A DNA stretch of 64,000 nt. Source: Azospirillaceae bacterium. Its GTDB lineage: Bacteria; Pseudomonadota; Alphaproteobacteria; Azospirillales; Azospirillaceae. The notes beneath the pieces are model-generated. The model had not been told where the DNA came from. It made no database searches and worked only from the letters and a program-made list of their open reading frames with translations. This document shows, piece after piece, positions 1 to 64,000 of this stretch (position 1 is its first letter; each line of letters starts with the position of its first letter). The translations under genes and the position numbers were made by a program. Location: assembly GCA_028281465.1 (NCBI GenBank), contig JANQJV010000018.1, positions 1-64,000 on the forward strand. Reading direction: 5' to 3'.

Positions 1-10
1 CGTCCAGCAG

Positions 11-110
11 CCGGCCGCCAAGATGGCGGTGGTCCAACCGGCACGGATGCCGGCGCTCCTCGTTCAGCGCCGAAACCGAACCTGTCGTCAAGGCGGGCCC
101 TGGGTATAAT
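11..110 (-). repeat. Hairpin-rich repeat, copy 1 (inverted relative to copy 2)
   Basis: The reverse complement of this stretch matches 8401-8500 at about 97 of 100 positions in its core and about 91 overall; the first 42 bases of the core (86 down to 45) are identical. It contains three nested palindromes: CCGCCA-AGA-TGGCGG (15-29), CCGGCA-CGGA-TGCCGG (38-53) and CGGCGCT-N8-AGCGCCG (51-72). No transposase gene is attached. It is either a dispersed repeat of the genome or a segmental duplication. Together the two copies bracket the tauE-urt-ure block. Confidence 0.8.
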
Positions 111-143
111 CTGTGGAGCATGAATTTATTGCGCGGGACTGGG

Positions 144-902
144 TCATCCCCACACTGCTCGGCCGATCAGCATGGCGGCGGATAGGGCGGCGGTGGTGAG
201 CAGGGCGGTGCGCAAAAACCCGCGGTCGACGGTACCGAGTAGACGGCTGGAGGTGAGGAAGCCCAGGGCCAGCGCCGGCAGGGCGGCCAGAGCGAGCATG
301 AGCTGTTCCCAGCCGAACTGGCCGAAACAGGCGAGGGCGAAGATGGAGAAGCCCCCGCCCAGGCTGAAGAAGCCGGACAGGGTGGCCCGCACCCGTGGCC
401 CCGGCAGGTGTTGGAACACGATCGCGAGCGGCGGACCGCCGATGGCCGTCACCGTTCCCATGTAGCCGGAGGCGAAGGCCGCCGCCAGCAGGGTACGTTG
501 GCGCGGCACCACGCGCCAGCCGGACACACTCAACAGTATGGCCGTCAGCACCAGAGCGCCAAACACGGCGGCGAATTGTTGCGGCGGCAGGAACGCCACG
601 GTCATTGCCGCCAGAAGTGCCGCCGGCACGCGCACCAGGCTGCCCAGAACGACGAAGCGCCGGTCCATGGCGGCAAATTCGCGGCGGGCCGCCAGCATGG
701 AGACCAATACGCCCAGGAACAGTAGCGGCCCCGGCACCATTTCCGGTGCGAAGAGGGCCAACGGCGGGGCTGCCACCAGCCCCATGCCCAGGCCGACCGC
801 GCCCTGCACCACGGCGCCCACATAGATCAGCAGTAAAATGGCGGGAAATACCGCCCAGATGTCGCCACGCAGACTAAACGCGGCCAGGGTCGGGTCAAAC
901 AC
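144..902 (-). CDS. TauE/SafE family sulfite/organic anion permease
   Basis: This is a polytopic inner-membrane protein of about 252 residues with the usual length and hydrophobic pattern of the TauE/SafE (DUF81) family. The N-terminal half carries GAVGLGMGLVAAPPLALF, and the second half repeats the pattern with a TAIGGPPLAI segment; this two-fold repeat is typical of the family. The reading frame is open up to 1091, but the upstream 63 residues are hydrophilic and cysteine-rich and do not look like part of the protein, so the GTG at 902 is preferred. Family members export sulfite, sulfoacetate or related anions; the substrate here is unknown. It diverges from urtA, and the 250-bp gap must hold both promoters. 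Confidence 0.8.
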   Translation of the reverse strand: MFDPTLAAFSLRGDIWAVFPAILLLIYVGAVVQGAVGLGMGLVAAPPLALFAPEMVPGPLLFLGVLVSMLAARREFAAMDRRFVVLGSLVRVPAALLAAMTVAFLPPQQFAAVFGALVLTAILLSVSGWRVVPRQRTLLAAAFASGYMGTVTAIGGPPLAIVFQHLPGPRVRATLSGFFSLGGGFSIFALACFGQFGWEQLMLALAALPALALGFLTSSRLLGTVDRGFLRTALLTTAALSAAMLIGRAVWG

Positions 903-1085
903 GGGCGGAGGGACTCCCTGATCAGGGGGGCAAACGGCGCCGACTGCCGGCTGCCTGCAAACGAGGCACAAGCCCGGGTCTGCCCAACCATTAGGCGCCC
1001 GGACGAGGCCAGCTTGGGCGTGCACCGTGCCGCTGTCCAGCAGCACGAACCGGTTTCGTCGCACAATGCTGCAGGCGCGAAAGCC

Positions 1086-1101
1086 TGGCATGCTTCCTGC
1101 T
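1086..1101 (+). promoter_or_regulatory. Candidate sigma-54 (-24/-12) promoter for urtA
   Basis: TGGCATGCTTCCTGCT has the invariant GG and GC spaced by exactly ten bases and agrees with the sigma-54 consensus TGGCACG-N4-TTGCT at most positions. It lies about 50 bases upstream of the urtA start. Sigma-54/NtrC control is established for urea and nitrogen-scavenging operons in many proteobacteria. A TGCACC half-site at 1020-1025 could belong to an NtrC site, but no full palindrome was seen. Confidence 0.5.
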
Positions 1102-1152
1102 CATACCGGAGCGACGAAACCAGGCACCCCGGTCTCAGAAGAGGGATTTGCG

Positions 1153-2436
1153 ATGAAGGGTTTGAGAGCGCTGCGGCAGTCCACCCTTGCCTTTACGGCC
1201 GCGACGGTCATCGGGGCCGGCGTGCCCGCCATATCGGCGGCGGAGACGATCAAGGTCGGCATTCTGCATTCCTTGTCAGGCACCATGGCGATCAGTGAGA
1301 CGACGCTGAAGGACGTCATGCTGATGCTGATCGAGCGTCAGAACGAGGCTGGTGGTCTGCTCGGCATGCCGTTGGAGCCGGTGGTGGTCGACCCGGCCTC
1401 GGATTGGCCGCTGTTCGCCGAAAAAGCGCGTGAGCTGATCTCGCAGGAAGAGGTCGCCGTGGTGTTCGGCTGCTGGACCTCGGTGTCGCGCAAGTCCGTG
1501 CTACCGGTGTTTGAGGAACTGAACGGCCTCTTGTTCTATCCGGTGCAGTATGAGGGCGAGGAATCCTCGCGCAACGTGTTCTACACCGGGGCGGCGCCGA
1601 ACCAGCAGGCGATCCCGGCGGTGGAATACTTGATGAGCGAGGACGGCGGCGGTGCCGAGCGCTTCGTGCTTTTGGGCACAGACTACGTCTATCCGCGCAC
1701 CACCAATAAGATCCTGCGCGCCTTCCTGAATGCCAATGGCGTTGGCGACGAAGACATCTTCGAAAACTACACACCGTTCGGCCACTCCGACTGGCAGACG
1801 ATCGTCGCCGAAGTGAAGGACTTCGCCTCACAGGGCAAGCGCACCGCCGTGGTTTCCACCATCAACGGCGACGCCAATGTGCCGTTCTACAAGGAACTGG
1901 CCAACCAGGGCGTGTCGGCGGATGATCTGCCGGTCGTGGCATTTTCGGTCGGCGAAGAGGAACTGGCGGGTTTGGATACCGAGCCGCTGGTCGGCCACCT
2001 GGCTGCCTGGAACTATTTCATGTCGGTCGACTCCGATGAGAACTTCGACTTCATCGATGCCTGGCACGCCTTCATCGGCGATGAGAACCGCGTCACCAAC
2101 GACCCTATGGAAGCGCACTACATCGGCTTCACAATGTGGGCGCAGGCGGTGCAGCAGGCCGGCACCACCGACGTCGACGCCGTGCGCCAGGCCATGTACA
2201 GGCAATCCGCCCCCAACCTGACCGGTGGCACGGCGGTGATGAACACCAACCACCACCTGTCCAAGCCGGTGCTGATTGGCGAAATCCAGGCCGACGGCCA
2301 GTTCGAGACCGTTTGGGAGACCGACGGTCTTGTGGTTGGCGATGCCTGGTCCGACTACATCCCGGAAAGCGCCAAGCTGACCGCCGACTGGACCTATCCT
2401 TGGGTGTGCGGCAACTGCGAAGAACCGCGGTTCTGA
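1153..2436 (+). CDS. urtA: Urea ABC transporter substrate-binding protein UrtA
   Basis: This is the periplasmic receptor of the high-affinity urea transporter UrtABCDE, related to the leucine/amide-binding family. The 427-residue product starts with a signal peptide (basic MKGLRALRQ, hydrophobic core, cleavage near AISAAE). It then shows IKVGILHSLSGTMAIS, a GCWTSVSRKSVLPV segment and a TNHHLSKPVLIGEI segment characteristic of UrtA rather than of LivJ. The ATG at 1153 is chosen because it begins the signal peptide; the frame is open further upstream. It is followed by a 211-bp gap with strong palindromes before urtB, an arrangement often seen where the binding protein is made in excess over the membrane subunits. 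Confidence 0.95.
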   Translation: MKGLRALRQSTLAFTAATVIGAGVPAISAAETIKVGILHSLSGTMAISETTLKDVMLMLIERQNEAGGLLGMPLEPVVVDPASDWPLFAEKARELISQEEVAVVFGCWTSVSRKSVLPVFEELNGLLFYPVQYEGEESSRNVFYTGAAPNQQAIPAVEYLMSEDGGGAERFVLLGTDYVYPRTTNKILRAFLNANGVGDEDIFENYTPFGHSDWQTIVAEVKDFASQGKRTAVVSTINGDANVPFYKELANQGVSADDLPVVAFSVGEEELAGLDTEPLVGHLAAWNYFMSVDSDENFDFIDAWHAFIGDENRVTNDPMEAHYIGFTMWAQAVQQAGTTDVDAVRQAMYRQSAPNLTGGTAVMNTNHHLSKPVLIGEIQADGQFETVWETDGLVVGDAWSDYIPESAKLTADWTYPWVCGNCEEPRF

Positions 2437-2470
2437 TGAGAGAGCCTTTGGGCGTCGGTTCGGTTTGACT

Positions 2471-2640
2471 CGTAGGTTGGGGCACGGCGCGCACGACGGC
2501 TGCCATCCAGGCGCGACCGTTGAAACGCCGTGCCCCAACATCCGGCGTTTCGATGAGCTGAAGGGCCGGCTGTTGTGGCGATCTGCCCCAGCCTCCTTTC
2601 GTCCATCAAAGATCGTGCCAGCAGATCGCCACAACCTACG
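2471..2640 (+). repeat. Opposed pair of REP-like palindromes between urtA and urtB
   Basis: Two perfect stems lie in this gap: 2476-2489 with 2526-2539 (14 bp) and 2572-2586 with 2621-2635 (15 bp). Each unit is preceded by CGTAG in its own orientation (2471-2475 on plus, 2636-2640 on minus), so these also pair with each other and close the whole element. A third short stem joins 2542-2546 with 2565-2569. The GTAG base next to a palindrome and the head-to-head arrangement resemble REP doublets mobilised by RAYT (TnpA-REP) transposases, although loops of about 35 bases are long for REPs. In RNA it would fold as a four-way junction ending directly before the urtB ribosome binding site. There is no U-run, so it is not a simple terminator. 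Confidence 0.7.
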
Positions 2641-2647
2641 GAGAGGA

Positions 2648-4303
2648 ATGGCGGTGTTCCAAAGCTTGCGATACACGACTGTTTCATCCGTTGTCCTCAT
2701 GATCTGGCTCGGCATGGCCGCCGTCACTGCCGCCGCGGCGCAGGACTTGGCGGACCGGGTAGCGGCCCTGGCCGAGGGCGGCTTCAACGACAAAGTCACG
2801 GCCGTCGGGGCCCTGGCGGCAACCGGGGACGACCGTGCGGCGCCGGTGCTGGAGGCCATGCTCGAGGGCCTGTTGTTCACGCAGCGGGAAGGCGGGTCCA
2901 TCGTCATCGGCGAACACCTGTCACGCAGAGAACTGCGCCTGGCCGATGCGGTCACCGGTGCCGACCTGGGCACCGCGGGCAGCCGCTCGGTGCGCAAGAT
3001 CCGCATCAACAATCGGGTGCGGGCGGCGATCCGGTCGGCGCTGGGCGGGCTCAAGCTGATGCACCCCGACCCGGCCGAGCGCCGTGCCGCCGCCGCCGCC
3101 GTTCTCAACGCGCCCGACCTGTCGTTCCTGCCCACGCTGGACACGGCGATCGACCGGGAAACCGAGCCGGACCTAAAGACCTTGCTCGGCAAGGCGCGCG
3201 CAGCGGTGTTGCTGTCGAGCGAGACCGTAGCCGACCGCCTGGAGGCGGTGCGGTATCTGGGCACCTACACTGATCCGGAGGTACGCGGTCTGCTCGGCGG
3301 CCTGTTGGTCGAACGCGGCGGACGCCAGGCCGAACCGGATGACGCGGTCCGCGCGGCGGCCGCCGAGGCGATCGCCGACATCGACCGGCGTTTGCAGCAG
3401 TGGGCCATCGTCGGCAACATCTACCAGGGCATCAGCCTGGGTTCGGTGCTGCTGCTGGCCGCCATCGGGCTTGCCATCACCTTCGGTGTGATGGGCGTCA
3501 TCAACATGGCGCACGGCGAAATGGTGATGCTCGGCGCCTACGCCACCTTCGTGACGCAGGAGCTGTTCCGTGCCTATTGGCCCGGTTATTTCGGCTGGTC
3601 GCTGGCGGTGGCGATCCCGTTCGCGTTTCTGGTCACGGCCCTGGTCGGCATGGCGATCGAACGCGGCATCATCCGGTTCTTGTACGGCCGGCCGTTGGAG
3701 ACGCTGTTGGCCACCTGGGGGCTGAGCCTGATCCTGCAACAGGCGGTGCGCACGATCTTCGGGCCGACCAACCGGGAGGTCGGCACGCCCGACTGGATGC
3801 AGGGCGCCATCGAGACCACCGCCGGCCTCACGCTCACGTACAACCGTCTGTACATCATACTCTTCAGCCTGATCGTGCTGTTTGCGCTCATGCTCGTTCT
3901 GCGCCACACGGCCCTCGGCTTGCAGATGCGTGCGGTCACCCAGAACCGACCCATGGCCGCCGGCATGGGCATTCCGACCGGCCGGGTCGACATGCTGACA
4001 TTCGGCTTGGGCTCGGGCATTGCCGGCATCGGCGGGGTGGCCTTGAGCCAGATCGACAACGTCAGTCCCAACTTGGGCCAGTCGTACATCGTCGACAGTT
4101 TCATGGTCGTGGTGTTCGGCGGCGTTGGCAATCTTTGGGGCACCCTGGCCGGTGCCATGAGCCTGGGCGTGATCAACAAGCTGCTGGAGCCGTATGCCGG
4201 GGCGGTGCTGGCGAAAATCCTCGTTCTGGTCGCCATCATCCTGTTCATTCAAAAGCGGCCGCGCGGCTTGTTCGCGCTCAAAGGCCGTGCGGTGGAGGCG
4301 TGA
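2648..4303 (+). CDS. urtB: Urea ABC transporter permease UrtB
   Basis: First membrane subunit of the urea transporter, 551 residues. It has a signal-like segment (residues 1-31) and then a soluble helical extension to about residue 250, which is typical of UrtB and distinguishes it from LivH. The LivH-type permease domain follows, with segments such as GSVLLLAAIGLAITFGVMGV, INMAHGEMVMLGAYA and VFGGVGNLWGTLAGA. The ATG at 2648 is preferred over upstream starts because it has a GGAGAGG ribosome binding site and begins the hydrophobic leader. The stop is five bases before urtC. Confidence 0.95.
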   Translation: MAVFQSLRYTTVSSVVLMIWLGMAAVTAAAAQDLADRVAALAEGGFNDKVTAVGALAATGDDRAAPVLEAMLEGLLFTQREGGSIVIGEHLSRRELRLADAVTGADLGTAGSRSVRKIRINNRVRAAIRSALGGLKLMHPDPAERRAAAAAVLNAPDLSFLPTLDTAIDRETEPDLKTLLGKARAAVLLSSETVADRLEAVRYLGTYTDPEVRGLLGGLLVERGGRQAEPDDAVRAAAAEAIADIDRRLQQWAIVGNIYQGISLGSVLLLAAIGLAITFGVMGVINMAHGEMVMLGAYATFVTQELFRAYWPGYFGWSLAVAIPFAFLVTALVGMAIERGIIRFLYGRPLETLLATWGLSLILQQAVRTIFGPTNREVGTPDWMQGAIETTAGLTLTYNRLYIILFSLIVLFALMLVLRHTALGLQMRAVTQNRPMAAGMGIPTGRVDMLTFGLGSGIAGIGGVALSQIDNVSPNLGQSYIVDSFMVVVFGGVGNLWGTLAGAMSLGVINKLLEPYAGAVLAKILVLVAIILFIQKRPRGLFALKGRAVEA

Positions 4304-4308
4304 CCGCC

Positions 4309-5496
4309 ATGGCCACCGGGTCTTCGTCCGGCTACACGCCGCTCTTGCTGCGCATCGATGCCGGCGGCTGGGTGCTGCTGCTGGTCCTGATCGCCGCCGG
4401 CATCGGCGTGCCGTATGCCAACCAGATGCTGCCACAGGAGTCGCCCTGGCACGTGCCGACCTGGCTGGTCGCCCTGCTCGGCAAGTACCTGTGTTTTGCC
4501 CTTCTGGCGCTCAGCGTCGATTTGGTCTGGGGTTTCTGCGGCATCCTCAGCCTCGGTCACGGTGCCTTCTTTGCGCTCGGCGGTTATGCCATGGGCATGC
4601 ACCTCATGCGCCAGATCGGCGACCGCGGCGTTTACGGCAACCCGGACCTGCCCGACTTCATGGTGTTTCTGAATTGGGACAGCCTGCCGTGGTATTGGTA
4701 TGGATTCGACCAGTTCTGGTTCGCCATGCTCATGGTCATGCTGGTGCCGGGCATGCTCGCCTTTGTCTTCGGCTGGTTCGCCTTTCGCTCGCGGGTCACC
4801 GGCGTTTATCTGTCGATCATCACCCAGGCCATGACCTATGCGCTTTTGCTGGCGTTCTTCCGCAACGACATGGGCTTCGGCGGCAACAACGGCTTGACCG
4901 ATTTCAAGGATATCCTGGGTTTTTCCCTGCAGGCGGATGCGACGCGCTGCGCCCTGTTCGCCGCCAGCGCCGTGGCGCTCGGCGTGGGTTATCTTCTGTG
5001 CCGCTTCATCGTCACGTCCAAGGCGGGGCGCGTGCTGGTTGCCGTGCGCGACGCCGAAAGTCGGACGCGGTTCTTGGGCTACCGGGTCGAACACTACAAA
5101 TTGTTCGTCTTCACGGTGTCCGCCGTGCTGGCCGGGATCGCCGGAGCCTTGTATGTGCCGCAGGTCGGCATCATCAATCCGGGCGAGTTCTCGCCGGCCA
5201 ATTCCATCGAGATCGTCGTCTGGGTCGCCGTCGGCGGGCGCGGGACTCTGTATGGCGCCGCCCTGGGCGGCGTCCTGGTCAACTATGGCAAGACCTATTT
5301 TACCGCCGCCATGCCCGAGCTTTGGCTATTCCTGCTCGGTGGCCTGTTCATCGCCGTCACCTTGCTGCTGCCGCGCGGCATCGTCGGCACGCTGCAGCTT
5401 TGGGGCGGCGTGCTGCGCCGCAGGTTTTCGAGCGGTGACCGGAAGCGAGGCTCGCACGGCGCCGTGGCTCCGGCCCCGGCGGGAGGCGGTGAATGA
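4309..5496 (+). CDS. urtC: Urea ABC transporter permease UrtC
   Basis: Second membrane subunit, 395 residues, LivM type. It shows SLGHGAFFALGGYAMG near residue 85 and GVYLSIITQAMTYALLL, FFRNDMGFGGNNGLTDF and WVAVGGRGTLYGAALGG further on, all hallmark segments of UrtC. The C-terminal tail after about residue 370 is basic and then Ala/Pro/Gly-rich. The frame stays open upstream inside urtB, but the ATG at 4309 begins the conserved protein. The stop overlaps the start of urtD by four bases (ATGA), pointing to translational coupling. Confidence 0.95.
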   Translation: MATGSSSGYTPLLLRIDAGGWVLLLVLIAAGIGVPYANQMLPQESPWHVPTWLVALLGKYLCFALLALSVDLVWGFCGILSLGHGAFFALGGYAMGMHLMRQIGDRGVYGNPDLPDFMVFLNWDSLPWYWYGFDQFWFAMLMVMLVPGMLAFVFGWFAFRSRVTGVYLSIITQAMTYALLLAFFRNDMGFGGNNGLTDFKDILGFSLQADATRCALFAASAVALGVGYLLCRFIVTSKAGRVLVAVRDAESRTRFLGYRVEHYKLFVFTVSAVLAGIAGALYVPQVGIINPGEFSPANSIEIVVWVAVGGRGTLYGAALGGVLVNYGKTYFTAAMPELWLFLLGGLFIAVTLLLPRGIVGTLQLWGGVLRRRFSSGDRKRGSHGAVAPAPAGGGE

Positions 5497-6257
5497 CCAC
5501 CTCGACGCGCGACAAGCTGTCCACCTCGATCCTGTACGTCAACGCCGTGACGGTCAGTTTCGACGGCTTCAAGGCACTGAACGACCTGAGCTTCACCATC
5601 GATCCGGGCGAGATGCGCGCGGTGATCGGGCCGAACGGGGCCGGCAAGACCACGATGATGGATGTGGTGACCGGTAAGACGCGCCCGACATCCGGCGACA
5701 TTCTGTTCAATGGTCGGGTCGACCTGACCCGACTGGATGAAGCGTCGATCGCCCGGCTCGGCATTGGGCGCAAATTCCAGCGTCCGACCGTGTTTGAGAA
5801 CCATACCGTGTTGGACAACCTCGAACTGGCGTTGGCCGGCAGCCGCACCGTGAAGCACAGCTTGTTCGCCCGCTTATCCGGGGAGGCGCGCGACCGGCTG
5901 GACGAACTCCTGACCATCATCGCCTTGACCGACCGTCGGCATCAGCGCGCCGGTGCCCTGTCGCATGGCGAGAAGCAATGGTTGGAGATCGGCATGCTGT
6001 TGGCCCAAGACCCGGACCTTTTGTTCTTGGACGAGCCGGCCGCGGGCATGACCGATGCCGAGACCGAACAAACCGCCGAACTGCTCAAAGGCATTGCCGG
6101 CCGGCATTCAATTGTCGTGGTCGAACACGACATGGCCTTCGTGCGGTCGCTGGGGGTGCGGGTCACCGTGTTGCACGAAGGCGCTGTGCTGGCCGAAGGC
6201 TCCATGGACGCGGTGCAGCAGAACCCGCGTGTGATCGATGTTTACCTGGGGCGTTGA
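5493..6257 (+). CDS. urtD: Urea ABC transporter ATP-binding protein UrtD
   Basis: Cytoplasmic ATPase of the urea transporter, 254 residues, LivG type. It has Walker A GPNGAGKTT, the signature LSHGEKQWLEIGM, Walker B LLFLDEP followed by AAGMTDAET, and a switch histidine in VVVEHDMAFV. LSHGEKQWLEIGM with AAGMTDAET is typical of UrtD and separates it from ordinary LivG. The start overlaps the urtC stop (ATGA), and urtE begins three bases after its stop. Confidence 0.96.
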   Translation: MTTSTRDKLSTSILYVNAVTVSFDGFKALNDLSFTIDPGEMRAVIGPNGAGKTTMMDVVTGKTRPTSGDILFNGRVDLTRLDEASIARLGIGRKFQRPTVFENHTVLDNLELALAGSRTVKHSLFARLSGEARDRLDELLTIIALTDRRHQRAGALSHGEKQWLEIGMLLAQDPDLLFLDEPAAGMTDAETEQTAELLKGIAGRHSIVVVEHDMAFVRSLGVRVTVLHEGAVLAEGSMDAVQQNPRVIDVYLGR

Positions 6258-6260
6258 GCC

Positions 6261-6956
6261 ATGTTGCAGGCGGATACGGTACATCTTTACTATGGGGCGA
6301 GCCACGCTGTGCGCGGCGCGTCGCTCCAGGCCGAACCGGGGCAGGTGACCTGCCTGTTGGGCCGCAATGGCGTCGGCAAGACCAGCCTGCTCAAGGCGAT
6401 TGTGGGTCTGCAGCCGATTCTGGCGGGCCGCATCCTGTGGCAGGGGCGCGACGTGACCCGCTGGCCGGTGCACCGGCGCGCAGCGGCCGGCATCGCCCAT
6501 GTGCCGCAGGGCCGGGAGATTTTTCCGTTGCTCACGGTGGAGGAAAACTTGCGCACCGGATTTTCTGCATTGCCAAAGCGCGAGCGGTGTATTCCCGATC
6601 AAGTATTCTCTCTATTTCCAGTTCTCAAACAAATGTTGCGCCGCCGTGGCGGCGATCTCTCCGGCGGCCAACAGCAGCAACTGGCCATCGCGCGGGCGCT
6701 GGTGATGCGGCCCAAGCTGTTGATCCTGGACGAGCCGACCGAGGGTATCCAGCCGTCGATCATCCAGGAGATCGGGTCGGTGATCCGGGCCCTGGCGCAA
6801 CAGGGGAGCATGGCGATTCTACTGGTGGAGCAATATTTCGAATTCGCCCGCGACCTGGCTTCGGTCTTCGCCGTGATGGATCGTGGCGAGATCGTGGTGT
6901 CGGGTCGGCGCGAGGATATGGCAGAGGATGCGGTGCGCCGGTATCTGACGGTGTGA
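6261..6956 (+). CDS. urtE: Urea ABC transporter ATP-binding protein UrtE
   Basis: Second ATPase, 231 residues, LivF type. It shows Walker A LLGRNGVGKTSLLKAIVG, a PQGREIFPLLTVEENL segment typical of LivF/UrtE, the signature DLSGGQQQQLAIARAL and Walker B LLILDEPTEGIQPSII. A stretch around 6570-6650 is noticeably less GC-rich than the rest of the gene, but the domain is intact. The stop overlaps the ureD start (TGATG), so uptake and urease genes are probably co-transcribed. Confidence 0.95.
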   Translation: MLQADTVHLYYGASHAVRGASLQAEPGQVTCLLGRNGVGKTSLLKAIVGLQPILAGRILWQGRDVTRWPVHRRAAAGIAHVPQGREIFPLLTVEENLRTGFSALPKRERCIPDQVFSLFPVLKQMLRRRGGDLSGGQQQQLAIARALVMRPKLLILDEPTEGIQPSIIQEIGSVIRALAQQGSMAILLVEQYFEFARDLASVFAVMDRGEIVVSGRREDMAEDAVRRYLTV

Positions 6957-7807
6957 TGGCGGGTTGGGCAGCGTCGCGCCCGCGGCTGGCGCGCGCCGAT
7001 GGTGCGGCGCGGCTCGCCTTTGCGGTCGTCGACGGCACGACGCGGTTGACCGATCTGTACCAACGGACACCGTGCCGGGTGATGTTTCCGCGCGTGCCGC
7101 GGGGTGAGCCGCCCGAAGCGGTGTTGGTGACGACGACCGGCGGCCTCACGGGCGGCGACCGGGTGGCGGTATCGGTGGCCGCCGGGACTGGCGCCCGGGC
7201 CACGGTGACGGCGCAGGCGGCGGAGAAGCTGTACCGCGCCGGACCGGACGGCGATACGCGGGTCGATACCGCCTTGGTGGTGGAGCCCCAGGCATGCTTG
7301 GAGTATCTGCCGCAGGAGACGATCCTGTTCGACGGTGCCCGGTTCGACCGGACGATCACGGCGGCGGTGGCCGCGACGGGTCGGTTGCTGGCCGTCGATC
7401 TGCTGGTGTTTGGTCGGCACGCCCATGGCGAACGGTTCGCGTCCGGCCGGGTGCACGACCGTTGGCGGGTCACGCGTGCCGACCGGCCGGTGTGGGCCGA
7501 TGCGCTGCGGCTGGACGGGGACATCCCGGCACTCCTGGATCATCCTGCCGGCTTCGGCGGCGCTCCGGCCATGGCCACGGTCATACTGGTCGCCCCGGAT
7601 GCCGGGACCTGGTGTGGGCTGGCTCGCGACGTGCTGGCACCGGCTGGCCGCCGGGCGGCGGCCACGGTCTTGCACGGTTTGCTGCTGGCGCGCATTCTCG
7701 CGCCCGTGGTAGCCGAGACCCGAGCATTGGCCGCGAACCTGACCGCGGCGCTGCGGCATGCCGCTTTCGGCCATCGCGCAGACATGCCCCGGGTGTGGCA
7801 GACGTGA
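6956..7807 (+). CDS. ureD: Urease accessory protein UreD
   Basis: UreD (also called UreH) is the scaffold that binds urease apoprotein together with UreF and UreG for nickel insertion. The 283-residue product has the family segments TTTGGLTGGDRV, TVTAQAAEKLYR, CLEYLPQETILFDGA and DLLVFGRHAHGE. The ATG at 6956 overlaps the urtE stop; the frame extends upstream through urtE but only this part is UreD. The usual order ureD-ureA-ureB-ureC begins here but is not completed in this window. Confidence 0.93.
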   Translation: MAGWAASRPRLARADGAARLAFAVVDGTTRLTDLYQRTPCRVMFPRVPRGEPPEAVLVTTTGGLTGGDRVAVSVAAGTGARATVTAQAAEKLYRAGPDGDTRVDTALVVEPQACLEYLPQETILFDGARFDRTITAAVAATGRLLAVDLLVFGRHAHGERFASGRVHDRWRVTRADRPVWADALRLDGDIPALLDHPAGFGGAPAMATVILVAPDAGTWCGLARDVLAPAGRRAAATVLHGLLLARILAPVVAETRALAANLTAALRHAAFGHRADMPRVWQT

Positions 7808-7845
7808 CCCTCTCGCCCTTCGGAGATCGACAGGAGTGAACCCTG

Positions 7846-8148
7846 ATGAACCTGACCCCGCGCGAAAAGGACAAACTGTTGGTGGCTATGGCGGCGCAGG
7901 TGGCACGCCGGCGGCTGGAACGCGGCCTGAAGCTAAACCACCCGGAGGCGGTGGCGTTGATCACCGATTTCGTCGTTGAAGGCGCGCGCGACGGCAAGAG
8001 CGTTGCCGATCTGATGGCCGAGGGTGCCCATGTGCTGAAGCGCAGCCAGGTGATGGACGGGATTGCCGAGATGATCCACGACGTCCAGGTGGAAGCCACC
8101 TTTCCCGACGGCACCAAGCTGGTGACCGTGCACCAACCGATCCGGTGA
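7846..8148 (+). CDS. ureA: Urease subunit gamma UreA
   Basis: Small structural subunit of urease, 100 residues, which is the normal full length. It starts [17 protein letters not shown] and contains [27 protein letters not shown] and a C-terminal [14 protein letters not shown], all diagnostic for UreA. AGGAG lies about nine bases upstream of the ATG. The gene itself is intact, yet no ureB or ureC follows: the next 250 bases are non-coding and lead into a repeat, and the next gene is unrelated and on the other strand. See findings. Confidence 0.95.
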
Positions 8149-8400
8149 CGGGGCGCGGCCTGGCCTGTTAATGATTGCGCCGGTTCGGCCAGAGGCCGCC
8201 AAGCCGAAACGGCATGGCCGCAAAAACGGCGGCGCGGCAACCGTGCATACGCCCGAGTCAAGACGACACGTGCAAGTCTGTACGTCAGACGTAAGCTGAT
8301 CGGCCACCAGGTGGTCACCAGAGGTCCATCGACGCTGTCGCCGTCGCCGGTTTCCAGCAAATCCAACAGGCCATCGTTATGCGCCGGATGCCACGGGGCG
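8149..8400. other. Non-coding stretch between ureA and repeat copy 2
   Basis: No recognisable gene, RNA or terminator. ureB would normally begin within about 50 bases of the ureA stop but does not. A minus-strand frame across 8290-8430 reads like protein (for example GIIAPWHPAHNDGLLDLLE) and continues into the repeat, but has no recognised homology and no clear start; it could be a fragment of a gene associated with the repeat. Confidence 0.4.
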
Positions 8401-8500
8401 ATGATACCCATGGCCCGCATGGATGACAGGTTCGGTTTCGGCGCTGAACGAGGAGCGCCGGCATCCCTGCCGGCTGGCCCGCCGCCATCTTGGCGGCCGG
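8401..8500 (+). repeat. Hairpin-rich repeat, copy 2
   Basis: Inverted partner of 11-110. The core at 8425-8500 matches copy 1 at 72 of 76 positions, and the outer part 8401-8424 matches more loosely. The palindromes of copy 1 are retained, including CCGCCA-TCT-TGGCGG. Differences in the outer part fall mostly at third codon positions of the shared minus-strand frame, a weak hint that the repeat contains or derives from coding sequence. Downstream of it, 8501-8728 holds nothing recognisable. Confidence 0.8.
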
Positions 8501-8728
8501 CGGCGGGGCGTGGGCCGGGCCGACGGGGCGTCGGCGCTCCGGGATGTGGCCACGACCCGCCCAGAGGTTCATCCTCTGCGGGACGGCGAAAGGAGGGCAC
8601 GCCGTCGAAAAGCCACCGTTTCGGTCATGGTGGGTCGGTCGAAAGGCCGGTGTGGGACTAGACAGTTATCTTTCGCCCATGAACCCTATTGCGGCCCGAC
8701 GACGGCGACTTGGTCGCGCGATGCCACC

Positions 8729-9331
8729 TCACCAGCCTCCCGTGGCCAGCCATCGGTCCAAATCGGCCAGTCGGTCGGCGCCCCAGAACGGCTCACCCTC
8801 GACAAGGAAGAACGGTGAACCGAAAACACCGCGGCTGATGGCATCATCCACGACGGCGCGCAACCGGTCTTTGACTGGGGCGCTTCGGCAGGCCTGATCG
8901 ATCTCGCCCGGATTCAGGCCATGCGCCGTCGACAGATCAGCCACGGCTTCGACCGTTTCCGGCGCTTCGCCGCGGCCCCAATGGGCGCGGAACACGTCTA
9001 TGGCCAACGTTCTGGCAAGATCGCTGCGTTCGGTCATCTCCAGCCAGTGGAACACCCGGGCCGGTATCAAGCTGTTCAACGGCATGGCGTCGGGCCACAC
9101 CAGCGGGAGACCGGCCGCGCGGGCACACCGAGCGACGTCGTGGCGCAGATACTCATCACGCATCGGCATGAGCATGGACGGCTTCATGCCGGTGACCTTG
9201 AAGACCGCGCCGAGCAGAATCGGCCGCCAAAGGACCAGCCTCCCATGGCGACGGCCCAGGTCATCAATGCGCGCCGACGCCAGGTAGGCATACGGCGAGG
9301 CGAAATCGAAGAAAAACTCGATTGGCTGCAT
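8729..9331 (-). CDS. 2-hydroxychromene-2-carboxylate isomerase family (DsbA-fold) protein
   Basis: This is a thioredoxin/DsbA-fold protein of about 200 residues of the HCCA isomerase/kappa GST type. It begins with IEFFFDFASPYAYLAS, where the serine of the SPY motif is the expected glutathione-activating residue, and ends with GVFGSPFFLVEGEPFWGADRL, the conserved cis-proline and substrate-side motif. HCCA isomerases act in naphthalene degradation, but most homologues outside such operons have an unknown glutathione-dependent role. No aromatic-degradation genes are nearby. An upstream GTG at 9346 is an alternative start. Confidence 0.85.
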   Translation of the reverse strand: MQPIEFFFDFASPYAYLASARIDDLGRRHGRLVLWRPILLGAVFKVTGMKPSMLMPMRDEYLRHDVARCARAAGLPLVWPDAMPLNSLIPARVFHWLEMTERSDLARTLAIDVFRAHWGRGEAPETVEAVADLSTAHGLNPGEIDQACRSAPVKDRLRAVVDDAISRGVFGSPFFLVEGEPFWGADRLADLDRWLATGGW

Positions 9332-9502
9332 GGGTCCAGTCTTCACCGCCTACCACTCCCATAGCGCCTGTCGCGCGTGCCACCATGATGTCGACGACCG
9401 ACCCGCGCCGAAGCGGCGCCCCACTCTCTAAAGACAGCCCGGCGCACGGCCACCGCCAACCCGCACCTTGCATACCGTGCGTGGTCCCTTTATTGTCAGT
9501 GG

Positions 9503-9530
9503 TTGATTAAGAACTCGGTAAGAATATGTA
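9503..9530 (+). promoter_or_regulatory. Possible sigma-70-type promoter for the 9579 gene
   Basis: TTGATT (9503-9508) and TATGTA (9525-9530) are separated by 16 bases in an AT-richer patch of an otherwise GC-rich gap, about 50 bases before the next start codon. No flagellar sigma-28 or sigma-54 element was recognised. The assignment rests only on sequence resemblance. Confidence 0.3.
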
Positions 9531-9578
9531 GGAGGGAGACGGGGTCTCTGCCGTCCACCCTTGGTGTTGGAGACCAAC

Positions 9579-9773
9579 ATGGAGATCAATGCGTCCGGCC
9601 TGCAGGCGTCCGCTGGGTTCGCGGCGCCCTTTCGGGTTCCTAGCGGTGGTGCGGTCGAAACCGCATCGGCCGAAGCGCCACCGCCGGAACAAACGCCTCC
9701 AGCTCCGGTTGCCAACCAACCGGTGGAGTCGGTGTCGGATGGGCGCGGGCAGCGCGTCGACATCGTGGTCTAG
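9579..9773 (+). CDS. Small hypothetical protein next to FlaG-like gene
   Basis: A 64-residue protein starting MEINASGLQAS with a GGAG ribosome binding site six bases upstream. The middle is rich in Ala, Pro and Glu and the tail is GRGQRVDIVV. Both this protein and the next one start with MEI and end in a short run of valines, which suggests a related pair. No domain is recognised. A role linked to the flagellar filament is inferred only from its FlaG-like neighbour. Confidence 0.55.
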   Translation: MEINASGLQASAGFAAPFRVPSGGAVETASAEAPPPEQTPPAPVANQPVESVSDGRGQRVDIVV

Positions 9774-9808
9774 CCATCTGATCCGCACTCGGCAGGACTC
9801 GTTGACCC

Positions 9809-10354
9809 ATGGAGATCCGGCCTCTCGTTTCGCCAGACATCACAAGTCGGCCCGCTGCCGAGCCGATCGGGCGTGCCGAGTCGTCGGAACGGCAGCCATC
9901 CATCATACGCGCCACGACAGCACCGGCGCCGGTCACCAGCCCGGTGCTTCGATATGACCAGGCGGCCGGTCTTGCTGTTCTCAAGTTCGTTGATGACGAG
10001 ACCGGCGAGGTAACCACACAGATTCCATCGGAACGGGTCGTGGAGCTGTACCGCCAGACTGGCTTCCGGCGAGCGACGGGTCGGGAGGATCTTGCCGAAA
10101 TGGCCGCTCTGCTGCCGACCCAAGAAGCGGTGCGCCTTGGGGCAATCCCGGCCAACATTTCCGCCGGCGGCCCGACTCCGGATGGTGGTCCGAGCAGGAT
10201 TGCTGGGGCGGCAGCGACCGGGCCTTCGAACAGTGGCGCGGCAGAGCTCGTCTCCGCATCGCGGCTTTCCTCGTCCGGCACGGCCGGATCAGCAAGTGCG
10301 GCACCCGGCGCATCGACACCGGGCCGTTCAGGTCGGGTGTCCGTCGTCGTCTGA
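9809..10354 (+). CDS. FlaG-like protein
   Basis: A 181-residue protein whose central part (about residues 48-82) carries RYDQAAGLAVLKFVDDETGE followed by a QIPSERVVELY stretch, the pattern of the FlaG family (a hydrophobic strand, D-x-E-T-G-E, then Q-I-P). FlaG proteins influence flagellar filament length in other bacteria. Here the FlaG core is followed by about 100 residues of low-complexity Ala/Ser/Gly/Pro sequence ending VSVVV, longer than a typical FlaG. It lies far from the main flagellar cluster at 34-45 kb. Its last 27 bases overlap the convergent glycosyltransferase gene. Confidence 0.6.
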   Translation: MEIRPLVSPDITSRPAAEPIGRAESSERQPSIIRATTAPAPVTSPVLRYDQAAGLAVLKFVDDETGEVTTQIPSERVVELYRQTGFRRATGREDLAEMAALLPTQEAVRLGAIPANISAGGPTPDGGPSRIAGAAATGPSNSGAAELVSASRLSSSGTAGSASAAPGASTPGRSGRVSVVV

Positions 10355-11596
10355 TTCAGCACGTCGGGCGACCCACGCAGCCAATCGTGCCAACGTCCTT
10401 GCCTGGTTGACCCGAAGGTCTTGCGCCAGCAGTCGGGCGGCTCGTGCAGCCTGTTCATGCCAACGTCGATCCAACAAGATAGCCAGCACGTCGTCCAGCA
10501 ACGCGACCCGATCCGAGGCGGTGACCGCCATCTCCATGGTCAGACGGTAGCCGGCCGAGCCGAACAGGCGCCAGGCATCACATGAGTCCGGACCGGCGAA
10601 CACGAACGGTCGGCCCAAACTGATTGCCGTCACCAGCTTCGACGGCAGGCATAGGTCGGCAGCAGCCGAAGTCAGGCTGACGAAATGCACATCAGCCTGA
10701 CGGAGGTCCTCATCCGCCAACCAGGACGACCACGAGATGTCCGGACATCCCGCGAGCGACCGCCGGAACGCCTCAGCTTTGGTGCCGGACACTGCGAAGT
10801 CGAACCGGATCGGCAGCCCGCGTTCGGTCGACCGCCGCACCAGTGCAACCAACGGCTCGGCGTCGTGCGCGGCCCCCATGGTGCCGGCATAGGCAACGGT
10901 CACCCTGCTGGCAAGCCGCGGTGACAACGGCCCCACCGAACCCGGGCCGGCCGTGATCATCCCGGACGGGAGCAGGAAGCACGGGCCGATTCCGCCGCGC
11001 AGCTCCGCTAGGCGGCGGGCCTGTCCGGCTCCCAGGCAGATTACAGCTCCGGGGCGCAGCCGGCGCCATAATGCAACAGCGAGGCGAAAGAGCGGATGGC
11101 GGTCTGAAATCACACCGGCCGCCGCAAACAGCGCCGGGTACACATCCATGCACCATTCCACCCAACAGGTGCCGTTTCGACGCCGCAAGGCCGCCACCGC
11201 GAGCGGCAGAAAGGGTGGATCGGTCAAGCAGATGACCACATCTGCCCAACGGCCTGCGGCCCACGCCAAACGGACAGCCAAATAGCCATCGATCAATACC
11301 CTGAACCACCCCGCCGCCGGACCGCGCGCGCCAGCGATGCGCCGAAGCGTGACGGATCGGACGGCGACATCCGTGGCCGGCGCCTGGGGCCGGTAACACG
11401 CCGTCGTGGCGTAAAGACGAATGGACGCCTCTGGCAGCGCCTGAGCCAGGGCCTGAGCCGCGGCAGCCATGGCGATACCGGTCGGGGCGGCGTCCGGCGG
11501 GGCATAGCGGTTGACCAGCGCAATGCGCAGCGCCCTGCGACGTTTCCGGCAGTGCCCGTTGTGAGTGACGTCACATGTTGGTGTAGTTGGGACCAC
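10328..11596 (-). CDS. Glycosyltransferase, group 1 (GT4-like)
   Basis: This is a predicted cytoplasmic or peripheral glycosyltransferase of about 420 residues with a GT-B layout. The N-terminal ALRIALVNRYAPPDAAPTG resembles the nucleotide-fold start of WbuB-like GT4 enzymes, and VTVAYAGTMGAAHDAEPLV begins the C-terminal domain. A later stretch, CLPSKLVTAISLGRPFVFAG, matches the acceptor/nucleotide-sugar loop (P-S-K-x-x-x-x-x-x-x-G-R-P). The start is unclear: the conserved protein begins just after the ETF-QO stop without an ATG, so a GTG inside the end of that gene (11596) is given; a rare CTG closer in is possible. Acceptor and sugar are unknown. Confidence 0.7.
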   Translation of the reverse strand: MVPTTPTCDVTHNGHCRKRRRALRIALVNRYAPPDAAPTGIAMAAAAQALAQALPEASIRLYATTACYRPQAPATDVAVRSVTLRRIAGARGPAAGWFRVLIDGYLAVRLAWAAGRWADVVICLTDPPFLPLAVAALRRRNGTCWVEWCMDVYPALFAAAGVISDRHPLFRLAVALWRRLRPGAVICLGAGQARRLAELRGGIGPCFLLPSGMITAGPGSVGPLSPRLASRVTVAYAGTMGAAHDAEPLVALVRRSTERGLPIRFDFAVSGTKAEAFRRSLAGCPDISWSSWLADEDLRQADVHFVSLTSAAADLCLPSKLVTAISLGRPFVFAGPDSCDAWRLFGSAGYRLTMEMAVTASDRVALLDDVLAILLDRRWHEQAARAARLLAQDLRVNQARTLARLAAWVARRAESDDDGHPT

Positions 11597-13208
11597 CGCC
11601 GCCTTCGGGAACCACCCAATTGATGTTCTGCGTCGGATCCTTGATGTCGCAGGTCTTGCAATGCACACAATTTGTGGCATTTATCTGCAGACGGGGATTG
11701 CCATGCTCCCCTTCTCGGACGATTTCATAGACACCGGCAGGGCAATAATATTGCTCTGGTGCGTTGTAGACAGCCAGGTTAACGGCGATTGGAACATCCC
11801 GGTTGCGCAGCATCAAATGGCACGGCTGGTTTTCTTCGTGGTTCGTCCCCGAGAGATAGATCGAAGACAACAGATCGAAGCTGACCACACCGTCCGGCTT
11901 TGGATAGTCGATCGGTCGCGCCTGCACCGCGGGCTTCAAAGTCTGGTGGTCGGCCTTGTGGTGTCGCAGAGTCCACGGCGCCCGGCCGCGCAGCACATAG
12001 GAATCGAAGCCAGCATAGGCCAATGCTGGAAACAGGCTAAAGCGGAACGCCGGCCGGATATTTCGCACAGCGTGCAGTTCTGGCCACAACCAACTCTGGC
12101 GTAGCGCGCTCGGATAACCCACCACCTCGCCACGGCCGTCGCCATCAAACAGATGGTCGATCAACGCGTCGGCTGCGACCATACCTGACTTCATGGCCGT
12201 GTGGGTGCCTTTGATCTTCGGCACGTTGAGGAAACCAGCCGCATCCCCGACGATCAACCCGCCCGGCATGGTCAGCTTGGGGAGGGACTGCAGGCCGCCC
12301 TCAGTCAATGTCCGGGCACCATAGGCGACGCGCCGGCCGCCCTCGAACAGCGGACGGATTTTCGGGTGAGTCTTGAACCGTTGGAATTCCTGGAAAGGCG
12401 ACAAATAGGGGTTCTCATAGTCGAGGCCGACCACAAACCCCACCGCCACCTGGTTATCGACCATGTGATAGAGGAACGACCCGCCATAGGTCTTACTGTC
12501 CAGTGGCCAACCAATGGTATGCATCACCTCGCCCGGCCGATGCTTGGCCTGGTCGATGTCCCAAATCTCCTTGACCCCCAGACCATAGGTCTGGGGGTCA
12601 GCCTCGGCCCTGAGCGCAAAGCGCTCGATCACCATCTTGGTCAGGGATCCATGGCAGCCCTCGGCAAACACGGTTTGTTTTGCTCGGAGTTCTACACCAG
12701 CCGTGTGTGCCGGGGTCGGCGTGCCGTCCCGGCCGATGCCCATGTCGCCCGTGGCAACGCCACACACCGCCGCACAGTCATCATACAATACCTCAGCCCC
12801 GGCAAAGCCGGCGTAAATCTCAACACCCAAGGCTTCCGCCTGTTCCGCCAGCCAGCGGCCCAGAGTCCCGACGCTCATGATGTAGTTGCCGCGGTTGTGC
12901 ATCTGTGGCGGGGTCGGCATCGGGATGGCAAGGGTCTGGGTGAGAAAGTGGAAATGGTCGCGCGTGGCGGCTGCCATGTCTGGCGGTTGCCGGTCGCGCC
13001 AGTCGGGGAACAATTCGGAGAGCGCCCGTGGTTCGATCACGGCACCAGACAGCAGGTGAGACCCGACCTCCGACCCTTTTTCGATCACGCACACCGTGAC
13101 GTCGCGGTCTTTCAGTAACGCCTGCTGCTTAAGCCGAATTGCCGCGGACAGACCGGCCGGACCGGCCCCGACCACAACGACATCGTACTCCATCACCTCC
13201 CGTTCCAT
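11571..13208 (-). CDS. Electron transfer flavoprotein-ubiquinone oxidoreductase
   Basis: ETF-QO passes electrons from electron transfer flavoprotein, and so from fatty-acid and amino-acid dehydrogenases, to ubiquinone at the inner membrane. The 545-residue protein has the FAD-binding motif VVVVGAGPAGLSAAIRL near the N-terminus, GAVIEPRALSELFPDW, AEGCHGSLTK, a second flavin segment GLIVGDAAGFLNVPKIKG, and at the C-terminus a 4Fe-4S ferredoxin region containing QINATNCVHCKTCDIKDP. The ATG at 13208 is preferred over 13265 because the flavin fold starts soon after it and a GAGG precedes it. ETF itself is not encoded nearby. Confidence 0.95.
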   Translation of the reverse strand: MEREVMEYDVVVVGAGPAGLSAAIRLKQQALLKDRDVTVCVIEKGSEVGSHLLSGAVIEPRALSELFPDWRDRQPPDMAAATRDHFHFLTQTLAIPMPTPPQMHNRGNYIMSVGTLGRWLAEQAEALGVEIYAGFAGAEVLYDDCAAVCGVATGDMGIGRDGTPTPAHTAGVELRAKQTVFAEGCHGSLTKMVIERFALRAEADPQTYGLGVKEIWDIDQAKHRPGEVMHTIGWPLDSKTYGGSFLYHMVDNQVAVGFVVGLDYENPYLSPFQEFQRFKTHPKIRPLFEGGRRVAYGARTLTEGGLQSLPKLTMPGGLIVGDAAGFLNVPKIKGTHTAMKSGMVAADALIDHLFDGDGRGEVVGYPSALRQSWLWPELHAVRNIRPAFRFSLFPALAYAGFDSYVLRGRAPWTLRHHKADHQTLKPAVQARPIDYPKPDGVVSFDLLSSIYLSGTNHEENQPCHLMLRNRDVPIAVNLAVYNAPEQYYCPAGVYEIVREGEHGNPRLQINATNCVHCKTCDIKDPTQNINWVVPEGGGGPNYTNM

Positions 13209-13397
13209 GCCCCGTCCTCTTACCCCCGCCGTCACTGAACGACCCGGTCGCACCACACCCCGCACTGGCCGTATCTTGGGTCGGAGTCAAAGCTAACGGC
13301 TCGCCGGCACCTTGTCGATGCCGGCGGAATTGCCGATGAGACCGGCGGGGCCGCGGCATAACCGTCACCCGTCCACCAGTCCCCGGAGACTTCCGCA

Positions 13398-14258
13398 ATG
13401 TCGGACATCCGATCGACCGAGTCGCTCCGTTCGCTCCTTGCCATGCTGCAATGGCAGGTCGATCTGGGTGTGGACGAAACCATCGCACCGGCAGCGCAGG
13501 ACTGGCGCATCGCGTGGGCTGCAGCCGACACCGACCGGGCGGGACAGATGACGGCCGACACCGACACGGTCCGGACCGTGTCGCGCCGGGCGCCGCCGGT
13601 GGTTGCGGTTGTGCCGGACAGACCAGCCGCCACACCGCTGCTCGCCGAGCCAGTGGCACAGGTGACACCGGATCTGCGCGCGGTCGACACACTCGCGGCC
13701 CTTGCCGAGTCGCTTCGTACGTTCGATGGATGTACGCTGAAGTACAGCGCAACCAACCTGGTCTTTGCGGACGGAAATCCTAATTCCGGTGTCATGCTCA
13801 TCGGAGAAGCGCCTGGAGAGGATGAAGATCGGCAAGGTCGGCCTTTCGTGGGACCAAGCGGCCGGCTACTCGACCGCATGCTCACCGGCATCGGCCTCGA
13901 CCGTGCCACGGTCTACATTACCAACATTCTGCCATGGCGCCCCCCCGGCAACCGCAGCCCAACGCAAGCCGAAATTTCCGCGTGCCTGCCCTTCTTGGAA
14001 CGACACATCACCCTTGTCGCGCCGAGACTGATCGTCAGCCTTGGTGGCACGGCCGCAAAAACCCTGTTGGGGCGCCACGAGGGGGTGACCCGTCTGCGCG
14101 GCCGGCACTACGAATACTCGCTGCAAGGCGACGCCCGCACGGTCCCGGTGTTGGTGACCTTTCATCCCGCCTATCTGCTCCGATCGCCGGCCCGCAAGCG
14201 CGACGCCTGGCTCGATATGATCCTATTGAAGAGACTATTGTCGGAACGATTGCCGTGA
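13398..14258 (+). CDS. Uracil-DNA glycosylase, family 4/5 type
   Basis: This enzyme removes uracil from DNA after cytosine deamination. Residues about 130-280 contain the family motifs GEAPGEDEDRQGRPFVGPSG, YITNILPWRPPGNRSPT and FHPAYLLRSPARK. Family 4 enzymes hold a 4Fe-4S cluster on four cysteines; here one is seen at DGCTLKYSATNLVF and another in ISACLPFLERH, so fewer than four are obvious and the cluster is uncertain. The first 110 residues are a poorly conserved extension, common in alphaproteobacterial members. An intrinsic terminator follows the stop. Confidence 0.85.
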   Translation: MSDIRSTESLRSLLAMLQWQVDLGVDETIAPAAQDWRIAWAAADTDRAGQMTADTDTVRTVSRRAPPVVAVVPDRPAATPLLAEPVAQVTPDLRAVDTLAALAESLRTFDGCTLKYSATNLVFADGNPNSGVMLIGEAPGEDEDRQGRPFVGPSGRLLDRMLTGIGLDRATVYITNILPWRPPGNRSPTQAEISACLPFLERHITLVAPRLIVSLGGTAAKTLLGRHEGVTRLRGRHYEYSLQGDARTVPVLVTFHPAYLLRSPARKRDAWLDMILLKRLLSERLP

Positions 14259-14285
14259 AACCCACTACGGGTTTGTTTTTGTTTG
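14258..14285 (+). terminator. Rho-independent terminator after the uracil-DNA glycosylase gene
   Basis: AAACCC (14258-14263), a five-base loop and GGGTTT (14269-14274) form a short hairpin directly followed by GTTTTTGTTTG. It starts in the last base of the stop codon. The T-rich run is clear in this GC-rich genome; the stem is short. Confidence 0.65.
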
Positions 14286-14369
14286 TTCTTCCATGTCAAT
14301 ACGGCAACACACCGGTGCGCTGAAGAGTCCGTACTTGCCCTGTACGATAGTCTGCGATATTCCCGAAAA

Positions 14370-16493
14370 ATGCCGTTTGAAGCCGATACCCTCGGAATGA
14401 TGTTTGGTCCGCGACGCAACGTGCTAGCTGCCGGTCTTGCCCTGTTGGCACTGTGTGCGCTAACGGGCTCGCATGGATTATCGTCCTTGCCGCCACCCTC
14501 CGTGCCACTGACGGAGGCCAGGACGAGCGCGTCGGCAGACACCGCTGCGCCGTCGGTTGCCGGCGTGCAGGCGGCGTGGACGACCCCCCGACACCGGCAA
14601 CCACCCGATCCTTTGAACAGGCCGCCGGCAGGGACAGCATCGGTTTCGATGGCCACTCCGGCTCCCGAGACGCCAGCGCCAGACGCGAGTCCGGCTGGAG
14701 CTGAGATGACGGCGGGAGCCGTTGCCACGCCGGCCGCCCCGTCGCGACCAGCGCCGCCGCCTGTCACCTTCGACTTCGCGACCCTGCGGTTCGACGGCGC
14801 GGATTTGCCACGCCTGCACCTGAGTGAGCGGGATGCGCGCCTCTACCGGCAGATCTTGGCGGTGCAGCGGTTGGGCCAGTGGACGGAGGCGGATCGGGCC
14901 ATCGCCGACCTTGACGATCTCCGGTTGCTCGGCGTCGTGCGCCGTGAGCGGCTTTTACACCCGACGGCTTACCGGTCGCGATTCGATGAGTTGTTCCAGT
15001 GGCTGCAACTCTACGGCGACCATCCGGGTGCCGATCGTATCTACCGTTTGGCTCAGCGGCGGCGCTCTGCCGGAGAGCCGGCACCACCAGCGCCACATCG
15101 GGCCATCCCTTTGCGCGGCAGTCTGGAAACCGAGGCCATGCGCGCTGCCGTTTCGGTCGCACCGCCCGGTCGGGCCAGACGGCCAATGGCCGGCGGCAAT
15201 AGTGCGGCGGCCCAGCGGATCGACCGTTTGCTGCGCGATGGCAAACCCGGCCAAGCGTTGAAGCTCCTCGGCGACGCCCAATTCGGCGGCCGGCTGGCAC
15301 CGGCCGAATACGACACGTTGCGCAGCGACGTGGCGGCCTATTTTTTCTTCGATGGCAACCTGTCCTCAGCACAGGCTTTGGCCAGAGCCAGCGCCAAGCG
15401 ATCCGGTGACCGGGTGCCCTACGCGCATTGGATCGCCGGTCTTGCCGCCTGGCGCCAGGGCGCTGCGGGCGATGCTGCCCGGCATTTTGAATCGATGGCG
15501 GCCAACCCAGGGCTACCACCAAGAACAGCGGCGGCGGCGGCCTACTGGACCGGACACAGCCTGGACGCTGCCAAACGGCCAGTGGATGCTGGAACCTGGT
15601 TCGAAGCGGCAGCACGCTATTCGCGCACCTTCTACGGACTGCTGGCGGCCCATAGTCTGGAGGCGGAGACGGGGCTGCGGTGGGCCTTGCCCGAGCTGAC
15701 GGCCCGACATGTGCGCCACCTGATGACCGTACCGGGCAGTGAACGGGCCCTGCTGTTGCTGCAGGTGCACGAGTTCGACCTGGCCGAGGAAGAGTTGCGT
15801 CGCATTCACCCTGGTGACGACGCGTTGCTGGCAGAGGCGCTCATTGCCTTGGCCAATGAGATCGGTCTGCCGGCCCTGGGGTTGCAACTGGGCAATGCCC
15901 TGCCGACACCGGACGGCAATACCTACGATGGCGTGCTCTATCCATTGCCACATTGGCAACCGTACAACGGCTTCGCCCTTGACAAGGCCCTGGTGTTTGC
16001 GTTCGTTCGGCAAGAGTCCCGATTCGAACCCAACGCGGTCAGCTACCGCGGTGCCACCGGTCTGATGCAATTAATGCCGGCGACGGCCCGATACGTTCTC
16101 GAAGAACACGATGATCTCGCTGAGACCGGTCTGGACCGGCTGGTCGATCCGGAGATCAACCTGGCCTTGGGCCAAAGCTATATCCAGCAGTTGCTGCGGC
16201 ATCACCGCATTTCCGACAACCTGATTTACTTGTCTGCCGCGTATAATGCTGGACCATCTAATCTGACGCGGTGGCGGCAGCGGTTGGCGGGCGTGGATGA
16301 TCCGGTCACATTCATCGAGAGCATTCCCTTCGGCCAGACCCGGGTGTTCGTCAAGCGCATCTTGAGCAATTTCTGGATCTATCGCATGCGCCTCGGACAA
16401 ATCCCAGACTCCCTCGCCGCCATTGCCGATGGTGGCTGGCCCTTGTACCGTGCCGTGGATTCCTACACCGCGCAGGTTGCAGACCGTGGCTGA
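14370..16493 (+). CDS. Soluble lytic transglycosylase (SLT family)
   Basis: A periplasmic enzyme that cleaves the MurNAc-GlcNAc bond of peptidoglycan to give 1,6-anhydro ends. The N-terminus has a signal segment ([18 protein letters not shown]), followed by a low-complexity Ala/Pro linker and a long superhelical alpha-domain (about residues 130-500). The catalytic SLT domain is at the C-terminus: [19 protein letters not shown] contains the catalytic Glu of the ES motif, followed by [16 protein letters not shown] and [16 protein letters not shown]. Starts at 14283, 14370 or 14397/14400 are all possible; none has a strong ribosome binding site. It overlaps moaB by eight bases. Confidence 0.9.
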
Positions 16494-17019
16494 AGCCAGG
16501 CCCTTCGTTCCCGTATCCATCGGCGTGCTGACTATTTCTGACAGCCGCACGATCGAAACCGATACCTCGGGCGGTTTGCTCGTCGACCGGTTGACAACGG
16601 CGGGCCACAGGCTGGCTGCCCGAGCCCTGGTGCGCGATGACATCACGGCCATCGTTGCGCAAATCCGCGCTTGGGTCGAAACACCGGACATCGACGTGGT
16701 CTTGAGCACGGGCGGCACGGGCGTCACCGGTCGCGACGTGACGCCTGAAGCGTTGCGCCAGGTTCTCGACAAAGAAATCCCAGGTTTCGGCGAGTTGTTC
16801 CGGTGGCTCAGTTTCGCCAACATCGGAACGTCGACGATCCAGAGCCGGGCGCTGGCGGGCGTGGCCAATGGAACTTACCTGTTTGCATTGCCCGGGTCGC
16901 CCGGTGCCTGTCGGGATGCCTGGGACAACATTCTGGTACACCAGTTGGATTATCGTCACCGTCCATGCAACTTTGTCGAATTGATGCCTCGGTTGACGGA
17001 ATCGGTCCCGACAGCATGA
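16486..17019 (+). CDS. moaB: Molybdenum cofactor biosynthesis protein MoaB/Mog family
   Basis: A 177-residue MoCF-fold protein that adenylates molybdopterin or a related step in molybdenum cofactor formation. It has [20 protein letters not shown] at the start, [17 protein letters not shown] (the nucleotide/pterin-binding motif) and [18 protein letters not shown]. It begins with GTG inside the end of the transglycosylase gene, suggesting coupling. MoaB and Mog cannot be separated with certainty by eye; length and motifs fit MoaB. No other moa or moe genes are nearby. Confidence 0.88.
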
Positions 17020-17101
17020 AGTCTAGCATGCGGGATCACCGTGAGCAGCCGCATGGCCACGCCGCACACACACACTCGGTTGCCCTGGGTCGCGACGGGA
17101 C

Positions 17102-17677
17102 GTGACCGATCAATCGCCGTCACGCCGACCACCGGCACCGGTCGACCGCACACGACTGGAACACGTGGCATGGCACTATCTGAGCCGATTCGACGCCTCG
17201 GCCGAGCGCTTGCGGCGCGTGTTGGTACGCCACATCCAGCGGTCATCGGTCCTGCACGGAACCGATCCAGCGACGGCAACCCGTTGGGTCGATGACCTGG
17301 TCGACCGTCTGACCAGCCTCGGCTATCTGGATGATGCGGGCTATTCGGCCCGCCGGGCGCAACGCCTACGCCAGCGCGGTGCATCGGCCCGCATGGTTCG
17401 CATCCGCTTGCAGCAGGACGGCGTGCCACCCGCGCTGATCGATCGGGCCGTTGCCGACTCCGCTGACACCGCCGCCGATGCCGATGCCGATGGATCGGCC
17501 AACTCGGACCTGGTCGCGGCCTGGGCCCTGGCGCGACGGCGGCGGCTGGGCCCATTTCGGCGCCCAAGCGACCGGAGCCACAACCGCCGTCGTGATCTGG
17601 CGGCATTGGCACGGGTTGGTTTCACCTCCGATGTGGCGATTGCCGTGATCGATGCCGACATCGACACGGACGGCTAG
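17102..17677 (+). CDS. recX: Regulatory protein RecX
   Basis: RecX binds RecA filaments and modulates recombination and SOS induction. The 191-residue, Arg-rich helical protein shows the three-helix repeats of the family: ARHYLS-like AWHYLSRFDASAERLRRVLV, LTSLGYLDDAGYSARRAQRL and ARMVRIRLQQDGVPPALID. The sequence is divergent from better-known RecX proteins but pattern and length fit. It starts with GTG. recA is not in the window; instead the queuosine operon begins 11 bases downstream. Confidence 0.75.
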   Translation: MTDQSPSRRPPAPVDRTRLEHVAWHYLSRFDASAERLRRVLVRHIQRSSVLHGTDPATATRWVDDLVDRLTSLGYLDDAGYSARRAQRLRQRGASARMVRIRLQQDGVPPALIDRAVADSADTAADADADGSANSDLVAAWALARRRRLGPFRRPSDRSHNRRRDLAALARVGFTSDVAIAVIDADIDTDG

Positions 17678-17688
17678 GTCCCCACGGC

Positions 17689-21025
<3,337 letters not shown>

Positions 21026-21035
21026 TCGATCGGGT

Positions 21036-21353
21036 TCAGGACACCCCTAGCGCGGACTCCTCAGCCGCCGCGGCCCGCCGCGCCAGGGCGATCCGCTTCT
21101 TGACGCGGCGCACGTCCGGTGTCAGCACGGCATCCTTGGCATCCAGGAGGAATGAATCGAGACCACCTTTGTGCTCGATCGACCGGATTGCATGGGTGGA
21201 CACGCGCAGCCGCACCATCTGGCCCAGCGCATCGCTGTAAAGCGAGGTATCCTGCAAATTGGGCTGGAATCGCCGCCGTGTCTTGTTGTTGGCGTGACTA
21301 ACGTTGTTGCCGAACTGGGGCCGCTTGCCGGTCACCGCGCATCGCCGCGCCAT
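21036..21353 (-). CDS. rpmB: 50S ribosomal protein L28
   Basis: Large-subunit ribosomal protein of 105 residues. The start [20 protein letters not shown] with [11 protein letters not shown] is the L28 signature, and [20 protein letters not shown] is the conserved alphaproteobacterial C-terminal part. The frame is open upstream, but the ATG at 21353 begins the conserved sequence and is preceded by a GGAAGAC purine-rich stretch. It is convergent with queG, with only ten bases between the stops. Confidence 0.96.
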
Positions 21354-21471
21354 CACTCGTCTTCCTTCATAAACACAAACAGATAGCTCCCGCAGACGCA
21401 CGACGCCGCAGGCCTTGGGACCGTACTGTAACCCCACTGTCATCGTCAACCAATTGCGGCGGTCAAACCGC

Positions 21472-22173
21472 TCATTGACCGGTGAACCTGTCGCGCAGGG
21501 ACTTGCGCTGATTTTCGTTCAGATACGGCCAGATGGCGGCTAGGTTAGGTTTGAGGTCGTCGCGCCCGCCCAAAACCGCCCGGCCGTAAAGCTCATAGGC
21601 CCGAGCGAAATCCGGATCGACGCCGTAGCCCTGGACATGCATCCAGGCAAGCAGCTCCAGTGCCTCCGACTCCCCGGCCTCCGCGCGTGCCTCGACGGCA
21701 TCAACATCACCATCGGTCATGATGCGCTGGCGCACCCGGTCGACCACGGAGCGCCAGGCCTCATGCTCCGCCCGCAAGCGGGCCCGCTCTGCCTCAATGG
21801 CGCTGACAACCCGGCCAACGATGGATTGATACACCTCCCCGTCATGGATGGCCCGCAAGCCCTCCAAGCAATCCGCACACCAATCGGGCGGCCAATGGGT
21901 ACTGCAGATCTCCAGGTTCCGAGCAATGGGCGTGCGCCGCCACTCCGGATCGTCGTCACCGACGTCGTCTGGCCTTGCCTCCTCCAGCGTCGCAAACCAT
22001 TCCTGGCACCACGCGGGCCGTGTCCGCTCCTGACAGGTGGCCAGATTCGCGTCAAAGGTCTGCTCTAACCATAGGGCCGAAACAGGGTCGGCGAACAACC
22101 CGCAGCAGACGATCAGGGCACCGGGCAGGGAGGCCCGTCGACACCAGAAGCCAAACGCCGTGCCGCCTTTCAC
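21472..22173 (-). CDS. Secreted protein with a Sel1-like repeat
   Basis: A 233-residue protein with a signal peptide ([20 protein letters not shown]). The mature part has several paired cysteines and tryptophans ([37 protein letters not shown]), suggesting disulfides in the periplasm, followed by a charged coiled-coil stretch. Near the C-terminus one Sel1-like helical repeat is visible ([20 protein letters not shown]). Its start overlaps the olsA stop by four bases (ATGA), so it probably belongs to the olsB-olsA operon. Function unknown. Confidence 0.7.
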
Positions 22174-23087
22174 AGGCCAGTCTCCGCGGCCGCTCCAGGT
22201 GCAGAAACAGGATCATCACCGGCAGGATCGACGAGACTGCCGGTGTCCCGGGAAACACCGGCCAACGCCCGCGCCACGCCGCTCGTCACCTGCTGCCAGC
22301 AATGCGCCGTCAGCGCTTTGCGGGTGGCCATCCGGTCAGCAGTCACCGCGGGATGGAACTCGACGCGAACCGTGACGCGACCGGCTTGCACAAACCGCCA
22401 CAGGTGCGGTGCGAGCCCCATGTCGCCATACCAGGCATAAAGCGGTCGGAAAGCGCGCCCAAGCGGAATGCCATCCAGCGCCGTCGCGGTCACCGAGACG
22501 GGTTGCACCCGAAGGTCGCTCGCTTCCGGTAGGGCCTCGACCACGGAGAACAGAGCCGATTTGAAGGGGTAGACACGATTGCCATCCGACGATGTCCCCT
22601 CGGCGAACAACACCAGGTTGTCACCGGCTTCCAGCCGACGCGCCATAACGGTGCGCTGGTCACCGACCTCCCGCCGCCGACCGCGGTCGACGAAAACCGT
22701 TTGCTGCAGCTTGGCCAACAGACCGAAAAACGGCCAGCGCGCCACCTCAGCTTTGGCCACAAAGGACGCCGGGATCACGGCACCGAGCACCATGATGTCG
22801 AGATAGGAGGAGTGGTTGGAAACGAACATCACCGGCGATGATCGCTCCGGCACACCGACCACATGGATGTCGATCCCAATAACCCGGGCGCACACCGCAT
22901 GATAGAGGCGCGGCAACTGGAAGCGCCAGCGTAGCCCCAAGGCGATCAGCATCGCCTGAATCGGAATGAGCATCAAGGTCCAGAGCGCGTAGGCCGTCAG
23001 CCGAACGACGCCGGAGATGGGTGAATGGACAACAGTCGCCCAGTTATCCGGGCTCCGACGATCCCAGTTCACGGCTGCGACGTTCAT
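22170..23087 (-). CDS. olsA: 1-acyl-glycerol-3-phosphate acyltransferase family protein (PlsC/OlsA)
   Basis: An inner-membrane O-acyltransferase of 305 residues. After an N-terminal hydrophobic helix it shows VMFVSNHSSYLDIMVLG (the HX4D catalytic motif), ASFVAKAEVARWPFFGLL, FVDRGRRREVGDQRT and LFAEGTSSDGNRVYPFKSALF (the EGT block). Placed directly after and overlapping olsB by 44 bases, it is best read as OlsA, which adds the second acyl chain to lyso-ornithine lipid; phosphatidic acid synthesis (PlsC) is the alternative. Confidence 0.85.
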   Translation of the reverse strand: MNVAAVNWDRRSPDNWATVVHSPISGVVRLTAYALWTLMLIPIQAMLIALGLRWRFQLPRLYHAVCARVIGIDIHVVGVPERSSPVMFVSNHSSYLDIMVLGAVIPASFVAKAEVARWPFFGLLAKLQQTVFVDRGRRREVGDQRTVMARRLEAGDNLVLFAEGTSSDGNRVYPFKSALFSVVEALPEASDLRVQPVSVTATALDGIPLGRAFRPLYAWYGDMGLAPHLWRFVQAGRVTVRVEFHPAVTADRMATRKALTAHCWQQVTSGVARALAGVSRDTGSLVDPAGDDPVSAPGAAAETGL

Positions 23088-23874
23088 AGTGGCGATAATA
23101 CTTCTCCGTCACCAGGTCGGTCTTCACCAGCATGCACACGTCGGTGGTATTGAATTGGTAATCGACCACCGCCCCGTCGCCCACGAAACCGCCCAATCTG
23201 AGATATCCTTTGAGGAGTGGCGGCAGATCGCTCAAAGCCTGGCGCGGCACCACCTCGTCCCTGGGCAACAGGCCCATGTCAACATATCGATGGCTGACCG
23301 CGCGGGCCCGCAGCGCCGGCGGCGCAAGATGATGATAATAGAGATAGGATAAAGGCATGGCCAACGCACTCGGTTCCGTGCCGTGCAGGCTGGCGCAGCC
23401 GAACATGAGGGCGATGTCGTAGTGAAAGACGTATTCGGCGATGCCGCGCCACAACAACTGCATCGTGGGTCGGGTCCGATAGCCCTTGTCGACACAGGAT
23501 CGACCCAATTCCAGCACTTCTCCAGGATAATCGACGAGTGCGGAGATATCGTATTCATCGCTGGTGTAGAAACCGCCTGCCCGCTCGGCTGCGTGTCGAC
23601 GGATCAGCCGATAGGTCCCGACCACCGACTCCGGTCCAGCCCCTCGTGCATGATCGATCACCAGAAGATGGTCACAAAACGGGTCGTAGGCGTCCATGTC
23701 GCGCCTGGCCCGTGCTGCTTCCGGCGACGGCCGCGCCGCCATCTCATCGTAGAAAACCCGATAGCGCAATGCCTGGGCGGCATCGATCTCGCTGTCATCG
23801 GCCGCCAATCGAACCTCTAGAGAGTTCCAGCGAAGTTCGCCCTGTTTGAAGGGACCGCTTCCATTTTCGGCCAT
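23044..23874 (-). CDS. olsB: L-ornithine N-alpha-acyltransferase OlsB (GNAT family)
   Basis: OlsB makes lyso-ornithine lipid from ornithine and 3-hydroxyacyl-ACP, a phosphate-free membrane lipid. The 276-residue product has the family blocks ALRYRVFYDEMAARP, DPFCDHLLVID, VVGTYRLIRRHAAER, GGFYTSDEYDISALV, VLELGRSCVDKGYRTR and LMFGCASLHGTEPSALAMPL. The ATG at 23874 is chosen from the conserved start; an upstream frame to 23955 is not supported. In other bacteria ornithine lipid synthesis rises under phosphate limitation; no Pho box was recognised here. Confidence 0.9.
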   Translation of the reverse strand: MAENGSGPFKQGELRWNSLEVRLAADDSEIDAAQALRYRVFYDEMAARPSPEAARARRDMDAYDPFCDHLLVIDHARGAGPESVVGTYRLIRRHAAERAGGFYTSDEYDISALVDYPGEVLELGRSCVDKGYRTRPTMQLLWRGIAEYVFHYDIALMFGCASLHGTEPSALAMPLSYLYYHHLAPPALRARAVSHRYVDMGLLPRDEVVPRQALSDLPPLLKGYLRLGGFVGDGAVVDYQFNTTDVCMLVKTDLVTEKYYRHYERRSRELGSSEPG

Positions 23875-24093
23875 GCCGCGTTTCGCACCAATCCCATGCA
23901 GATGATAGACGTCCGCCACGCCGATCCGGCCCCATGCCCAGAGCCAGCGTCGCACCGTCTCGGCGCCATGATGACCGCCGAGACAAACTGGATACCACGG
24001 ATGCGCGGGTTCCGGTCAACCGTGTCCCGTGCTCCGAACGGTCTTGTGACCCCAGGATCGCTGCAACCGGCGCCAGGCCCCATGTCCAATGGT

Positions 24094-24510
24094 TTAGTCG
24101 TTGCCCCGCCGCGACCGGGTGCCAAGCCCGATCTCCTTGGCCAACTTGCTGCGCTGTTTGGCGTAATTTGGAGCAACCATCGGATAGTCGGCCGGCAGGG
24201 ACCAACGCTCCCGATACTCCTCGGGCGTCATGTCGTAGGCGGTCTTGAGATGCCGTTTCAACATCTTCAGCTTCTTCCCGTCCTCCAGACAGACGATGTA
24301 GTCCGCCGTGACCGATTTCTTGATGGGAACGGCCGGCTGCGGCCGCTCCTGTACCGCCGCCGGCTCGGTTCCCACATTGGATAGGGTCTTGAAGACCTGC
24401 TCAATCAATTGCGGCAGATCCGATAGCGCCACTGAATTGTTGGCGACATGTGCCGCGACGATTTCCGTCGTAAGGGACAAAAGCTCTTCATTCGACGTGC
24501 CGTTGTTCAT
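24094..24510 (-). CDS. mucR: MucR/Ros family transcriptional regulator
   Basis: A 138-residue regulator of the Ros/MucR zinc-finger family, which acts on exopolysaccharide, motility and cell-cycle genes in alphaproteobacteria. It has SNEELLSLTTEIVAAHVANN at the start, YIVCLEDGKKLKMLKRHLKT, where Cys and His of the finger are seen, and YDMTPEEYRERWSLPADYPM with a basic RRG tail. The second cysteine of the classical C2H2 finger is not obvious (DYIVCLEDGKK), as in several MucR homologues with altered zinc ligands. The ATG at 24510 has GGAG at a suitable distance; the longer frame to 24768 is rejected. It diverges from the TusA-like gene. Confidence 0.93.
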   Translation of the reverse strand: MNNGTSNEELLSLTTEIVAAHVANNSVALSDLPQLIEQVFKTLSNVGTEPAAVQERPQPAVPIKKSVTADYIVCLEDGKKLKMLKRHLKTAYDMTPEEYRERWSLPADYPMVAPNYAKQRSKLAKEIGLGTRSRRGND

Positions 24511-24619
24511 GCAACCATACTCCATGCCTGCTTGCATCAACTGATGTAGTCGATTTCCCCGTTCAAAGCAACGCGTCTGAATAAGGCCCGAAGACCGCGC
24601 AGTGAAGGACAGGCCAAGC

Positions 24620-24856
24620 ATGCGATACTTCTTGGACATAACCGCAGATGTCTGCCCCATGACCTTCGTCAAGGCGAAGTTAATGCTGGAACGAGTACCG
24701 GTAGGGTGCGAGTTGGAGATCCGCCTGAATGCCGGCGAACCCCTCCACAATGTCCCAAAATCATTCACTGAACTGGGTCAGACCATCGAGTCTCTGGAGC
24801 CCGAGAACCTCAATGACCCTGAGGGCGTCCATCGGCTCGTGGTGCGCAAGACCTGA
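24620..24856 (+). CDS. TusA/SirA-like sulfurtransferase domain protein
   Basis: A small cytoplasmic protein of 78 residues with the TusA fold. The motif DVCPMTFVKAKLMLERV carries the sulfur-accepting cysteine in CPxTxVK; TusA proper has CPxPxM, so this belongs to the wider TusA/YeeD/SirA family rather than certainly to the tRNA 2-thiolation relay. It then has GCELEIRLNAGEP, where the usual DDP-like loop is replaced by NAGEP. The ATG at 24620 has AAGGACAGG upstream; a GTG at 24602 is possible. Confidence 0.85.
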   Translation: MRYFLDITADVCPMTFVKAKLMLERVPVGCELEIRLNAGEPLHNVPKSFTELGQTIESLEPENLNDPEGVHRLVVRKT

Positions 24857-25313
24857 CTCGACGACAGGCCCAAAGCAACACTGGGGCGACGACCGTCGGC
24901 TGCTCCTCTCGAGTGCCCGATCGAACGGATTGCGTCGGTCCGTTCGATCGGGCTCAGGAGGGCAGCTTCCCATCCCACAGGTTCAGCGACACTGCTCTGA
25001 CCTTTTGTTTTGACGTATGTTCGCGGCGTGGAACCGGTCTCCATGTCCGCCGAAAAAACTCTAGCCAGTTGTCCAGTCGGGTCTTTGGATAGGACTCAGA
25101 CTCAATCGGTCGAGACCCGACCGTTGGAGGCTGAATCGCACGCCAATACTTTCTGGTCACTTCGTATTGCAAAAGTGTTTAGAACTCACAACCTATCAGA
25201 ACATTACCATTCCAGATTGAATCAATCCACTCGGCACCCTTTCCGGTATGATTATGATTCGGATTCAGTGTGTTGGGACCCGACTGTTTGGGTCATCACA
25301 TGCGCAACGCGGG
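24857..25313. other. Intergenic region with hairpins and an AT-rich patch
   Basis: Gap of 457 bases between convergent genes. It holds a perfect 15-bp palindrome with a nine-base loop (24915-24929 with 24939-24953), a second palindrome GTCGGGTCT/AGACCCGAC (25076-25084 with 25113-25121), and a patch around 25140-25260 of much lower GC than the surroundings. No open frame of convincing quality is seen. The first hairpin may end the tusA-like transcript; the rest could encode a small RNA. No known RNA family was recognised. Confidence 0.45.
24915..24953 (+). terminator. Perfect 15-bp hairpin downstream of the TusA-like gene
   Basis: The arms GCCCGATCGAACGGA and TCCGTTCGATCGGGC enclose nine bases, about 60 bases after the stop codon. 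There is no T-run, so it is either a hairpin that stabilises a 3' end, a factor-dependent terminator or a repeat element. Confidence 0.4.
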
Positions 25314-25847
25314 TCACGCCATCCCAGCCTCCAGGTCGACCCGGTAGATCAAGGCATCGACGACGGATCGGCCGCGCCGATAGTAGCCCGGTCGCAAACC
25401 CACGGACACGAATCCGGCCGCAGCGTACAATGCATGGGCGGCGGCATTGTCCTGTGCCACCTCCAGATAAAGTCGACGACCACCCAATTCCACGGCTCGC
25501 GCCATGGCCGCCCGTAACAGGGCGGCACCGTGTCGCCGACCGCGCAGCAACGACGCGACTCCGATCGAGATCACTTCCGCTTCGTCGGCCATCGCACGAG
25601 CCAGGACATAGCCGATCGGCACGCCCTCCGCGGCCGCATCCTCGTCGCTGCGGCCGGCTGCGGCACCGTCGCCCGATGTTTCGACGGCCAAAAAACCAAA
25701 GCTGCCCGATAGGCCCATGATCTGGCCGATCACACCGGCGGACCACGGGTCCTCTGGAAAGCAAAGCTGCTGCAAGGTCGCGACGGCCCCAAAGTGCAAA
25801 CCGCCTATGGGCGTGACGATCCGTCGCATCCGGACCGGTCGCATCAT
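25314..25847 (-). CDS. rimI: Ribosomal-protein-alanine N-acetyltransferase RimI-like (GNAT)
   Basis: GNAT acetyltransferase of 177 residues that would acetylate the N-terminus of ribosomal protein S18 or similar substrates. It has LQQLCFPEDPWSAGVIGQIM near the start, ISIGVASLLRGRRHGAALL (the acetyl-CoA binding Q/RxxGxG/A region in a divergent form) and LEVAQDNAAAHALYAAAGFV with GYYRRG. An Ala/Gly/Asp-rich insertion sits in the middle. The start overlaps the tsaB stop (ATGA), and the tsaB-rimI pair is widespread. Confidence 0.85.
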   Translation of the reverse strand: MMRPVRMRRIVTPIGGLHFGAVATLQQLCFPEDPWSAGVIGQIMGLSGSFGFLAVETSGDGAAAGRSDEDAAAEGVPIGYVLARAMADEAEVISIGVASLLRGRRHGAALLRAAMARAVELGGRRLYLEVAQDNAAAHALYAAAGFVSVGLRPGYYRRGRSVVDALIYRVDLEAGMA

Positions 25848-26584
25848 CGCGGCGTTCCGGTGCCGGATCGGTCGATTGGACGAGCGTCCGGTGCTCTCAG
25901 ATAAAGCGGTTCCGCCAGCCGCTGTCGGTCTGGATCGGCCCCCAGCCGCGCGATCACCTCCGGGTCGCATTCCCGGTCGAGACAGAGCGCCCGATCGGCC
26001 CGTCGGTCCACCAGACACGCGCGCAACCGGTTAGCGGCGGTCCCAGCAACAAGGGTGTTCGGCTCCGACTGGAGCCATGCCGCCAATTGGTCCGGCGGGG
26101 CGATCCACGGCGCCCCAAGTGGCCTTGCGCGATCATCAAATCCCTGGGCGAACATCGCCTCACGCCCAGACTCGATCACGACCAGCAGCCGAGAGCCCCG
26201 CCGGCCCTCCTGCTCGGCCACCACCGTATGGGCGATCGCCTCCAGACTCGTGACACCGGTCGCCAGCCGGCCGGTGGCGAGCGCAAGACCACGGGCCGCA
26301 GCCAACCCGACCCGCAGGCCCGTGAAACTCCCGGGGCCGATACAAACGGCAAACCGGTCGACACCAGCCAGCACGGCCTGGCCCGACCGACCGTCTGTCC
26401 GGCCAACCATGTCAACCAACGCCATCACCATGGGCATAAGGACAATGGTCTGCCCGCGTTGCAGCAGACGCCGGTCCGCGGCCAAGCAGACGCCGTCCCG
26501 CCAAAGCGCGACACCGGTGGTTGCCGTCGCCGTGGTCAGCCCGAGCACCGTTGTCACCAGCCTCCTCCCGCTCGGCGTCCCCAC
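25844..26584 (-). CDS. tsaB: tRNA threonylcarbamoyladenosine biosynthesis protein TsaB
   Basis: TsaB is the inactive partner of TsaD in forming t6A at position 37 of ANN-decoding tRNAs. The 246-residue ASKHA-fold protein has VLGLTTATATTGVALW at the start and the hallmark CIGPGSFTGLRVGLAAARGLA. The C-terminal half is divergent, as usual. It is followed directly by rimI. A spacing of about 45 bases separates it from the MaoC gene upstream. Confidence 0.93.
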   Translation of the reverse strand: MGTPSGRRLVTTVLGLTTATATTGVALWRDGVCLAADRRLLQRGQTIVLMPMVMALVDMVGRTDGRSGQAVLAGVDRFAVCIGPGSFTGLRVGLAAARGLALATGRLATGVTSLEAIAHTVVAEQEGRRGSRLLVVIESGREAMFAQGFDDRARPLGAPWIAPPDQLAAWLQSEPNTLVAGTAANRLRACLVDRRADRALCLDRECDPEVIARLGADPDRQRLAEPLYLRAPDARPIDRSGTGTPR

Positions 26585-26629
26585 ACGTCAGACACCGAGC
26601 CTACCGGATCGTCCCACACCACCGCGCAC

Positions 26630-27085
26630 TCAAGAGTGCGGCTCGGCGCGCCGGGCCACCAGGTGACGATAGGTCACGGACATGACCTGTTCACCGTGCT
26701 GATTAAAGGTGGTGTGCGTCACCCGCAATGATCCGCGATCCGAACGCCGCGCCGGGAGTTTCTCGACCACGGTTGCCATCACCGTCAGCGTGTCGCCGGG
26801 TCGCACCGGTACGAACCACCGCAGGTCTTCGCCGCCAGCGCCGCCAAGGCTGGTGCCGGTGATGACTCCGGTGTCCCGGAACAACCGGAAACTCAGCGCC
26901 ATGGTCAGAAACCCGCTCGCAATCAGGCCGCCAAATGGGGACCGGGCGGCCGCTTCCGTATCAAGATGGAACGGCTGTGGATCGTATTTCAAGGCGAAGT
27001 CAATGACATGCGACTCCGTCACCGTAATGCCTTCAGTCCGTATGACATCCCCTTCGTTGAAATCTTCGTAATACAGACCTGTCAT
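26630..27085 (-). CDS. MaoC family dehydratase
   Basis: Hot-dog fold protein of 151 residues related to (R)-specific enoyl-CoA hydratases. It opens with YYEDFNEGDVIRTEGITVTE and has FALKYDPQPFHLDTEAAARS (the catalytic D-x4-H pattern) and FGGLIASGFLTMALSFRL, with later VRPGDTLTVMATV. Homologues hydrate acyl-CoAs in fatty acid or other catabolic pathways; the substrate here is unknown. It may be transcribed with the phzF-like gene upstream on the same strand. Confidence 0.92.
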   Translation of the reverse strand: MTGLYYEDFNEGDVIRTEGITVTESHVIDFALKYDPQPFHLDTEAAARSPFGGLIASGFLTMALSFRLFRDTGVITGTSLGGAGGEDLRWFVPVRPGDTLTVMATVVEKLPARRSDRGSLRVTHTTFNQHGEQVMSVTYRHLVARRAEPHS

Positions 27086-27152
27086 CGCCGTTCCCTTGTC
27101 TTCGTTCTATCCAGCGCACCGCACGTCCAAGGGCCTTGGAGCGGGGGCTGAC

Positions 27153-27968
27153 TCATCGTGACACGACCGTGCCTGCGAGGTTGATGGTCCCCTCCAGGTA
27201 CAGGACAACATCTCCAACCAGAACGACCCGATCCTGTTCGAGACAGCACGAAAGTTTGCCAAGACGATTGGAGACTTGATGCGCCGTCAACACCGGTTTG
27301 GCCAGCCGCCGGTGCCAATACGGTACCAGGGTGCAGAAGGCCGACCCGGTCACAGGGTCTTCCGGAATACCGTGGTTGGGTGCGAAAAACCGCGCGACCA
27401 GGTCCAAACCCGGCCGATCGCCCGGCGCGGTGACACACACCGACGCCGATTCCGCCGCCGCAAGCCGTGCCGGATCAGGCATCATGGTTCGCACGGTGGA
27501 CGCCGTCTCGTAAACGAGCACCAGGTCCCGGGACCGCAGCGCTTCCACAGGCTTTGCACCGCCCAAGGCCTCCACCACCGCATGCGGCACAGCAACCGGT
27601 GTTGCCGGGCGCGCCGGCAACACCATGCGGTAGGCGTCACCAATCCGGCTGACCGTCAGCATCCCGGCCCGCCGCGTCAAAAAATGCACCGCGTCCCGGT
27701 GCGGTTCGAGCCGGGACAAGATCAATGCCCCGCTGGCCAATGTGGCGTGACCGCACAGGTCCACTTCCTGGGTCGGTGTGAACCAGCGCAGGGCGAAACG
27801 ACCGTCCCCTTCCGGCACAAAGAAGGCGGTTTCCGAGAGATTGTTCTCCGCCGCAATCGCCTGCAGGCACTCCTCCGGCAGCCAATCCGACAAAGGAACA
27901 ACCGCCGCCGGGTTGCCGCCAAACACCGCATCGGTGAACGCGTCAAGTTGATAGAGAGTCAAGCGCAT
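27153..27968 (-). CDS. PhzF family isomerase/epimerase
   Basis: A 271-residue protein of the PhzF/diaminopimelate-epimerase fold. It shows LYQLDAFTDAVFGGNPAAVV, AAENNLSETAFFVPEG (with the conserved catalytic Glu), RWFTPTQEVDLCGHATLASG and ARFFAPNHGIPEDPVTGSAFC. PhzF itself acts in phenazine synthesis, but no other phz genes are here, and most members have unknown substrates. The ATG at 27968 starts the conserved protein; the longer frame to 28082 is Arg-rich and unlikely. Confidence 0.93.
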   Translation of the reverse strand: MRLTLYQLDAFTDAVFGGNPAAVVPLSDWLPEECLQAIAAENNLSETAFFVPEGDGRFALRWFTPTQEVDLCGHATLASGALILSRLEPHRDAVHFLTRRAGMLTVSRIGDAYRMVLPARPATPVAVPHAVVEALGGAKPVEALRSRDLVLVYETASTVRTMMPDPARLAAAESASVCVTAPGDRPGLDLVARFFAPNHGIPEDPVTGSAFCTLVPYWHRRLAKPVLTAHQVSNRLGKLSCCLEQDRVVLVGDVVLYLEGTINLAGTVVSR

Positions 27969-28661
27969 GGAATTCCCAATTCCTTCCGTCTCGTCGGTCG
28001 ATTGCGCCCTTGTACGGCGACGCCGGGCATCCCCCGGGTCGATCCAAGCCTTGATCGTTCCTCTTTTGTTTGTGCATCCCACATTTCAAGGATACAGTCA
28101 TGCCACAATGTCACATGCGAGGGTCATGACGCATGGTGCCTGCCCGATCCAACTTGCCGGCCATTGCCGCGGTCCTCGACACCATCCACCTGTGGCTCTT
28201 CGTCCTGTCCACAGGCGACACTCTGCTGCGGGACCAGCGATATGGCAGCCCCCATCCGGCGATGTCTTGATCGTGGACATACGTCGTCTGAAGGCACCGG
28301 TAATCAGAACGGATGGCCGCTGCGTGTCAGCGCCGCCGGCGAACCGATCTGGTCACGGACTTTCAACCACCAGCCCCGGGACCGTGTTGCAGGTATGATG
28401 ACCGTGTCCGGCGGTGCACCGGCCATCGCCGGCGCCACGACATCCTCCGGCGCCGGCTTCGAAGACGTCTGGCGGGTGCGTTTGCCCGATTTTGGTCGGC
28501 CGTGAGCGCGCAGATCGACACCACCACGCAATTCGACCGTGTCTGCGGCCTGCGCCATTTGCGCGCACATCGCCAGCATGGGTTGCACGACAGCAGGGAG
28601 CTTTGGCAGCAGCGCGAAGTCTGGGACGCGGTGCACGCGTGCCCAAACATACAATGGGGTC
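27969..28661. other. Gap of about 700 bases with possible decayed coding sequence
   Basis: Between the phzF-like gene and the ferritin-like gene no intact gene is recognised. Protein-like stretches occur on the plus strand in three successive frames: a 45-residue ORF at 28133-28270, a frame with GDVLIVDIRRLKAPVIRTDG at about 28255-28320, and one with VSAAGEPIWSRTFNHQP to a stop at 28503-28505. Such frame hopping suggests a disrupted gene, but chance open frames in GC-rich DNA cannot be excluded. Confidence 0.4.
28133..28505 (+). pseudogene. Possible frameshifted hypothetical gene
   Basis: Starts with ATG at 28133; the first frame reads AVLDTIHLWLFVLSTGD and RDQRYGSPHPAM before a stop at 28268-28270, and later frames carry further protein-like sequence up to 28505. 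No homologue is recognised. The call rests only on composition and continuity of protein-like sequence across frames, so the confidence is low; 28133-28270 alone may be a small genuine gene. Confidence 0.25.
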
Positions 28662-29153
28662 ATGCGGATGATGGACATGGATTCAACCGTGGCGGACAGT
28701 GTCGGCCTTTTCCTCGCCCACGCGCTGGCATTGGAGACCGATGCCGCCCGCCAGTATGCCGATTTGGCTACCAGCGTGGCAGCCCGCAACCATCCAGAGA
28801 TCGAAACACTGTTTCGCGACCTCGCCTACCAGTCCCGCAAGCACGCTGCCGAGGTGGCGGCAACCGGTGACCGGATGGGCGGCCTACCCACGCTACCGGC
28901 GATAGCAGTGGACTCACCGGAAGGCATCGGATCGAAAACGGTCGCCGACGTGGAGTCAGCCGAACACGCGCTTCGCATCGCGCTGGCTTGCGAACACGCT
29001 GCCAAAGCCTATTATGCCAGCGTAGCCGTGGATACAAGCGACCCGGAGGTGGCCCGGCTGGCATCGGAATTTGCCGATGAAGAGGACAGTCATGTCCGGC
29101 TCGTCAACGAATGGCTGGCGCGCCTTCAGGCTCCATCCGGGATCGCCGGCTGA
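28662..29153 (+). CDS. Rubrerythrin/ferritin-like diiron protein
   Basis: A 163-residue four-helix protein. The pattern HALALETDAARQYADLA, LFRDLAYQSRKHAAEV, ALACEHAAKAYYASV and EFADEEDSHVRLVNEWL places Glu and His residues as in the ferritin-like diiron fold (E-x6-Y, E-x2-H type pairs); there is no C-terminal rubredoxin domain. Related proteins protect against peroxide or act as diiron oxidases. The ATG at 28662 is preferred to the longer frame; ATGs a few codons in are possible. Confidence 0.8.
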   Translation: MRMMDMDSTVADSVGLFLAHALALETDAARQYADLATSVAARNHPEIETLFRDLAYQSRKHAAEVAATGDRMGGLPTLPAIAVDSPEGIGSKTVADVESAEHALRIALACEHAAKAYYASVAVDTSDPEVARLASEFADEEDSHVRLVNEWLARLQAPSGIAG

Positions 29154-29196
29154 CGGTTTTCGGGGTCAGACTTGCAATGCAGGCGAGGTCGGGACA

Positions 29197-29493
29197 ATGG
29201 TTCTGCGGATAACTGGCATGCTTGTCCTGGTCCTCGCCGCGGCCACGCTGGTGATTGACCTAGCAGCAAGTCCTGCCTTGGATGCCGTCCGCCTTACGGC
29301 ATTGGGCGAACTTTGGTATCGGCTCCACCCTGGCAGCTTGGAATTGACCCAAGCCGTGGTGGAACGGTACTTATGGCCACCGCTTTGGAATCCTGGCATT
29401 GTCACGGTGTTGCTGTGGCCCGTCGCAGCCGTGTTCGGAGCGGTGGGTCTGGTCTTGCTCGGCATCGGCTTCGCAGCGCGGCGCAAACGCTGA
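29197..29493 (+). CDS. Small membrane protein of unknown function
   Basis: A 98-residue protein with an N-terminal membrane helix (about residues 5-25, MLVLVLAAATLVIDLAAS) and a C-terminal one (about 68-92, IVTVLLWPVAAVFGAVGLVLL) ending in a positive FAARRKR tail. Between them is a short loop with HPGSLELTQAVVERYLWPPLW. No family name is assigned. It lies 43 bases after the ferritin-like gene on the same strand with a GAGG upstream. Confidence 0.65.
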   Translation: MVLRITGMLVLVLAAATLVIDLAASPALDAVRLTALGELWYRLHPGSLELTQAVVERYLWPPLWNPGIVTVLLWPVAAVFGAVGLVLLGIGFAARRKR

Positions 29494-29537
29494 CGGGCTT
29501 TGATGGCCTGCGATTGCCCAGTGCCGGTCCGCGGACA

Positions 29538-30347
29538 TCAACCCACGCAGGCCAAGACCGACTCGACGGCAACCAGGATTCGATCGATATCGCTGTTGCG
29601 TGACAGGCGGTGTTCGCCGTCCTTGATCAGAGTCAGCGTCACGTCGTCCGACACCAATCGTTCGGCTACGGACAGGCTGACCTGCCACGGAACGTCCGTG
29701 TCCCGCATGCCATGGAGGAGGCGAACCGGACCAGCGAACCCAATCGGCTTGTGCAGCACCAGATGTGCGCGCGCTTCCTCGATCAAACGAAGCGTCACCA
29801 TCCGCCCCGGCGCGCCGTCCTGGGCCGGCAGTTCTATCGCGCCCTGCTCGGCCATTCGGCAGCGCTGGTCCTCGCTCATCCACGACCAGATCAATGTCTC
29901 GGTGAAATCAGCCGCTGTCGCGATGCCGACCAGGCCAGCGATGCGCTGCGGCCGGGCGAGTGCTACCAGCAGCATGATCCAACCGCCCATGGACGACCCG
30001 ACCAACACTTGTGGGCCTTGGGTGACCTGGTCAATCACGGTCAACGCATCGGCGGTCCATTGGCCGATGCTGCCCTCTGCCAGGATACCGCTGGACCGGC
30101 CATGCCCCTGGTAGTCGAATCGCGTGAAGGCACGACCGCGCGCCATGGCCCACGCCTCCAGAGCGGTCGCTTTGGAACCGGTCATGTCAGAGGTGAAACC
30201 GGATAGAAAGACAATACCAGGAGACTGCCCAAACGTATGACGGTAGGCCAAGCGCGCTCCGTTGTGCCCTAGGAACGCAACCTTGGTATCATCGTCCTGC
30301 GACCGCCTCGTCGGATCGTCCTCAGGCATATCCCCGTGGCTCGGCAT
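29538..30347 (-). CDS. Alpha/beta hydrolase
   Basis: A 269-residue alpha/beta-hydrolase fold protein. It has PGIVFLSGFTSDMTGSKA (oxyanion loop), TRFDYQGHGRSSG, the nucleophile elbow VLVGSSMGGWIML (Ser), an Asp candidate in HGMRDTDVPW and the His in IKDGEHRLSR. The order and motifs resemble the ABHD10-like palmitoyl/acyl-protein esterase group, but the substrate is unknown. It diverges from a glycosyltransferase gene with almost no gap between the starts. Confidence 0.88.
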   Translation of the reverse strand: MPSHGDMPEDDPTRRSQDDDTKVAFLGHNGARLAYRHTFGQSPGIVFLSGFTSDMTGSKATALEAWAMARGRAFTRFDYQGHGRSSGILAEGSIGQWTADALTVIDQVTQGPQVLVGSSMGGWIMLLVALARPQRIAGLVGIATAADFTETLIWSWMSEDQRCRMAEQGAIELPAQDGAPGRMVTLRLIEEARAHLVLHKPIGFAGPVRLLHGMRDTDVPWQVSLSVAERLVSDDVTLTLIKDGEHRLSRNSDIDRILVAVESVLACVG

Positions 30348-30367
30348 CGTTGAATCGTCCCGCCCCC

Positions 30368-31633
30368 ATGGTCATGCTCCATCCACCGTCATCGACTAAA
30401 CCAGCCGCGGCCGATGGACAAGGGCAAGCCTGCGCGGCGGCACCCGGCCCTCCTGTTTTGCAGGTACTGTCCGGTCTCAATACGTTCGGCTGCGTGGAAC
30501 GCGCCACCCTTGATGTGGCAGCCAGTCTGGCGGCGCAGGGCCATCGTGCCCTGGTCGCTTCGGCCGGCGGCAGGCTGGTGCGAGAGTTGGAACGGCTGGG
30601 CGGCACGCATGTCACACTCCCGCTCGGTGACGATAACCCGTTTACCTTGCGGCAGGCTGCCCATGGTCTCGCCGACATCTTGGAGCGAGAACGGGTGGCG
30701 CTTGCGCATGCCCGCTCACCCGGGACGGCCTGGGCCCTGCGCCGGGCTATGACCCTGCGCCGGGCAATCCTATCCCGAAACGTTCCAATGGTCACGAGTT
30801 TCCATGAAACTTTCAGTCGCGCCGGTCCCTTAACCCGGTTTCATGCCCGCGCCTTGGCGGGTGGTGATTGCATCACCGCGGCATCGAACTATGTTCGCAA
30901 TCATATTTTGGCCCACTATCCGGTGGGTCCGGAGCGCATCCAGATCATGCCGTATGGCATCGACCCGGCGATCCTTGCGCCAGACCGGATCAACCAGACC
31001 CGCTTGGTCGACCTCATCCGACGTTGGCGGTTGCCGGACGACCGAAAGATCATTCTGATCCCGGAAGGGTTGAGCGATCGTAGAGGATTGGCCGATATCC
31101 TTGCCGCTCTGGCGCGACTCGGTCGGCGCACCGACAGCCTCGCCATCATCCCGTGCGCCGACACACCCAACGGGCCACGTCGGCGCGCCATTGAGCGGCG
31201 GCTCACCAAACTCCGGTTGGACGACACCGTGTATTTGGCGGAACCGACCCTGGACCGTGCGGCGGCCTACATGCTCGCTACAGTGGTGGTCACCGCTCCA
31301 CGACACGCGCGCATCAACGACCACGTGTTTGTCGATGTCCAGGCCTTGGGGCGGCCACTGGTCGCCAGCGACGTCGGTGCGGCGCGGGAGTTTGGGGTTC
31401 CGGGGAAAACCGTCTGGCTGGTGCCGCCAGGTAACGTGAGCGACTTGGCCGCTGCCCTCGACGAGGTACTTGGTCTGACCGAACGTCGGCGCCGTCAGGT
31501 GCTTGAGCAGGCCATCAACCATATCCGCCATCGGCATCTCAAAGCGCGATTCTGCGCCGAAACACTGGCGGTCTATGCCCGCCTCCTGGACGAGCAAACG
31601 GGCACCACGGAGGTCGCCGCCCCATCGGACTAA
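30368..31633 (+). CDS. Glycosyltransferase family 1/4 protein
   Basis: A GT-B glycosyltransferase of about 421 residues. The N-terminal domain carries VLQVLSGLNTFGCVERATLD (typical nucleotide-fold entry with a glycine pair partly replaced by FGCVER), then MVTSFHETFSRAG, NYVRNHILAHYPVGPERIQI and MPYGIDPAILAP, the usual linker. The C-terminal domain has VFVDVQALGRPLVASDVGAA and VPPGNVSDLAAALDE (sugar-nucleotide binding region). A TTG at 30350 would add six residues. The gene stands alone, and the target polysaccharide or glycolipid is unknown. Confidence 0.88.
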   Translation: MVMLHPPSSTKPAAADGQGQACAAAPGPPVLQVLSGLNTFGCVERATLDVAASLAAQGHRALVASAGGRLVRELERLGGTHVTLPLGDDNPFTLRQAAHGLADILERERVALAHARSPGTAWALRRAMTLRRAILSRNVPMVTSFHETFSRAGPLTRFHARALAGGDCITAASNYVRNHILAHYPVGPERIQIMPYGIDPAILAPDRINQTRLVDLIRRWRLPDDRKIILIPEGLSDRRGLADILAALARLGRRTDSLAIIPCADTPNGPRRRAIERRLTKLRLDDTVYLAEPTLDRAAAYMLATVVVTAPRHARINDHVFVDVQALGRPLVASDVGAAREFGVPGKTVWLVPPGNVSDLAAALDEVLGLTERRRRQVLEQAINHIRHRHLKARFCAETLAVYARLLDEQTGTTEVAAPSD

Positions 31634-31678
31634 CCGGACCGTTCAGCCGGCGACAGGTCGAACACCAGCCAGCCGGCC

Positions 31679-32659
31679 TTACTGTCGCGTGTGGTCGGTA
31701 ACCGTGATATCACCGCGGATGATGGCCGATTTCGCTGCGTTCAAAGCCTCCCGCATCTCCGCCGTGATCAGCGCCCGATTGTGTTCATCGAGGGCCGCGT
31801 CGACCCCACCCTCGGCCAGGCCAAAGATGCGATGACCGGGTTGCCACGAGCCCTGGCGACCTTCGAGCATGGTCGTGTAAACGGCGGTATCGACCCGCTT
31901 GACCATGGACGTCAGCATCGTGCCTGGATGCAAATAGTTCTGGTTGCTGTCGACGCCGATGGCCAGTTTGCCCTCGTCGCGCGCCGCTTCATAGACACCG
32001 AGACCCGTCGCCCCGGCGGCGGCAAAGATCACGTCGGCACCTGAGGAGATCTGGTCGAAGGCAATCTCGCCGCCAGTGAACGGATCGTTGAACGCCTCTG
32101 GCGTGTCGCCCGTCATTTCCACCAGAACCGTTGCCTCTGGATTGGCGTGTGCCACGCCTTCCTCATAGCCGACTCTAAACTTGTGAATGAGTGGCGTGTC
32201 CATGCCACCGATGAATCCGACCGTGCCGGCCTCGCTCGCCATGCCGGCCAGCACGCCGACCAGAAACGACCCCTCGTGCTCGGAAAAGGTGATGGACTGC
32301 ACATTCGGAAGGTCGACCACCGCATCGATAACGGTAAACGTTGTGTCCGGGAACTGCGGCGCCAAGTCGGCGACCATATCGCCCCAGCGAAAACCGACAG
32401 CGACCACCAGATCGGCCCGCGCCGCCGCGTCGCGCAAGGCCGCGACGCGTTCCCTCAAAGAGAACGGTTCGAACTCGATGTAGCCACCACCCGTCTCGTC
32501 TTGGTAGCGTCGCGCACCGTTGAAGGCGGCTTCATTGAAGCTCTTGTCGGATTTTCCCGTTTCGTCATAGACGATCGCCGGTGTGAACGCGGCCGCCGGC
32601 AACAGCATGCCCATGCTCACGAAGCCCGCTGCCAGGGCGGTGATGACTGTGCCTTTCAT
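31679..32659 (-). CDS. BMP family ABC transporter substrate-binding protein
   Basis: A periplasmic binding protein of 326 residues with a signal peptide (MKGTVITALAAGFVSMGMLLPAAA). It shows AIVYDETGKSDKSFNEAAFN, VAVGFRWGDMVADLAPQFP, SITFSEHEGSFLVGVLAGM, GFIGGMDTPLIHKF and ADVIFAAAGATGLGVYEAA, the markers of the BMP/PnrA/Med family, which binds nucleosides, purines or other small molecules. The matching permease and ATPase genes usually lie next to it but are absent here. The frame stays open upstream (to 32935) but MKGTV is the clear start. Confidence 0.93.
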   Translation of the reverse strand: MKGTVITALAAGFVSMGMLLPAAAFTPAIVYDETGKSDKSFNEAAFNGARRYQDETGGGYIEFEPFSLRERVAALRDAAARADLVVAVGFRWGDMVADLAPQFPDTTFTVIDAVVDLPNVQSITFSEHEGSFLVGVLAGMASEAGTVGFIGGMDTPLIHKFRVGYEEGVAHANPEATVLVEMTGDTPEAFNDPFTGGEIAFDQISSGADVIFAAAGATGLGVYEAARDEGKLAIGVDSNQNYLHPGTMLTSMVKRVDTAVYTTMLEGRQGSWQPGHRIFGLAEGGVDAALDEHNRALITAEMREALNAAKSAIIRGDITVTDHTRQ

Positions 32660-32769
32660 CGCTGGTCTCCAGGGTCTTAGGGAAAGAAGGTACCCGACGC
32701 ACCACCGCCATCGGGCCAACGCCCCAGCCCATTGCTGTCGCTGTCCGCCGTGGTTCCATCGACGCTGAG

Positions 32770-33020
32770 ATCGATCCGGCGCTGGACCGAATCGAATCGA
32801 TGATTTCATTTCGGTGATGGCGGTGACGACACTGCGCATCGCATCCCGGATCGCCGACACCTTCTTGGCCATGTCATCGGTCACCCTCGCGGTCTGGGCT
32901 GTCTGGCCGGACATCTGTGCGATCAGTCCAACCATGGTGCCAACGCGTACAGCCGCCTTGGACCGGCGATTGACGATTTCCGGGGCGCCGCTGGCCCCTT
33001 GTGGCCGCTTCCCCGATCGT
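32770..33020 (-). pseudogene. Coiled-coil fragment resembling a chemoreceptor/signalling segment
   Basis: Upstream of, and in frame with, the BMP gene is a stretch of about 60 residues with a heptad-like helical pattern: ASGAPEIVNRRSKAAVRVG, MSGQTAQTARVTDDMAKKV and SAIRDAMRSVVTAITEM. The composition (Ala, Thr, Gln, Met; few Pro or Trp) resembles a methyl-accepting signalling helix and is unlike random translations of this genome. No start codon or full domain is present. It may be a remnant or a chance frame. Confidence 0.25.
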
Positions 33021-33029
33021 GCGGCCTTC

Positions 33030-33803
33030 TCAGGCTTTCAGTTTGTAGCCGCTGGCCAGCATGCGGATCGCCAACCACCACAATCCGGTTGTGGCAAACA
33101 AGACCACTCCCAAGCCGAGAACCAACGTGCCATCCGACGTGCCGATGAATCCATAGCGAAACCCATCGATCATATAGAAGAACGGATTGGCGTGGGCGAT
33201 CCACCAAAAAACCGGTGGTAGACGGTCGACCGTATAAAATGTCCCAGACAGGAACGACATCGGCATGATGACAAAGTTCGTGACAGCTGCGATGTGATCG
33301 AATTTGTCGGCCCAGATTCCGCCGATCAATCCCAGCAGGGACAAGAACATGGACGCCATCACCAAATGATACACTGCATACAGGGGGTTGTGGAGCTCCA
33401 GGTCGATAAAGGCGATCATGATCAGCCCGGTGCTGACCCCGACCAGCACGCCGCGCGTGACACCGCCCATGACGTAACCGACAGCCAACTCCCAAGGCGA
33501 AAGCGGCGGCATCAGAACATCAACGATATTTCCCTGAACTTTTGCAATTATGATAGACGACGACGTATTGGCAAATGCATTCTGAATCACCGCCATCATG
33601 ATAAGACCAGGCGCCAGGAAATGCAAAAAAGGGATTTCCCCGACGCGGCGCGAGGGACCATCCAGGGCCAGGGAGAAGACGGTGTAGAAGATCAACGTCG
33701 TCGCCAGCGGCGCCAGAACGGTCTGGGTATAGACCTTAAGGAAACGCAGGACTTCCTTACGGTACAATGTCCAAAGCCCACGCCAGTTGACGGCGTCGGA
33801 CAT
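33030..33803 (-). CDS. ABC-2 type transporter permease
   Basis: An integral membrane protein of 257 residues, the membrane half of a two-component exporter. It begins NWRGLWTLYRKEVLRFLKVY (the typical cytoplasmic start of ABC-2 permeases), has about six hydrophobic segments, and the conserved C-terminal block FVIMPMSFLSGTFYTVDRLP followed by FWWIAHANPFFYMIDGFRYG. The ATG at 33803 is chosen at the start of this homology. Homologues pair with an ATPase encoded next to them; none is seen, so the ATPase must be elsewhere. Confidence 0.92.
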   Translation of the reverse strand: MSDAVNWRGLWTLYRKEVLRFLKVYTQTVLAPLATTLIFYTVFSLALDGPSRRVGEIPFLHFLAPGLIMMAVIQNAFANTSSSIIIAKVQGNIVDVLMPPLSPWELAVGYVMGGVTRGVLVGVSTGLIMIAFIDLELHNPLYAVYHLVMASMFLSLLGLIGGIWADKFDHIAAVTNFVIMPMSFLSGTFYTVDRLPPVFWWIAHANPFFYMIDGFRYGFIGTSDGTLVLGLGVVLFATTGLWWLAIRMLASGYKLKA

Positions 33804-34046
33804 CCATGGCAACGCCCGCGGCGAGGACGTCGGTCCGATGAACGGTTTCACGGTACTTGGCTCTATGGGATTTCGAACGACCGCAGACAGCCAGCGTAGC
33901 CCGGCCGGCAAAACGAATGCCACCATCCATACCCCTCGGACCAAATGCAACCCCCGAGAGCAGGCGCTGGTGGGCGACCGACGCCGACGCGCCTCCGATG
34001 CCGATCGCGGGGGACGGCGGTCTGTGGATTGCCAACGGAGACACCC
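33804..34046. other. Divergent intergenic region before the fliO-fliP group
   Basis: This 243-base gap lies between the ABC-2 permease gene and the FlhB-like gene and should hold their promoters. No clear sigma-54, sigma-28 or CtrA element was recognised, and no RNA gene is seen. Confidence 0.4.
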
Positions 34047-34361
34047 ATGACGCGCTCCGATTCCGGTGTGACCACCCGGCCTCCTTCAACCATCGCCGTG
34101 GCCGTGACCTCCGGTCCCGGGCGCGATGCGTGCCCCCGTGTCACCGCTTCGGGCCGCGGTTTCGTCGCAGAACAGATTGTGGAACTGGCATTCGCCAACG
34201 GCGTTAAAGTGCGGCAGGATGCCGATCTGGTGCAGGTTCTGGCCGCACTCGACCTTGAGTCGGACATCCCGGTCGAGGCCATCGTGGCCGTCGCAGAAAT
34301 CCTCAGACGCGTGTACGAGGCCAACGGACCGCCATCCCCAGCCCAGCCGGAGCCACCATGA
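34047..34361 (+). CDS. FlhB C-terminal-like protein (EscU/YscU/HrcU family, FlhX type)
   Basis: A 104-residue cytoplasmic protein equal to the C-terminal domain of the flagellar export switch FlhB without its membrane part. It contains RGFVAEQIVELAFANGVKVR, DADLVQVLAALDLESDIPVE and AIVAVAEILRRVYEANG, closely following FlhB after its NPTH cleavage site, but NPTH itself is absent. Such FlhX-type proteins can partly replace the FlhB C-domain in export. GGAG precedes the ATG. It overlaps the next gene by four bases (ATGA) and heads the fliO-fliP group. Confidence 0.88.
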   Translation: MTRSDSGVTTRPPSTIAVAVTSGPGRDACPRVTASGRGFVAEQIVELAFANGVKVRQDADLVQVLAALDLESDIPVEAIVAVAEILRRVYEANGPPSPAQPEPP

Positions 34362-34762
34362 CCCAGCCACCATTCGCCCAAGCCCCGGTCACCCCGACCG
34401 GCCCCGTGGCAACGGACCGTATCTCCAGCGACCTTGCCGCCATCGCAGCGGCGCTGCGTGATGCCGCGCACATGATCGATTGCGGTGCGACGGTCGATCT
34501 GGCTGGGTTGGACCAGGCGGTCGATGCTCTGTGCGCAGACCTGGTCGGGATGCCACCGGCCGATGCCGAGCGGTTCTTGCCCGGGCTGGAACTGGTGATG
34601 CGCGACCTCGACGGGCTAGCAAACGCCTTGGTGGCGCAAAACGCCACAACAGAACAGACACCAACCACCCGGCATGCCGACGGCGTGGCGACGAAACGGC
34701 GCCGTGCCTCGGCAGCCTATGCCCGCCCGCCCTCGGCTGATCATCCTCCGACGGATTGCTGA
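34358..34762 (+). CDS. Hypothetical protein in the fliO-fliP operon
   Basis: A 134-residue acidic-helical protein. The core is ISSDLAAIAAALRDAAHMID followed by GLDQAVDALCADLVGMPPAD and ELVMRDLDGLANALV, a helical hairpin pattern that recalls small flagellar export chaperones, with a basic KRRRASAAYARPP region and a disordered tail. No family is recognised. Its start overlaps the FlhB-like gene, and fliO follows, so a role in flagellar export is inferred from position only. Confidence 0.6.
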   Translation: MTQPPFAQAPVTPTGPVATDRISSDLAAIAAALRDAAHMIDCGATVDLAGLDQAVDALCADLVGMPPADAERFLPGLELVMRDLDGLANALVAQNATTEQTPTTRHADGVATKRRRASAAYARPPSADHPPTDC

Positions 34763-34786
34763 CGGCGACAAGGAGTGCACCCCCCC

Positions 34787-35146
34787 GTGTCGACTGGTCT
34801 CGACCTGGCCATCTATCTGCGTTTCGTGGCGGCGTTGGCCGCCGTTCTGGCTTTGATTGCCGCCGGTGGCTGGCTGTTGCGACGCTTTGGCTCGGGCGGC
34901 CTGTTGGCTCGTGCCGGAAACCGTCGTCGCACCGGTATCGTGGAGGTTACCGCTGTCGATGCCCGCCGCCGCCTGGTCTTGCTCCGCCGAGACAACGTGG
35001 AGCATCTGGTATTGATCGGCGGTGCCGGCAACGATGTGGTGATCGAAACCGGAATTCCCGCCCAACCCACCGGAACAGACCGTCTGTCGACCGGTGGACC
35101 GGCCGTTCCCGCACCGACCGATGGACTGGAGGAGGACACGGCATGA
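34787..35146 (+). CDS. fliO: Flagellar biosynthesis protein FliO
   Basis: FliO assists assembly of the FliP ring of the flagellar export gate. The 119-residue protein has one membrane helix (about residues 7-30, AIYLRFVAALAAVLALIAAG) followed by GWLLRRFGSGG and a small cytoplasmic domain with IVEVTAVDARRRLVLLRRDN and EHLVLIGG, the standard FliO pattern. GTG at 34787 with AGGAG upstream is preferred over GTG at 34775. It overlaps fliP by four bases (ATGA). Confidence 0.9.
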   Translation: MSTGLDLAIYLRFVAALAAVLALIAAGGWLLRRFGSGGLLARAGNRRRTGIVEVTAVDARRRLVLLRRDNVEHLVLIGGAGNDVVIETGIPAQPTGTDRLSTGGPAVPAPTDGLEEDTA

Positions 35147-35916
35147 TCCGGCCCGCGCACCTGATCCGCCCCGTGCCGGTACGGTGGGTGCCGATTGCGG
35201 CGGCGGGACTTGCTCTCTGCCTGGCCAGCTCCGCTCTCGCCCAGAGTTTCAGCCTGGATTTCGATGATCTGGGCGGCAGTGTTACCAGCCGCATCCTACA
35301 GTTGATCGCGCTCATGACGGTGCTGACACTGGCGCCGTCGATCCTGATCATGACGACATGTTTCATTCGCATCGTCATCGTGCTGTCTTTCTTGCGCACG
35401 GCCCTCGGCATCCAGCAAGTACCGCCCAACACGGTTCTAATCAGCCTCGCCTTGTTCCTGACGTTCTTCATTATGGCGCCCGTGTTGGAGCAATCCTACC
35501 GAGCCGGCATCCTTCCGCTGATTGAGGAGGAGATCGACGAATCGGAGGCGTTCCAAAGAATATCACAGCCCTTCCACGCCTTCATGATGACGCATCTGCA
35601 ACAGCGCGAGCTGGAACTCTTCGTCGACATGAGCCAAATGGAAGTGGTTCCGGAACCCCAGGACATGCCCCTGCATGTGGTCATTCCAGCCTTCATGATC
35701 TCTGAGTTAAAGCGCGCCTTCGAGATGGGCTTTCTGCTGTTCTTGCCCTTTCTCATCATCGATATGGTTGTTGCGTCGATCCTCATGTCCATGGGCATGA
35801 TGATGCTGCCACCCACCATTGTCGCCATACCATTCAAGATAATTTTCTTCGTACTGGTGGACGGCTGGTACCTGATCTCCGGCAGCCTGGTAAAAAGCTT
35901 CGGAACGCTTGAGTAG
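35143..35916 (+). CDS. fliP: Flagellar type III export gate protein FliP
   Basis: Core component of the export gate of the flagellar basal body. The 257-residue protein has a cleavable leader, then LIALMTVLTLAPSILIMTTC with FIRIVIVLSFLRTALGIQQV and PPNTVLISLALFLTFFIMAP, and near the C-terminus ISELKRAFEMGFLLFLPFLI and SMGMMMLPPTIVAIPFKIIF, all strongly conserved in FliP. It ends the plus-strand group; fliQ and fliR do not follow in this window. Confidence 0.97.
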   Translation: MIRPAHLIRPVPVRWVPIAAAGLALCLASSALAQSFSLDFDDLGGSVTSRILQLIALMTVLTLAPSILIMTTCFIRIVIVLSFLRTALGIQQVPPNTVLISLALFLTFFIMAPVLEQSYRAGILPLIEEEIDESEAFQRISQPFHAFMMTHLQQRELELFVDMSQMEVVPEPQDMPLHVVIPAFMISELKRAFEMGFLLFLPFLIIDMVVASILMSMGMMMLPPTIVAIPFKIIFFVLVDGWYLISGSLVKSFGTLE

Positions 35917-36044
35917 GCGACGGCTGAGTACGCGACTGCGGGCCAATCGGTGTATTTGCCGTCGGATGATCAATCAGGCCGTCGATCGACGCCGGCGCCC
36001 GTGTCGATCATCTCGCGATTCAACCCAAACTCAGACCACTGATC

Positions 36045-39000
36045 TCAGTTGATAGCGGTGGCCGGATCAGCATCCTCAGCCAGATGTCGCGTGCGATACT
36101 GATTCAAGAAATCCTGGAAGACATCGACCTCGGCAACGCGTTGCTCGATCGTTTTGAGGTCGACCAAACCGCCGGTCTGTTCGGGCCGTGTGAGAACCTG
36201 GAAGGCGGCCGCTTGATCGGTGCTTTCAATCGCCGCACCGTACTTGCTTCTCAAGGTCTCGAGTCGACGCCCGTCGCCCGCCAAAGCCAAAGCCACCGCC
36301 CGATCGACGATGAGTTGCGCGGTGCGCGGGTCGAGCGGCGTGCCATCCTCGGGCGGCGGACCGATGACTCTGTCCAACGCCTGAGCGGCCGAGTTCCACT
36401 TCTGCTCCCGCCAAGCGATGTCCACCCGCAGCAGGTTGGCTCCGTCCCCGTCATCACCGGCGATGACAGAGAGGGCCTCTTCGCTGCGCCGCAAATCCGT
36501 GAGCGCGCGCGCGCGTAACAACCGACGTTCCCGCACAAGCTCGGCGGACAGATCGGGCATCTGGCTCATGTCCAACCCTTCCAGTGCCTGGGCCGGCCGG
36601 CCGTCAAGCAGACGCAGCGACGCCAAGCGCGCGCCCACCTCCGCCTTCTTCGGTCCATCCAGGCGGAATGTCACTTGGTGTTCCAGCAAATCCGCCGCAC
36701 TGGCCAAGAGGTCGAGCTCCGCCAAGCGGCCCGCCAGGGCCCGAATGATGGCGTCTCCGGCCGCACCAACCGGCGTCAGTTCGCGGAACCGATCGTAAAG
36801 TTCCAGCGCCTCCAGTGGCGGCAAATCGGACGCCCCATCCTGGAACAAACCGGCGAAATTGCGCGCCATTGTCCTGGTGATCTCGGCGCTCCGCGGGTTG
36901 TCCGGGAACATGGCCGCCGCCTCGCGCAATGTCAGCAGCGAGTCGGCATATTGGCCCGCGAGCCACTGTACCTCACCCTGGCGCTGGACGATGTCGAGTT
37001 CCAAATCGTCACCACGCCAGGCAAACCGCAATTGGGCCAACCGCTCGGCGGCCGCCTCCGGCGTCGTACGATCCTCCTCGAGTTCAAGGTTGATGAGGTC
37101 GAGTCCCGCCCGGGCACGGTACAGCCGGTCGTTGCTGCCGCGCACCTGCTGCCAGAGCGCAATCGCCTCGTCCGGATCGCCACTCTGTCGCCGTGCCTCA
37201 CCACGCAGATACAAAACACCCGGAGATTCCGCCACGTCGAACGCACCCTTATCCAACAAGCGGTCGAGGACTTCTTCCGCCGACTCCGGATCGCCGGTCT
37301 CCAGTTCCGCCTCCGCAGCACGCCGGATGAAGCGCGAGAAGTGAGGCTCCGGATACTCGTTCACAATGTTCTTTCCGGCAGCGAATCCATTGGCCGCCAT
37401 CGGCCATTCGCCCAGCTTGGCCGCTGCCATGGCCCGCCATAGCGCCGCCTCCCGGTTTTCCGCCAGCCCGCCACTCGACAGCACTGTGCGCCCTCGTTCT
37501 GGATCGCCAATGGCCACCTCGATCGCTCCGACCAGAGCCTGGAACTCGGGCCAGCCAACCAAGTCCGGTTCCTGATCGCCCAGAAACAGCAAGAGGCCCC
37601 GTGCCTCATGCAGGAACCCATGGGCAAAATAGAATTGCGCCAGGTCCAAACGCGCGCGCATACGCTCCGAGGGCAGGGCGCTGACCACACGTTGCAGCAG
37701 ACGCTGGCGCTCGTCAGTGAATGCCCCCAACGGTCCCTGTTGCCAGTCCACCAAATTGAACAGACGTCGATCGTCCGTCGGCGGCGGCGGTAGGGCCTCC
37801 ATGGACACGTCCGTCTCGGCCCCGATCTCAAGCGCTTCGCCCAGCGCCATGTCCTCGGGTGGCGACACCAACAGCCCACCGGCCGACGTTACCTCCAGCC
37901 CATCTTGAACCGGGCGCACTGTGATCCCATCCGCCTTTGGTCGGATGACCGCACCTTGCAGTGTCCTCAGGAAATCCACCTGCGGCAATCGATGGGCCTG
38001 CGGCACATGTTCAACAACCGCAGGCAGAGGCACGGCGAGGAGCCGATCGCCGACCTCCGGGTCGGTCATTTCGACGAACGCCGTGGCATCGGGACTGGCC
38101 ACCAGCACCCGTGCGCCGATCACGAATCCCGGCTGCGGGACAATCGGGACGCGCCGGCTGCGGCGACGCGTGTCTGGAACCACATCAATCTCCCATGCCG
38201 TGCCACGCCGGGCGACCGCGGGCCGTAGCCAGGGACGCACCGGAACCTGGAATGCTGAGCCGCCAAGCGCCGGCACCGGACGGACCGCGCCGACAAGCTG
38301 GACGTTGCCATCAACGACCCGGACCGAGTCGGTCCGCACGTCCCGATCGAACACGACGGTCAGCATACCGCCCCGCACGAAGACCGCGGCCGCAGCCGGT
38401 CCACCCGGATCGAAAACGATAACCGGTGAGGCCGCGGCCGATGTCTCGATGGGCGCGTCGACCGCTTCCGCGGTCGGTTGCCTCTCCGCCGCCGACCCCG
38501 TGGGCGGTGTGGGGGTCGCCGCGGCCGGCCTCTCCGTTATCGACGCAGACACCGGCGTGGCGGGCGCTGACGCACCGGCGGTGACCGGCACCGCCGCATC
38601 GGACGCCGGGGACTCTCCAGGCGACGGCGGTGCCGACGGATTCGGTGCCACCGGAGCCGCCACAGTGGGAGCGGTATCAGCGATCGTTTCGATCACGGGT
38701 TCATCGCTCGGTGCCGATGGCGTATCGGTTGTGGGGGACTCGGCCGACGTCAGCCCCCCGGACGCCACCAGATCCGCTGACCCATCGCCGGCCCCGGCGG
38801 CCAGGATCGTCGGCTTCCGACGTGGCAACGGGATCGCCGGACGCCGCACCACCGCCTCTGTCGCGCCCGGGACGGTTGCTTCCCGCACGGTCTCGGTCTG
38901 TGCGACCGCCTCTGATGCCGCTGCCCGTTCCGCCGTGGAGAGGGCTGGGCCATACACATCGACCACCACCTTGGTGCCCACACGCAAGGTACGCAGTCGC

Positions 39001-39434
39001 GCCGGTTCCGGGATGGCCGCACTGACGGCTAGCCCACCGAGTCCAGGGACCTGCGCTACAGCGGCGATCCGACTCAGACCAGACCGTTGGGCTCCCGAAA
39101 GGTTTGCCTGTGCTGGTGTATCAAATCGGATACGCATCGATCCAGCCGTCCGATCCACGGTGAAATCGACCGAGTCGGTCCAATCAAAAACCAGACGCGT
39201 GTACTGCGGATGCTCGCCGCCGCGCACTGTGATCGTCGGCCCCTGCGCCTCGGCCGGCGGTGGTGGTGAGATCTGCTGGGCGGGCAGTACTGGACTCGAC
39301 GACTCCACCGGTGCTGCGGGCTGCGAAAACGGGGACGCACCCGAACCAATCGGCCCCTCCTGCGCGACACCAACCGTGGCGAAGAGCGCCAGTGTGACGG
39401 CGACGCTGGCCACGCGCGGCCTGCGCCAATTCAC
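36045..39434 (-). CDS. Large secreted TPR protein at the end of the motility operon
   Basis: A 1129-residue protein with a signal peptide (SVAVTLALFATVGVAQ). Residues about 60-160 (GGEHPQYTRLVFDWTDSVDF and following) resemble an AMIN-type beta domain, which binds peptidoglycan in other proteins. Then comes an Ala/Pro/Thr-rich linker of about 150 residues, a second beta-rich part, and from about residue 590 a long helical solenoid of degenerate TPR units (for example YFAHGFLHEARGLLLFLGD, EPHFSRFIRRAAEAELETGD, YLRGEARRQSGDPDEAIALW). It starts with GTG overlapping the MotB-like gene. Its position suggests a periplasmic motor-associated role; the function is unknown. Confidence 0.75.
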   Translation of the reverse strand: MNWRRPRVASVAVTLALFATVGVAQEGPIGSGASPFSQPAAPVESSSPVLPAQQISPPPPAEAQGPTITVRGGEHPQYTRLVFDWTDSVDFTVDRTAGSMRIRFDTPAQANLSGAQRSGLSRIAAVAQVPGLGGLAVSAAIPEPARLRTLRVGTKVVVDVYGPALSTAERAAASEAVAQTETVREATVPGATEAVVRRPAIPLPRRKPTILAAGAGDGSADLVASGGLTSAESPTTDTPSAPSDEPVIETIADTAPTVAAPVAPNPSAPPSPGESPASDAAVPVTAGASAPATPVSASITERPAAATPTPPTGSAAERQPTAEAVDAPIETSAAASPVIVFDPGGPAAAAVFVRGGMLTVVFDRDVRTDSVRVVDGNVQLVGAVRPVPALGGSAFQVPVRPWLRPAVARRGTAWEIDVVPDTRRRSRRVPIVPQPGFVIGARVLVASPDATAFVEMTDPEVGDRLLAVPLPAVVEHVPQAHRLPQVDFLRTLQGAVIRPKADGITVRPVQDGLEVTSAGGLLVSPPEDMALGEALEIGAETDVSMEALPPPPTDDRRLFNLVDWQQGPLGAFTDERQRLLQRVVSALPSERMRARLDLAQFYFAHGFLHEARGLLLFLGDQEPDLVGWPEFQALVGAIEVAIGDPERGRTVLSSGGLAENREAALWRAMAAAKLGEWPMAANGFAAGKNIVNEYPEPHFSRFIRRAAEAELETGDPESAEEVLDRLLDKGAFDVAESPGVLYLRGEARRQSGDPDEAIALWQQVRGSNDRLYRARAGLDLINLELEEDRTTPEAAAERLAQLRFAWRGDDLELDIVQRQGEVQWLAGQYADSLLTLREAAAMFPDNPRSAEITRTMARNFAGLFQDGASDLPPLEALELYDRFRELTPVGAAGDAIIRALAGRLAELDLLASAADLLEHQVTFRLDGPKKAEVGARLASLRLLDGRPAQALEGLDMSQMPDLSAELVRERRLLRARALTDLRRSEEALSVIAGDDGDGANLLRVDIAWREQKWNSAAQALDRVIGPPPEDGTPLDPRTAQLIVDRAVALALAGDGRRLETLRSKYGAAIESTDQAAAFQVLTRPEQTGGLVDLKTIEQRVAEVDVFQDFLNQYRTRHLAEDADPATAIN

Positions 39435-40120
39435 CGTGATGCCCCCGGTTCGTCGCGGATCACCACGGCAATCCGGTGCGCGGGCACACCCCCCCTGCCA
39501 CCGCCCGGTCCTAGCCGACTGCGGGCAATCAGCGGTCTACCGTAGCCAAAGCGCGTCAACACGCCGGCTACCGCCACCGCCCGGCGCAGGGCCAAACCCC
39601 ACAAGGGCGTTGATCGACCGGCCAACACCGCCTCCCGATCCGCTTGTGCCGTGACATCGATCCGATTGTTGATCCGCCGCAGCACGCCACTCAACAAGAA
39701 CAATGTCTCCCGTCCGGTCTCGGTCAGCGTATCGCCCTCTGGCACGAACAGTTGGTAGTCGGGCAGGACGATGACCACACGGTCGTCATGCGCTTCGATC
39801 CGGACCGTGGACAAGATATCATGATCGGCAAACTGACTTTCCAGAAGCACCGCTAGGTACGAAAGACTGACCGGTGATCGAGACTCGACGGCCTCGATGC
39901 CATGGCGCGCACCGGCCACGGTCTGCCCGACCGACTCGCCAACCGAATCAACCATGGCGCGCCAGGACCGCGGCTCCGGCTCACCCATGGCGAAGATTAG
40001 AACGAAGAATGTCAGCATCAGCACGATCAAATCGGACAAACTGACCAGCCACGCTGGGGTCGCCGACCCGGCCTTGTCCGGTACAGCGAGCCGTAAGCGC
40101 CGGCCTCTGTCACGCGTCAT
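39431..40120 (-). CDS. MotB-like flagellar stator protein with OmpA-type domain
   Basis: A 229-residue inner-membrane protein. It has a short cytoplasmic start and one membrane helix (WLVSLSDLIVLMLTFFVLIF) with the conserved Asp of MotB-type stators (SLSDLIVLMLTFF). The periplasmic domain carries YQLFVPEGDTLTETGRETLF and VTAQADREAV, the pattern of the peptidoglycan-binding OmpA/MotB domain, although the usual HTD-type motif is altered to AQADRE. MotA is not encoded nearby. It overlaps the TPR gene (GTGA). The ATG at 40120 is chosen over the longer frame to 40213. Confidence 0.82.
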   Translation of the reverse strand: MTRDRGRRLRLAVPDKAGSATPAWLVSLSDLIVLMLTFFVLIFAMGEPEPRSWRAMVDSVGESVGQTVAGARHGIEAVESRSPVSLSYLAVLLESQFADHDILSTVRIEAHDDRVVIVLPDYQLFVPEGDTLTETGRETLFLLSGVLRRINNRIDVTAQADREAVLAGRSTPLWGLALRRAVAVAGVLTRFGYGRPLIARSRLGPGGGRGGVPAHRIAVVIRDEPGASR

Positions 40121-40139
40121 CGTCACCACGCGACACCTC

Positions 40140-40841
40140 TCAGGGGCCGCCATGATCGTCCACCGGCACCAAGGTAAAGATGAGACGCACATACCCCGGC
40201 TCGCCGCCTTCAATGCCGATTGAAACCGCCACCGGTGGAGCGCCGGCCGAAATCAGGATTTCGGCAAAATGGGCCGCGCGTGGGATCGATCGGACGCCAA
40301 TCACGTCCGGACCCGAAACCGCCACAAGCGCTTCGAAATGGTACACCCAGCGCCCAACGGGCGTCCGCAAGGCATCAACGATCCGATCGATCAGACCGCG
40401 CCGGGCTGGTCGCACCGCGGCGGACGCGGGGACGAACAGGTAATCCGCGGGGACAGTCGCCACCAACACCGACCCCAGCGCCACCGTGGCGATCGGCGTA
40501 ATCGCCAGTTCCGATTCCAACAGGTCCCCGATGCCAGACAGGCCCCCGACGGCGGCCTGCCATTCCGCCGTCGAGGGCCGATCTGACCGACCGGCGACAA
40601 CGGCCGCATCCGGCCCAGCAAACTGTCGCTCGACGCTGCCCAAGACCGCGGTCGTCCGTTCTTCTCCTGGCCGCGAATGGACGGTCAGAACAATGAAGAA
40701 CACCAGGAGCAGAAGAAACAACGATATGAACACGAAGATGCTGGGTGCGGCCGATCCGCGCATGGTCCGCATCGCAGCGGGCCGGCCCGACGCCAGGTCG
40801 GTGCGACCCGGGTGCTGTCGTGGCAGAACCCCGGAGGCCAT
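40140..40841 (-). CDS. Second MotB-like membrane protein
   Basis: A 233-residue protein with one N-terminal membrane helix (SIFVFISLFLLLLVFFIVLT) and a periplasmic part with SVLVATVPADYLFVPASAAV, RRGLIDRIVDAL and FAEILISAGAPPVAVSIGIE. This mirrors the layout of the next gene (membrane helix, beta strand with YLFVP/YQLFVP, helix, strand), but the sequence is divergent and the helix lacks the MotB Asp. It ends 19 bases before that gene. It may be a partner subunit or a stator-associated protein; no family name is certain. Confidence 0.65.
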   Translation of the reverse strand: MASGVLPRQHPGRTDLASGRPAAMRTMRGSAAPSIFVFISLFLLLLVFFIVLTVHSRPGEERTTAVLGSVERQFAGPDAAVVAGRSDRPSTAEWQAAVGGLSGIGDLLESELAITPIATVALGSVLVATVPADYLFVPASAAVRPARRGLIDRIVDALRTPVGRWVYHFEALVAVSGPDVIGVRSIPRAAHFAEILISAGAPPVAVSIGIEGGEPGYVRLIFTLVPVDDHGGP

Positions 40842-40847
40842 GGCCGG

Positions 40848-41531
40848 TCAATCAAAACTGGCCAACAACCGGTCGATCTCATCCTGGTCGATCGCTTCAC
40901 CCGGCAAAGACGGGCCGTGCACCAAATGGGCGTCCGGGTCCTGGGTCGGTGTCGGTTCGGCCACCGGTCCGGGTGCGCCGGATCCGATGCCGCTGTCACC
41001 GAATATCGCGATCAACTGATCGATCTTCGCCTCGATGTGTTTGAGTGCCCGCACCACTTTGGTGATGCGCTGACCGGTCACATCCTGAAAGTTGCAGGCC
41101 TCAAAGACACGGGTCACGGCCTCCGTCAGGGCGGCATTGTCCGCGGGACCGAGCCGATCGGCAATCTGCGCAATGGCGTCACACGCGTCCATAATGGTGT
41201 TGGTTGCCGCCTCCGTCGCACCGACCACCGCGTCTAGCTCGTCGGTCGCCGTCGGGATGTGGCTGCTGCGGATTTCGTCTGGCCGGACCGCAGCAATTTC
41301 GGCGCGCGCTTGTTGGATGTAGTGCGCCAGATCCTCCAACTCATGGTAGACTTTCAGATCGCCGGCGGTCATGTCCCCATCCAAGGACGAGACAATATCG
41401 CGCAGCAGACCGGCGACCTCTTCCGTCGTGATCGGCTGCACCGCTTGTCGGCGGGCCGCGGCAAGCTGGTCGACCATCTCCCGCCCCGCGTCGATCGCCT
41501 CGAGACCGCGTGTCATCATGTCCATGTCCAC
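40848..41531 (-). CDS. cheZ: CheZ-like chemotaxis phosphatase
   Basis: A 227-residue helical protein of the CheZ type, which dephosphorylates CheY-P. The diagnostic segment is VFEACNFQDVTGQRITKVV, where the Asp and Gln of QDVTGQ are the catalytic residues; upstream are TNTIMDACDAIAQIA and LEDLAHYIQQARAEI of the long hairpin. The acidic C-terminus (DQDEIDRLLASFD) resembles CheY-binding tails and also the N-terminus of FliM. It sits among motor genes rather than with cheA/cheY, common for alphaproteobacterial CheZ. Confidence 0.87.
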   Translation of the reverse strand: MDMDMMTRGLEAIDAGREMVDQLAAARRQAVQPITTEEVAGLLRDIVSSLDGDMTAGDLKVYHELEDLAHYIQQARAEIAAVRPDEIRSSHIPTATDELDAVVGATEAATNTIMDACDAIAQIADRLGPADNAALTEAVTRVFEACNFQDVTGQRITKVVRALKHIEAKIDQLIAIFGDSGIGSGAPGPVAEPTPTQDPDAHLVHGPSLPGEAIDQDEIDRLLASFD

Positions 41532-41616
41532 CGTTCCGGAGTGCTCAAGGGCGTTTTCGTTTCAGGGGGCGGCACCGGTCCAGATCGCCGTGATTGGGCT
41601 GGACCGAACCGCGTAC

Positions 41617-42279
41617 TCAGCGCATGAGCGCCGGCAGATCACGCCCCTGGGCGAGCGCTGCTGTCACTTCCCGCGCTTTCATGGGATCCATGGCAGCGAA
41701 GATCGGTGCCACCTTGTTTTCTTTCATGCGTTCAACCACGTCCAACAAAACCGGCTGGTCCAGCGCTTCAAAGATGCGTGCTGCATCCTTTGGTTTCATG
41801 GTTTCGTAGATTTTCACGAGGCTCAGAAGCTGCTCCTGGTCCATCTCGCTACGCTGATCCAGCAAGGCTTGGATTTCATCGCGCAGCACGGTAAGTTCCG
41901 TCACCTTCTCTTCTAGCCGTCGTTCCGCAACCACCAGCATGGCCTCGCGCTGGTCCAACGCGCGTTCGCGTTCGTCAAGTTGCCGCCGGCGCTCGTTGAT
42001 ATGGCGTATCACTTCCATTTCGACCGAGCTCGGCTCATCCGCCGACGCATCGCCTTCCGCAGCCATGGTCGCCTGTGCCAATTGGGTTGCCGGGACATCG
42101 GCAACCGGCGCAGAGTCCGGCACCGCTTCAGCGGTCTGGGCCTGCAGTGGCGAGACTTCGGGCAGCGGCCGGCCCTGCGTCACCGTTTCCCACACACTGC
42201 CGACCCGGACGCCGAGCAGCAGTACGGCGACAAAAATGGTGACCGGCAGCAACCGGACGCGCATGCGGATCCCCTTCAT
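41617..42279 (-). CDS. motE: MotE family protein (flagellar motor-associated)
   Basis: A 220-residue protein with one N-terminal membrane segment (LLPVTIFVAVLLLGVRVG), a disordered linker, a coiled coil (HINERRRQLDERERALDQ, VAERRLEEKVTELTVLRDEI) and a C-terminal MgtE-N/FliG-like domain (LVKIYETMKPKDAARIFEAL, ENKVAPIFAAMDPMKAREV). This is the layout of MotE, a periplasmic chaperone of the motility protein MotC in rhizobia. A strong GGGAGGGG precedes the ATG at 42279. MotC is not recognised here; the large TPR protein or the second MotB-like protein might be the partner. Confidence 0.85.
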   Translation of the reverse strand: MKGIRMRVRLLPVTIFVAVLLLGVRVGSVWETVTQGRPLPEVSPLQAQTAEAVPDSAPVADVPATQLAQATMAAEGDASADEPSSVEMEVIRHINERRRQLDERERALDQREAMLVVAERRLEEKVTELTVLRDEIQALLDQRSEMDQEQLLSLVKIYETMKPKDAARIFEALDQPVLLDVVERMKENKVAPIFAAMDPMKAREVTAALAQGRDLPALMR

Positions 42280-42306
42280 AACCGATCACCCCTCCCAGCC
42301 GCCGAC

Positions 42307-43077
42307 TCAACGCCGGCTTTCGATCGCCTTCAACAACTCCCGCTCCGCACGCGACAACCCGTCCACGTCGTCGATGGCGCTGGTGTCTTCGGTCCCATCG
42401 ACCCCATTCGCGGACCCCGTTGCCGTCGACGGCCGTCCGCGTGTACGGCGCTTGGCCGCAGGATCTCCTGTTTCGACCGGATCGTTGAGGGCGCCCTCGC
42501 GTCGTGGCGGCGGACCTCGCCCACCGGCAGCCCGAATCAGCGCCCGCGCCGCGTCGGCCGCCTCCGCATCGGCCTGGTCGTCGGCACTGAATGGCAGCGC
42601 CGTGTCATCACTCCGACTACGCGCGCGTCCGGATGACCGATCAACGGCCCGCCAGTCCCGCTCCACGCCAGGTCCGTCACCGTCGGACCCGGCCCGAGGC
42701 CGTTCCCGGCGGGCCGGCCGCACGGGAGTCCCCGCCATGCGGTCCTCCGCGGACGGCACGCGACCAACGGCACGCTCGATGCGGCTGGCCAGAGCGTCGC
42801 CGGTCTCGATCACGATCTGTAGTTCGTCACGCAATTCCTTGGCGCGCGTGATTGCCTTCTGCAATGCTTCGCCGGTCTCCGCCGCCGTCCGCTTCATGCC
42901 CTTGATACCAGTGTCCGCCCGGGCCACCGCTTCGTTCAACCCCTTGATCAGGGCTTCCAATTCCTGGCGATTGTTTCGTAGCTGACCCAATTTCCGGTTC
43001 AAGATGACCGCATAGGTGATGGTCGCCACCAGGAGGCCGACCACGGCGAGGTCCAGGATCAGGCTAAATAGATCCAT
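42307..43077 (-). CDS. DUF6468-like membrane protein of the fliM operon
   Basis: A 256-residue protein with an N-terminal membrane helix (LILDLAVVGLLVATITYAVI) and a conserved coiled coil (LGQLRNNRQELEALIKGLNE, ADTGIKGMKRTAAETGEAL). After that comes a long charged, disordered region rich in Arg, Asp and Gly, and a short C-terminal helix (LSRAERELLKAIESRR). The N-terminal 110 residues match what is known of DUF6468 proteins that follow fliM in Rhodospirillales. It is four bases downstream of fliM. Its molecular role is unknown. Confidence 0.75.
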   Translation of the reverse strand: MDLFSLILDLAVVGLLVATITYAVILNRKLGQLRNNRQELEALIKGLNEAVARADTGIKGMKRTAAETGEALQKAITRAKELRDELQIVIETGDALASRIERAVGRVPSAEDRMAGTPVRPARRERPRAGSDGDGPGVERDWRAVDRSSGRARSRSDDTALPFSADDQADAEAADAARALIRAAGGRGPPPRREGALNDPVETGDPAAKRRTRGRPSTATGSANGVDGTEDTSAIDDVDGLSRAERELLKAIESRR

Positions 43078-43080
43078 GGC

Positions 43081-44154
43081 TCAGCGCGGCAGATCCTGGC
43101 GATACAGATCCTTGTCGATCCGAACCGCAATCTGGCCACCCTTTCGTCCCATCTTACCCTCGAACATGGACACGTCTCCGCACCGCAGTTCGATCGGCGC
43201 ATCCGCGGTGGTATTCAGAATGATCCGCGACCCGACTTTCCACTGCAGGACGTCATACAACGGCAGAGTCATCTCATCCAGCACCGCCCGCATGTCGACG
43301 TCCGTCACCAGAAGTTCGGTCGCCAGGTGTGTTTCCCAGATCGAATCGCGACCGAATTTCTCACCCATGAACATTTGCAGCAGAAGCTCGCGCACCGGCT
43401 CCAGCGTCGCATAGGGGATCATCAGTTCGAGCCGACCTCCGCGGTCTTCCATGTCGATGCGCAATTTGACCAGCACCGCCGCATTGGCCGGCCGAGCAAT
43501 GGTGGCGAAACGGGGATTGGTTTCTAGTCGATCGAACCGGAAGGTCACGGGCGACAACGGATCGAACGCCGCAGACAGATCGCTGAGCACTACGTGGACC
43601 ATGCGCTCAACCAGATTGCGTTCGATCGTCGTGTAGGGCCGGCCCTCGATACGCATGGCGGCCGTCCCGCGCCGACCTCCGAGCAAAACGTCGACAATCG
43701 AATAGATCAGTGCGCTGTCCACAACCATGAGGCCGTAGTTATCCCACTCCTCGGCCTTGAACACCGAAAGCATGGCCGGCAGTGGGATCGAATTGAGGTA
43801 ATCGCCGAACCGGACCGAGGAAATCTGATCCAGGCTAACTTCAACGTTGTCAGAGGTAAAATTGCGCAGACTAGTAGACATCATGCGCACAAGTCGGTCG
43901 AAAACGATTTCCAACATAGGCAGGCGCTCATAGTTGACGAGCGCACTGTTGACCAATGCCATGATGCCGGAATTGTCCCCGTCCCCACCGCCTTCCTGGT
44001 CAAAGCCGAGCAGACTATCGATCTCATCCTGGTTGAGGACGCGCGTCGACCCGCCACCGGTGACATCTTCGACCTCATCGGTGCCTTCTTCGGCCAAGGC
44101 GGCCCATTCCGCCGCCAGCCGTTCCTCTTCGCTGAGATCGCCCGTGTTCGCCAT
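43081..44154 (-). CDS. fliM: Flagellar motor switch protein FliM
   Basis: FliM forms the C-ring middle layer and binds CheY-P. The 357-residue protein has the N-terminal CheY-binding motif NQDEIDSLLGF (about residues 37-48), then the CheC-like middle domain (LEIVFDRLVRMMSTSLRNFT, VEVSLDQISSVRFGDYLNSI) and a C-terminal SpoA domain ending GRKGGQIAVRID. The N-terminus before the motif is longer than in E. coli FliM and acidic. It lies 29 bases after fliL and starts a tight series of motility genes. Confidence 0.96.
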   Translation of the reverse strand: MANTGDLSEEERLAAEWAALAEEGTDEVEDVTGGGSTRVLNQDEIDSLLGFDQEGGGDGDNSGIMALVNSALVNYERLPMLEIVFDRLVRMMSTSLRNFTSDNVEVSLDQISSVRFGDYLNSIPLPAMLSVFKAEEWDNYGLMVVDSALIYSIVDVLLGGRRGTAAMRIEGRPYTTIERNLVERMVHVVLSDLSAAFDPLSPVTFRFDRLETNPRFATIARPANAAVLVKLRIDMEDRGGRLELMIPYATLEPVRELLLQMFMGEKFGRDSIWETHLATELLVTDVDMRAVLDEMTLPLYDVLQWKVGSRIILNTTADAPIELRCGDVSMFEGKMGRKGGQIAVRIDKDLYRQDLPR

Positions 44155-44183
44155 GCGTCCCGTTCCGTGTGCCCGCCACGGCC

Positions 44184-44699
44184 TTATTGAATCAGAATTT
44201 CCTGGAACAGAACATCCTTGATTTCCGTTGGATGCGCGGCGGCGGCTACGCGCATCATCAATTCTTCGCGCAGACGATACATACCTGCCGAACCGCGCAA
44301 CTCATCAAGCCGCAGTTCCCGTAGATAAACTTGGAAATTGTCGACGATGCGCGGCATCACCAGATCCAAAGCTTCCATGTCGGAATCGCGGCTCACCTGG
44401 ATTGCGATTTTCATCTTTAGATAGCGCGACCGGTTGCCCGGCACATTCAAATTCACCAGCATGTCGGGCACCTCATAGAAGAGGACCTTCTCCTCTTCCT
44501 GCGGCACCACCTCTGCCACCTCCGGCTCCTCCGGTGCCCCTGTCATCGCATCCAGTACACCACTGAAATACAATCCAAGACCCGCTGCCAGCAGCAACAA
44601 AAGCGGGAGGACGATGTAAAGCACCAGCTTCTTGCCGCTGAATTTCTTGCGCGGCAAGTCTTCGGCGGCTTCATAGGCGCCGTCGACCTCCATGCTCAT
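44184..44699 (-). CDS. fliL: Flagellar basal body protein FliL
   Basis: FliL is an inner-membrane protein that surrounds the stator and supports torque. The 171-residue protein has a cytoplasmic start, one membrane helix (LVLYIVLPLLLLLAAGLGLY), a short acidic linker and the periplasmic domain with FYEVPDMLVNLNVPGNRSRY, LKMKIAIQVS and LREELMMRVAAAAHPTEIKD. The first gene of the minus-strand motility group, with a 289-base divergent gap upstream. Confidence 0.95.
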   Translation of the reverse strand: MSMEVDGAYEAAEDLPRKKFSGKKLVLYIVLPLLLLLAAGLGLYFSGVLDAMTGAPEEPEVAEVVPQEEEKVLFYEVPDMLVNLNVPGNRSRYLKMKIAIQVSRDSDMEALDLVMPRIVDNFQVYLRELRLDELRGSAGMYRLREELMMRVAAAAHPTEIKDVLFQEILIQ

Positions 44700-44988
44700 G
44701 GATCACTTACTCCGGTTCGGCCGATGTGGCTCCGTGTAGGTTAACCATAGACCCGCTCCCCTTAACAAGGTGTGTGGCTGGGTCACCGCCACGGAGCGTC
44801 TTGATTGCAATCCCGTGGACCAACGGCAAGGTCTGGAGTATTGAACGCCCGCTGTCCCGCACCCGATGCCGCCACCACGGCGTAGCCGACAGGCATTGCC
44901 GGCGCATCGAACCCACGGGCCTTGTGGACCGAACCCGGGGGCATTGGATCCGGGCCGCCGTTCAGCCGGAAGACTTGGAGGAGTGATA
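44700..44988. other. Divergent intergenic region, fliL and secreted protein gene
   Basis: The gap must hold promoters for fliL (minus) and the 44989 gene (plus). On the minus strand a GG-N10-GC pair within TGGCGGTGACCCAGCC (about 44776-44791) has sigma-54 spacing but a poor -12 element. TTAA occurs twice (about 44741 and 44762) but not at CtrA spacing. No RNA gene seen. Confidence 0.3.
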
Positions 44989-46506
44989 ATGAAACCACGC
45001 TTGCGCACGCTGGCGTCCGTGGTGGTGCTGGCGGGTCTCGCCACCGCACCCGGACTCGACGGGTCGATCGCGCTGGCCCAATCCGCGCCGCTCGACGTTC
45101 CGAGCGACGTGAGCGACAGTGGCGCGACCACCCTGGCCATGATGCTGACCGACCGCTTGACCGCCTGGTTCGCACCGGCATCGCCAGACGCCGACGTCGC
45201 CGTGGTTTGGGACGGTTCCGTCACGGTAACGCCGGCGGGTAGCCATTACGATGTCAGGATCCCAGCCCTGACCTTCGTCGACCAAGACGGTGAAAGCCTC
45301 GTGGTGGACGGCACCTCGCTGACAGTGACGCCCGTTGACGGCACGCGGCTGGACGTGGCTCTCACCCTCCCCGCCATCATGCCGCTGCTGGATTCCACCG
45401 GTGTGTCGAAAGGAGCCCTCAGCCTGGGCACACAACGGTTCGTCGGTACCTGGCTGCCCGCCTTGGACGCTCTCTTGGCGCTCGATGCCTCCTACGACAC
45501 CGTGACCCTTGAGATCACCGGCGGCGCACCAGACGAGCGCGGCCGCCTGTCTGCGGCCGATGCAACCATGACGGTGGCGCTGGACGAGACCGCGCAGGGC
45601 CGGTGGAGCGGCCCGAGTACGCTCTCCCTTGGGCAACTCGAGGCGACCGATGTGTCTGGCCGGCGGCTGTTGGATCTGGACCGCCTGGATTTCACTTGGG
45701 ACATCGATGCCATGGACCTATCGGCCTGGGCCCAATGGCTGGAGACTTTGGGTCAGACGACCACCCACCGCACAGCCGGTACAAGTCTGTTCAACGGCGT
45801 CGCCCTCTCGGCTGACGTCGCCGGATTCTCCATCATCGATCCGGAGGATTCGTCACAACTGGCCGTTGCCGCTGCGGGCGTCGAAATCGGCTTGCAGGGC
45901 CTCGACGGTGAGCAGTCGACGGTCAACATCGCCTATCACCACGACGGTCTGACACTCGAACCCGGGCTGGAGCGCGACGCTTTCACGCCAACCGTCGTGA
46001 CCATCGACATTACCGCCGATGGCCTGCCAAACAGCGGCCTTGCGAATGCGGCCAACAATTTTCTCAATACCGTAACCACCGCTGGTTCGGCCGCCGGTCT
46101 CATGTTCGCGCAGCAGGTACTTGTAAATCTAAGTGTTGCGGATAGCGAGTTGCGTTTCGACAGAATTAGCTTCGAAACGCCCGAGATGGCAACATCACTC
46201 AATGGTATTGCACGTTTTGATGTGCGTTCACCTTATGGGGTTACCGCACGCTTCGACGTGATGACGCGCGGGATGGACGCGGCCCTGTCCGCCCTGCAGC
46301 CGCGGCCCGGCGAATCGCTCGACGACACAACGCAGACCGCTCTCGCGGTCCTTGGCATGCTGCAAGCCATGGGCTTGCCCGACACCGACGACCAGGGCCG
46401 GCCAGTGCGGACCTACGCGGTCGAAGTTTCGGCGAATGGTCGAGCGATGCTCAACGGTGCCGACTTGACTGCCCTGATCGGTGGCATCCGGCAGCAGACC
46501 CGTTGA
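44989..46506 (+). CDS. Secreted protein of unknown function (periplasmic, beta-rich)
   Basis: A 505-residue protein with a signal peptide (TLASVVVLAGLATAPGLDGS, cleavage near ALA-QS). The mature part is acidic, rich in Thr, Asp and Ala with repeated alternating strands (VAVVWDGSVTVTPAGSHYDV, YDVRIPALTFVDQDGESL, ATMTVALDETAQGRWSGP), reminiscent of DUF2125/DUF945-type periplasmic proteins with long beta folds. GGAGG precedes the ATG. A good intrinsic terminator follows the stop. No motif allows a function. Confidence 0.7.
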   Translation: MKPRLRTLASVVVLAGLATAPGLDGSIALAQSAPLDVPSDVSDSGATTLAMMLTDRLTAWFAPASPDADVAVVWDGSVTVTPAGSHYDVRIPALTFVDQDGESLVVDGTSLTVTPVDGTRLDVALTLPAIMPLLDSTGVSKGALSLGTQRFVGTWLPALDALLALDASYDTVTLEITGGAPDERGRLSAADATMTVALDETAQGRWSGPSTLSLGQLEATDVSGRRLLDLDRLDFTWDIDAMDLSAWAQWLETLGQTTTHRTAGTSLFNGVALSADVAGFSIIDPEDSSQLAVAAAGVEIGLQGLDGEQSTVNIAYHHDGLTLEPGLERDAFTPTVVTIDITADGLPNSGLANAANNFLNTVTTAGSAAGLMFAQQVLVNLSVADSELRFDRISFETPEMATSLNGIARFDVRSPYGVTARFDVMTRGMDAALSALQPRPGESLDDTTQTALAVLGMLQAMGLPDTDDQGRPVRTYAVEVSANGRAMLNGADLTALIGGIRQQTR

Positions 46507-46555
46507 CTTCCGCCGGCCGGGCCGCCGGCCGGACGCACGCCGGACGAGTTTGGTC

Positions 46556-46596
46556 GCGGCCGAAGGCGGCGGTCCCGCTTTCGGCCGCTTTGTTTG
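46556..46596 (+). terminator. Rho-independent terminator upstream of htpG
   Basis: GCGGCCGAA (46556-46564) pairs with TTCGGCCGC (46580-46588) around a 15-base loop, followed by TTTGTTTG. It lies 50 bases after the secreted protein gene and isolates htpG from it. Confidence 0.6.
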
Positions 46597-46718
46597 CAAC
46601 ACCGCAATCTTGTCGCCCGACCACCGGTTTCGCATATCTGCTCACGGCTCCCGCGCATCGGGAAGACATCGAAACGTCACAACGACCCACGCCATTCCAA
46701 CACACAAGGCCAACACCC

Positions 46719-48614
46719 ATGACCGAGGAAACCCTCAGCTTCCAGGCGGAGGTCAGCCGGCTCCTGGATATCGTCACCCATTCCCTCTACAGCGAGAAGG
46801 AGATTTTCCTACGGGAACTCATTTCCAACGCGTCAGACGCCTGTGATCGCGTGCGCTATGCCGCGTTGACCGAGCCGGCCTTGACGGCCGATGACCCCGA
46901 ACTGCGCATCATCATCCAGGTGGACAAAGACGCCGGCACACTCAGCGTTATCGATAACGGCGTCGGCATGGACCGGGCCGACCTGGTGGAAAACCTGGGT
47001 ACGATCGCCCGCTCCGGTACGACCGAGTTTCTCAGCCGTGTAACCGGCGATGGCCGCAATGACCTGTCCATGATCGGACAGTTCGGCGTGGGTTTCTACG
47101 CCTCCTTCATGGTCGCCGACCACGTCGACGTGTTCACCCGGAAGGCCGGCGACGCCCAGGGCTGGCATTGGCGCTCCTCCGGCCACGGCAACTTCACCGT
47201 GGCTGAGGCCGATGACGTCCCGCGAGGCACCCGGGTGACCTTGACCCTCAAGGCGGATGACAAGGAATACCTTGAGGAAAGTCGGATCAGCCATATCATC
47301 AAAACCTACTCCGACCACATTGCATTTCCCATCCGCTTCGGCACCGGCGACGACGCTAAATCACTGAACTTGGCCTCAGCCGTGTGGACCCGCCCAAAGT
47401 CCGAGCTGGACGCCGACGCCTACAAGGAGTTCTACCATCACGTCGCCCATGCCTTCGATGAGCCTTGGATGACCGTGCATTGGCGCGCGGAAGGCATGAT
47501 TGAATACACGGGATTGCTGTTCGTTCCTACCTCCAAACCGTTCGATCTTTTCGACCCAAAGCGCGCCCACCAAGTAAAATTGTATGTCCGTCGGGTTTTC
47601 ATCACCCAAGGTGCCGAAGGTCTGATTCCACCCTATCTGCGCTTCCTGCGCGGCGTGGTGGACAGCGAGGACTTGCCGCTCAACGTGAGCCGGGAAATGC
47701 TGCAGAACAACCCGATGTTGGCCAAACTGCGCTCCGGCATCACCAAGCGCGTGCTCAGCGACCTGCTCAAGAAGGCCGAGGACGCCGAAGCACGCGAGCC
47801 GTATGCCGCCTTTTGGAACAATTTCGGTGCCGTGGTGAAAGAGGGGCTGTACGAAGACTTCGAGAATCGCGACACGCTGTTGAAGTTGGTGCGCTTCCGG
47901 TCCTCCCGTGTCGACGGCTTGGTCTCCTTGGCCGAGTACGTTGAACGCGCGAAAGACGGTCAGGATGAGATTTACTTTATCACTGGCGACGACGTCACCA
48001 GCCTTGCCCGCAGCCCCCAGCTCGAAGGTTTCCGCGCAAAAGACGTCGAGGTGCTTCTGCTAACCGATCCAGTGGACGAATTCTGGATTCCGCTGGTGCA
48101 GACCTACGCTGAAAAACCGTTCAAATCCGTGACCCGCGGCGATATCAGTCTGGACAAGATCGCCAAGCCCGGGGGCACCGGTGATGCCGACGGCACGGAA
48201 CCGGACGCCGCGGCTCCGGCCGCCGGCGTGGACAATCTGGTGGCGTTGCTCAAGGTGACCCTCAAGGATGCGGTGAAGGACGTGCGCACGTCGGATCGGC
48301 TGACGGACAGCGCCGTCTGTTTGGTCGCGGCTGAGGGTGACATGGATATGCACTTGGAACGCCTACTGCGCCAACACCAACAGTTCAGCGGCACGGAGGC
48401 CAAACGTATCCTCGAGATCAACCCACGCCATGCATTGGTGCGGACGCTGTCCGGTTTGGCAGGCGAATCCGGGGCATCGGAGGTCTTGGACGATGCTGCT
48501 TGGCTCTTGTTGGATCAGGCCCGGATACTCGAGGGTGAACCGTTGCCCGATCCGGTCGCCTTCACACGTCGCCTGTCCGGCTTGGTGGAGCGTGGCTTGA
48601 CGGCAGGGGCTTGA
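46719..48614 (+). CDS. htpG: Molecular chaperone HtpG (Hsp90)
   Basis: Bacterial Hsp90, an ATP-dependent dimeric chaperone of 631 residues. The N-terminal GHKL domain shows EIFLRELISNASDACDRVRY, IDNGVGMDRADLVENLGTIA and GQFGVGFYASFMVADHVDVF; the middle domain has LFVPTSKPFDLFDPKRAHQV and YLRFLRGVVDSEDLPLNVSR; the C-terminal dimerisation domain contains FSGTEAKRILEINPRHALV. The ATG at 46719 begins the conserved protein. A TTGTCG-N17-CATATC pair near 46612-46640 is a possible promoter. The 3' end overlaps a 14-bp tandem repeat. Confidence 0.97.
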   Translation: MTEETLSFQAEVSRLLDIVTHSLYSEKEIFLRELISNASDACDRVRYAALTEPALTADDPELRIIIQVDKDAGTLSVIDNGVGMDRADLVENLGTIARSGTTEFLSRVTGDGRNDLSMIGQFGVGFYASFMVADHVDVFTRKAGDAQGWHWRSSGHGNFTVAEADDVPRGTRVTLTLKADDKEYLEESRISHIIKTYSDHIAFPIRFGTGDDAKSLNLASAVWTRPKSELDADAYKEFYHHVAHAFDEPWMTVHWRAEGMIEYTGLLFVPTSKPFDLFDPKRAHQVKLYVRRVFITQGAEGLIPPYLRFLRGVVDSEDLPLNVSREMLQNNPMLAKLRSGITKRVLSDLLKKAEDAEAREPYAAFWNNFGAVVKEGLYEDFENRDTLLKLVRFRSSRVDGLVSLAEYVERAKDGQDEIYFITGDDVTSLARSPQLEGFRAKDVEVLLLTDPVDEFWIPLVQTYAEKPFKSVTRGDISLDKIAKPGGTGDADGTEPDAAAPAAGVDNLVALLKVTLKDAVKDVRTSDRLTDSAVCLVAAEGDMDMHLERLLRQHQQFSGTEAKRILEINPRHALVRTLSGLAGESGASEVLDDAAWLLLDQARILEGEPLPDPVAFTRRLSGLVERGLTAGA

Positions 48615-48631
48615 CGGCAGGGGCTTGACGG
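48595..48631 (+). repeat. Tandem 14-bp repeat across the htpG stop codon
   Basis: GCTTGACGGCAGGG occurs twice in succession (48595-48608, 48609-48622) followed by a partial third copy, GCTTGACGG. The htpG stop (TGA, 48612-48614) lies in the second copy, so loss of a unit would leave the frame ending similarly. It looks like replication slippage. Confidence 0.8.
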
Positions 48632-48663
48632 TAGCCTCCAGTCCGATCGGTGCCCGTTGTCGA

Positions 48664-48688
48664 CTGGGGCCCGGTGGCCGGGCCCCAG
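48664..48688. terminator. GC-rich hairpin between convergent htpG and parB
   Basis: CTGGGGCCCG and CGGGCCCCAG form a perfect 10-bp stem with a five-base loop. It lies in the 90-base gap between the stops of the two convergent genes and could end transcription from both sides; there is no T-run on either strand. Confidence 0.5.
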
Positions 48689-48704
48689 CACCAGGCACCC
48701 AACC

Positions 48705-49616
48705 TCAATGGTCGTCGCCACCCAGACGTCCCAGGACCTCGTCTAACTGGTCGAGGCTCGTATAGCGAATTGTCACCGTGCCCCCCTTACCTTTTGGGGC
48801 AATGGCCACTTTGAGACCGAGTCGGGACGACACCTGCTTTTCCAGCGCCTGGATGTCGGCATCTTTGGTTTTCACCAACCGAGCCACATCTTTTTTGATG
48901 GCCGCTGGTTCGGTCTCGCTGCGCACCAATTGCTCGGTCTGCCGCACGTTCAGCCCCTGTTTAACGATGCTGTCGGCGAGTGCCGCCGGATCCCCCGCCG
49001 TCAGGAGGGCTCGGGCATGCCCGGCGCTGAGTGACCCATCATGCAGGTGTTTTTTGATGCCGTCCGGCAGGGACAACAGACGCAACATATTGGCAACGTG
49101 ACTCCGACTTTTGCCAACGATGCGGCCGACCGCCTCCTGTGTATGGTCGAACTCCTCCAGCAGTCGTTTGTAGCCTTCCGCTTCTTCCAGTGGCGATAGA
49201 TCCTGGCGCTGGATGTTCTCGATCAATGAGACTTCCAACGCCTCCCGGTCGCCCAGGTCGCGCAGGACGATCGGCAGTTCGTGGAGACCGGCGATCTGCG
49301 CCGCCCGCCAACGCCGTTCGCCACAAATGATCTGATAGGTATTGGCGTCGGCCGGATCGCGGCGTACCAGCAGCGGCTGCAGGATGCCCTTCTCCTTGAT
49401 CGATTCGACGAGGCCGTTGATCGCCTCTTCGTCGAAGAGGCGTCGGGGCTGAAACGGTCCTGGTTTCAGGAACTCGATCGGGACTTGCTTGGTCTGCCGC
49501 ACCTTGTCGAGCGACGCATAGTCCTCGTTGGCATCGCCGAACAGCGCCGACAGGCCGCGCCCGAGATTGGCACGACGGGCATCGGCACGGGCATCGGCAC
49601 GTTTCGACTCCGCCAT
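48705..49616 (-). CDS. parB: Chromosome partitioning protein ParB
   Basis: CTP-dependent DNA clamp that loads at parS and spreads. The 303-residue protein has an N-terminal ParA-interacting segment with LGRGLSALFGD, the ParB/Srx CTPase domain (PGPFQPRRLFDEEAINGLVE, CGERRWRAAQIAG, SLIENIQRQDLSPLEEAEGY) and the helix-turn-helix HTQEAVGRIVGKSRSHVANM with LLSLPDGIK, followed by the linker and C-terminal dimerisation domain (VTIRYTSLDQLDEVLGRL). The ATG overlaps the parA stop (TGATG); a GTG one codon earlier is an alternative. Two perfect parS sites lie within 3.5 kb. Confidence 0.97.
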   Translation of the reverse strand: MAESKRADARADARRANLGRGLSALFGDANEDYASLDKVRQTKQVPIEFLKPGPFQPRRLFDEEAINGLVESIKEKGILQPLLVRRDPADANTYQIICGERRWRAAQIAGLHELPIVLRDLGDREALEVSLIENIQRQDLSPLEEAEGYKRLLEEFDHTQEAVGRIVGKSRSHVANMLRLLSLPDGIKKHLHDGSLSAGHARALLTAGDPAALADSIVKQGLNVRQTEQLVRSETEPAAIKKDVARLVKTKDADIQALEKQVSSRLGLKVAIAPKGKGGTVTIRYTSLDQLDEVLGRLGGDDH

Positions 49617-50401
49617 CACGCCGCCATCCTCCGTTTCTCACGCTTCAGGACCTCACTGGCCAGATGGATGTAGGCCTGCGAGCCAGGGCAACGCATGTCA
49701 TAGATCAGGACAGGCTTGCCGTGCGACGGTGCTTCCGAGACCTTGACGTTGCGCGGGATCACCGTGTCGTAGACCTTGTCGCCGAAGAAGCCGCGCACAT
49801 CCGCGGCCACCATGTCCGACAGATTGTTCCGCTTGTCGAACATGGTCAACACGACACCGTGTATTTCCAATGTCGGGTTGAAGGTGCGTTTGACCCGTTC
49901 GATGGTGCGCACCAGGTGGCTCAGGCCCTCGAGCGCATAGAACTCGCATTGCAACGGCACCAACACCGCATCCGCCGCCACCAACGCGTTCAGCGTCAGG
50001 AATCCGAGCGCCGGCGGGCAGTCAATCAGAATATAGTCGTAATCGAGCGGCTGCCGGATCAAGGCGTCGCGCAGGCGGTACTCGCGGTTTTCGGCACTCA
50101 CCAGTTCCACCTCGGCGCCGGATAGATGCACCGACGACGTTACCAGGAAAAGGTTGGGCACCGAACATTCAACAACGGCCTCGTCGATTGGCAGATCGGC
50201 GAACAGCACCTCGTAGCTGCCGACGCCACGGCTAGCCCGACCGACCCCAAAGCCCGTGGAAGCGTTGCCCTGTGGATCGAAATCGATGACCAGGATGCGT
50301 TTGCCGACCGCGGCCAAAGCCGTAGCCAGATTAATGGCCGTGGTGGTCTTGCCGACACCACCCTTCTGATTGGCGATGGCGATCACACGCGCTGATGTCA
50401 T
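49616..50401 (-). CDS. parA: Chromosome partitioning ATPase ParA (Soj)
   Basis: Walker-type ATPase that positions ParB-parS complexes. The 261-residue protein begins RVIAIANQKGGVGKTTTAIN (deviant Walker A with the signature Lys), then LVIDFDPQGNASTGFG, YILIDCPPALGFLTLNALVA and GVVLTMFDKRNNLS. The ATG at 50401 is preceded by GGGAGAG. The upstream frame is open but not conserved. Together with parB it forms a standard chromosomal parAB operon after rsmG. Confidence 0.97.
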   Translation of the reverse strand: MTSARVIAIANQKGGVGKTTTAINLATALAAVGKRILVIDFDPQGNASTGFGVGRASRGVGSYEVLFADLPIDEAVVECSVPNLFLVTSSVHLSGAEVELVSAENREYRLRDALIRQPLDYDYILIDCPPALGFLTLNALVAADAVLVPLQCEFYALEGLSHLVRTIERVKRTFNPTLEIHGVVLTMFDKRNNLSDMVAADVRGFFGDKVYDTVIPRNVKVSEAPSHGKPVLIYDMRCPGSQAYIHLASEVLKREKRRMAA

Positions 50402-50436
50402 TTCGACTCTCCCGTCATACCAATAGGCGGTCTGTG

Positions 50437-51093
50437 TTACGCCTGTCGCCGTACCAGATCTTGGAGTCTGAGAATGACTCCATCGGGGTCGGTGACACTT
50501 GGCAGGCGTTCCACAGCCATATTCCATGCCGGGGCAGCAGCGGTCAATTCTTGATCGACTCGACGGCCCTTAGCAAACAGCGCCATCGAGCCAGGCCGCC
50601 AAAAACGGGCCGTGTAGTCGAGGAGTTTTGGTAGGGGGGCAAGCGCCCGGGCGGTGATCACGGCGGCAGATCGGGCCTTAACTGATTCGATTCGGCACCC
50701 TTCGACGGTGACGGCGAGACCCATGATCCGCGCCGCTTGGCGGAGGAAGCTGGCTTTGCGGCCATCGGCTTCGATCAAGGTGACCGGTACCGGAGTTAGG
50801 CAGGCCAGGATCAAACCCGGAAACCCAGCCCCGCTACCAAGATCGATCAGCGACTCGGCATCAGCGGGAACGTGCCAGACTAGCTGGGCCGAATCCAGGA
50901 TGTGCCGGCGCCAGACCTGTGACATGGTCGAGGGTGCTACAAGGTTGATGCGGGATTGCCATTGCTGAAGCAAGGTCACAAAACAGGCCAACCGAATGCC
51001 TGTTTCACGTGAAACACTGGCGAGCGACTCAAGCTGGCGAATCGCTTCAATCTCACTGTGGCAACGCACCGATTCAGGAGGCCAGCTTGTCAT
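50437..51093 (-). CDS. rsmG: 16S rRNA (guanine(527)-N7)-methyltransferase RsmG (GidB)
   Basis: SAM-dependent methyltransferase that modifies G527 of 16S rRNA, 218 residues. It has [51 protein letters not shown] (SAM-binding loop) and [20 protein letters not shown]. Residues VSRETG near the start are encoded by a perfect parS site (51001-51016). It overlaps the mnmG stop by about 20 bases, continuing the mnmE-mnmG-rsmG-parA-parB order known from many bacteria. Confidence 0.96.
51001..51016. promoter_or_regulatory. parS: parS site 1 (inside rsmG)
   Basis: TGTTTCACGTGAAACA is a perfect 16-bp match to the bacterial chromosomal parS consensus. It lies in the 5' part of rsmG and is translated as part of VSRETG. 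It is the nucleation site for the ParB encoded next door. Confidence 0.95.
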
Positions 51094-52942
51094 GGCCGCG
51101 TTTCACATGCCGTAGCAAAGCGACCAACGCCGCCGGCGTGACACCGGAGACACGGCCAGCAGCTCCCAAAGTGGTGGGACGCGATTGCCGGAGCTTCTGC
51201 CGCACCTCTGTGGACAAACTGCCAATCGCGTCATAATCCAGATCGTCTGGCAACACCAGGGCCTCATCCTTGCGGAACGCCCGAATGTCAGCCTCTTGCC
51301 GCTCCAGGTAGCCAGCATACCGGGCATCGATTTCCAATTGCTCCACCACGACTGGCGGCAAACTGCCCAACTCCGGCCACAGCGCCGTCAGCCGTGCCAC
51401 GGATACCTCCGGATACCGGAGTACGTCGAATGCCGTGCGGCGAACGCCATCCTGATTGGCCAGAATGCCCGCCTTGCGGAGCTGAGTCGGTGTTGCCGAC
51501 AGTGACTGGACCAGCGCCCGGCCCGCGCCCAACGCCGCGGCCTTGCGTCGAAACGCCTGTGTTCGATCCGATCCCACACACCCGAGGTGAATACCCAGTT
51601 CCGTGAGGCGTTGGTCCGCATTGTCAGCCCGCAGGGACAGTCGGTACTCTGCCCGCGACGTAAACATACGATAGGGTTCGGTTACCCCACGGGTGATCAG
51701 ATCGTCGATCATGACGCCGATGTAGGCATCCGCCCGATTCAGGGTGAACAACCCCTCGGCGCCCGAGGCCCGCATGGCTGCATTCAACCCGGCCAGCAAA
51801 CCTTGCGCTGCTGCTTCTTCATATCCCGTCGTGCCGTTGATCTGGCCGGCCAAAAACAGACCCGGCGCCCGCCGACACGCCAAACCGGCGTCCAGCTCCC
51901 GTGGGTCCACATGGTCGTACTCGATGGCGTATCCCGGACGGATCATCGACGCCCGCTCTAGTCCACGAATGGTCGCCACCAATGCCCGCTGTACATCCTC
52001 CGGCAGCGATGTGGAAATGCCATTCGGATAAACCGTTGGATCGTTCAGACCTTCCGGCTCCAGAAAAATCTGGTGCCGATCCTTGTCTGCGAACCGCACC
52101 ACCTTGTCCTCAATCGACGGACAATAGCGGGGTCCCACACCTTCGATCTGACCGCTAAACAATGGGGCCCGGTGCAGATTGCTCCGGATCAATGCATGCC
52201 CGTCCGGTCCCGTCCAGGTGATGGCGCAAGCCACCTGCGGCACCGTGATCCGGTCCGTCAGCATGGAAAACGGCGGCGGCGGGTTGTCGCCCGGTTGCGC
52301 TTCCAGACCCTCCCAATCGATCGTCCGCCCATCCAGGCGCGGTGGTGTGCCGGTCTTCAACCGCCCGAGCGTCAATCCCAGCCGTTCCAGCGTCCGAGAC
52401 AATCCCTTCGCTGGGGCCTCGTTCACTCGACCAGCAGGGATCTGCCGATCGCCAAGATGAATCATTCCGCGCAAGAAGGTGCCCGTGGTCAGGACCACAG
52501 CCCCTGCCGTCAGAGTCCGCCCGGCCTCGGTCACAACACCACTGACCCGACACGGCCCGTCGACGAGCAAGTCTTCAACCGGCTCCGCCAAGAGGGATAG
52601 ACCTGCCTGCTCGCGCAGCAGCCCCAGGATGGCGGCACGGTACAAGTCCCGGTCAGCCTGGGCCCGCGGCCCCTGCACGGCGGGCCCCTTGCTCCGATTC
52701 AGAATGCGGAACTGAATACCAGCCTGATCGATGGCCCGAGCCATCACCCCATCCAGCGCATCGATCTCGCGCACCAAATGGCCCTTACCCAGGCCACCGA
52801 TAGCCGGGTTACAGGACATCTCGCCAATGGTTTCCAGGCGATGGGTCACCAATAGGGTCTTGGCCCCCATGCGGGCGGCCGCCGTCGCTGCCTCGCAGCC
52901 GGCGTGGCCACCCCCTACCACGATCACGTCAAACCGTTCCAT
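51074..52942 (-). CDS. mnmG: tRNA uridine-5-carboxymethylaminomethyl modification enzyme MnmG (GidA)
   Basis: FAD enzyme that, with MnmE, installs the cmnm5 group at wobble uridine 34. The 622-residue protein starts [20 protein letters not shown] (FAD site) and has [79 protein letters not shown] and [20 protein letters not shown]. Full length. It is separated from mnmE by 67 bases that contain the second parS. Confidence 0.97.
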
Positions 52943-52993
52943 ACCGGGCTATGTAGGCGGTTTTGCCCGGCGCGTCAAAGCCCTGGCAGTCTG

Positions 52994-53009
52994 TGTTTCA
53001 CGTGAAACA
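52994..53009. promoter_or_regulatory. parS: parS site 2 (mnmG-mnmE gap)
   Basis: TGTTTCACGTGAAACA, identical to site 1, lies immediately after the mnmE stop codon (53010-53012) in the short gap before mnmG. The two sites are 1,993 bp apart and about 9.4 and 11.4 kb from the presumed origin at 62.3-62.7 kb. Confidence 0.95.
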
Positions 53010-54356
53010 TCACTTGCCGATGCAGAACTCCCGGAATACGACGTCCAAGACTTCCTCCACGTCGACCCGTCCGGTGATCCGCCCAAGATGACGCGCCGCC
53101 AACCGCAAGTCTTCTGCTGTGAGCTCGGGTAGCGGCGCGGTCAGGCTTGCCATCAGATGATCCCGGCACTGCTGCAGGGCGTGCCGATGCCGCTCGCGCG
53201 TCATTCCCGGCGCCGCACTGGTATCGGCCATCTGGGCCACGCGGCTGGCCAGACTCTCCAAGAGCCTACCAAGCCCCGCGCCGGTGCGGGCCGAGACCGA
53301 AAACACCGGATATCCACCCCATTCGCCGCGGGTCTCCGTTTGCAGGTCGGACTTGTTCGCCACGATCAAACACCGGTCGTCGACCAACCCCGTCACAGCG
53401 CTCTGCCAAGCCAGAGCGCCAGCCGACGCATCGATCACCGCCAAGGTCAGATCCGCCTTATCGATTTCAGCGTGAGCCCGCGCCACACCGATTCGCTCGA
53501 TATCGTCCAAAGCCTCACGCAACCCAGCCGTATCCGCCACAATCACGGGAAATCCAGCCAAGTCCATGCGCACCTCGATCACATCGCGCGTTGTCCCGGC
53601 TTGGGTCGAAACGATGGCAGCCTCGCGCTGCGCCAGACAGTTCAACAGGCTCGATTTCCCCACATTGGGCGCGCCGAAGATCACCACCGAGATGCCGTCG
53701 CGCAGACGTTGGGCCCGTCGACCATCGGCGAGGTGTCGGTCGATCTCGTCCAGAATTGCCCTTACCGTCGGCTCCACAACCGCTGCCAAGTGTTCTGGTA
53801 GATCCTGATCAGAAAAATCGATGCTCGCCTCCAGATAGGCGAGGGTTTCGGTCAGCCGCCAGCGCCAGCTCTCATACACCTGTTCCAAGGCGCCATCCAT
53901 TTGCCGCAGGGCCTGGCGCCGCTGCGCCGCCGTCTCTGCAGCCACCAGATCTGCCAAACCCTCCGCTGCCGTCAGATCGAGCTTGCCGTGGTCGAAAGCG
54001 CGTCGGGTGAACTCTCCGGCCTCGGCCGGCCGCAGACCTGGGATGCCGGCCAAGGCCGCCAGCACGCCGGCAATCACCGCCCGACCACCATGCAGGTGCA
54101 GCTCCACCACATCTTCTCCGGTGAAGCTTTTCGGCGCCGGGAACCAAAGCACCAATGCCTGATCCAATGCGTCTCCGGTGCCCGGATCCACCAGTGTCCG
54201 CACCATCGCCCGCCGCGGCGCCGGCGTCTCCCGTCGACTCAGCGCTACAAGGGCGTCCGCAGCCGCACCACCGGAAATCCGTACCACCGCGACCCCAGCC
54301 AGCCCAGCGCCACTGGCCACGGCGTAGATCGTCTCGTTACACGCGGTCGAAATCAC
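53010..54356 (-). CDS. mnmE: tRNA modification GTPase MnmE (TrmE)
   Basis: GTPase partner of MnmG in wobble uridine modification, 448 residues. It has the N-terminal tetrahydrofolate domain (TIYAVASGAGLAGVAVVRIS, FTGEDVVELHLHGGRAV), the helical domain, and an inserted G domain with GAPNVGKSSLLNCLAQREAA (P-loop), DTAGLREALDDIERIG (G3) and VANKSDL (G4). It ends with the conserved CIGK motif, which carries the functional cysteine. The 5' end overlaps the ferredoxin gene by four bases. Confidence 0.97.
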   Translation of the reverse strand: MISTACNETIYAVASGAGLAGVAVVRISGGAAADALVALSRRETPAPRRAMVRTLVDPGTGDALDQALVLWFPAPKSFTGEDVVELHLHGGRAVIAGVLAALAGIPGLRPAEAGEFTRRAFDHGKLDLTAAEGLADLVAAETAAQRRQALRQMDGALEQVYESWRWRLTETLAYLEASIDFSDQDLPEHLAAVVEPTVRAILDEIDRHLADGRRAQRLRDGISVVIFGAPNVGKSSLLNCLAQREAAIVSTQAGTTRDVIEVRMDLAGFPVIVADTAGLREALDDIERIGVARAHAEIDKADLTLAVIDASAGALAWQSAVTGLVDDRCLIVANKSDLQTETRGEWGGYPVFSVSARTGAGLGRLLESLASRVAQMADTSAAPGMTRERHRHALQQCRDHLMASLTAPLPELTAEDLRLAARHLGRITGRVDVEEVLDVVFREFCIGK

Positions 54357-54703
54357 TCGGCTGCCGACAAAGTGGTCTGATCCGCGCTCAGCAGAAGGTC
54401 GTTGACCAATCGGCCAGCGACGACGTGCTCGGCGATGATCCGGTCAATATCCGCCGGCGACCCGGCGCGGTACCAGACGCCATCGGGATAGACCACCATG
54501 GTGGGGCCCAGCTCGCAGCGGTCCAGGCAACCCGCCATATTGATCCGTACACCTTCGATCCCCAATTCCTTGATCCGTGCCTTCATATAGTTTCGCAAAC
54601 GTTCAGCATCCCGATCTGCGCAGCAGCCGCGCGGGTGGCCGGTCGGTCGCTTGTTTGTGCAACAGAAGATATGCAGCCGATAATAGGGTTCGACCTTGAT
54701 CAC
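54353..54703 (-). CDS. Thioredoxin-like [2Fe-2S] ferredoxin
   Basis: A 116-residue protein of the thioredoxin-like 2Fe-2S ferredoxin family. Its ligand pattern is IFCCTNKRPTGHPRGCC for the first part and NMAGCLDRCELGPTMVVYPD for the second, matching C-x10-12-C and C-x3-C of this group, followed by a WYRAGSPADIDRIIAEHV helix. Partner and role are unknown. Four-base overlaps with both neighbours indicate an operon with mnmE and the DUF6489-like gene. Confidence 0.9.
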   Translation of the reverse strand: MIKVEPYYRLHIFCCTNKRPTGHPRGCCADRDAERLRNYMKARIKELGIEGVRINMAGCLDRCELGPTMVVYPDGVWYRAGSPADIDRIIAEHVVAGRLVNDLLLSADQTTLSAAE

Positions 54704-54951
54704 GCTTGTGTGTCCTTTCCCGACGCGGCGCGAAATTGGCTCTGGAACAGCCGATTCAACTGCTCGATCCCCTGCAGCCCCATAGGCAACCAGAGTTTCA
54801 GGAACCCCTCCGCATCCATGGCTGCCACGGATGATTTGACGCGTTCGGTCGCATCGGCGAGGATCACGTCCTGTAACGGCTTGATATCCGGGAAACCCAG
54901 AAACTCCCTGGCTTCCTGCGGCGAACAGTCGATTTCGATGGTGATCTTCAC
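54700..54951 (-). CDS. DUF6489-like small protein
   Basis: An 83-residue protein. It starts with a beta-strand segment KITIEIDCSPQEAREFLGFP, followed by DIKPLQDVILADATERV, and a helical end with LWLPMGLQGIEQLNRLFQSQ. This matches the DUF6489 family of alphaproteobacteria, of unknown function; the pattern of an acidic strand plus amphipathic helix recalls phasin-like or membrane-binding tails. GTG start with GGGGAGG nine bases upstream. It diverges from the DUF255 gene. Confidence 0.8.
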   Translation of the reverse strand: MKITIEIDCSPQEAREFLGFPDIKPLQDVILADATERVKSSVAAMDAEGFLKLWLPMGLQGIEQLNRLFQSQFRAASGKDTQA

Positions 54952-55044
54952 GGCAAACGACCTCCCCTGGACAGATGGCGGCGAGTGTGACCGCAGTGCG
55001 GGGACGGGCGCAAGCCGCATCCGGTGGCGCGCGGAGGACCAGGC

Positions 55045-57102
55045 ATGGCAGAGACGGCGGCGGTCGGCAATCTCTTGGGGTTCGAGACCAGCCCCTACCT
55101 GCTGCAGCACCAGGATAACCCAGTGCATTGGGTCCCCTGGTCTGCGGCGGCGTTCGATCGGGCCCGGCAGGAAAACAAACCGATTCTTCTCTCGGTCGGC
55201 TATGCCGCTTGCCACTGGTGCCACGTGATGGCGCACGAATGCTTCGAGGATGAAGCCATCGCAGCGCTCATGAACGCCTTGTTCGTCAATGTCAAAGTGG
55301 ACCGGGAAGAGCGCCCCGATCTGGATCAAATCTATCAGGCCGCCTTGGCTATGCTCGGTCAGCAGGGTGGCTGGCCACTCACGATGTTTCTCACCCCCGA
55401 CGGGGAACCGTTTTGGGGTGGCACCTATTTTCCGCCCCGTCCGCGCTACGGCCGACCCGGTTTCCCAGAGATTCTGCGTGGCATCGCGGATACCTACCGC
55501 ACGGACGCCGACAAGATCGGCCGCAACGTCACTGCTTTACGCGATGCGTTGCGCGCCACCGGCCAGAGCAAATCCGGTGGCCAGATCACACCGGAGGCCG
55601 TCTTTCAGCTAACTGAGCGCCTGATCCGAGAGGTGGATCCGTTCAGCGGCGGCATCGGCGATGCCCCGAAGTTTCCGCAAACCTCCCTCTTTCATCTGTT
55701 CTGGCGCGCTTGGCTTGCCACGGGCAAGACGCCCTACCACACCGCCGTGACCAACACGCTCACACAGATGTGCCAAGGTGGTATCTATGATCACCTGGGC
55801 GGCGGCTTTGCCCGCTACGCGACCGACGCGGCGTGGCTCGTGCCGCACTTCGAGAAAATGCTCTATGACAACGCCCAGTTGATCGAGCTGCTTGCTCTGG
55901 TTTGGCAGGAAACCCGCAATCCCCTGTATGCCCAGAGGGTGGAGGAAGCCATCGCTTGGGTGATGCGTGAAATGCTCTCCACCGAAACCGGCGGATTCGC
56001 CAGTACTCTTGATGCGGACAGCGAAGGCGAGGAAGGCCGCTTCTATGTTTGGACAGAGACAGAGATCGATGCGGTTTTGGGCGACGATGCCCCCCTGTTC
56101 AAGACGGCATACGATGTGACACCGCATGGCAATTGGGAAGGCAAGACCATCCTGAACCGCAGCCACGACCTGGCGCTGCGCGATGATGCGACCGAGCGGG
56201 CGCTCGCTCAAGCACGCGGCCGGTTGCTGGAGGCCAGGGCCCGGCGCGTGCGCCCGGGTTGGGACGATAAAGTCCTGGCGGATTGGAATGGGCTGATGAT
56301 CCGAGCCCTGTGTTTCGCCGCCCGGGTTTTCGAACGCCCGAATTGGCTCGCAACCGCCCGCCGGGCCTTTGATGCCGTCTGCCGTACCCATGGCGATGCA
56401 GACCGATTGGTTCATAGCTGGCGTCGGGGTCAAACACGCCACGCCGGTATGCTGGATGACTATGCCAACATGGCCGCCGCCGCCTTGGCCTTGTTCGAGG
56501 CAACCGCGGAGATGACATATCTCGAACGCGCCATCGGTTGGACCAACAGCCTTGATGCGCAGTTCTGGGATGCGGCCGCCGGGGGTTACTTCTATACGGA
56601 CGCGGACGCGGAAGACTTGATCGTGCGCACGAAAACAGCTTATGACAACGCTGTTCCGAGCGGTAATGGTATCATGCTTGGAGTCCTCGGACGTTTGTTC
56701 CTCTTCACCGGACGGACCGTTTATGCCGACCGGGCGGACGCCCTCCGACATGCGTTTGCCGGTGAGGTGGAACGCAATTTCTTTCCGCTTGCCACCTATC
56801 TCAAAGAATGCCTGTTCCTGGATCAGGCCCTCCAGGTCACCGTTGTCGGCGCACCGGAGGCGGACAACACAAAGGCACTGGTGCGAGCGGTTCTCGATCG
56901 ATCTCTCCCCGACTGTCTGTTGATCGCCGTCGCACCCAACCAATCCCTGCCACCTGGCCATCCCGCAGCGGGCAAACCGCAGGTCGACGGAGTGCCCACC
57001 GCCTATGTCTGTCGCGGCATGATTTGCGACGCACCCATCACCACACCAACGGCACTGCATGATGCCCTGGTCGAAACTCTCCCAGCCCATGTTACACCGT
57101 AG
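55045..57102 (+). CDS. Thioredoxin-domain DUF255 protein (YyaL/SPATA20 family)
   Basis: A 685-residue protein with an N-terminal thioredoxin-like domain ([40 protein letters not shown] with the CHWC redox motif, [20 protein letters not shown]) and a large (alpha/alpha)6 barrel of glycoside-hydrolase-like type ([60 protein letters not shown]). The family is widespread but its substrate is unknown. GGAGG precedes the ATG. It overlaps the ogt gene by 14 bases. Confidence 0.95.
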
Positions 57103-57628
57103 TTTCGAAACACCGGTCGGACCGATTACCATCACAGTCGAGACCGATGCCGTCGTCCAGGTTCAGTTTCGGACATCCGCAGGCCAAATTATGGCAAAAG
57201 CTCCGTCGGACTCCGGCGAAATGGTCTTGATGGAGCGTGTCGCTGCCCAGATCGACGCCTATTTTGCTGCCAGCCTTCCGAATTTCGACCTGCCGGTGCG
57301 CCCGACCGGTACACCGTTCCACGTCCGCGTGTGGACCGCCATGACGACCATTCCGGCCGGTCGCACCCTACGCTACGGCGATCTGGCCCGCCATCTCCGC
57401 ACCGGCCCCCGGGCGATTGGAGGCGCCTGCAAGAAAAACCCGATTCCACTGCTGATCCCCTGTCATCGCGTCGTTGGAAGCACGGGTCTTGGCGGCTATT
57501 CCGGCGGCGCCGGTCTACCGACCAAAACATGGCTGCTCGAACACGAACGCGGCATGCTGGCAGATCGCCGGTCTAAGCGGTTCGATGAGGTTTGGGCCGA
57601 GGATGGTCCAGGAGAACTGATCGTATGA
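57089..57628 (+). CDS. ogt: Methylated-DNA-[protein]-cysteine S-methyltransferase
   Basis: A suicide repair protein that removes alkyl groups from O6-methylguanine, 179 residues. The C-terminal domain has [20 protein letters not shown] (helix-turn-helix entry), [20 protein letters not shown] (active-site Cys in PCHRV) and [20 protein letters not shown]. The N-terminal domain starts with [15 protein letters not shown]. No AdaA domain, so it is Ogt-type. It overlaps the upstream DUF255 gene and the next gene by four bases. Confidence 0.95.
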
Positions 57629-58602
57629 CCAACGCTATCCGCATTCACCACCATGGTGGTCCTGAGGTGCTATCCTGGGAACCGGTATCCGTGCCCGATC
57701 CTGGATCCGGTGAGGTCCGGCTCCGTCATACGGCGGTCGGGTTGAATTTCATTGATGTCTACTTTCGCACGGGTTTGTACCCACCGGCCACATTGCCTTT
57801 CACCCCCGGATTTGAAGGTGCTGGTGTCGTCGAAGCGATCGGTCCCGACGTCACCACGGTGTCCGTCGGTGATCGCGTCGGCTATTGTTCCGGACCACCC
57901 GGCGCCTACGCGCAGGTCCGCGTTCTCCCGGCCGACAAACTCATTCCACTTCCGGACGGCATCGATGACGAACAGGCCGCGGCCATGTTGCTGCAGGGTC
58001 TGACCGCACGGTACTTGCTGCGCCAAACCCGGGTCGTCAAACCCGGCGATACCATCCTGATCCATGCCGCCGCCGGCGGCGTTGGCCTCCTCATGTGCCA
58101 ATGGGCCGCTGCCCTGGGTGCCACGGTGATCGGCACCGTCGGTTCGGCGGACAAGGCTGCCCTAGCCAAGGCCCATGGGTGTCACCACCCGATTCTCTAC
58201 AAAGACGAAGATTTCGTCGAACGCGTCCACAGCCTGACCAGCGGCGCCGGCGTGCCGGTTGTTTATGACAGCGTTGGCAAGGATACGTTTCTGAAGAGTC
58301 TCGGCTGTCTAGAGCCGAGGGGCGTGATGGTGAGTTTCGGCCAATCGTCGGGTGCGGTGGACCCGATCAACATTGGCATCCTGTCGCAAAAGGGATCTCT
58401 TTATCTCACCCGACCGACTCTGTTCCATTACGTCGCCACACGGGACGCCCTGCTTGACAGCGCCCAAGATCTCTTCGAGCAGGTGTTGCAGGGTTCGGTC
58501 CGCATTGTGATACAGCGCCGCTTCGCCCTATCCGATGCCGCAGACGCCCATGCGGCCTTGGAAGGCCGGCAAACGGCTGGATCAACAGTCTTAATTCCAT
58601 GA
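57625..58602 (+). CDS. NADPH:quinone reductase (MDR family)
   Basis: A zinc-free medium-chain dehydrogenase/reductase of 325 residues, close to the QorA group. It has AIRIHHHGGPEVLSWEPVSV, GLNFIDVYFRTGLYP, TPGFEGAGVVEAIGPDV, MLLQGLTARYLLRQTRVVKP (family signature), HAAAGGVGLLMCQWAAALGA (NADPH-binding) and GVMVSFGQSSGAVDPINIG. It reduces quinones by one electron in E. coli; the substrate here is not certain. Start overlaps the ogt stop (ATGA). Confidence 0.94.
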   Translation: MTNAIRIHHHGGPEVLSWEPVSVPDPGSGEVRLRHTAVGLNFIDVYFRTGLYPPATLPFTPGFEGAGVVEAIGPDVTTVSVGDRVGYCSGPPGAYAQVRVLPADKLIPLPDGIDDEQAAAMLLQGLTARYLLRQTRVVKPGDTILIHAAAGGVGLLMCQWAAALGATVIGTVGSADKAALAKAHGCHHPILYKDEDFVERVHSLTSGAGVPVVYDSVGKDTFLKSLGCLEPRGVMVSFGQSSGAVDPINIGILSQKGSLYLTRPTLFHYVATRDALLDSAQDLFEQVLQGSVRIVIQRRFALSDAADAHAALEGRQTAGSTVLIP

Positions 58603-58635
58603 GACAGCGAGGACAAAACAGCATCAAGGCCAGCA

Positions 58636-59316
58636 TCAAGGTTTGAGCCAGATCGGTGCTTTCAGTTTCGCGACGAGCACCTCGTGTGCCCGTATCTCTT
58701 CAGCCGTTGGTGCAAATGTCCGCCGCGGACGAGTGGTCTGCACCGCCGTCCGGTCCAACCGTTCACTCGAACCGGTCGAGATCGGTTCCAAGTGGAACCC
58801 GGCCTGTCGACCGCCCAGGAGCTCAAGATAACACTCTGCCAACAATTGGACATCGAGCAATCCGCCGTGCAGCGTGCGTTCGCTGTTGTCGATACCAAAG
58901 CGCCGGCAGAGCGCATCCAGGCTCGCTTGCGCACCAGGAAAACGTTGCCGCGCCATGGTCAAGGTATCGCGGGCCCGATCGGACGGCAGCGCCGGATACC
59001 CGTGCCGGGTCAGCTCCGCGTTCAGGAACTTCATATCGAAAGCGGCATTGTGAATCACCAACGGCGAGTCGGCAATGAAGTCCAGAAACTCTACCACCAC
59101 CTCGGCAAACACCGGCTGGCCGCTTAAAAACGCATCCGTTAACCCATGCACCGCCTGTGCATCGGGCGGCATAGCCATCTCTGGATTCAGGTACCAGCGC
59201 CGGTGCTCCCCCGTCGCCACATGATTCCGTAGTTCAAGACAGGCTATCTCAACGATCCGGTGACCTGTTGCCGGATCCAGGCCCGTGGTTTCGGTATCAA
59301 GCACAATCTCACGCAC
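58636..59316 (-). CDS. dnaQ: DNA polymerase III epsilon subunit (3'-5' proofreading exonuclease)
   Basis: Proofreading exonuclease of the replicative polymerase, 226 residues. It contains the exonuclease motifs EIVLDTETTGLDP (Exo I, D-x-E), PLVIHNAAFDMKFLNAEL (Exo II) and ERTLHGGLLDVQLLAECYLE (Exo III epsilon, H-x4-D). GTG at 59316 is chosen because AGGAGG lies ten bases upstream and the conserved protein starts there; the annotated alternative at 59340 would place that sequence inside the gene. It overlaps the coaE stop by eight bases. Confidence 0.93.
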   Translation of the reverse strand: MREIVLDTETTGLDPATGHRIVEIACLELRNHVATGEHRRWYLNPEMAMPPDAQAVHGLTDAFLSGQPVFAEVVVEFLDFIADSPLVIHNAAFDMKFLNAELTRHGYPALPSDRARDTLTMARQRFPGAQASLDALCRRFGIDNSERTLHGGLLDVQLLAECYLELLGGRQAGFHLEPISTGSSERLDRTAVQTTRPRRTFAPTAEEIRAHEVLVAKLKAPIWLKP

Positions 59317-59992
59317 GGCCCACTGTCCTCCTGATGCCACCGCAGCCGGCGCGCAGCCGGCTTCGTTGATGACTCGCCGCCCGTATTCGCCGAATCAATC
59401 GGTGAACTTGCCACAGGGTGTGGTGTTTGCTGAGACCACTGTGGATGATGTAATCGGCGTGACACCGTTTTGTGCTGTCGGGCATCTGTCGGGCCAGAAT
59501 CCATTCAAGCTTTGCAGCCGTCATACCGGCACGACGCAGCACCCGCTGTCGCTGTACGACGCTTGGGGCGGACACCACCGCCACGTGATCGACTCGATGT
59601 TCTGCACCGGTTTCGAAAAGGAGCGGAATATCTAACACCATTAGCCGGACGCGTCGGCGGGCAGCGACCGCGATCGCCTCCTGTTCGGCACGTCGCACCA
59701 ACGGATGCAGAAGTCCTTCCAACCGCTGCAACGCCGTCGGGTCGCCGAATACCCGCATCCCTAGCCGTTGTCGGTCCACCTGCCGATTTGTCACCACGCC
59801 GGGAAATGCCTGTCCAACCGGCTCCACCGCCGCCCCGCCTCGTCCCAGCAACCTGTGTACAACGCCATCGGCATCGTGCACCGGAACACCGGCACGTCGG
59901 AACATGCCAGCGACGGTGGTTTTGCCCATGGCAATCGACCCCGTAAGCCCTAGGAGGGTTGGTCCCACACGTGGTCTACGGCGTCGCCTCAT
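59309..59992 (-). CDS. coaE: Dephospho-CoA kinase CoaE
   Basis: Last enzyme of coenzyme A synthesis, phosphorylating the ribose 3'-OH of dephospho-CoA. The 227-residue protein has LLGLTGSIAMGKTTVAGMFR (P-loop), VPVHDADGVVHRLLGRGG, LVLDIPLLFETGAEHRVDHV-type core (MVLDIPLLFETGA) and RRAGMTAAKLEWILARQMPD. The C-terminal 25 residues are basic and divergent. It overlaps aroE by four bases and dnaQ follows, the typical order maf-aroE-coaE-dnaQ. Confidence 0.95.
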   Translation of the reverse strand: MRRRRRPRVGPTLLGLTGSIAMGKTTVAGMFRRAGVPVHDADGVVHRLLGRGGAAVEPVGQAFPGVVTNRQVDRQRLGMRVFGDPTALQRLEGLLHPLVRRAEQEAIAVAARRRVRLMVLDIPLLFETGAEHRVDHVAVVSAPSVVQRQRVLRRAGMTAAKLEWILARQMPDSTKRCHADYIIHSGLSKHHTLWQVHRLIRRIRAASHQRSRLRAGCGGIRRTVGRA

Positions 59993-60834
59993 GCCGGATC
60001 AGCCAGGACCGCGTCCCGCAAGGCTCGTGTGACAGTTGGCGTGACACCGAACCATGCGGCGAAGCCCGGAACCGCTTGATGCAACAACATGCCGAGACCA
60101 TCAACCACACGATTGCCACGCACCTGTGCCGCCGTCAGCAGGGGTGTCATGAGAGGTGCATACACGAGATCGGTCACCACCGCATCCCGCGGCAGGTCAT
60201 GCAGCCTGAGCTCCAGAGCCGGTTGGTCCACCATGCCAAGGCTGGTGGTGTTGACCACCAGTGCCTGGTCGGCGAGCGCTTCGTCCCGATCCACCCAGTC
60301 GACCACCTCGACGGTCGCCCCAATTGCCTCTGCCAACGCGGTCGCTCGGTCTCGGTTCCGGTTTACGATGCGGAGGGGGCCAGCCCCAGCATCCAACAGC
60401 GCGACCAACACTGCCCGAGCGGCCCCACCAGCCCCCAGCACCGTCGTCGGTTTTCCTGTCACCGACCAACCAGGCAGGGCCTGCTCCAGGTTACGCAAAA
60501 ACCCCTCGCCATCGGTGTTGCTCCCTCTGGTGCGGCCGTCCTGGCCAATCACCACGGTGTTGACCGCACCGATACGCCGCGCTTCTGGCGTCACCTCATC
60601 CAGGACTGCCAACAGGCCTTCCTTGTGGGGCACCGTGGCGTTCACACCTCGAAACCCGAGATCGACCAATCCACGCACTGCGGCGGTCAATACCTCCGGC
60701 CGAACGGCCAAGGGTACATAGGCGCCATCGATGCCGTAGGTTCGCAACCAATAACTGTGCAATTGTGGCGACCGCGAATGCCCGATCGGCCACCCGATGA
60801 CACCGGCCACGCGCCCTTTACCCGTCATCATCAT
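59989..60834 (-). CDS. aroE: Shikimate dehydrogenase AroE
   Basis: NADPH-dependent reduction of 3-dehydroshikimate in aromatic amino acid synthesis, 281 residues. It has GVIGWPIGHSRSPQLHSYWL (substrate site), RGVNATVPHKEGLLAVLDEV (catalytic Lys), NTVVIGQDGRTRGSNTDGEG, TVLGAGGAARAVLVALLDAG (nucleotide fold) and DLVYAPLMTPLLTAAQVRGN. Overlaps maf by four bases. Confidence 0.96.
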   Translation of the reverse strand: MMMTGKGRVAGVIGWPIGHSRSPQLHSYWLRTYGIDGAYVPLAVRPEVLTAAVRGLVDLGFRGVNATVPHKEGLLAVLDEVTPEARRIGAVNTVVIGQDGRTRGSNTDGEGFLRNLEQALPGWSVTGKPTTVLGAGGAARAVLVALLDAGAGPLRIVNRNRDRATALAEAIGATVEVVDWVDRDEALADQALVVNTTSLGMVDQPALELRLHDLPRDAVVTDLVYAPLMTPLLTAAQVRGNRVVDGLGMLLHQAVPGFAAWFGVTPTVTRALRDAVLADPA

Positions 60835-61424
60835 GCCGGCACGACACCCCGTTCGCGCAGAAAATCCAAGAGCGGCAACAGGGGCAAACCCATGATGCTA
60901 AACATGTCGCCTCGAACCTCCGCCATGAGCTGCAGACCCAGACCTTCGACCTGATACGCACCCACCGACCCGAGCACGCCTGCCCCCATCGTATCCAGGT
61001 ACCAGTCGAGAAACCGATCGCTGAAGGCGCGTATTGTCACGACGGGCACATCCACATGTTGCCACACGCGCGCGCCACCTTGTATGATCACTGCTGCCGT
61101 TACCAGACGATGAGTCCGCCCGCGCAACGTCAGGAGGTGCTTGCGGGCCTCCGCTCGGTCGGCTGGTTTGTCGAACCATGCACCATCGCACTCCAAAATC
61201 TGGTCCGCGCCGAGCACCAGATGATCATCGCAGCCGATGCGCTGAACGGCCTTCAACTCCGCGAGCAGTAACGCCGTCGCCGTCACGTCCAGTCCGTCCT
61301 GCCGAGCCGATTGCTTCACCGACGTTTCATCAATCTGTACCGGCAGGACATCGAACGCCACGCCGGCCGAGGTGAGAAGCCGCTGCCGCGTCTGCGATCG
61401 TGACGCCAGAACGAGCTGGTTCAT
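60831..61424 (-). CDS. maf: Maf family nucleotide pyrophosphatase
   Basis: A house-cleaning pyrophosphatase for non-canonical nucleotides, 197 residues. It shows LVLASRSQTRQRLLTSAGVA, VLGADQILECDGAWFDKP, RAEARKHLLTLRGRTHRLVT and GAYQVEGLGLQLMAEVRGDM, the conserved blocks of the family. In the first block the usual SPRR is SQTR. The ATG at 61424 begins the conserved protein; a longer frame to 61544 is not supported. Confidence 0.94.
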   Translation of the reverse strand: MNQLVLASRSQTRQRLLTSAGVAFDVLPVQIDETSVKQSARQDGLDVTATALLLAELKAVQRIGCDDHLVLGADQILECDGAWFDKPADRAEARKHLLTLRGRTHRLVTAAVIIQGGARVWQHVDVPVVTIRAFSDRFLDWYLDTMGAGVLGSVGAYQVEGLGLQLMAEVRGDMFSIMGLPLLPLLDFLRERGVVPA

Positions 61425-61450
61425 GGTAACCCCGTTGTTGGCATGGTCTC

Positions 61451-62275
61451 TCAATCCTCCGAACTCTGCCGTTCTGCGAGCAAAGTCAGAATCTCCGCTG
61501 CGGTCTCCTCGATCGAGCGTCGGCTGACATCGATGGTGGGCCATCCTTTGCGGGCAAACAACCGCCGGGCCGCCGTGACTTCCTGGCGCACCTGATCGGG
61601 ATCGACATAGTCGCTATCACGCCCGTGCCGCCACAACCGCACCCGACTGCGTCGGACCGACACCAGCCGGTCCGGATCGTTGGTCAACCCGACCACCAGC
61701 ACTTTGCGCAGGGCGTCCAGCTCGGCCGGTGGCGGACGGCCGGCGATCAAAGGCACATTGGCCGCCTTGACGCCCCGGTTGGCCAGATACACACACGTCG
61801 GCGTTTTCGAGGTTCGGGAGACTCCGACCAGGACCACATCGGCCTCATGGATATCGTCCAACCCCATCCCGTCGTCGTGCATCAGGGCAAAGTCCATCGC
61901 ATCCATACGCCGGAAGTACTCTTCGTCCAGCACATGCTGACGTCCGGGCTGGCGGCGGGTTTCGATCCGTAAAAAGCCCGTAAAGGCTTCAATCGCCGGA
62001 TCGAGGACCGAAACACACGGCAGCTTTAGGGCCCGGCAAGCATCTTCGAGCCGGCCCCGCTGAGCCAGATCGACCAAGGTGAAAAGGACGACGCCCGGAT
62101 GCTCCTTGATGCCGCCGATGACGACATCGAGCTGGCGCACCGTACGGACCAGAGTCCAAAGATGTTCCACGGGTTCGACATCATCGAAAAGACTTACGGT
62201 GGCCCGGGCGACTCGGCTAATCGTCTCCCCGGTGGCGTCCGAAACCAGATGAAGGTGAAACCGTTTTTGCGCCAT
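61451..62275 (-). CDS. ppsR: Pyruvate, phosphate dikinase regulatory protein (PPRP, DUF299)
   Basis: Bifunctional ADP-dependent kinase and phosphorylase controlling pyruvate phosphate dikinase or PEP synthase. The 274-residue protein has FHLHLVSDATGETISRVARA, DVVLVGVSRTSKTPTCVYLA (P-loop-like), NRGVKAANVPLIAGRPPP and IDVSRRSIEETAAEILTLL. It is transcribed away from the presumed origin, divergent from hemE; this neighbour of hemE is conserved in many alphaproteobacteria. Confidence 0.95.
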   Translation of the reverse strand: MAQKRFHLHLVSDATGETISRVARATVSLFDDVEPVEHLWTLVRTVRQLDVVIGGIKEHPGVVLFTLVDLAQRGRLEDACRALKLPCVSVLDPAIEAFTGFLRIETRRQPGRQHVLDEEYFRRMDAMDFALMHDDGMGLDDIHEADVVLVGVSRTSKTPTCVYLANRGVKAANVPLIAGRPPPAELDALRKVLVVGLTNDPDRLVSVRRSRVRLWRHGRDSDYVDPDQVRQEVTAARRLFARKGWPTIDVSRRSIEETAAEILTLLAERQSSED

Positions 62276-62664
62276 CTTACCCACACTCTTCGATAGGCCT
62301 TGCGGACAACCCAAATATTATTAATAGATCACTGATCACTTAACGAACTTAATCAGTATCAACACATTTTGACATCTTCTCGCCATAATCATCAAACCCG
62401 GTGCATAACAAAACGATCAACAGAAAATCGATGCTGCCGTGCAAACCCGCTTCGGGTGCCGAATCGGCGGAGTCCCGCTATTCAAGTGAACGACGTGCAA
62501 CTTATCCACACCCGATCTGAACGCCCCTGCCTTGTGCACAACCCTGGGCATGTTTGCTGCACCGCCGCTAATCCCCAGGATCCACCGGGTACAACAAATT
62601 CCATTCCTATTTTCTTTTTTTTGGTTTTGAGTGGCGACGCAATTCCTGGAGGACATGGGACGTC
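62276..62664. other. oriC: Probable chromosomal replication origin (oriC)
   Basis: This 389-base gap between divergent ppsR and hemE is strikingly AT-rich at 62310-62430 compared with the genome, as expected of a DNA unwinding element. It has a perfect DnaA box TTATCCACA (62502-62510), two one-mismatch boxes (TTGTGCACA at 62532-62540; complement of TTATGCACC at 62400-62408), a tandem GATCACT repeat (62327-62340) and a near-consensus IHF site TATCAACACATTT (about 62358-62370). In Caulobacter and Rickettsia the origin lies beside hemE, and the parABS locus here is only about 10 kb away. Other promoters for hemE and ppsR must also be present. Confidence 0.78.
62502..62510 (+). promoter_or_regulatory. 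DnaA box, perfect match
   Basis: TTATCCACA equals the strong bacterial DnaA box consensus. It sits in the hemE-ppsR gap about 160 bases before hemE. Confidence 0.8.
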
Positions 62665-63687
62665 ATGAAGCCGTTACTCGCCGCTCTGAATCGCCAACCG
62701 ACCAAGCACCCACCAATTTGGCTCATGCGGCAGGCAGGCCGCTATTTGCCGGAATACCGCGACATTCGGCGTCGTGTGACATCGTTCCTCGAGCTTTGCT
62801 ATACGCCCGAGCTGGCAACGGAAGTCACGCTGCAACCGATCCGTCGGTTCGGTTTGGATGCGGCGATTCTGTTTTCCGATATTCTGGTCGTGCCGCATGC
62901 GCTTGGCCGCAATGTTCGGTTCCTGGAAGGGGAAGGCCCACAGCTCGACCCGGTGGAGACCGATCGGGACGTCGATGCTCTGACGGACGGGTTTCGCATG
63001 GCCGTACTTGATCCTGTGATCGAGACGGTGACGCGGCTGCGCGCGGCGTTGGACGATCAGACCGCGTTGATCGGCTTCGCCGGCGCCCCCTGGACGGTTG
63101 CCTGCTACATGATAGACGGGTCGACCAGCCGCGACTGGCCCAAGAGTCGGCATATGGCGTTTGGAGCGCCGGACCGAATGGACCGGTTGTTGGCGGCCCT
63201 GGTGGAGTGCACAGAACGGTATCTGGTACGCCAGGTCGAAGCTGGTGCCGAAGTCGTGCAGCTGTTCGAAAGCTGGGCGGGCATTCTACCCGATACCGCC
63301 TTCGAGCGCTTCGTAATTCGGCCGACCGCGGATTTGGTTGAGCGTTTACGCCAGCGTTTTCCGACGCTTCCGATTGTCGGCTTTCCACGGGGAGCTGGCG
63401 CGCTGTATGAGACCTATGCTCGCGGCACGGGGGTCGTCGGCGTGAGTCTGGATTCCACAGTTCCTCTGTCTTGGGCGCGTGAGCGACTTGCACCCACGTG
63501 GGTTGTCCAAGGCAATCTGGATCCTATGCTTCTGGTGGTTGGTGGATCGGCCATGGACCGGTCGGCCCGGCGGATCGTCGAACAGCTCGGTCCGTCCGGG
63601 TTCATATTCAACCTGGGACATGGGGTTGTGCCGGAAACGCCGCCGGGTCATGTGGAGGCGTTGGTCCGGACGGTGCGGTCTCTGTGA
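62665..63687 (+). CDS. hemE: Uroporphyrinogen decarboxylase HemE
   Basis: Cytoplasmic heme-pathway enzyme that converts uroporphyrinogen III to coproporphyrinogen III, 340 residues. It has [20 protein letters not shown] (substrate-binding signature), [16 protein letters not shown] (catalytic Asp), [16 protein letters not shown] and [20 protein letters not shown] (C-terminal signature). GGAGGA lies upstream of the ATG. It is followed seven bases later by hemH. Proximity to the origin is conserved in alphaproteobacteria. Confidence 0.97.
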
Positions 63688-63694
63688 GTGTGGG

Positions 63695-64000
63695 ATGACT
63701 GGTATCAAGGACGAACGCACGGCTGTGGTGCTCTTCAATTTGGGTGGTCCGGACGATCGCGAATCGGTGCGGCCGTTTCTCTTCAACCTCTTTTACGATC
63801 CGTCGATTATTCGCGTTCCGAACCCGTTCCGGTGGTTTCTTGCCCAGTTGATCTCACGATCGCGGGCACCGATCGCCCAGGCCATTTATGATCATCTGGG
63901 TGGTGGATCACCGATCCTGGAAAACACACGCCGGCAAGCGGATGCCCTTCAGCGAGAGCTTGCGGATATCGGCACCGTGCGTGTGTTCATCGCCATGCGG
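63695..64000 (+). CDS. hemH: Ferrochelatase HemH (5' part, cut by window edge)
   Basis: Only the first 102 codons are inside the window. They read [40 protein letters not shown] and [20 protein letters not shown], the N-terminal blocks of ferrochelatase (with the GGGSP loop). It inserts iron into protoporphyrin IX at the inner membrane. ATG at 63695, seven bases after hemE; the two genes are likely co-transcribed. Confidence 0.95.

Follow-up and report, generated by a model that had tools for sequence, protein, structure and literature searches.

Where on the chromosome of this Azospirillaceae bacterium does replication begin? The question is raised by the intergenic gap between the divergent genes ppsR and hemE, which was analyzed in a window of 64,000 bases (bases 1-64000 of contig C165, which is 76,464 bases long and belongs to a draft assembly of 6.33 Mb in 426 contigs). 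An initial annotation had called this gap a probable chromosome origin, located beside hemE as in Caulobacter and Rickettsia. A skew minimum, a unique skew switch, and the conservation of the gap and its boxes support this proposal, and from the sequence evidence we conclude, with a probability of roughly 0.93, that this bacterium has its chromosomal oriC in the ppsR-hemE gap. Both flanking genes were confirmed by family matches, and the gap comprises exactly 389 bp:

61451 to 62275, minus strand: ppsR (COG1806/DUF299; PEP synthase regulator), left flank; NF003742, 319 bits; ATG at 62275
62276 to 62664: ppsR-hemE intergenic gap, proposed oriC, marked by the skew minimum, the unique skew switch and the densest box cluster, and kept in relatives
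62665 to 63687, plus strand: hemE, right flank; TIGR01464, 396 bits; ATG at 62665

At 0.483, the GC content of the gap is below the 0.632 of the window, and the stretches of 200, 389 and 500 bp with the least GC in the whole window all overlap it, in agreement with its earlier description as the most AT-rich long stretch. A motif scan of the gap also recovered the tandem GATCACT pair of the initial annotation (as GATCAC copies) and the second sequence element named there, TTAACGAACTTAA. The gap showed no secondary structure signal (z-score -0.23), and an Rfam search with it gave no match. Two AT-rich tracts are candidates for DNA unwinding:

62314 to 62353: the 40-mer with the highest AT content in the gap (78%), on the ppsR side, a possible unwinding element that holds the GATCAC pair and TTAACGAACTTAA
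62327 and 62334: tandem GATCAC pair
62340: TTAACGAACTTAA element
62586 to 62636: tract rich in AT and in pyrimidines on the hemE side, a likely unwinding element; in 21 of 21 relatives the 40-mer with the highest AT content is on this side

Because the draft is divided into 426 contigs, skew curves describe single contigs and not the whole chromosome; that of C165 was computed including the 12.5 kb beyond the window. Its cumulative extremes fall at or next to the gap, with the GC minimum at 62842, the keto minimum at 62603 and the AT maximum at 62598. At four-fold sites, plus-strand GC skew just left of the gap is -0.27 in plus genes and -0.20 in minus genes, and right of the gap it is +0.18 in plus genes (62-70 kb) and +0.08 in minus genes (70-76 kb); the one minus ORF of opposite sign on the right lies over hemE as a shadow ORF. 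The sign thus changes on genes of either strand, which ties the skew to the place and leaves gene direction as no explanation. The comparison with the rest of the genome used a sample of 84 stretches (1.19 Mb, ~20% of the assembly), including contigs with exact TTATNCACA boxes and evenly spaced contigs, of which 40 stretches were long enough for the switch test. The switch at the gap was 0.204, and the next highest among the 39 other stretches 0.077; with 5 kb arms, the values were 0.225 at the gap and 0.133 for the next among 53 stretches. A skew minimum elsewhere, for example near dnaA, had been named beforehand as evidence against an origin here; on the draft the minimum lies at the gap, and the sampled contigs hold no comparable switch. 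Within the same arm, bases 1-12000 of the window have positive four-fold-site GC skew on both strands, opposite to that of 12-62 kb, perhaps because this segment was inverted locally, was acquired, or was joined on during assembly.

The partition locus lies on the ppsR side of the gap:

48705 to 49619, minus strand: parB (TIGR00180)
49616 to 50527, minus strand: parA (ParA-type ATPase matches), adjoining parB
51001 to 51016: perfect parS site TGTTTCACGTGAAACA
52994 to 53009: perfect parS site TGTTTCACGTGAAACA

Thus, the parABS system that had been reported within 10-14 kb is present. The two perfect parS sites, 9-11 kb from the gap, are the only ones in the 6.33 Mb assembly, where even the 14-base core GTTTCACGTGAAAC has no copy beyond 51001 and 52994. 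According to a survey as quoted in PMC4468827, 92% of parS sites are found within the origin-proximal 15% of the chromosome.

The DnaA boxes of the gap were identified using a box scan and a family profile trained on the gaps of relatives only:

62277 to 62285, plus strand: near DnaA box TTACCCACA, 9.2 bits
62301 to 62309, minus strand: weak DnaA box TTGTCCGCA, 8.2 bits (family profile)
62400 to 62408, minus strand: near DnaA box TTATGCACC, 8.8 bits
62502 to 62510, plus strand: perfect DnaA box TTATCCACA, 12.5 bits (family profile)
62532 to 62541, both strands (62532/62533): palindromic near DnaA box TTGTGCACA (box scan and family profile)
62545 to 62553, minus strand: ACATGCCCA, in the place of the minus-strand box that the family conserves, here decayed; 33 bp ahead of 62578
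62569 to 62577, plus strand: DnaA box TAATCCCCA, second strongest of the gap, 11.5 bits (family profile)
62578 to 62586, plus strand: GGATCCACC, decayed counterpart of the family's conserved plus-strand TTATCCACA box (alignment with relatives)

The box scan found the perfect box of the initial annotation again, with near-boxes at 62277, 62400 and the palindrome, and the family profile added TAATCCCCA and TTGTCCGCA, which that annotation had missed. Exact and near boxes form four independent sites in 389 bp, where the frequency outside the gap (9 such matches in the other 63.6 kb of the window) predicts ~0.06, giving a Poisson P of ~4e-7. With the family profile, six sites of at least 7.5 bits were detected in the whole gap, and five when its first two bases were left out, compared to 0.3 in shuffled sequence. 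Strong boxes (at least 9 bits) number three counting 62277 and two without it, whereas the relatives have 4-8. The box-reading segment of the DnaA of this genome, judged by eye, is presumably canonical. The Caulobacter origin also uses weak boxes, with stronger ones elsewhere in the genome (PMC4468827), and the modest box set is therefore no argument against an origin.

The gap is the densest DnaA-box cluster among the 1.19 Mb sampled and the sole cluster on its contig. This bears on the reading that the origin is nearby but outside the gap, for example in another intergenic site within a few kilobases. The skew resolves position only to ~1 kb (extremes 62598-62842), and another perfect box is present at 64078, inside hemH, but it is the gap that holds the contig's only cluster and the one conserved in relatives, making such a displaced origin extremely improbable.

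A different reading takes the gap for a mere divergent promoter of ppsR and hemE, at which DnaA acts as a transcription factor, with the origin elsewhere, for example near dnaA. The first near-box begins two bases upstream of the ppsR start codon and hence overlaps the ppsR ribosome-binding region, and DnaA boxes also occur at ordinary genes, as on contig C290, where a ribonucleotide reductase gene has strong ones at its start. However, a promoter does not produce a replication-type switch at the four-fold sites of plus and minus genes alike, and the switch (among the sampled stretches) and both parS sites were found only in the neighbourhood of the gap. The dnaA contig, moreover, has uniformly negative GC skew over 35 kb and no DnaA-box cluster by the family profile. 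We consider this explanation very improbable.

Three other box clusters were considered as origins and rejected. On C290, a group of four strong DnaA boxes (3815-4460), including two exact TTATCCACA, surrounds the start of the ribonucleotide reductase gene (4360-6648) without a comparable skew switch, which suggests that DnaA controls nucleotide supply there. Two exact boxes 145 bp apart on C95 (7839-7992), with no obvious gene of their own, follow an mltG-like gene; this cluster lies beside lipid/murein genes and also shows no comparable switch. The third cluster, on C200, sits in a transposase fragment.

Among 27 relatives' genomes with a hemE match, 21 have ppsR divergently adjoining hemE, with gaps of 324-680 bp that each contain 4-8 boxes of at least 9 bits on the family profile. 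In each of ten such relatives, the best box cluster within 40 kb surrounding hemE was the one at the ppsR-hemE gap. In an eleventh genome tested, from the same class (G021), no ppsR was found beside hemE and no box cluster within the 40 kb; its GC skew switches at hemE all the same. In 10 of the 22 gaps, a minus-strand and a plus-strand box have starts separated by 33 bp; in four the separation is 34 bp. Many family gaps thus keep this pair at the 33 bp spacing, whereas both of its members are degenerate here (ACATGCCCA at 62545 and GGATCCACC at 62578). The place of the gap, its DnaA boxes and the AT-rich tract on the hemE side are common to the family. A skew switch at ppsR-hemE was absent in the relatives G002, G007, G012, G013, G016 and G017, and for G002 and G007 the skew samples gave too faint a signal to be usable. 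G007 also contains a 20 kb stretch (140001-160000) with 32.6% GC in a genome of ~68% GC, about 140 kb from dnaA, which looks like a foreign island.

The relative G002 is very probably Rhodospirillum centenum, since its DnaA domain is found at 3,128,206 and the R. centenum dnaA starts at 3,127,698 (PMC2890560). The authors of that genome paper described a GC skew without strong inflection and took dnaA/dnaN as a possible guide to the approximate position of the origin (PMC2890560), a view that would favour an origin away from ppsR-hemE. The G002 skew samples were likewise weak. However, the dnaA region of this genome (3120001-3140000) contains isolated weak boxes only and no cluster, whereas the ppsR-hemE gap, ~248 kb from dnaA, shows the common family arrangement with four boxes in 500 bp, one of them perfect. 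Because of this difference, the R. centenum origin is probably at ppsR-hemE and not near dnaA.

The gap has the same flanks, hemE and COG1806/CC_0001, as the experimentally located Caulobacter crescentus origin Cori (PMC1914354). It is also similar in length (389 bp here, 404 bp in Cori), and both are AT-richer than the genome or window, mix stronger and weak DnaA boxes, and have a par locus within ~10 kb (for Caulobacter, PMC4468827). The boxes of Cori are moderate-affinity G-boxes and weak W-boxes, whereas the top box of this gap is a perfect TTATCCACA. By consensus, the gap has neither CtrA sites (TTAA-N7-TTAA), of which Cori contains five, nor an IHF site, which Cori also carries. The consensus scan detected no TTAA-N7-TTAA in the gap, and TTAACGAACTTAA was rejected as a CtrA site because its spacer is 5 bases and not 7. 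CtrA sites are not required at all such origins, as some Ehrlichia and Wolbachia oris do not have them (PMC1914354). GcrA is encoded in the genome. The IHF-like site of the initial annotation did not hold up, as neither IHF consensus (WATCAN5WTR or WATCAANNNNTTR) matched in the gap; WATCAN5WTR is present in just 2 of 21 relatives' gaps. The Rickettsia prowazekii ori (384 bp) also lies between hemE and COG1806 (PMC1914354), but Rickettsia oris are predicted to carry CtrA and IHF sites and are >80% AT, compared to ~52% AT here. Thus, among the features of hemE/COG1806 oriC regions, the gap has the flanks, the box cluster (in the 1.19 Mb sample), the AT enrichment relative to the window and the skew switch (on the contig), and lacks the CtrA and IHF consensus sites. 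DnaA-trios were sought as a DnaA box, a spacer of at most 16 bp and at least three NAN trios; the best candidate adjoins TTATGCACC (62400, minus strand) and was equalled in 4 of 60 shuffles.

For initiation at this oriC, DnaA would first occupy the perfect box (62502) and TAATCCCCA (62569), and would then fill the weaker boxes cooperatively. It would open the DNA in an AT-rich element, most probably at 62586-62636 on the hemE side, a tract common to all relatives, or alternatively at the ppsR-side element near 62314-62353. Two forks would then depart in opposite directions, and ParAB would move the duplicated origin via the parS sites 9-11 kb away. A speculative and rather unlikely extension is that the origin of this lineage has been rewired: with the 33-bp box pair decayed, initiation may now depend on TAATCCCCA (62569) together with a newly arisen unwinding element toward ppsR that is richer in AT, with neither CtrA nor IHF taking part.

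Since the gene setting is already known from Caulobacter and Rickettsia, the novelty is modest; what is added is the family-wide placement of the origin and the decayed box pair. The origin is placed precisely in a family where skew had failed in R. centenum, as the strong skew of the present genome, a relative of that species, indicates ppsR-hemE, in agreement with the box clusters of the other relatives. The 22 gaps also provide a comparative set for determining which DnaA boxes an alphaproteobacterial origin needs without CtrA sites.
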